Position numbers and translations under genes: made by a program
The notes under the pieces: model-generated
What the model saw: the letters and a program-made list of their open reading frames with translations, nothing else
Database searches by the model: none
Told to the model about the DNA's origin: nothing
Origin: Bolinopsis microptera
Taxonomy: Eukaryota; Ctenophora; Tentaculata; Lobata; Bolinopsidae
Assembly: GCF_026151205.1 (NCBI RefSeq)
Contig: NC_087080.1
Location: forward strand, 17,149,337 to 17,213,336
Direction: 5' to 3'
DNA length: 64,000 nt
Shown: positions 1 through 64,000 of the stretch, piece after piece
Position numbering within the stretch: position 1 is the first letter of the stretch
Layout: each line of letters starts with the position of its first letter

Positions 1-612
1 GTGTAATTGTATTGCGCGAACGTTTTTCTATCGCGCATTCTTAAAATCGAGTCTAAAAACCTATCTTCTCCTACAATTTTTGAGCAATCACCCTCAAAAT
101 TTCAGGATATGTTCTTAGGATCAGTTAGAGGCCCCCTTAATCACTGATCACTTCTTATTGATCTATAAGAACATTTGTTGTTTTGAGATACGAACATTTT
201 ATGTTTAATTTCAATTCTGTATTTTATGTAGGGTCGGCACTAATATCTTTAAATGGTTTAACCGTCGTATTTTTATTTAGCTGAAATAGATTTTTTAATT
301 TATGTTTTATAATTATGTACATTTTTCTCACTCCAGCTGCAGTCTGGTAGTGTCGAGATTCATGAATGTTTTTCTAGCCTTCTTTATATCAATAAATCAT
401 ATTGTTGCCTCATTGCTAAAAGAACTGGATTCTTCCAGGAAGCATCCCGTGCACAGAGCTTGGTCTACATATATATTAAATTATTAACCATTCATTCTGT
501 ATGTGCACGAAAATTTATTTCAATCAATCATTGTAGATATATTTTGGTCTTCAAGTGTAAATGTAATTGTAATACATTAATGTAAAATGTGTTTAAAAAA
601 AAGAAAACTCAC

Positions 613-3600
613 CGTACATATCCTGGTTGAGGTCGATTGTTGACACAACTGTGACATCAAGAAAAATGTACAGAGGTTTCTTTTTTCTTCTAATTTTAAC
701 AGTCAAGTCATACTGGACCCTCCCTGTGGGTATGTGTTGTAAGTTTCAATCTGTGTCGCTGTGTGTAATCGAGTTTCAAGTTAAATCTCAAAATCACAAA
801 CGATATGCAATGATAAATCATCATTATGTCAATTGTTCAATTTAGACTTTGGATTTAGACTTGATGCAAATTTAGACTCGATGCAAATTTAAGCTATAAT
901 ATCGAGATATTATTGGAGCCGTGGGCTTCATAGTATAGAGGAAGTTGTAAAGAGAGAGGAGAATGCACTCACCACTTATGTGGTGAGAAGTAGAGACCCA
1001 GAACTGATTGCTCTGAAGGACTACTTTGTCAAAGACAAGAAGAGATAGAGAAAGAAACTGACCGAACACAACGCGAGGAAATACGCAAGGAGAAGTGGAC
1101 AGCTAATATTAATAGCAATTGTTGCAATTTTTTGAATTTGCATATCATGAAGATCATCTGCCTGTATCCATACTACTTAATATAACATTAGTAACAGTTT
1201 GATTACAAGATGATTTCATCGATATTATTTACGAGATATGGATCTTTAAAGAGCACAACAATTACAAGTTAAGACTCCTAAAATAGCTTATCAAATATTT
1301 ATTCATTATTGCTGTAGCCTGTATTTATGATATGTTTAGAAGTTATAAATTAAAATTAAAGGGAGATTTGCAGGTGAATGATATAGTCAGCTGCAACAAT
1401 TATACATATCAAAGTAGTATGTAAAACGGTATCAATTGTGTGGACAGTAACCATAATGATAACGACTGTCCATCATAATGCCAGATATCTCCACTGATTA
1501 TGACTAATTATCATGATAATAATAGATAACTCTAATTGCAGTAAATATGTATAACCCCAGGTCACGAAGCAAATCACCCACTTACCATGCTTTCCAGTGA
1601 AAGTGGCGGGTATGTTCGTGGGAAGAGTTATAGAGAAGGGCAAGTTGTGACGTCCAGCCGGAAGCTTGCTCTCCTCCCTGCCGTCCCCGATAAGATACAG
1701 TTCTATGTTAAGGTAGGTCTCAGAGTTTTTATAGTGAATTGTGTGGTTTCTCTCTCCTCCACTCTGCTCTGTCCAAGCAACCTACGGAAGATACCCTGAG
1801 TTAAATAACCCATGACCCAGCAAAGTCCCCTATCATTGGTACACTCCCGATCACGAGCACGTGACTGTCCGCATATAGACGATTTACACATTTAGTTTGA
1901 TAGCTCCTGCTAAACTTACTTTTCGTATCAATTATATGTTTTAAATAATCCCGCTCCAGATCTAGGATATAATAATAATAATAATACATTGTTGCAGTTG
2001 TTTCTCTTGCTTTCTTCCCTTGATTTGCAAGCCCTCTTTCTAGTATAAATATTGTGTTTAGTATTTTGTATCAATATTCTTGTATTGATTGTGGTAATTT
2101 GTGTGTCAGATTTCAGTAATAGGTGTTTGCTGAATTACTGTATTATACATTCTGTGACTCTAGCGAGTTGTAGTGAGTCCCATCTCTTGCCCTCTAAGCC
2201 CTGTTTCTTGTTTATACTGTATACAACAAATCATACTTATGTAATAAACATTTTTTTGTAGTGAAGGGTTGTTTGAATCTCTATTTGCTAAGTTATATAA
2301 TATACACTTGGTGATCGTTTCTCCCGTTTTTCTTCCCTTGCATTGCAAAAACAATCAATACATAATGTTATATTCATAAATAAATTCAAATTTCAATTTC
2401 AACCATATATACAGCACGCCGGGCAAGCCCTGTCTCTTGTAAAAACAACCACTTTTGTAGATACACACAGTGTCTACGCCTTTATCCTCTGGTCTCTAGG
2501 GTCAGCTGACTCCAGGCCAGATGAAAATTACCGATTGCCAAGGTTTGATGCCTAGGCGGTCGAGACCTCTTATTGAGAGGTCTTAACAATGTCACTGAAA
2601 AAGTACTTCCTTTGGAAAGAAAATAAGTCACACGGAACCAGAATGATAGACCTAACGCAGCAACATTTCAAGGATCTGGCCTATTACACTCAGGCAGACA
2701 TAATGAGCTACAAAAATAAGATCTGGATTGACAGCATCGAAACAAATCTGCAATGCAGAACTGTCAGTAAGAACAAGGAGACCAAGATACTCGGTGCGAT
2801 CACAAAGATCAAAAACAGTGGGCTGCTCCTAGACAAAAACAACTTCTTATTCGGGCACAATATGAGTAAAAATCTAGACAGCCAAATAATGGACTACATT
2901 CACGGCAGCTCGCCACTCTTTGCGAATATCCAAAAGGTCATGGGTGGTGGCAGTGGTGAGGCCTGTCGTTTCTGCAACAGCTTCAATGATTCTCCTGTAC
3001 ACCAGCTCCTATTGTGTCTGGAGGTGCAAGACACCAGTTACCTGCAACTAAAGAATAGAAGAGCTGGGTGGGGCTGACTCACATTACTATCTAGATGAAG
3101 TGTTAACAAAAATCAGCACACAAAAAGTATTCATTAGAAGAGTCGAATTCCTTTGGGTACAAAATGATGCTCTCAAGGATTTATCCAACTAAAAGATCAT
3201 AAAATAATGACTCTGCAAACATCTCAGAGAAATAATACCACCGTAAAGAATAAAGAGGGGGATCCTGGACCCCGAAATCCACCACTTTTCTGTACTTTCA
3301 GAGGTACCAATGTGGCAGATAACCAGGGCTCATGCTGCCGCTGAGCTAAAGCAGTAGAGGGGATGGCGGCTTCTCTAGGATCTAACACGTCCTGAAGCAG
3401 ACCAACACTATGTCCCAACGCACTGGTGTTGGGATGTCTGCCCCCGGTACCTGTCCGGGTCAATAAAGCAGTCAAGCATCATGTATGTTATGTTGAGCAT
3501 TCTCAACCAACAAATGTGGGAACCCCCACGAAAGACCAAAACAGATCTAAAGAGACACTTAACAACATTGGAAAAATAGACTTCAATTTGTTTATATAAT

Positions 3601-3911
3601 TTATAAAGCATATATTATTGCCCACGTTAAGGGGCCTGTTAATAATTTAGTAAATTATTTGCTATTTTAGATTTAATAATAATAAAAATCTTATTGAGAC
3701 CCGATATAATAATAATATAATATAACTCAGATTATGTAATTACACTTACATTGGCGTCACCATGCATTTCCAAGGTAATGGCACGGAAGTCAAGCTCAGC
3801 TGCTAATTTGAGAAACACCTGCCCTGCTATGGTCTGTCCGGGAGAGTATACTGGCCGAGGGTTCCGGTTGTGAAGCCGGATCTCAAACTTTGTTATCGAT
3901 TCCTTTTCCAT
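613..3911 (-). CDS. Arrestin-domain (ARRDC-like) gene, copy A, partial (exons 1-3)
   Basis: Alpha-arrestins are cytosolic adaptors that link membrane cargo to NEDD4-type ubiquitin ligases; that role is family knowledge. Three exons are seen on the minus strand: exon 1 3911-3750 (54 codons, ATG at 3911, start MEKESITKFEIRLHN), exon 2 1781-1586, exon 3 723-613. All junctions are AG/GT and in phase. They encode an arrestin N domain with HGDANVAW, YLNIELYLIGDG, LPAGRHNLPFSITLP and the hallmark GKHG followed by a VQYDLTVKI strand. The C-domain exon must lie off the left edge, so the gene is cut by the window and not shown to be broken. Intron 1 carries a 1.1-kb LINE fragment. It is almost identical to copy C; exon 1 differs by Arg19 (Leu in C) and Gln31 (Glu in C). 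Whether it is a second locus or an assembled second haplotype cannot be told here. Confidence 0.85.
2579..3688 (+). mobile_element. 5'-truncated LINE fragment in intron 1 of ARRDC copy A
   Basis: An insertion of 1110 bp is flanked by an 11-bp target duplication TCTTATTGAGA (2568-2578 and 3689-3699). Copy B keeps the uninterrupted site near 10030-10055, so both ends are certain. An ORF from 2589 encodes the C-terminal end of a non-LTR retrotransposon ORF2 with a zinc-knuckle-like C-x2-C-x8-H-x4-C pattern (CRFCNSFNDSPVHQLLLC). In this copy one A is missing near 3053 relative to copy C and the frame is lost; read past it, the ORF2 end continues to about 3192 (ending KDLSN). About 490 bp of 3' UTR and a TAATAATAATAAAAA tail follow. 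It is a dead remnant of a family other than the element at 21.5-28 kb. Confidence 0.85.
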
Positions 3912-4017
3912 CTTCAATAACAGAAATTCAGAGTCTGTTATTGATTTTAAAATCAAAATTTAGATGCATATTTAGATGCATATTTTTGATATATGCAATT
4001 TGTGTTGTATATATACA

Positions 4018-5200
4018 GGGTGGCCCAGAAGTAACTGCCCAAACGCAACCCTTTAATAACTCACGTAATCCTTCTTAGATAGAATTGCACAGAAATTTCA
4101 GAGATTATAGATATGGGTCAAACTTAGATTTCCTAAAAGTTTCGTCAAATTTAATTAATTACAGTGGGTGTGGCATGCGACTCCCTCTTTTTCGCTATTG
4201 TCACCATAACATAAAGTGATAACGCTTTCAGCTAGGAACTTTAAAGTTTCTAGACATATTTGATCTGATATTATTATTATAACCAACATTGCTTATATTC
4301 TGCCTTGTAAACAAAGAGCAAATCTTCTTAATGCCTTCTTCCTGTCCTAAAACTAAAACTTCATCCTATTAAAGTAAAGGCCTGTTGTTACCACAAGCTA
4401 TTATACCGTCCCTCTCAAAAACATGCCTCAGCCTCCATCATAAACAATTTTAGTTTTCAGTCCTTCTAGTTTCCAAAAATCTACCGAGCTAGTGTTCTGG
4501 TGTGCACAAAAGCCCCTAAGCCCGTGCATTCCTTGCCCCCGCTAGCTGCCAGTCCTTGACAAACTTCCAATAGCAAAGATCAACTAGTCATTTACAAATT
4601 GAGCACTATACAATTTTAATTGTTTTAAATATTGACTTTGTAAAATGAGCTAAAACATTGATTTATTAGTTTCATTAGTTTCATTGATAATTGAATTGCT
4701 TTCCCAAAATTTCAAGTTGGTTTTTCACAATTTAACCGAGTTATGGCTCTTTTAAGATATTGCTGATACTTGATCTTGGCACTTAAGCAGTGATTTCGTC
4801 ACCCAATCAGTAATCTCATCGAAAGCTATTTGCTAGCGAGCAACAATGAGCTTCATTATGCGGTAACGAGTATGTTCAATGTTGGTGGATGAGGAGCTGA
4901 TCACTATGATTGAATAGTGACGTTCCTTAGAACCAATTTGAAATTTTAAGGAAAATGCTTTAATATTGAATATCAAACCAAATATGTTTAGAAAATTTAA
5001 AGTTTTTAGCTAAAAAGCGTAATCACTTTATGGTGGCAGTAGCGAAAAAGGGATTGGCGCGCCACACCCAATGTAATTTATTAAATTTGACGAATCTTTC
5101 AGGAAATCCAAGTTTAACATGACCCATATATTTTAATTTTTGAAATTTCTTTGCTTTGCAATTCTAAAAATATTTGCGTGAGGTATTAAAGGGTTGCGTG
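4018..5200. mobile_element. Long inverted-repeat element upstream of copy A
   Basis: The stretch near 4038-4260 (CCCAAACGCAACCCTTTAAT, then CTCCCTCTTTTTCGCTA) returns inverted near 4978-5200 (TAGCGAAAAAGGGATT, then ATTAAAGGGTTGCGTG). Arms of about 220 bp are imperfect and enclose about 700 bp with no ORF. The TACAGGGTGGCCCAGAAGT at its left edge resembles ends of Tc1/mariner-type elements, but no matching right end is seen. It is probably a decayed non-autonomous DNA transposon. The same element is present in the duplicate at about 19540-20759. Confidence 0.5.
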
Positions 5201-5584
5201 TTCATATAGCCGTACCATGTGTATACACGTACGGCGGTCGCGCGCTACTAACGCTCTGGTTAGAGCAAGGTTGCGTGTGCAGTGTGAAAAGTTTCTTTTG
5301 GGACACATTGTATTTTAAATGTAATAGATTTGATTTTGTTTCATATGATCTAATGCGCGGCTTCTACCATTAAGTACGTTTACGATGCACAGGGGGGCTA
5401 AAACATAAAATCAGGTTTTCAATAAAACGGTGCCTTTTGTAGTTGAACTTCGCCAACAGTTGCGTTCGTCCAATGAAATCGCTGAATTTTGCAAGTCATT
5501 ATGAATAACCGAATTACATACAATCATACATTCATAAGCGGAGCTTGGCTTACATTTGATACATGTTTCGAATCGGCGGCGCGC

Positions 5585-8250
5585 TTCAGCAAAATATTTT
5601 TTGGTGGTTTCAGCTTCAGATTGTTATTGATATGTTAGCTTAAACAGCTGTTTGTGCGGTCTTTTTCGTTTTCAATACACCCTTTAGACATTCATGGCAC
5701 ACTTGGCTTTCAGTTCTGGTTGCTAAGTAGTCCTCTTCCTATTAATCTAGAAAATAGGTGAATAGTTTCTTGCCGTTTATATGCCATCCATAATGAGTAC
5801 ATTTATTACAGTGTATTAGACCATTGGATGTATACGTCTGTTCTTGTTGTGTGTTAAAAATTTACGGTAAAGGTTCCCTTTCATTTTCTTACTTTCTAAA
5901 ATTCTGGAGATGGCTTATGGATTGTAAATCACTAGGCCACCTTAATTGTTTAATTGGACAGAAGTGATCATAGTAGTGTCAATATGTTCGTTTTTAACCA
6001 TAAACTGCTCATTCAGACTAGTTGAATTCTTTTTATTGGTCTATAATCACAGGTTCAAAATTCTTTAAGGAGCAGTAACATTCATTTTGCTATGTGTATT
6101 CGCTTATTGTAACTTCTTGAATTTTGGGGCCTTATGCACTTTGAAATCGACAATGTATTACGATGATGGTTCTCCTATTACAATCATCAAGGACTTTGCA
6201 TGTCAAGTAAACTTGGAGTAAATGTTTGTTATGACAACATGATTGTGGTCTTTGTGATACTGTTTCCTAGTTTAGCAATGCGGGTAAATATCCTGACTAC
6301 TTGTACATTCCAAACATTTCATTGTAATGTCTAATTTCTTATAGTTCATACTGCTGATCGTTTTTTTGGTTACATTTTACATCACCCAGCAAATAACATT
6401 CTTACTTCCTTTAAATCATCATGCATCTGTATATAATCTAAATATTTGTCAAGAGACTAAACAACTTTCAGATCTGTAGAAACAGCAGATGAAATATTGC
6501 AATCTGTAAGATGGATCCAAATAGCCTCGATTTGGTCATATTGGCAAAAATAAGTTTAGTTGAATCATTTTAAACTTTATGTGCTCACTGATGAGAATGC
6601 CACATCCCATGACCCATTGTCGTTCATACGCTCGCACGCCAGAGACCTTATACGAGCAGAGCGGATAAAAGTAAAATTCCAGATGGAAGACGGTGAGTCG
6701 CGTATACTTTTCTTTGGGGGGTGGGGATCAATTCGTCCTCAGTAGACTTAGATTTGTTTCATTCAAGTCGAATTAAAACATCTAATTTCTCTTTCTGATT
6801 AGATTCGCGAGTGTCATGGATGATGAAGTGTTTTCTAAGACACTGCTGTGCTCGTGAGATGTGCTGTCTGTTTAATGTATATAGCAGTACCCTGATACTC
6901 TCGGCATGGACACCGGAGAACCCTATCCCCTGCTCAAGCTTTTTGGATGGTATGAAACTGTGATTTTACTAATGCACGGGATAAAGCAAGTACTGCTGTG
7001 AGAGCATGAAATTTTTTCCAATTTAGCTGCTATAACTTGTTCCAGTGATTACCAATATTATTATTATTGTTTAAAATCTGCACATAGAGATGTAGTGCAA
7101 ATATGTATGAGATCCATCTAACAAAACTATTCTATAACTTCAATAACATGAGGAACAATGTGTAATTATCCCTTCCCTAGGAATCTAGATGAAATAAATG
7201 TAACAATCTTTCTGAAATTCAAACTTGTTTGGGCCCATACTTCAGAAATTTAGCAGTCGAATAACACGCTTTGTATGACACGGTGGACAGTTATCAGATA
7301 TTTTTGCAGATGCGTCTTCTGGGCAACAATAAAATCTTTCCGGAATCCAATTCTATTATAGTTAAATAAATTATGGGTGCTAATGTAATTTAATACAAGA
7401 ACTCTTTGCTACACATATCCTTAATAACCTTAATTCAGCTCTGGCCACTAATCATTGCGGCCTTTTGTAGCACTGGGGAAGAACATTGAGAACTTTATTG
7501 TACGCCCAAAATTTTAAATTCCATATATTGTGACAGAATTAACCTCATTTCCCAATAACCGAGTGCCTGTATTAGTTAACTATTCAAAACAACATATTTT
7601 AGGGCTATGATTGGTAGATCAACCATCAGATAATGAGTTGAAAAGGTTTTTAGGACACCTCACAATAGAATAGAGGTATGGTATCATGAGTGTGACAAAG
7701 TTACCCAAATATTGCCTTGTAACCGTTCGATCCGTGCCCATTAACCAATGTTGTATCATAATTGTTAGATTGACCTAATTTACTATATTTCAGACCAAGG
7801 AATGATAATTAGACAACTGCAGTTAACTAACTCACACAAAATGTGACAATTGAAACATTATAGTGCCTAACAACAATAGATTTTCTTTCTGAGCGGTGCA
7901 TATGGGAGTATGGGTTACGTGGCTAATGTTCAGAACTTCTGAACGTGCTAGGTTAATAGATGTCAAAATTAAGCCACTATAGCTATCGTCAAAAACGCTA
8001 TTATTTTTGTTTACCAATATCCTCAAACTCAAATGAACGTGTCCATATACAATTGAAACGTTTTTGACTGGGTCAAATGCTTTAATGGCCTCCAAATCAG
8101 CATGAAAAAATAAAAAATAGGCCAAGAAATAGGAGTTTTAGACCCCAAAATTTGGACCCCCAAGTGGTGTCAAAAACGCAAATTAAATAGGTAATAATTA
8201 TTATAGTCTCTTGAGTCTTGACACCATTTTAGGGTTATACGGGTTCCTGC
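5585..8250. other. Unassigned single-copy stretch between ARRDC copies A and B
   Basis: This is where exons 3 and 4 of copy B would be expected. I found neither the GRVQYDLTV strand, nor a CCTTGPLS-type C-domain start, nor a Pro-rich tail. Two short ORFs (6560-6745 plus strand; 8125-7832 minus strand) resemble nothing I recognise. Only the plus-strand one ends near a GTGAGT donor-like site (about 6693). Confidence 0.4.
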
Positions 8251-8616
8251 TAGTAATGATAACGACTGTCCATCATAATGCCAGATATCTCCACTGATTA
8301 TGACTAATTATCATGATAATAATAGATAACTCTAATTGCAGTAAATATGTAATATGTATAACCCTAGGTCACGAACAACACCCTGGAAGCAAATCACCCA
8401 CTTACCATGCTTTCCAGTGAAAGTGGCGGGTATGTTCGTGGGAAGAGTTATAGAGAAGGGCAAGTTGTGACGTCCAGCCGGAAGCTTGATCTCCTCCCTG
8501 CCGTCCCCGATGAGATGCGCTTTTATGTTAAGGTAGGTCTTAGAGTTTTTATAGCGAACAGTGCGCCTATCGTCTCCTTTCCCCTCTTTCGCTTTCCAAG
8601 CAACCTATAGAAGATA

Positions 8617-9491
8617 TGTAGTAAAATAGGATTAGGGTCAATTTAGTAGGGTCAAGGGTTAAGTTAGGTTTTTAGTACAGTTTATATTATAGTTTAATAG
8701 TTAGTTCTTATAGTCCATAATTAGAGTAAAGTAATTTCGTAGGTTTTATATTGCAGCATCTTTTAGAATCCTTTTAGTGCTAGGTTACATTCATTTACAT
8801 TTCTTATCTTTAAATTTTAGTTTTACGTGTAAGTAAGAGCACGCGGAAGTTGTACTCATGCGTGACTTATATTCACGCGTGAGTGCAGCCTTTTTAAGGG
8901 CCTACTTGTTCAGTGCGGGCGTCTAGTCTGTGTCACGTCCCCCTTTTGGAGAGTTTTTAAGATTATCACAAAGTACAATACGTTTATTTACCGAATTATC
9001 CAAAGACTTTTTTCTATTCTATTTAGACATTTTTAGTGAGACACACTTCTCACCTTTATAAGTTTACTGTTGAAGTTTAGTAAGGCACACTCCTTACTGT
9101 TGTATCGGACACACTTCTGATACAAACTAAATTGTAGAGACACACTTCTCTCCTTTACTGTTACGTATTTATTGTTGAAGTTTAGTAAGGCACACTCCTT
9201 ACTGTTGTATCGGACACACTTCTGATACAACCAAATTGTAGAAACACACTTCTCTCCTTTATTGTTACGTATTTATTGTTGAAGTTTAGTAAGGCACACT
9301 CCTTACTGTTGTATCGGACACACTTCTGATACAACTAAATTGTTGAGACACACTTCTCTCCTTTTCTGTTATTGATATTGGGACATACTTCCCGATCGTT
9401 TGATACTAGTGAGTGTAGATTGACATAAGTTAGGAACGCCCACGTTCTCGCCACGTAAGACCACCTATAGTATAATACCTCGTTTACAACA
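8617..9491. mobile_element. Solo LTR (875 bp) in intron 1 of ARRDC copy B
   Basis: Relative to copy A, an extra block begins TGTAGTAAAATAGG and ends GTTTACAACA, that is TG...CA termini. It is flanked by GATA on both sides (8613-8616 and 9492-9495), a 4-bp target duplication. This is the structure of a solo long terminal repeat. It has a promoter-like stretch near 8880-8940 and tandem repeats near its right end. No retroviral-type coding sequence adjoins it. Its edge is 12 bases from the exon 2 acceptor of copy B. Confidence 0.75.
9033..9375. repeat. Tandem repeats of about 104 bp inside the solo LTR
   Basis: About three units, each with GTTGAAGTTTAGTAAGGC, then CACTCCTTACTGTTGTATC, then GGACACACTTCTGATACAA. 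Short words inside each unit are themselves inverted (AAGTGTGTC against GACACACTT). Confidence 0.85.
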
Positions 9492-9510
9492 GATACCCTG
9501 AGTTAAATAA

Positions 9511-9864
9511 CTGTGGGGTGTGGTGGGGTGGGGTGTGTGGGGTGGGGTGGGGTTGGAAGAGGGGGTGGGGTTGGAAGAGTTGAGTAATCCACAGTGAGAA
9601 CGAGGTAACTACAATGAAAACTTGTTTATCCTGTAATAAATGGCATAAAATTGAAATCGTTGTTTAACTGAATAAATAATTCATATAGACTGAATGAATA
9701 ATTTATATAGACTGAATGAATAATTTATATTGGAGACTAGACTAGGGACCATATCAATCTTCACATAGTAGCAACAAGTAAGCAAGCCAATCACTCGCTT
9801 CACTGGATGATCACTATTATAATTGACTATACAGTGTACAAGAAGGAAGTAAAATGGGGACCCC
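9511..9864. other. Copy-B-specific inserted block with G-rich repeat
   Basis: Copy A runs straight from TTAAATAAC to CCATGACCCAGC where copy B has about 354 extra bases. The block opens with a GTGGGGTG-type G-rich repeat (9511-9580, potential G-quadruplex) and has a 26-bp-class repeat with GACTGAATGAATAAT near 9685-9735. There is no ORF and the origin is not recognised. Confidence 0.6.
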
Positions 9865-10437
9865 TGACCCAGCAAAGTCCCCTATCATTGGTCCACTCCC
9901 GATCACGAGCACGTTACTGTGCGCATATAGACGATTTACACATGTATTTTGATAGCTCCTGCTAAACTAACTTTTCTTATTAATTAATAAATCTTAAAAT
10001 TACCTATTACCAAGGTTTGATGCCTATGCAGTCGAGACCTCTTATTGAGACCCGATACAATAAAAACAATATAATATAACTCAGATTATGTAATTACACT
10101 TACATTGGCGTCACCATGCATTTCCAAGGTAATGGCACGGAAGTCAAGCTCAGCTGCTAATTCGAGAAACACCTGCCCTGCTATGGTCTGTCCGGGAGAG
10201 TATACTGGCAGAGGGTTCCGGTTGTGAAGCCTGATCTCAAACTTTGTTATCGAATACTTCTTCATCTTTCTATGTAACCTTCCCATCTTCAATAACAGAA
10301 ATTCAGAGTCTGTTATTGATTTTAAAATTAATCTACTAGAAAAATTTAAGAAGACTAATGTTTTAGTAGACATATAAGTGTCAGTTATGGGAAAATATTA
10401 TTATTATAAAACAGGATCTTACCGACAAAAATGATTC

Positions 10438-10745
10438 TTAAAAATACCTAATAATGCGGTATAAACTATATCCTTGAAAAAGATTTTCCCAACATCTGTT
10501 GCATGCAGCTATATCTCTAATTTCGTTCAATTCCTGCAAATTGTCCATTCGCAAATTTCTACTACTTATGTCACTTCTTAAAACCGATAACAAGTTCATT
10601 CTAGGTCTCCCCAATCTTCCAATGAATAATTTATCTGATTCAATAGCAAAAGAGAGAGCCGTTTGGGCTGGGATGTTCTCCATACTCCTGAGAATGTGTC
10701 CAACATCTTCTCTATGGGAAGACAGAGGGTGTAAATTATATCAAG
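10438..10745 (-). pseudogene. Non-LTR retrotransposon remnant (C-terminal end of an RT protein)
   Basis: The minus-strand translation reads REDVGHILRSMENIPAQ, then IGRLGRPRMNLLSVLRSDIS, then DNLQELNEIRDIAACNRCW. The order GH-x2-R, GRPR-x4-L, x-D, then IA-x-R-x-W is the typical end of RTE/Jockey-type ORF2 proteins. It is short and lacks all catalytic domains, so it is a fossil fragment, not a gene. Confidence 0.5.
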
Positions 10746-11487
10746 AAGAAGAAGAAGAAAGAAGTAAAATATTTGCATAAAAATCCGTGTGTTGCCAAGA
10801 GAAATGGAGTAAATATCTCTTGATTTTTTCCATTCACACTCTTTTGTAAAAAGACAGTACTAGTGAAAGGTTAAGAATGGTCATTTTTGCAGAAAAAGAG
10901 GGATTTTGGAGACTTATTAGAATTAGAATTAGAATCAAATTTACACAGCAATATAATAAAGATAGTAAAAAAATTTAGAGATGCTTCGATCTGCTGTGCA
11001 GGACATTCAAATCAGTCCAAAACTGTTAATGGAGTGCCCTTCTAAGGACTAAAAATCAAAACATACTATAGTATGTATATAAATAATAAGTTATAAGTTA
11101 ATGATTATAAGGTATGGTAAATTGGTGGGTTGAAACATTGAACTGTGGGCATGAAGGCAACCATTAAATTATTACGAAAATTACATAGATACCCACTTTA
11201 ACATAACGTCAGAATTATGAACACAACAAGAAAATTGAGAATAATCTTGTGCAAGGGTAGGGACCCAGATGTCGATTCTAACCCAAATAAACTTTAAGGA
11301 GGCTTCTCATCAGTAGCCGCACCTCCTTACTCGGTTTCTGAACTGGAATTCTATGGGCTTCCAGACGGCCAGATCGAGTATTACCATCCCATCCTTCTAG
11401 AGTTCATCACAAGTAGCACCCACCTTGAAGATCTTTGACACCCAGACACACCCCCATTGGCGAACAAACTTTGGATATAATCTTACA
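10746..11487. other. Non-coding stretch, nothing recognised
   Basis: No ORF, tandem array or inverted repeat stands out, apart from a GAAGAA microsatellite at 10743-10762. Confidence 0.4.
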
Positions 11488-11744
11488 AGCTATTGTTTAT
11501 TTCATTATACGATGAGACACCATTAATTACATCCTTTCAGCGCTGATACATAACAAATAATTTGAGGCGGAGAAGACAGAAGAAAACACATCGGCAAAGT
11601 CAATGGACGGCTATACAGCAACGTGGCTAGTGGCCCGCCTGCACGGAGGGGACGGAACGGTTAACAGGTATTATTATTATCACTTCGAGATGGCCAGGCC
11701 TACTCTCATGCTGTCTATATGTGATGATTAACTCTGAAAAACTA

Positions 11745-11816
11745 GGGACAACTGGGGAATGATCCCAGAACCTCGAGATTTCGCGTCTCTTGCTCTACCA
11801 ATTGAGCTACTGACCC
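11745..11816 (-). pseudogene. tRNA-like sequence, left arm (inverted copy)
   Basis: Exact mirror partner of the tRNA-like sequence at 11999-12070, on the minus strand, with the same odd position 33 and T loop. The two would pair along their full length in a single strand. Confidence 0.6.
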
Positions 11817-11998
11817 TGATTCTCAGAGCGAAATCACCACTCATATACAGCACAATTTCATGCTTTGTGTGGAATATCATTTATCAGTTATTTAGAATAT
11901 ATATTCGCATGTATATATTCTAAATAACTGATAAATGATATTCCACACAAAGCATGAAATTGTGCTGTATATGAGTGGTGATTTCGCTCTGAGAATCA

Positions 11999-12070
11999 GG
12001 GTCAGTAGCTCAATTGGTAGAGCAAGAGACGCGAAATCTCGAGGTTCTGGGATCATTCCCCAGTTGTCCC
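11999..12070 (+). pseudogene. tRNA-like sequence, right arm
   Basis: A 72-nt cloverleaf can be drawn: acceptor GGGTCAG with TTGTCCC (one mismatch, one wobble), D stem GCTC/GAGC with an AATTGGTA loop (A box), anticodon stem with loop CGCGAAA, and T stem CTGGG/CCCAG. TTTTT follows at 12074-12078, a Pol III-type terminator. Position 33 is G where tRNAs have U, and the T loop is ATCATTC, so it is a tRNA-derived relic, not a working tRNA. Confidence 0.6.
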
Positions 12071-13171
12071 TAGTTTTTCAGAGTTAATCATCACATATAG
12101 ACAGCATGAGAGTAGGCCTGGCCATCTCGAAGTGATAATAATAATTAAATGTTTCGCAGATTGGCAATTGATCGGTGTAGTTGGTGTTGTACACACTGCA
12201 CTGATAACGATATCACGTTGAACGTGTAATGTAAATATAGTGTGGATACATGCGAATATATATTCTAAATAACTGGTTAACAGGTATGGTTAATCGTGTT
12301 CAAAAGGAAATTTGCAATCACTGTCTGAAGAATATTGGAGTAGGGCTTCCCCACTTTGAATGTTTTGTCTCGGTATTGTCGTATACTTAGTACTTACCAG
12401 AATACAAATTTAATATTTCGATTTGATATAAATTCAAAATTAGAACATTCAAATGGTAAAAAATTGTGAATGATTTTCATGGTGAATCAAGTTTCCAAAT
12501 TGTAAAATTTCACCATTTTGTTTGTTTGGGGACCGGTTTTTGGTTCACCAGCTAATGTTTACAAAATCATAAGATACATAACAATATAATTTTATTCAAT
12601 ATAAGTGAGAATGAGAATTAAAAATTATGATGTAACCTTTATCGTTTATTCTTTTTTTTAAACCAAAAACTTTAAAAAACTTCATTCAACATTTCAAATA
12701 AAACAAACAGTTATACTCATCAACCACTTATCATACACTAAAAAGTTGTTTAAAAACGCTACAGTGTACAATTACATGCGGTACATTTTCTTTCGCAATT
12801 TTTAAACTTTCTTCAAAACATCATCAAACAGTATAAGAAAAAAAAACAGATATTTATTCCGGACCATGCCGGTAGTTCTAATGACCAATTTACAAAAATA
12901 GTTATATATAAATAATATTATAATTATTGTCACTACAACAGCTACAGTGATGATTATTTACATAGCTGACTAGTGTCTTATTATTGTGTTAATTATAACT
13001 TAGTGTGGAACCTGACAGTGACTTTATTATTATCTAAGTTAGTGATCAGTTAGTGACTAACATAAAGAGTATACTGTGTTGAAGTAATTAGCTATTATTA
13101 AATGCATAAGTCGGATAACTAGGAGCATAAGTCCCACCTCCCTGGACCTCATTCCCTTCTCCCTCAGTCCC

Positions 13172-16100
13172 TTACATCGCCGCCCAACCGTGCATCACTT
13201 CTTCATAGCTGGGTAGTGGTGGTGCACTAATGTCTGGTGGTGGTGCACTAATGTCTGGTGGTGGTGCACTAATGTCTGGTGGTGGTGCACTAATGTCTGG
13301 TGGTGGTGCATTAATGTCTGGAGGCGGTGCACTAATGTCTGGTGGTGGTGCATTAATGTCTGGAGGCGGTGCACTAAAATCTGGAGGCGGTGAACTAATG
13401 TCTGGCGGTGGTGCACCTATGGCTGGAGGCGGTGCGTTTGCGTCCGGCTGGTATTGGAGGTTGATGTGTTGCACCTGTTCTTGTTGACGAAGTGGGATTG
13501 TACCGATGGTGATGTTCAACGGAACGTTCAGATCATACCCAAACCATAAGGGATGCACACTGAGCACCACAGTGTACATTATATCTATGATGTTACAGTT
13601 GATGAGGCGGGAGGGCGGGAGGGGTGGTAGGAGGAGCCCGACATTACTCCACGTGAAACTGGTACCCGGTGCAATCCTTCCCCTCGTGCGGGTCAATATT
13701 GTCTTGTTTACGGTCTGCTTCTTACCACATGATGATGTGAAAATATTGCTCTCAATCAGCTTTATCTTTGATTTGGTCATGACCTTGTTGCTAAGATTCT
13801 CTATACTAGCGGAAAAGGAAATGCTCTCCCCACACACGAACCCCAGCTTGGGGAAGGAGAGTGAAGCGCTGAGTGGACCAGTAGTACAGCAGAGATATCC
13901 AAACTTTTTACTCCCACTAATGGTCTTCGGATGTGCTGCACCTGAAATAATTTGGTCGATCAGCAGTTATGTTTTAAGATATATTATGAGCTTTGTCGAG
14001 TAAATGTGGTGTATGAGCGTGTCAAATTTTGCAGAAATCTCAGAACTTGTTAAGGCCAGAGGGGGGAGGGTAAATGGCACTTTTCTAGTTTTCATATAAT
14101 ATTTGATAATAGCTGCTGGAGACGAACAAGAAGAAAAAAACCGGATCAAAATCTGACCTTGCGTTCCTGAGATATCGCGCGCTAAATTTTGAGGTTTACC
14201 TGTAATTATATGTTAAACTGGATCTTTAAACGGCTGTAACTTTTTTGACCTTTCGATTCCTTAGTTGAGAAAACCGGCCACTCCCTGATCTTGAGGTTTG
14301 GTACAGTGGTTCCTTGGACAATTATCCTTATTTATGGTGCAGCGATTTTTTTTATTTGAATCGGTTCTCGAATTATGAGGTTAACCATGTCAAAAATTCG
14401 ACAAATTTAGTTGGTTAACCTCATAATTCGAGAAACGAGTCAAATAAAAAAATCGCTGCACCTAATGTCTAGATAGTTGTCCAAGGTAGTGTTGCAAGTA
14501 AGAGAGGCATACAGTTATATACTTCTTTTAATGAAAATGAATAAGAACTTCGTGAATTACTTGGTTTGGTCAGAAATGCACGTATACACAGGGGACCCGC
14601 TATCCTAGCAAAGACTCCAGAACACTTTATTGTTTTCACAGAGCTGGAGTGTAGAAATAGTCAAAGCTATTGTTTATTTCATTATACGATGAGACACCAT
14701 TAATTACATCCTTTCAGCGCTGATATATAACAAATAATTTGAGGTTAAATGGCGGAGAAGACAGAAGAAAACACATCGGCAAAGTCAATGGACGGCTATA
14801 CAGCAACGTGGCTAGTGGCCCGCCTGCACGGAGGGGACGGAACGGTTAACAGGTATGGTTAATCGTGTTCAAAAGGGAATTTGCAATCACTGTCTGAAGA
14901 ATATTGGAGTAGGGCTTCCCCACTTTGAATGTTTTGTCTCGGTATTGTCGTATACTTAGTACTTACCAGAATACAAATTTAATATTTCGATATTTCGATT
15001 CCTTAGTTGAGAAAACCGGCCACTCCCTGATCTTGAGGTTTGGTACAGTGGTTCCTTGGACAATTATCCTTATTTATGGTGCAGCGATTTTTTTTATTTG
15101 AATCGGTTCTCGAATTATGAGGTTAACCATGTCAAAAATTCGACAAATTTAGTTGGTTAACCTCATAATTCGAGAAACGAGTCAAATAAAAAAATCGCTG
15201 CACCTAATGTCTAGATAGTTGTCCAAGGAACTAGTTGTTTTAAACGATTTTACTGATAAGAGAGCAACTGTTACGGCACAAAGAAGCGCAAGCATTACTA
15301 GCAATATAAGTGTCCAAGTTACCCTCCTAGTCTCCTACACAATTTGAACTTTTTCGTCATATTTGAACTAACTATGAATTGATTGTGGGTATAAAATAAA
15401 ATTTTGTTTTACTAACAAGAAATGCACCGGTTTTCTTTTGTGGATGGCCGCTCAATTTCCCGATCCGTGATGGCTTATTTTACTAAATTCAATATAACCT
15501 GGGTCAAAGGTCAGCGCTTATGTGTAATTGTATTGCGCGAACGTTTTTCTATCGCGCATTCTTAAAATCGAGTCTAAAAACCTATCTTCTCCTACAATTT
15601 TTGAGCAATCACCCTCAAAATTTCAGGATATGTTCTTAGGATCAGTTAGAGGCCCCCTTAATCACTGATCACTTCTTATTGATCTATAAGAACATTTGTT
15701 GTTTTGAGATACGAACATTTTATGTTTAATTTCAATTCTGTATTTTATGTAGGGTCGGCACTAATATCTTTAAATGGTTTAACCGTCGTATTTTTATTTA
15801 GCTGAAATAGATTTTTTAATTTATGTTTTATAATTATGTACATTTTTCTCACTCCAGCTGCAGTCTGGTAGTGTCGAGATTCATGAATGTTTTTCTAGCC
15901 TTCTTTATATCAATAAATCATATTGTTGCCTCATTGCTAAAAGAACTGGATTCTTCCAGGAAGCATCCCGTGCACAGAGCTTGGTCTACATATATATTAA
16001 ATTATTAACCATTCATTCTGTATGTGCACGAAAATTTATTTCAATCAATCATTGTAGATATATTTTGGTCTTCAAGTGTAAATGTAATTGTAATACATTA

Positions 16101-19100
16101 ATGTAAAATGTGTTTAAAAAAAAGAAAACTCACCGTACATATCCTGGTTGAGGTCGATTGTTGACACAACTGTGACATCAAGAAAAATGTACAGAGGTTT
16201 CTTTTTTCTTCTAATTTTAACAGTCAAGTCATACTGGACCCTCCCTGTGGGTATGTGTTGTAAGTTTCAATCTGTGTCGCTGTGTGTAATCGAGTTTCAA
16301 GTTAAATCTCAAAATCACAAACGATATGCAATGATAAATCATCATTATGTCAATTGTTCAATTTAGACTTTGGATTTAGACTTGATGCAAATTTAGACTC
16401 GATGCAAATTTAAGCTATAATATTGAGATATTATTGGAGCCGTGGGCTTCATAGTATAGAGGAAGTCGTAAAGAGAGAGGAGAATGCACTCACTACTTAT
16501 GTGGTGAAGAGTAGAGACCCAGAACTGATTGCTCTGAAGGACTACTTTGTCAAAGACAAGAAGAGATAGAGAAAGAAACTGACCGAACACAACGCGAGGA
16601 AATACGCAAGGAGAAGTGGACAGCTAATATTAATAGCAATTGTTGCAATTTTTTGAATTTGCATATCATGAAGATCATCTGCCTGTATCCATACTACTTA
16701 ATATAACATTAGTAACAGTTTGATTACAAGATGATTTCATCGATATTATTTACGAGATATGGATCTTTAAAGAGCACAACAATTACAAGTTAAGACTCCT
16801 AAAATAGCTTATCAAATATTTATTCATTATTGCTGTAGCCTGTATTTATGATATGTTTAGAAGTTATAAATTAAAATTAAAGGGAGATTTGCAGGTGAAT
16901 GATATAGTCAGCTGCAACAATTATACATATCAAAGTAGTATGTAAAACGGTATCAATTGTGTGGACAGTAACCATAATGATAACGACTGTCCATCATAAT
17001 GCCAGATATCTCCACTGATTATGACTAATTATCATGATAATAATAGATAACTCTAATTGCAGTAAATATGTATAACCCCAGGTCACGAAGCAAATCACCC
17101 ACTTACCATGCTTTCCAGTGAAAGTGGCGGGTATGTTCGTGGGAAGAGTTATAGAGAAGGGCAAGTTGTGACGTCCAGCCGGAAGCTTGCTCTCCTCCCT
17201 GCCGTCCCCGATAAGATACAGTTCTATGTTAAGGTAGGTCTCAGAGTTTTTATAGTGAATTGTGTGGTTTCTCTCTCCTCCACTCTGCTCTGTCCAAGCA
17301 ACCTACGGAAGATACCCTGAGTTAAATAACCCATGACCCAGCAAAGTCCCCTATCATTGGTACACTCCCGATCACGAGCACGTGACTGTCCGCATATAGA
17401 CGATTTACACATTTAGTTTGATAGCTCCTGCTAAACTTACTTTTCGTATCAATTATATGTTTTAAATAATCCCGCTCCAGATCTAGGATATAATAATAAT
17501 AATAATACATTGTTGCAGTTGTTTCTCTTGCTTTCTTCCCTTGATTTGCAAGCCCTCTTTCTAGTATAAATATTGTGTTTAGTATTTTGTATCAATATTC
17601 TTGTATTGATTGTGGTAATTTGTGTGTCAGATTTCAGTAATAGGTGTTTGCTGAATTACTGTATTATACATTCTGTGACTCTAGCGAGTTGTAGTGAGTC
17701 CCATCTCTTGCCCTCTAAGCCCTGTTTCTTGTTTATACTGTATACAACAAATCATACTTATGTAATAAACATTTTTTTGTAGTGAAGGGTTGTTTGAATC
17801 TCTATTTGCTAAGTTATATAATATACACTTGGTGATCGTTTCTCCCGTTTTTCTTCCCTTGCATTGCAAAAACAATCAATACATAATGTTATATTCATAA
17901 ATAAATTCAAATTTCAATTTCAACCATATATACAGCACGCCGGGCAAGCCCTGTCTCTTGTAAAAACAACCACTTTTGTAGATACACACAGTGTCTACGC
18001 CTTTATCCTCTGGTCTCTAGGGTCAGCTGACTCCAGGCCAGATGAAAATTACCGATTGCCAAGGTTTGATGCCTAGGCGGTCGAGACCTCTTATTGAGAG
18101 GTCTTAACAATGTCACTGAAAAAGTACTTCCTTTGGAAAGAAAATAAGTCACACGGAACCAGAATGATAGACCTAACGCAGCAACATTTCAAGGATCTGG
18201 CCTATTACACTCAGGCAGACATAATGAGCTACAAAAATAAGATCTGGATTGACAGCATCGAAACAAATCTGCAATGCAGAACTGTCAGTAAGAACAAGGA
18301 GACCAAGATACTCGGTGCGATCACAAAGATCAAAAACAGTGGGCTGCTCCTAGACAAAAACAACTTCTTATTCGGGCACAATATGAGTAAAAATCTAGAC
18401 AGCCAAATAATGGACTACATTCACGGCAGCTCGCCACTCTTTGCGAATATCCAAAAGGTCATGGGTGGTGGCAGTGGTGAGGCCTGTCGTTTCTGCAACA
18501 GCTTCAATGATTCTCCTGTACACCAGCTCCTATTGTGTCTGGAGGTGCAAGACACCAGTTACCTGCAACTAAAAGAATAGAAGAGCTGGGTGGGGCTGAC
18601 TCACATTACTATCTAGATGAAGTGTTAACAAAAATCAGCACACAAAAAGTATTCATTAGAAGAGTCGAATTCCTTTGGGTACAAAATGATGCTCTCAAGG
18701 ATTTATCCAACTAAAAGATCATAAAATAATGACTCTGCAAACATCTCAGAGAAATAATACCACCGTAAAGAATAAAGAGGGGGATCCTGGACCCCGAAAT
18801 CCACCACTTTTCTGTACTTTCAGAGGTACCAATGTGGCAGATAACCAGGGCTCATGCTGCCGCTGAGCTAAAGCAGTAGAGGGGATGGCGGCTTCTCTAG
18901 GATCTAACACGTCCTGAAGCAGACCAACACTATGTCCCAACGCACTGGTGTTGGGATGTCTGCCCCCGGTACCTGTCCGGGTCAATAAAGCAGTCAAGCA
19001 TCATGTATGTTATGTTGAGCATTCTCAACCAACAAATGTGGGAACCCCCACGAAAGACCAAAACAGATCTAAAGAGACACTTAACAACATTGGAAAAATA

Positions 19101-19433
19101 GACTTCAATTTGTTTATATAATTTATAAAGCATATATTATTGCCCACGTTAAGGGGCCTGTTAATAATTTAGTAAATTATTTGCTATTTTAGATTTAATA
19201 ATAATAAAAATCTTATTGAGACCCGATATAATAATAATATAATATAACTCAGATTATGTAATTACACTTACATTGGCGTCACCATGCATTTCCAAGGTAA
19301 TCGCACGGAAGTCAAGCTCAGCTGCTAATTTGAGAAACACCTCTCCTGCTATGGTCTGTCCGGGAGAGTATACTGGCAGAGGGTTCCGGTTGTGAAGCCG
19401 GATCTCAAACTTTGTTATCGATTCCTTTTCCAT
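13172..19433 (-). CDS. Arrestin-domain (ARRDC-like) alpha-arrestin, copy C, complete
   Basis: Four exons join in phase: 19433-19272, 17302-17107, 16244-16134 and 13941-13172 (stop TAA at 13172-13174), 1239 nt in all, 412 aa, the usual length of animal ARRDC proteins. Residues 1-157 form the arrestin N domain (ITKFEIRLHN, LPAGRHNLPFSITLP, GKHG). The C domain starts near LCCTTGPLSASLSFPKLGFVCGE and ends near NVPLNITIGTIPL. A tail of APPPDI-type hexapeptides (about 324-397) is followed by LPSY (399-402), a variant of the PPxY motif by which these adaptors bind WW domains of NEDD4-type ligases. Family role: recruiting ubiquitin ligases to receptors and transporters at plasma and endosomal membranes; inferred here from domains only. 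A TTTATT at 13023-13028 could be the poly(A) signal (AATAAA on the minus strand). Intron 1 carries the 1.1-kb LINE fragment; intron 3 holds two small palindromic elements. Confidence 0.92.
13205..13440 (-). repeat. 18-bp coding minisatellite (APPPDI/N hexapeptides)
   Basis: About 11-12 units of an 18-bp repeat (CTAATGTCTGGTGGTGGT on the plus strand) encode A-P-P-P-D-I-S/N in the ARRDC tail. Unit variants (GGAGGCGGT against GGTGGTGGT) alternate, pointing to recent slippage. The copy number is likely polymorphic. Confidence 0.9.
14312..14486. mobile_element. 175-bp palindromic element, copy 1 (intron 3 of ARRDC C)
   Basis: Ends CCTTGGACAA and TTGTCCAAGG are exact inverts. The inner arms GGTGCAGCGATTTTTTT...GGTTAACC and GGTTAACC...AAATCGCTGCACC pair over about 50 bp around a 26-base centre. 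It is a foldback or MITE-like element without an ORF. A second copy with the same left flank lies at 15054-15228. Confidence 0.7.
15054..15228. mobile_element. 175-bp palindromic element, copy 2
   Basis: Same length and arms as the element at 14312-14486. The shared left flank (about 50 bp from GATTCCTTAGTTGAG) shows that a larger block was duplicated, not that two independent insertions occurred. Confidence 0.7.
18100..19210 (+). mobile_element. 5'-truncated LINE fragment in intron 1 of ARRDC copy C
   Basis: Same insertion as at 2579-3688, with the same 11-bp target duplication (18089-18099 and 19211-19221), so it was duplicated with the segment. Here the ORF2 remnant starts at 18110 and stops at about 18580 (ending LQLKE), one A longer near 18574 than in copy A. 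Confidence 0.85.
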
Positions 19434-19539
19434 CTTCAATAACAGAAATTCAGAGTCTGTTATTGATTTTAAAATCAAAATTTAGATGCATATTTAGATG
19501 CATATTTTTGATATATGCAATTTGTGTTGTATATATACA

Positions 19540-20759
19540 GGGTGGCCCAGAAGTAACTGCCCAAACGCAACCCTTTAATAACTCACGTAATTCTTCTTAG
19601 ATAGAATTGCACAGAAATTTCAGAGATTATAGATATGGGTCAAACTTAGATTTCCTAAAAGTTTCGTCAAATTTAATTAATTACAGTGGGTGTGGCATGC
19701 GACTCCCTCTTTTTCGCTATTGTCACCATAACATAAAGTGATAACGCTTTCAGCTAGGAACTTTAAAGTTTCTAGACATATTTGATCTGATATTATTATT
19801 ATAACCAACATTGCTTATATTCTGCCTTGTAAACAAAGAGCAAATCTTCTTAATGCCTTCTTCCTGTCCTAAAACTAAAACTTCATCCTATTAAAGTAAA
19901 GGCCTGTTGTTACCACAAGCTATTATACCGTCCCTCTCAAAAACATGCCTCAGCCTCCATCAAAAACAATTTTAGTTTTCAGTCCTTCTAGTTTCCAAAA
20001 ATCTACCGAGCTAGTGTTCTGGTGTGCACAAAAGCCCCTAAGCCCGTGCATTCCTTGCCCCCGCTAGCTGCCAGTCCTTGACAAACTTCCAATAGCAAAG
20101 ATCAACTAGTCATTTACAAATTGAGCACTATACAATTTTAATTGTTTTAAATATTGACTTTGTAAAATGAGCTAAAACATTGATTTATTAGTTTCATTAG
20201 TTTCATTGATAATTGAATTGCTTTCCCAAAATTTCAAGTTGGTTTTTCACAATTTAACCGAGTTATGGCTCTTTTAAGATATTGCTGATACTTGATCTTG
20301 GCACTTAAGCAGTGATTTCGTCACCCAATCAGTAATCTCATCGAAAGCTATTCGCTAGCGAGCAACAATGAGCTTCATTATGCGGTAACGAGTATGTTCA
20401 ATGTTGGTGGATGAGGAGCTGATCACTATGATTGAATAGTGACGTTCCTTAGAACCAATTTGAAATTTTAAGGAAAATGCTTTAATATTTTTTATATTAT
20501 AATAAATAATAATAAATAATAATATTGAATATCAAACCAAATATGTTTAGAAAATTTAAAGTTTTTAGCTAAAAGCGTAATCACTTTATGGTGGCAGTAG
20601 CGAAAAAGGGATTGGCGCGCCACACCCAATGTAATTTATTAAATTTGACGAATCTTTCAGGAAATCCAAGTTTAACATGACCCATATATTTTAATTTTTG
20701 AAATTTCTTTGCTTTGCAATTCTAAAAATATTTGCGTGAGGTATTAAAGGGTTGCGTGT
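19540..20759. mobile_element. Long inverted-repeat element upstream of copy C
   Basis: Duplicate of the element at 4018-5200, with about 220-bp imperfect arms. It has gained the roughly 40-bp AT-rich insertion near 20490-20530, next to an AATATTGAAT word. Confidence 0.5.
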
Positions 20760-20929
20760 TCATATAGCCGTACCATGTGTATACACGTACGGCGGTCGCG
20801 CGCTACTAACGCTCTGGTTAGAGCAAGGTTGCGTGTGCAGTGTGAAAAGTTTCTTTTGGGACACATTGTATTTTAAATGTAATAGATTTGATTTTGTTTC
20901 ATATGATCTAATGCGCGGCTTCTACCATT

Positions 20930-21075
20930 AAGTACGTTTACGATGCACAGGGGGGCTAAAACATAAAATCAGGTTTTCAATAAAACGGTGCCTTTTGTAG
21001 TTGAACTTCGCCAACAGTTGCGTTCGTCCAATGAAATCGCTGAATTTTGCAAGTCATTATGAATAATTGAATTAC
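20930..21075. repeat. Inverted repeat partner of 27958-28110, left side of the LINE
   Basis: The stretch with CGTTCGTCCAATGAAATCGC is the diverged reverse complement of 27958-28050 (GCGATTTCATTGGACGCGAA, then GTTGGCGACG against GCCAACAG). The two copies bracket the retrotransposon in opposite orientation. Confidence 0.6.
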
Positions 21076-21235
21076 ATACAATCATACATTCATAAGCGGA
21101 GCTTGGCTTACATTTGATACATGTTTCGAATCGGCGGCGCGCGCTTCGCGCGCGAAAAGTGGCATGCAACGTATGTCAAGCAATTACATAATGCAGTTTT
21201 AATACTTTCAACACTACTATATAACAAATAATTTG

Positions 21236-21512
21236 AGGATGTACCATGGAAGTCTAGAGTACCCGCAACAAAGAATGCAGCTGTAAACGACTTGGTAATG
21301 GGGTGCATGTGAGCTCTTGGGGCCAGTGGCATCAGAAGACTGGCTATCAGCCTTGGAAATAAGATGAGTTTTCTTTAGATTCATGACACATCCGCACTGC
21401 ATCTCCATCACCATGACACAAACATTCTTTCCTCCATTACCCCACCCTTGCCTAGCCCCACCCCTCCCTCCCTCTACCTGTTGCGGGTACTCTGGACTGC
21501 ATGGACATCCTT
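21236..21512. repeat. Inverted repeat just upstream of the LINE ORF1
   Basis: Arms at about 21236-21272 (GGATGTACCATGG, AGAGTACCCGCAACA) and 21479-21512 (TGTTGCGGGTACTCTGGACT, CATGGACATCC) are inverts with few mismatches, about 206 bp apart. They could be ends of a small element, or structured 5' sequence of the retrotransposon. I cannot tell which. Confidence 0.6.
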
Positions 21513-21981
21513 GAATAGAGGTAATTTTTATAGTAGTGTTGTGGTATTATCTTGAGTACATGTATCTATTATCTATATTCTATATCAACAAACTAGTGTA
21601 GACGCCCTATCTAGCCCAACCCTTCCCTTAACCCTCTTCAGCCCCTTTACTCTATAATACATTGTACTCTTATCCCACGCCCAACCTGCTATAGACATTA
21701 AATTATCTCTATCCCTCCCCTTTGGGACCTTGCAGTCCAACCCGCCCCCGCTCCCCTGCCACAACATCACCACTACATACCACCATACACTCATTTATTT
21801 AGGCTTTGTGCTCTTTGAAAATTCTCTCTGCTTATTCCTCTTGTTTAATCTATCTTTCCATTTGATATCACTCACTCATTTCAAAACTGTTTTACTCTCA
21901 TCATCTTATTTTCAGGCTGTTGGTTGGTTCGATGGTGTCCTGGCCCCAATCTCATCATGTGCTCCCTACCATTCTCTCTTC

Positions 21982-24213
21982 ATGCAAGACATAACTATTA
22001 CTGAAGACAACCCTCGGTCTACTAGATCGAGAAACAACTCCTCTCCTTCTGACAGAAATATCATCGATTTTACGAAACCTATTACCATCACAACCCCTGG
22101 ACAATACTTGCTCAGTAACCCTGACTCTGGTTGTAGTATTAGTCTCTTCCAGGATGTTTTTCCAAGTCAGCTATGTGATCAGTTCGCTTGTGAAATTGAA
22201 AACACTGGTGCCCTCAAACAGTACACCACAATCCACAAGCAGGCTCAAGTACAGCTCCCACGACTGTCATCTTGGTATGGCCCTGTTGACTACGCATTCT
22301 CAGGAATTGTAATGAAAGCCAACTCTGTGTCAGAATGTCCTCGTCTTATTGCAGCATATCAGCACATGGCGGAAAACATCTTTCAACCCAACAACATCGA
22401 TTGTTCCTCTGATTGCTTTTTGATCAACCAGTATAGGACAGGTCGAGATTCTTGTGGCGAACATAGCGATAATGAGCCAGAGGTTGACCTCTCTAAACCT
22501 GTTGTTACTCTGTCACTCGGTCAACAACGCTGTATGCTCATTAGAGAGGCTAAGAACTCTGGAAATGCCATCACAATCAAACTTGACCAAGGCTCAGTTC
22601 TCGTTATGCATGGTACTGATTTCCAAAAAAAGTACACTCACCAAATACCCAAAGACAATGCAATCACTGCTGCACGCACTTCAGTGACCTATAGGACCTG
22701 CAACTCCAGCTTCCTGCGTACCAGAAACGCTCTATCTACACCTCTTATTGATATGGCCATCACTCCTGTACTCGCGAACCTGTACTCGCGAACTGTACCT
22801 GCCCCCAAGACCCCAGGAGACTCCGCAAGCTCCCAGTCGCTTCAAAACAGACGTAGATCTTCTCTTACACTAACATCACTACAAACCATCATCACTGGAA
22901 GCTCCCCAGTCGGATCTCCTCTGGCCTCAAGCTCTCCCTCCGTGACCAGCAGTAAAACTTCAGTCTCTGATAGTGAGACATTCCCTCTCAGTCTAGAAGC
23001 AATGTTAGAAGCCGTTGATTCATTAAAAGAAAAAATGGTGAAAAGTGAACTTTCTCGTCATGGTAGCTCAAACTCAGGGTCCCTCATTGACTGTAAGAAA
23101 CGACTAAAGAAAGCTGTGAAAGCATGTCACAAACGCCTCAGCTTGCTTCTTCTTGAGCCTCCATCTACCTCAGCTGAGCCTGACTGCGTCACCCACTCCC
23201 TCCAAACCATGGAAAACTCTGTTATTGACCTTCAAGCTAAAATTAGCCTGCAACATACCACCCTGCAAACTCTTGTCTTGTGCTCTGACAACAAATCCAA
23301 TCAAAAAGGTAGCCCCAGCTCCCCTAATTTGTCTAACGAGCTGAATACTGTGGACAAGAGACTTGAAAAGCTTGAGGAAATCATGAGTAGCATCAACTCA
23401 AATCAACAAGACACTGCTACCTCCCTTAAAGCCTTTGAAGAAAATATCACTGCTATTAAAAACGAGGTTGAGGTCTCTAAGGCCTGCCTGCAGTCTCTCC
23501 AGCCCAATGGCCATAAAAATCCCCAAAAGAAAAGGCCCTCGCCTCATCCTGCTCAAAACCAGAACCGTGAAAGCTCAAATAGCACAACTCAGAACCCCCA
23601 TAGAAAAACCAGAAAACAGAGAAAAGTGCTCCTCCTTCATGACTCTCAGATGAACGGATTTATAGCCGAGTCTTTCTCTTCTGGGTTCAAGGTTGAAAAA
23701 AAGAAAGTAGGTTCCTTTACTGACCTGAACGGTAAACACATGAGAGATGTGATCAAAGAACCAGAAGTTGACTGCTACATTCTTCAGCTCGGAGTTAATG
23801 ATTACAGATATAATGACCGTCATGTTAATAAAGCAGTCAAGGATGCAAAAGAAGCCATCGACACACTCCTCTCAAGTTCCAGTGCTAAAATTGTTGTCTC
23901 CCTGCCCACTCCAACTCCTGGCCCAATAAGTGATCTAACAAATCAATTTGTTTCGGAGATCACCCAATTTGTCTCCACTAAAAGAGAGCTTAGTGACTTA
24001 TACCGGCGCCTCTTCACTGTAAACAACACTGGAAACTTCTCCCGAGCCATCTCTGCTGCTGAGTCATCTGAAGACTCTCCTAACCCTCTGAAGGAAGACC
24101 AACTTCATGTCTCAGAGTATGGTCTAAAAAAACTCTGTATGAATATCAAACTTGGCCTATACCGTGCCTTTGGTATGAGATCCTATAGAAAGCAGCCCCC
24201 CACAGAGCGTTAG
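21982..24213 (+). CDS. LINE ORF1: AlkB-like dioxygenase + coiled coil + SGNH hydrolase
   Basis: The open frame begins further up (from about 21730) but its first ATG is at 21982, giving 743 aa. Residues about 40-242 are AlkB-like: N149-x-Y151, the iron ligands H161-x-D163 in GEHSDNEPE, distal H220 in YTHQIP, and R232/R238 in RTSVTYR (the R-x5-R of ALKBH2/3-type enzymes), with LSLGQQRCMLI and GSVLVMHG strands between. Residues about 337-390 and 449-508 are predicted coiled coil. A basic linker leads to an SGNH fold (about 545-735): block I HDS with S555, block III GVND (G604, N606), and D706/H709 in DQLHVSEYG. The family reactions are oxidative removal of alkyl groups from nucleic acid (AlkB) and ester hydrolysis (SGNH). 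ORF1 proteins normally coat element RNA; cleaning alkyl lesions or methyl marks from it is inference. The AlkB part resembles cellular repair enzymes, suggesting capture from a host gene. Confidence 0.85.
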   Translation: MQDITITEDNPRSTRSRNNSSPSDRNIIDFTKPITITTPGQYLLSNPDSGCSISLFQDVFPSQLCDQFACEIENTGALKQYTTIHKQAQVQLPRLSSWYGPVDYAFSGIVMKANSVSECPRLIAAYQHMAENIFQPNNIDCSSDCFLINQYRTGRDSCGEHSDNEPEVDLSKPVVTLSLGQQRCMLIREAKNSGNAITIKLDQGSVLVMHGTDFQKKYTHQIPKDNAITAARTSVTYRTCNSSFLRTRNALSTPLIDMAITPVLANLYSRTVPAPKTPGDSASSQSLQNRRRSSLTLTSLQTIITGSSPVGSPLASSSPSVTSSKTSVSDSETFPLSLEAMLEAVDSLKEKMVKSELSRHGSSNSGSLIDCKKRLKKAVKACHKRLSLLLLEPPSTSAEPDCVTHSLQTMENSVIDLQAKISLQHTTLQTLVLCSDNKSNQKGSPSSPNLSNELNTVDKRLEKLEEIMSSINSNQQDTATSLKAFEENITAIKNEVEVSKACLQSLQPNGHKNPQKKRPSPHPAQNQNRESSNSTTQNPHRKTRKQRKVLLLHDSQMNGFIAESFSSGFKVEKKKVGSFTDLNGKHMRDVIKEPEVDCYILQLGVNDYRYNDRHVNKAVKDAKEAIDTLLSSSSAKIVVSLPTPTPGPISDLTNQFVSEITQFVSTKRELSDLYRRLFTVNNTGNFSRAISAAESSEDSPNPLKEDQLHVSEYGLKKLCMNIKLGLYRAFGMRSYRKQPPTER

Positions 24214-24220
24214 AATAACC

Positions 24221-27200
24221 ATGAAATTCAATAAAAAACAAGCCTCACGAGATCAACTCGCTGTAATGTCCTGGAACATTCAGGACAGCACAGGAGATGG
24301 GTCTAACAAATTTGAAAATAAAGAATTTCTTTCAATCCTCAATCAAGCTAACATTCTGTGTCTCCAAGAAACAAAGAAACAAGTTAAGATTGAAGGATAC
24401 CTTTCTTTTAATAGCAACCGCAAAAATTCTCGCTCAGGAGGGGTCTGCATTCTTGCTGAAAATGATTTAAGAAAAGGTGTTTCTTGTGTGCCTTGTAGCG
24501 AATCTGACGATATTATTGTTGTCAAACTTGACAAAAACTTTTTTAAGCTTGATTTTGACCTATTTTTAGTATGTTACTATATTAGCCCTGCATATTCGTC
24601 CTATGTCAAAAAAAATCCAGACTATACTGCTAATACTTTCTCCGCTCTTGACTCCATCTGTATCAGACTACGTCAAAAGGGAGAGGTTATCATGTGTGGC
24701 GATGCAAATGCAAGAACTGGAAAACTCCCAGACTATATCCTCTCTTGTAATGCACCTGCCATGCATGACATTTACAATGACATTGGACTTGAACATGACA
24801 TCGAAGAACCCAGAAACAACTCTGACCTGACTATATCTGAACCCCACTGCCAACATTTTCTTGACATGGTTATTAATAACCAACTCAAAATTCTTAATGG
24901 CCGTACCCTCGGGGACACCACTGGAAAAATGACCTGTCACAAATACAATGGGAGCAGTGTGGTTGACTATTTCGTAATCACCTCATGGGCAAGGGATCAT
25001 GTAAACTCTCTCCAAGTGAAGGAGTTTACATCATACTCTGACCATTGTCCATTAGTCTTGAAACTTACCACATTTGAACCATTTGTTGCCAACTTCCAGC
25101 TCCCAGACTTTTCTAATTTTCCTTGTGGCTATAAGTGGGACAGCAACACCTCTCACTCACTATTTAAAACAGCCCTTAACTCGCCCGAAATTGTTAGTAA
25201 CCTGGAAAACATTGCAGCAAACGAATTTAGCAGCACCTTGGAGGGCAATCATGAACTGAACGATGCAATTACTAACTGTCTCCACAGTGCTGCTGATATA
25301 GCGTTAAAAGTGAAAAAACCTCCTAAAACTTCCGCCCACAAGAAATGGTTTGACCCACAAATCAACTCCTCGAGGCGAAACCTGAATAGGCTAGCAAACC
25401 GGCTAGGTAGTAAGCACTGCAACAATATTCTCAGACGTGAATATTACAAGCAGCGCAATAAGCACAGTAATCTTGTTAACAGTAAGAAATTATCTTTTCT
25501 TAGGAAGTTAAATGAAGCTATTGAAGAGGGTCATATTCTTGACTGGAAAAAATTTAAAAGGCTTAAACAAGAACATGACACTAGCCCCCTACTAGACAAA
25601 TTCGATCTAGCTAGCTTTCATGATTTCTTTGCATCCCTCTATAAGAAACCAGACCAGGAGCCCGATCCCACTCACCACAATCACAATCATTACCCTGAAC
25701 CACCAGATCTGGATATCCTAAACAAGCTCATATCTGAACCCGAACTAACTTCTGCAATCAAAAAGCTCAAAAAGGGTAAAAGTTGCTCAAATGACTTGAT
25801 CTCAAACGAAATGCTTCAGAGCCTAACTCCGCTTTGTCTCCAAGTCATCCTCAAAACGTTCAACCACTCTCTGGTCTCAGGTTACTATCCATGGCATACC
25901 AGTATTATCACTCCTATCTACAAATCAGGCAACCCCTTCAGCCCAGACAATTACAGAGCAATAGCAGTTGGCAGTTGTATGGGTAAGCTGTTCTCTAGCA
26001 TTTTACTTGAACGTCTGTTATACTTCAAAAAGCTCTACTGTCCTGATCCAAAAGAACAGCTCGGTTTCTCGAAGGGTGCTCAAACTAATGATCACGTTTT
26101 CACCCTTAAGACAGTCATTGATAAATACACTAAAGTTAAAAAAGCTCGTCTCTATGCATGCTTTGTTGATCTAAGAAAGGCCTTTGACACTGTATGTAGG
26201 GACCTTCTTCTGCACAAAATAACATGCCTTGGAATTACCGGTAACTTCTTCAACTGCTTAAGTGATATGTACAAAAACTCAATTGCTCATATAAAAATCT
26301 CCAAACTCTTGTCCCCTAAAATTGATATTGGCAAAGGAACGGAGCAAGGACACCCCCTATCACCAGACCTTTTTAAAATCTATATTAACAACTTGTCATC
26401 TCTTCTGAAATCTGTTGGTGATTATCCAGTTCTTGCTGACGTTCTAATATCACATCTGCTCTGGGCTGACGATCTTGTCCTTCTTGCTCTAAGTCCCAAG
26501 GCCTTGCAAGTCAATATCAACATTCTATCTGACTTCTGTAACTCCATGGGCCTTGAAGTAAATATAAAGAAAACTAAGATTGTCATATTCAGCCCTCCCA
26601 AAAAGAAGCAGTCCCATGAAACATTTACATTGGGAGGTCAGCCCATCCAGCACACCGAAAAGTACTGCTATCTTGGCATAATATTCCACAGAAATGGATC
26701 CTTTACGGCAGCAAATACTGAGCTGAGGGCCAAAGCTCTCCGTGCTCTATATGGCCTTAAAGGCAATATAGTTAAAGATGCCCTCTCTCACCGTGCCCTT
26801 AATATTCTATTTGATTCCTTAATCAAACCAATCCTGCTTTATGGCTGTCAAGTCTTATGCCCCCACTCTAAAACAATGAGATACCTTTCAAAAATAGATG
26901 ACAAAGCCAGCCCCCAGCATACCCTGAAGTACATTGCACAGGACCACTATGAGAAATTCCACCTAAAATTTATCAAGTGGTCTTTGTCCGTCCATTCAAA
27001 AGCATCAAATATAGGTTGCTGGGGCGAAAGTGGGCGCCACCCCCTATTCTTTGAAGCCTGCAAACTTGCAATAGATTACTATAGTCGCCTTGAAAGCACC
27101 GAAAATGAACTACTTTGTGCTGCATTTCACGAGCAGATCATGCTGGGCCTTCCTTGGTATACCAACATCTCAAAGCTTCTCACCAAATACAACTTCCCCC

Positions 27201-27754
27201 ACTCATCTTCATCAAAATCTAAGCTCTCCACCCAAATCAGTCATAATATGAGGGAAGAATTCGTGAATACCTGGAAATCTGCCAAGGCCTCCTCACCAAA
27301 ACTAGAATTCTATAACTTAATTAAACATGATTTTGAACCAGAGGCATACCTACGAATAATCAAAGTACCTGATTTTCGAAAAAGCTTGACAAGGTTTCGT
27401 ATCAGCTGCCACAACCTCTACGTTGAAAGGGGCAGATACGAAACCCCTCTTGTACCAAGAGAAGAACGTTGGTGCACTTACTGCTTTTTCAGTAAAGGGC
27501 TCAAACCTATCGAGGACGAAAGCCATGTATTAATTGACTGTTTGCTTTACTCCTCAGTTAGGGAAAAATTCAACTTTTATCCCCAAAACATCACTGACCT
27601 AGCCGGTCTGCTCTCCAACAAAAATCTAGATCCTACCAAATTTACTGCCACAGCAAGAGCAATCCATTCAATTCTCTCTGTGAACGAACAATATACAGCC
27701 TATTATAAGAGCCCAGATTTCCACTCAAATACTGGCAAGTGCATAATGCTCTAG
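24221..27754 (+). CDS. LINE ORF2: APE endonuclease - reverse transcriptase
   Basis: The protein has 1177 aa; ATG at 24221, 7 nt after the ORF1 stop, suggests re-initiation by ribosomes leaving ORF1. The N-terminal endonuclease (about 1-280) shows N19 in SWNI, E50 in LQET, D161/N163 in GDANA and D274/H275 in SDHCPL. The reverse transcriptase (about 500-800) shows NYRAIAVGS, FVDLRKAFD (D650) and the catalytic WADDLVLL (D750, D751), with the EQGHPLSP palm motif. A C-terminal zinc knuckle is C1085-x2-C1088-x13-H1102-x4-C1107. All catalytic residues are present. It nicks the target and reverse-transcribes the element RNA from the nick. Confidence 0.95.
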   Translation: MKFNKKQASRDQLAVMSWNIQDSTGDGSNKFENKEFLSILNQANILCLQETKKQVKIEGYLSFNSNRKNSRSGGVCILAENDLRKGVSCVPCSESDDIIVVKLDKNFFKLDFDLFLVCYYISPAYSSYVKKNPDYTANTFSALDSICIRLRQKGEVIMCGDANARTGKLPDYILSCNAPAMHDIYNDIGLEHDIEEPRNNSDLTISEPHCQHFLDMVINNQLKILNGRTLGDTTGKMTCHKYNGSSVVDYFVITSWARDHVNSLQVKEFTSYSDHCPLVLKLTTFEPFVANFQLPDFSNFPCGYKWDSNTSHSLFKTALNSPEIVSNLENIAANEFSSTLEGNHELNDAITNCLHSAADIALKVKKPPKTSAHKKWFDPQINSSRRNLNRLANRLGSKHCNNILRREYYKQRNKHSNLVNSKKLSFLRKLNEAIEEGHILDWKKFKRLKQEHDTSPLLDKFDLASFHDFFASLYKKPDQEPDPTHHNHNHYPEPPDLDILNKLISEPELTSAIKKLKKGKSCSNDLISNEMLQSLTPLCLQVILKTFNHSLVSGYYPWHTSIITPIYKSGNPFSPDNYRAIAVGSCMGKLFSSILLERLLYFKKLYCPDPKEQLGFSKGAQTNDHVFTLKTVIDKYTKVKKARLYACFVDLRKAFDTVCRDLLLHKITCLGITGNFFNCLSDMYKNSIAHIKISKLLSPKIDIGKGTEQGHPLSPDLFKIYINNLSSLLKSVGDYPVLADVLISHLLWADDLVLLALSPKALQVNINILSDFCNSMGLEVNIKKTKIVIFSPPKKKQSHETFTLGGQPIQHTEKYCYLGIIFHRNGSFTAANTELRAKALRALYGLKGNIVKDALSHRALNILFDSLIKPILLYGCQVLCPHSKTMRYLSKIDDKASPQHTLKYIAQDHYEKFHLKFIKWSLSVHSKASNIGCWGESGRHPLFFEACKLAIDYYSRLESTENELLCAAFHEQIMLGLPWYTNISKLLTKYNFPHSSSSKSKLSTQISHNMREEFVNTWKSAKASSPKLEFYNLIKHDFEPEAYLRIIKVPDFRKSLTRFRISCHNLYVERGRYETPLVPREERWCTYCFFSKGLKPIEDESHVLIDCLLYSSVREKFNFYPQNITDLAGLLSNKNLDPTKFTATARAIHSILSVNEQYTAYYKSPDFHSNTGKCIML

Positions 27755-27923
27755 GAACTCAAAATAAACTCATGAACCATACAAATTTGATTTACTTAAA
27801 GAAAATAGCATTATATTATAACATTTCTATTTTATCCCTACACATTTGTAAATGATTAGAAGTGTGTAACTTAAATTATTTCAGAATTATAACTATTGTG
27901 AACTCAATAAAATAATTATCACT

Positions 27924-27957
27924 TTTGTATCCTTGTATCCTTGTATCCTTGTATCCT
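27924..27957 (+). repeat. Octamer tail of the LINE (TATCCTTG)n
   Basis: About four head-to-tail copies of TATCCTTG directly end the 3' UTR, after AATAAAATAATTATCAC. Short microsatellite-like 3' ends of this kind are typical of CR1-group elements and mark the priming end. Confidence 0.8.
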
Positions 27958-28749
27958 AATGCAGCGATTTCATTGGACGCGAACGAGAGCAATTGTTGGC
28001 GACGTTTGACTACACATGGCAGTGTTTGATCGAAAACTTGGTTTCAGATCCCCCTTTGGATGTAAAATAAAACTTGGTGTACGAGGCATATGCGCATAAA
28101 ATTAAAATGCATCGCGCGCCGTAGAAACTAAAAATCTTTAGTTAATTTGCGCGTCTTAGAGGGTTCAGTTTATACTACAGGCTATAATTATAAACATAAT
28201 AGCCTGAGGTCCCCAGGTAAGTGTTATGGTTTATAAATTTTATTTGTTTCCTTGAATTAGTTGTTGTTTTCTTAATATTTGGACTAAAAGTTTTTAAACC
28301 AATGTTTATAATGGTTTGGCTCAGCGCGCGCTAATTTGCAGCACTTGCTCTCGGGCCACATTTCGAGAAGAAAGCGGCGCGCGCTACTTCCAATAAATTG
28401 AAACGAATAACATCCGTTAAAAAGGTTTTTTAACACTCAAATTTTTACTATCAGTTTTTAGTTTGATAGTATGTTCAATGTTTATTGTGTGGTAATCCCA
28501 GCAAACCCTACCGGCTGGTGTATATCTCCAAAAGTAAAATAAATAGAACCTTCCGGTTTTCAACAAAATTTCCGTCTCGCAAATTTAAAGTTAGCTCCCC
28601 AGGAGCCAAATTTGGAACAACTTTGTAGCGCGATGCGTTACTGTGCCGCGCCGCGCACTCAATAAGGCTTCTCACAGCGACATCGGCGAAATGCGCTACT
28701 GTGCCGCGCCGAGCTGCCATAAATTGACATCGTCAATTAAGAACAACTT
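27958..28749. other. Intergenic repeat mosaic right of the LINE
   Basis: It starts with the inverted partner of 20930-21075 (to about 28110). A single GCCTGAGGTCCCCAGG end occurs near 28203, and GC-rich patches with GCGCGC words near 28320-28390 and 28625-28730. No gene was recognised. Confidence 0.5.
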
Positions 28750-28847
28750 TGTCATACGTTGTATGACCCGCCGCGCACGAAGTGCGCGGCTCCCCCTGTA
28801 TCGTCAGGACCATAGTGAAACGACCGTGGGGGTCGCAACGTGATACA
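28750..28847. mobile_element. 98-bp miniature element, copy 1 (10-bp target duplication)
   Basis: It begins TGTCATACGTTG and ends CAACGTGATACA, imperfect terminal inverts. Both sides carry AGAACAACTT (28740-28749 and 28848-28857). A hairpin GCCGCGCACGAAGTGCGCGGC-type core lies inside. Target duplications of 9-11 bp are known for Mutator-like elements; the assignment is tentative. Confidence 0.75.
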
Positions 28848-28932
28848 AGAACAACTTGGATTCTGAATTAAACCGAAAAGTTTGGTTTTGAGCTAAATAA
28901 AAGATCACAGCTTTTAAATTTTGCAAAGTCAT

Positions 28933-29652
28933 GTTTACCTGGGGACCTCAGGCTATCATGTTCATAAATAGAGATTCGACGGAATGACAAGCTGAGCGTG
29001 GCCTAGTAAAAGCGGCCCAGTAAAAGCTTGTCATACGTTGTATGACCCGCCGCGCACGAAGTGCGCGGCTCCCCCTGTATCGTCAGGACGATAGTGAAAC
29101 GACCGTGGACGATAGTGAAACGACCGTGGGGGTCGCAACGTGATACAAGTAAAAGCTGACTAGATTTTTATGTTTGAAATTTTGGACAGTTAATATATGT
29201 AATATTTTAAGTATTGTCTCTACTAGTTGAAATCTTAGTCCGAAATTTAAATTACTTGTATATTGTACAAAAAAGTCGATTGTATCACCAAAAATTTGCA
29301 AAAAATCTTTATTTCTTGTTATTTTCTGATTTACTACGCACTACGGCTTTTTGATTTAAAACGGCTATTTGAGGATAAAAATCATTCTTACGGCTTGTTT
29401 GAAATAATTTTGTACTGGGCTACCAAGTTCGCAAAGATACCTACCCAACCAAGACTTTAGGAGGCAAGGGTGGGTTTGTAAACTTAATGGTCTGCACTCT
29501 TCGATCTTTTATCACCTGGATTCTTTTTGACATGTTTTTGTAATGGGTATATACTTACTGGGCCTCGCTCAGCCTGTCATTCCGCCGAATCTCTATTCGG
29601 TTTATGTTTTTATGTTTGTTTATGAACATAATAGCCTGAGGTCCCCAGGTAA
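28933..29652. mobile_element. 720-bp inverted-repeat element hosting miniature copy 2
   Basis: The left arm starts TTTACCTGGGGACCTCAGG and goes on with AGATTCGACGGAATGACA; the right arm mirrors it (TGTCATTCCGCCGAATCT, then CCTGAGGTCCCCAGGTAA). If TA is the target, the element is CCTGGGG...CCCCAGG flanked by TA, as in Tc1/mariner-type elements. No transposase ORF is present. Related ends occur near 28203, 29917-29955 and 40770-40860. Confidence 0.6.
29029..29147. mobile_element. 119-bp miniature element, copy 2 (10-bp target duplication)
   Basis: Same family as 28750-28847, flanked by AGTAAAAGCT (29019-29028 and 29148-29157). It is 21 bp longer because GACGATAGTGAAACGACCGTG-like sequence is doubled inside. 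It sits within the 720-bp element, so it is younger than that element. Confidence 0.75.
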
Positions 29653-32476
29653 GGTATATACCCTCTATCACTCTCTTGATACTCCAAGTCCCCTAAAATA
29701 TTTGCTATAAAGGTCTTGCTAGTTATGTATGAAATATATTTATGTTTGCTTTTGATACTAAATAAAATTGTTGTTTTCTTGAATTGTTGTTTTCTTGATA
29801 GTGTAAAAAATTAAAACGTTTAATTTCGCTATTATACTTTAATACCGTCCACTTCGATGGACACGGAAGAATATGAGCTGAGGGATCAGAATGCTCTCAG
29901 GGGACGGCAAAATGTTACTGGGCGGTGCTCAGCCTGCCATTCCGCCGAATCTTTATACGGCGTGCCTTTTTAGCACATTAGAAATGTTTTAGTGGCAAGT
30001 TTAAACCTAGTGACTTTTGTAGTTCACTCCAGGGCCCAAGGATTGATGTCGCCAGCGAGACTCGAACCTGAACGTTCTGATCATAAATTATTAGCCCAAG
30101 GTATTTGATCTGGCAGGAAGCAAGTGATTTTATGAGATGTTCAATCGAAATCATTATTGATACATTATTGATCATACATTACTGTACTATTTATATTGTA
30201 TACAATTTTACGGACAAAATGATTCCAGCAGGGGGCACTCCCAACCCACCGCTTCTGCGGGTAGTTGATGCACTGTTCACAAGCAAGAGCCACTTTGGTC
30301 TACCTGCTGTGAGGTGTCTCAGCTAAATGAGTTGATACCTGTCTCTTCCTTTGTGACTGTGATTAAATACAGGAAATTATCACAATTTCTTGTTTTGGTT
30401 ATAAAATCATGCTTTGAATGAGCCAAAAATACACTAAACCACTAATATTATTAAATTTTGTATTCGGGCCCTACAATCCTACAAACGTGGGTATTCATAC
30501 AATATCTGCAATTATTTTAAAAGTTGCTTCAATCCCTCAGCTGTATGTTGTCTCACTATTACACAAACTTATTATTATTCAATACCTTAAGAACGACAAA
30601 TTTAGTCTACCATAAATTTAGTCAAACTTTTTACTAAAATTGTTGTAAACCAAATTTCATGTGACTAAATTTTTTGGCAATTACTTTTGAAGTAGACCAG
30701 AATTTTAGTAGAGCACATTATGAATTGAATTTTATTGAGCTTACATTCTTTATCATATGCTTATGATAAAAAGTTAAATATGGCTAACTGTACATATAAC
30801 AGGTCCCTACTGTGTGTAATAAGAGTTTGTAAGCTATGGTATGTAACTAATGTGTGTAACATGTTGGCTCGCCGTTGGAATTTTCCCAGATCGAGAATAT
30901 TCCTCCTTACCAAAATACGCGCATTTGGTGTAAGTTACAGGATCACGAGGTTGATAATTTGTCCACGTGACCGTTTGGCGCACGGTGTGCACATGGGCCC
31001 ATTGGAAATTTCTGATACATGTGTTCCCTTGTCTGTACTTAGTTCACTATAAATATAAAGTATGACATTTATGCGAAATTGGAAAAAAAACTAGCTTAAT
31101 AATGGAAATCTCAAATAAATGAAATGGAAAATGGCCTCGAAAAGTCAAAAATTCGACTAAAATTGTTGTAGACTAAAAATTTGCGAAATTTGTGCCTAAA
31201 ATTATGGTAACCAAAATTATAGTAACCAAATTTATTGTGACCCAAATTTGTTGGCCCTAAGGTAATGATAAGTATACATTTTGAATTTTAAGTCCTTTGT
31301 AAAGTATTCTATTAAGTGATCATAGGACTGATTTTATATCCTTCATATAGATAGAGGCCTTACCTTTAGCTTTGTATATTGCGAATTATTTAATCTATAT
31401 TATATTTTAAACTTGACGAAATTTCCCCGGCAACGGGGACATAGAAGAAAAAACACCGAAAATCGACCTCAAAATGACCCTCTGGTGATGCCAAACCCAG
31501 CTCGCAAATGGAGTTGAAACCTCGCCATTTTTAGCAGGGTTGTAGAAAAAGGATAGGAATAGGCTATAGCATTCTTAGAATTTTGATTTAGGCTTTAGAT
31601 TTTTTATAATTAACGTCGGAAGTGAGGTTAAATAATCGTTAGAATAATGGCGTTATTTAAGCAAAGGTTTACTGCGCTGTTGCGTAGCAACGATAAAAAT
31701 GCACGTGCGCGAGCAACCACAGATTAACAACGCGCGTTGTTATGCTGTATGATACATCATAATTTCAAAACTAGCTCACATTTACGCTCACGCTATGACT
31801 TCTTATAACTTTGTTTGTGATTGCAATATTTTGATGCAGTAAAAAGTATCGATACTTTTTTTTCGATACTAAATTCGCTAGAGCTACACACAATGCTGAC
31901 ATGACGCCGCGCACACACAATCAACAAAAATATTGTTGTTTTCTAATTACGCAAATAACTTTGCGCAGTTAAACATTTTAATTGCCTGGCAATAATTCAA
32001 TTGACTGTCATTCTCGATTGAAATATCAGAATTTCACAACTAGCTCACATTTACTCTCATGACGCTATATACCTATATATAACTTATAACTTTGGTTGTG
32101 ATTGAAATTTTTTGATGCGGTAAAAAGTATCGTTTTTGGGCTATATGATGAAGAGAAATTAAAACATAACTGATGCTTAAAATTTCCTCGAACAAAGCTT
32201 TCGACTAGCGGCGGGTTTCTAGTATTCTATAATTGATAATAATATTTAATATTCTTATTGCATTGCTGTGAAAATTTGATTATAATTTTAATTCTTAATG
32301 TTTAAAAAGTTTTTTTTGTAAGAAGACTAAGTTCAGGACAATTGCTAGTGTTAATGTCATGGAAAAGTACAGCACTGAAAATTACATGTAATTTGCATAT
32401 GATATGCATCATATAATATATTGATAATGTGATATAATATCTCATCAAAATGAATTGAAGGAAGAAGGAGGATGTT
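29653..32476. other. Intergenic region upstream of the Abl gene
   Basis: No coding sequence was recognised. A further TGCCATTCCGCCGAATCT end lies near 29936. A minus-strand GGTTCGAGTCTCGC word near 30055-30075 looks like a tRNA B box, perhaps an old SINE. GC-rich patches occur near 30960. The Abl promoter should lie in the last kilobase, but no motif could be assigned. Confidence 0.4.
31767..32132 (+). repeat. Pair of direct repeats of about 95 bp upstream of Abl
   Basis: Units near 31767-31855 and 32037-32130 both run from AACTAGCTCACATTTAC through TATAACTTTG to TTTGATGC-GTAAAAAGTATCG, with about 80 percent identity by eye. Function unknown. Confidence 0.7.
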
Positions 32477-63267
<30,791 letters not shown>

Positions 63268-63311
63268 GTAGGTGGCACTACTTTACCTTGTTAAATAATA
63301 CATTAGTAATA

Positions 63312-63730
63312 GGGGGGGGGGGGGGGCCAACGCCCAACGCCCCAAAAGGCCCCCTAGAAATCGGGGCCTTTTGGGGCCTTATGACCCTGACCACTATTTG
63401 ATAGTGTTTATGGACCATAATCTCCATGTAAATACACTCAAATAAACATAAAAGTACTGTGCAAGTAGTCAGATAATATCATTAAAGCACTTAGCATATA
63501 TCAAACTTGATGAAATTATTACTGGCCAAATAAATCCTTCGGCTTCCTGTAATTGGCTGGTTGCACTTGTGTAATGTGGCTGTTGGAATACACCGAAGTA
63601 AAATAAGTGTCTTGATAAAAAAAAGTTAATTCTACGGCCCCAAAAGGCCCTACACATATCGAAAATCCAAAAAGGGCCCTAGAAATCGGGGCTTTTTGGG
63701 GCCTTTTGGGGCGTTGCCCCCCCCCCCCCC
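63312..63730. mobile_element. 419-bp G-terminal inverted-repeat element
   Basis: Starts with about 15 G then CCAACGCCC and CCCCAAAAGGCC; ends with GGCCTTTTGGGGCGTTG and about 14 C. TAATA stands on both sides (63307-63311 and 63731-63735), a likely 5-bp target duplication. Inner parts AGAAATCGGGGCCTTTTGG and AGAAATCGGGGCTTTTTGG are direct copies. No ORF of its own. It lies just after Abl exon 14. Confidence 0.65.
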
Positions 63731-64000
63731 TAATAGTTATATTTATATACGTGCTCACTGCTCAGTAATCAGTACCGTATTGGGTAATGATTATTAACCT
63801 ATTGGGTAATGATTGTGTTCATCGAAGCATCAAAGATGTATATTGTTTTGAATCCTAATTTAATGTTCCATAACGTTCAACGTTTATGCACAGGCAGTTG
63901 GATGAATTTTCATTAAGTATTAAGAGGTAAAGTTATGAGTGGTCTTCAAGCTTATCTAAATTCTTAACTCCTATTTTATATTTTTCTGAGGTTCCCTTGT

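Follow-up and report, generated by a model that had tools for sequence, protein, structure and literature searches.

An AlkB-like dioxygenase domain joined to an SGNH hydrolase domain in the ORF1 of a LINE family

The ORF1 proteins of LINEs are mostly known as RNA chaperones. Within the window, by which we mean the whole stretch of 64,000 nucleotides that was analyzed, a reading made from the letters alone (hereafter the sequence-only reading) had proposed that one frame encodes a LINE ORF1 of a different kind, in which an ALKBH2/3-type AlkB dioxygenase is fused through a coiled coil to an SGNH hydrolase. The locus thus raises two questions, namely whether the element really has this architecture, and what a retrotransposon might gain from an AlkB domain.

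The element and its two frames

The element and its parts are as follows:

21189..21196, no strand: left copy of the target site duplication, 8 bp, TAATGCAG
21197..27956, + strand: full LINE element (homology to copies L189, L190, and L197 begins and ends at approximately these points; tail and target site duplication)
21197..21981, + strand: 5′ UTR with an inverted repeat, arms 21209-21270 and 21479-21541 (self-match)
21982..24213, + strand: ORF1, 743 aa (open frame)
22099..22707, + strand: predicted AlkB domain of ORF1, aa 40-242 (PF13532, ALKBH3 fold match, dN/dS)
22993..23496, + strand: helical, coiled-coil region, aa 338-505 (model helices; weak Pfam matches to coiled-coil families)
23491..23625, + strand: basic linker, aa 504-548, net charge +10
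23623..24210, + strand: predicted SGNH hydrolase domain, aa 548-743 (S555, N606, D706, H709)
24221..27754, + strand: ORF2, 1177 aa
24266..25054, + strand: APE-type endonuclease of ORF2 (PF14529, E 9.2e-10; PF03372, 1.8e-5)
25928..26683, + strand: reverse transcriptase of ORF2 (RVT_1, E 9.3e-28, Pfam)
27925..27956, + strand: 3′ tail, (TTGTATCC)4
27957..27964, no strand: right copy of the target site duplication, TAATGCAG

With an APE endonuclease and a reverse transcriptase in ORF2, a target site duplication, a 3′ tail, no LTR, and many copies, the window element is a non-LTR retrotransposon (LINE). On the same strand of the window, TAATGCAG is present only at 21189-21196 and at 27957, directly 3′ of the end of the (TTGTATCC)4 tail at 27956. 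Words of 7 bp occupy the equivalent positions around copies L190 and L197; clean words are confined to these two and the window copy, and L189, L191, L195, and L196 lack a clean duplication. The 5′ UTR is predicted to fold strongly as RNA (z = -6.3 versus 20 shuffles), and an Rfam search there for a known ribozyme or other RNA family returned nothing near a gathering score.

The 743-aa frame proved to be uninterrupted, and every residue singled out by the sequence-only reading (H161, D163, H220, R232, R238, S555, D706, and H709, with NQY at 149-151 and GVND at 604-607) lies where it had been placed. The resemblance to ALKBH2/3-type AlkB proteins is beyond chance. Pfam assigned 2OG-FeII_Oxy_2 (PF13532) to aa 74-238 (E 2.3e-22; 80.6 bits versus a cut-off of 31.2), and a phmmer search of ORF1 against the PDB recovered the human ALKBH3 chain at E 3.2e-15, ALKBH2 at ~1e-7, and E. 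coli AlkB at 0.045. Structure prediction gave an AlkB fold, for which human ALKBH3 was the closest solved structure in the fold search. Based on the HxD...H triad and the RxxxxxR motif in a predicted double-stranded beta-helix, we assign the domain to the AlkB family of 2OG/Fe(II) dioxygenases.

In a comparison of AlkB loci (151 of 158, plus three typed or window rows), the domain is 27.7% identical to human ALKBH3; two further, hand-picked sets comprised 39 and 38 of 78 relatives. The window AlkB keeps 14 of the 15 columns that are ≥97% conserved among 153 other AlkBs, and 26 of 129 variable columns. Position 160 is E, where W is 97% conserved elsewhere; human ALKBH2 also has E. At position 164 the window copy has N, which is shared by 28 of the 153 other AlkBs, where AlkB and ALKBH2/3 have D; according to PMC7968990, the equivalent position alters specificity in AlkB.

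The coiled coil that the sequence-only reading had placed next is consistent with the model helices at 338-505, and a Pfam scan of ORF1 gave no RRM or CCHC match. The C-terminal part is weak by sequence and supported by fold. Scanned alone, it matched Lipase_GDSL (0.0068) and GDSL_2 (0.01), both under the Pfam cut-off, and phmmer returned no PDB sequence at E ≤ 10. A structure model built without an alignment was of low confidence (mean pLDDT 51.2, pTM 0.54); searched with this model, Foldseek gave 10 matches at E ≤ 0.001, all SGNH/GDSL-type hydrolases by name and all with low TM-scores (0.38-0.47), and rank 11 (1.2e-3) was an unrelated fold. Among the matches are PatB, EstL5, Axe2, and 4h08, which we take to be SGNH/GDSL-type hydrolases. 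With Ser, GxND, and DxxH blocks in order on a predicted flavodoxin-like fold, this part is most readily assigned to the SGNH hydrolases.

The order AlkB - coiled coil - basic linker - SGNH hydrolase, followed by an ORF2 with endonuclease and reverse transcriptase, is thereby confirmed, and the architecture proposed by the sequence-only reading is supported. A coiled coil followed by an SGNH esterase, with no RRM, makes this a type IV (esterase) LINE ORF1, extended at its N-terminus by an AlkB domain that the described type does not have.

Several other features of the window were also recorded. A segmental duplication (1-5584 and 15522-21142; 99.1% identity over 5.6 kb) ends 54 bp before the LINE. 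The duplicated stretch holds a copy of a 156-aa frame (18110-18580) that has no Pfam match and by eye resembles the C terminus of an ORF2 from another LINE. At 11670-12145 lies a near-perfect inverted repeat of 476 bp, each arm of which holds a tRNA-Ser(CGA) gene. Two long overlapping frames at 47174-51372 are open because this region consists of ~100 copies of a 42-bp satellite. On the minus strand lie an arrestin C domain (13175-13837) and a rhodopsin-type GPCR frame (58319-59134), from which the host is judged to be an animal.

Copies of the element and selection on the AlkB domain

The window's own genome (264.65 Mb in 232 contigs) yielded at least 61 ORF1 matches on many contigs, a lower bound because 60 of 943 candidates were scored. 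We aligned 12 copies, leaving out other fragments; the nine with a complete open ORF1 form three subfamilies with ~100, ~90, and ~80% nucleotide identity to the window. The ORF2 ATG (24221), which the sequence-only reading had placed 7 nt past the ORF1 stop, is found there in the window copy and its twin, but CTA takes its place in the ~90% and ~80% subfamilies. All 1177 codons of ORF2 can be read without interruption in the window copy and in L189, L190, L192, and L193. A single stop interrupts it in L197, and L191, L194, L195, and L196 carry a broken or rearranged version. Near-identical pairs (L163 with L165; the window copy with L160) point to recent movement, whilst a decayed relic with the same layout (L198, G000:C32:25900-34899; 39% identity over all of ORF1, 34 stops) suggests that the architecture is old.

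The sequence-only reading had allowed that the AlkB domain might be missing from the other copies. Instead, all 12 aligned copies retain the metal and 2OG residues (N149, Y151, H161, D163, H220, R232, and R238). A broken copy, L168, has T236N. The SGNH residues are likewise retained in all copies spanning each (S555, 12/12; N606, 11/11; D706 and H709, 10/10).

Selection was estimated by Nei-Gojobori counts for nine between-subfamily pairs, which share branches, and for which values of dS near 1 are rough. In all nine, AlkB had the lowest dN/dS of any ORF1 segment (0.05-0.07), compared with 0.08-0.20 for the N-terminus, 0.12-0.16 for SGNH, 0.09-0.21 for the coiled coil, 0.24-0.48 for the linker at 243-337, and 0.22-0.89 for the basic linker. 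The endonuclease and reverse transcriptase of ORF2 gave 0.05-0.08 (four pairs). Within subfamilies the ratio was uneven (AlkB 0.16 for L167/L169; three replacement and no silent changes for L163/L169), with too few changes to rank the segments. Purifying selection on AlkB is thus about as strong as on the endonuclease and reverse transcriptase, which suggests that the element needs its AlkB domain.

These data bear directly on two alternatives. That the frame is a chance product, or a host ALKBH gene joined to a LINE, is exceedingly improbable given the 27.7% identity to human ALKBH3 and the position of host ALKBH2/3-like genes elsewhere in the tree (see below); a single-copy chimera is ruled out by copies on many contigs and the low between-subfamily dN/dS. 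A second alternative, that the domain binds nucleic acid without catalysis, would fit the fact that ORF1 proteins are mostly RNA-binding and that this one has neither an RRM nor a CCHC match. We nevertheless regard it as improbable, as residues for metal and 2OG, needless for binding alone, are kept in every aligned copy.

AlkB domains in other LINE families and a Helitron

A PF13532 profile search of the same genome gave at least 151 matches (150 of 587 candidates scored). Sixteen of those listed lie inside copies already found with ORF1, and many others share recurring frame lengths (e.g., 551, 593, 611, 646, and 676). We examined six such places (L199-L204), which are no random sample, since they were picked by recurrent frame length. 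In all six, an AlkB-matching ORF1 (E 4e-19 to 6e-23) precedes an ORF2 that matches RVT_1 (E 1e-30 to 1e-39), and five have an endonuclease match at E ≤ 0.1, L202 having none at that threshold. Pfam GDSL was matched in five of the six ORF1s (5e-7 to 1e-3, under the cut-off); that of L204 has SGNH motifs by eye only. Weak PHD matches (~0.007) were seen in L203 and L204. The ORF2s of these families are 25-29% identical to that of the window family. Between L199 (G000:C5) and L202 (G000:C9), ORF2 is 98.6% identical over 694 aa and the AlkBs just 66%, a mismatch that hints at exchange of ORF1 between elements. In family F4, L201 compared with L211, L212, and L213 showed 5, 3, and 1 replacement versus 6, 7, and 1 silent changes in AlkB; these copies are very alike, and L214, whose frame is cut, was left out of the dN/dS comparison.

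A giant frame elsewhere in the genome combines matches to GDSL_2 (5.9e-6, under the cut-off), AlkB (3.3e-21), DUF6570, Helitron_like_N (7.3e-23), and PIF1 (4.7e-22). Judged by these matches, it is a Helitron whose long frame opens with an SGNH-like and then a predicted AlkB domain:

G000:C10:16874382-16884545 (L209 383-5500 and L210 2-5146): Helitron

Frames of 3226-3366 aa among the other PF13532 matches may be further Helitron copies. Consequently, the designation "a LINE ORF1" in the sequence-only reading holds for the window element but is too narrow, as several LINE families of this genome carry AlkB in ORF1, and a Helitron carries it too.

In a tree of 32 rows that took in the six other AlkB families, all transposon AlkBs, including that of the Helitron, stood apart from host, human, bacterial, and phage AlkBs (96/97), although several branches are very long and false joins are possible. 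L205 grouped with human ALKBH2 (100/99), and L206 and L207 with human ALKBH3 (96/76); these three are probably host genes. Orthology of the window AlkB to ALKBH3 or ALKBH2 was not borne out, as the transposon AlkBs group elsewhere (96/97, with the long branches noted); an earlier set, from which the other families were absent, did not reject a position next to human ALKBH3 (p-AU 0.23). A clade of LINE AlkBs without the Helitron was rejected (p-AU 0.0175), though long branches meet there. Recent capture of a host ALKBH gene is not supported, given the low identity to human ALKBH3 and the separate grouping of host ALKBH2/3-like genes. A bacterial or phage donor was also considered; the best AlkB identities were ~33%. 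None of 78 loci around viral or phage AlkBs encodes an ORF2 relative (tblastn, E ≤ 0.01), and viral contigs scanned with ORF1 and with ORF2 gave no relative. One old acquisition of AlkB is favoured by these comparisons, but not proved.

What the domain may do, and how it compares with known systems

We propose, at roughly even odds (about 0.5), that AlkB is a demethylase that clears methyl groups on the base-pairing face from the element's RNA and/or single-stranded cDNA. The domain would be an active Fe(II)/2-oxoglutarate enzyme; the ORF1 protein, self-associating and basic, would tether it to the nucleic acid of the element and there let it strip 1-methyladenine and 3-methylcytosine from RNA and/or single-stranded cDNA, so that the copying polymerases are not halted. 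Reverse transcription is blocked by such methyl groups, a block that AlkB, used for this purpose in the laboratory, relieves in vitro (PMC7968990). ZfL2-1 ORF1p likewise carries a basic linker that separates its coiled coil from SGNH, and an arginine-rich motif has been proposed to bind RNA in that protein (PMC3905857).

The nearness of the domain to ALKBH3, and then to ALKBH2, in both fold and sequence suggests that m1A and m3C suit it better than m6A. Removal of m6A or another host mark, by which element RNA would escape sequestration or decay, is a reasonable competitor because the AlkB ORF of orchid Ty3/gypsy elements acts as an m6A demethylase in vitro; release of the retroelement ONSEN by a plant ALKBH9B has also been reported (PMC9289625). 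The orchid protein is ALKBH5-like, however, whereas no ALKBH5 or FTO chain matched the window protein by sequence at E ≤ 0.1, and both ranked lower in the fold search. Moreover, L1 in human cells benefits from m6A and is suppressed by ALKBH5 (PMC7873242). We consider this explanation unlikely.

Compared with our proposal of template clearing, the substrate might instead be host RNA or target-site DNA. ALKBH2, which acts on duplex DNA, is the second best match and shares the E before H161, and the Helitron carries AlkB as well. Sequence and fold are nevertheless nearer to ALKBH3, and the place of the domain in an ORF1 that also has a coiled coil and a basic linker would argue for action on bound element nucleic acid; we hold a different substrate to be quite unlikely.

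The clearing of element templates, our preferred reading, is itself qualified by the Helitron. Because a Helitron has no RNA template for reverse transcription, template clearing for that enzyme alone cannot explain all carriers, which argues for a wider role of AlkB on single-stranded DNA or mRNA. That AlkB and SGNH are found together again in other LINEs and in a Helitron suggests that the pair protects the single-stranded intermediates of transposons generally. Only tentatively, and with doubts outweighing our confidence, do we extend this to a two-enzyme cassette passed among distant LINE lineages and also to Helitrons, across the divide between retro- and DNA transposons, one that would guard single-stranded transposon nucleic acid from methylation generally and would be a common form of LINE ORF1 in this genome.

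We provisionally regard the AlkB-bearing LINE ORF1 as new: text searches of the open-access literature in PMC found no description of AlkB in a LINE ORF1 or a Helitron, and the main text of a bivalve survey (PMC10294476) is without "AlkB", "oxygenase", or "esterase". With two enzyme domains in ORF1, one of them predicted to erase methyl marks or damage and constrained like the reverse transcriptase, it becomes testable whether template chemistry limits retrotransposition. A shared AlkB-SGNH pair would connect several LINE families with a Helitron, elements that differ in how they copy themselves. Transposons may also make up most of the AlkB genes counted in animal genomes.

The nearest known architecture is the type IV (esterase) ORF1 of CR1, L2, and RTEX LINEs, such as zebrafish ZfL2-1, which has the same coiled coil, basic linker, and C-terminal SGNH domain ahead of an endonuclease/reverse transcriptase ORF2 (PMC3905857, PMC4120745). 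The AlkB domain sets the window ORF1 apart from these, "alkb" occurring 0 times in either paper. Human ALKBH3 and ALKBH2 are the best sequence and fold matches, with Fe, 2OG, and flanking residues in common; the window AlkB differs in its identity of only ~27-28%, its fusion in a LINE ORF1, and N164 where both have D. The replicase AlkBs of plant RNA viruses likewise place an AlkB of similar fold in a mobile or viral polyprotein, but these viruses lack a reverse transcriptase and their fold matches are weaker than that of ALKBH3. In dinoflagellates, SymbioLINE-Dnmt also has a nucleic-acid-modifying enzyme upstream of a LINE reverse transcriptase, under purifying selection; there the enzyme in ORF1 is a cytosine methyltransferase, and SGNH is not mentioned in the available part of that account (PMC5890265). 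Finally, the Ty3/gypsy element of the orchid Phalaenopsis is, like ours, a retrotransposon with an AlkB-family domain, but it is an LTR element of a plant in which the ALKBH5-like domain occupies a separate ORF and has activity shown in vitro (PMC9289625).
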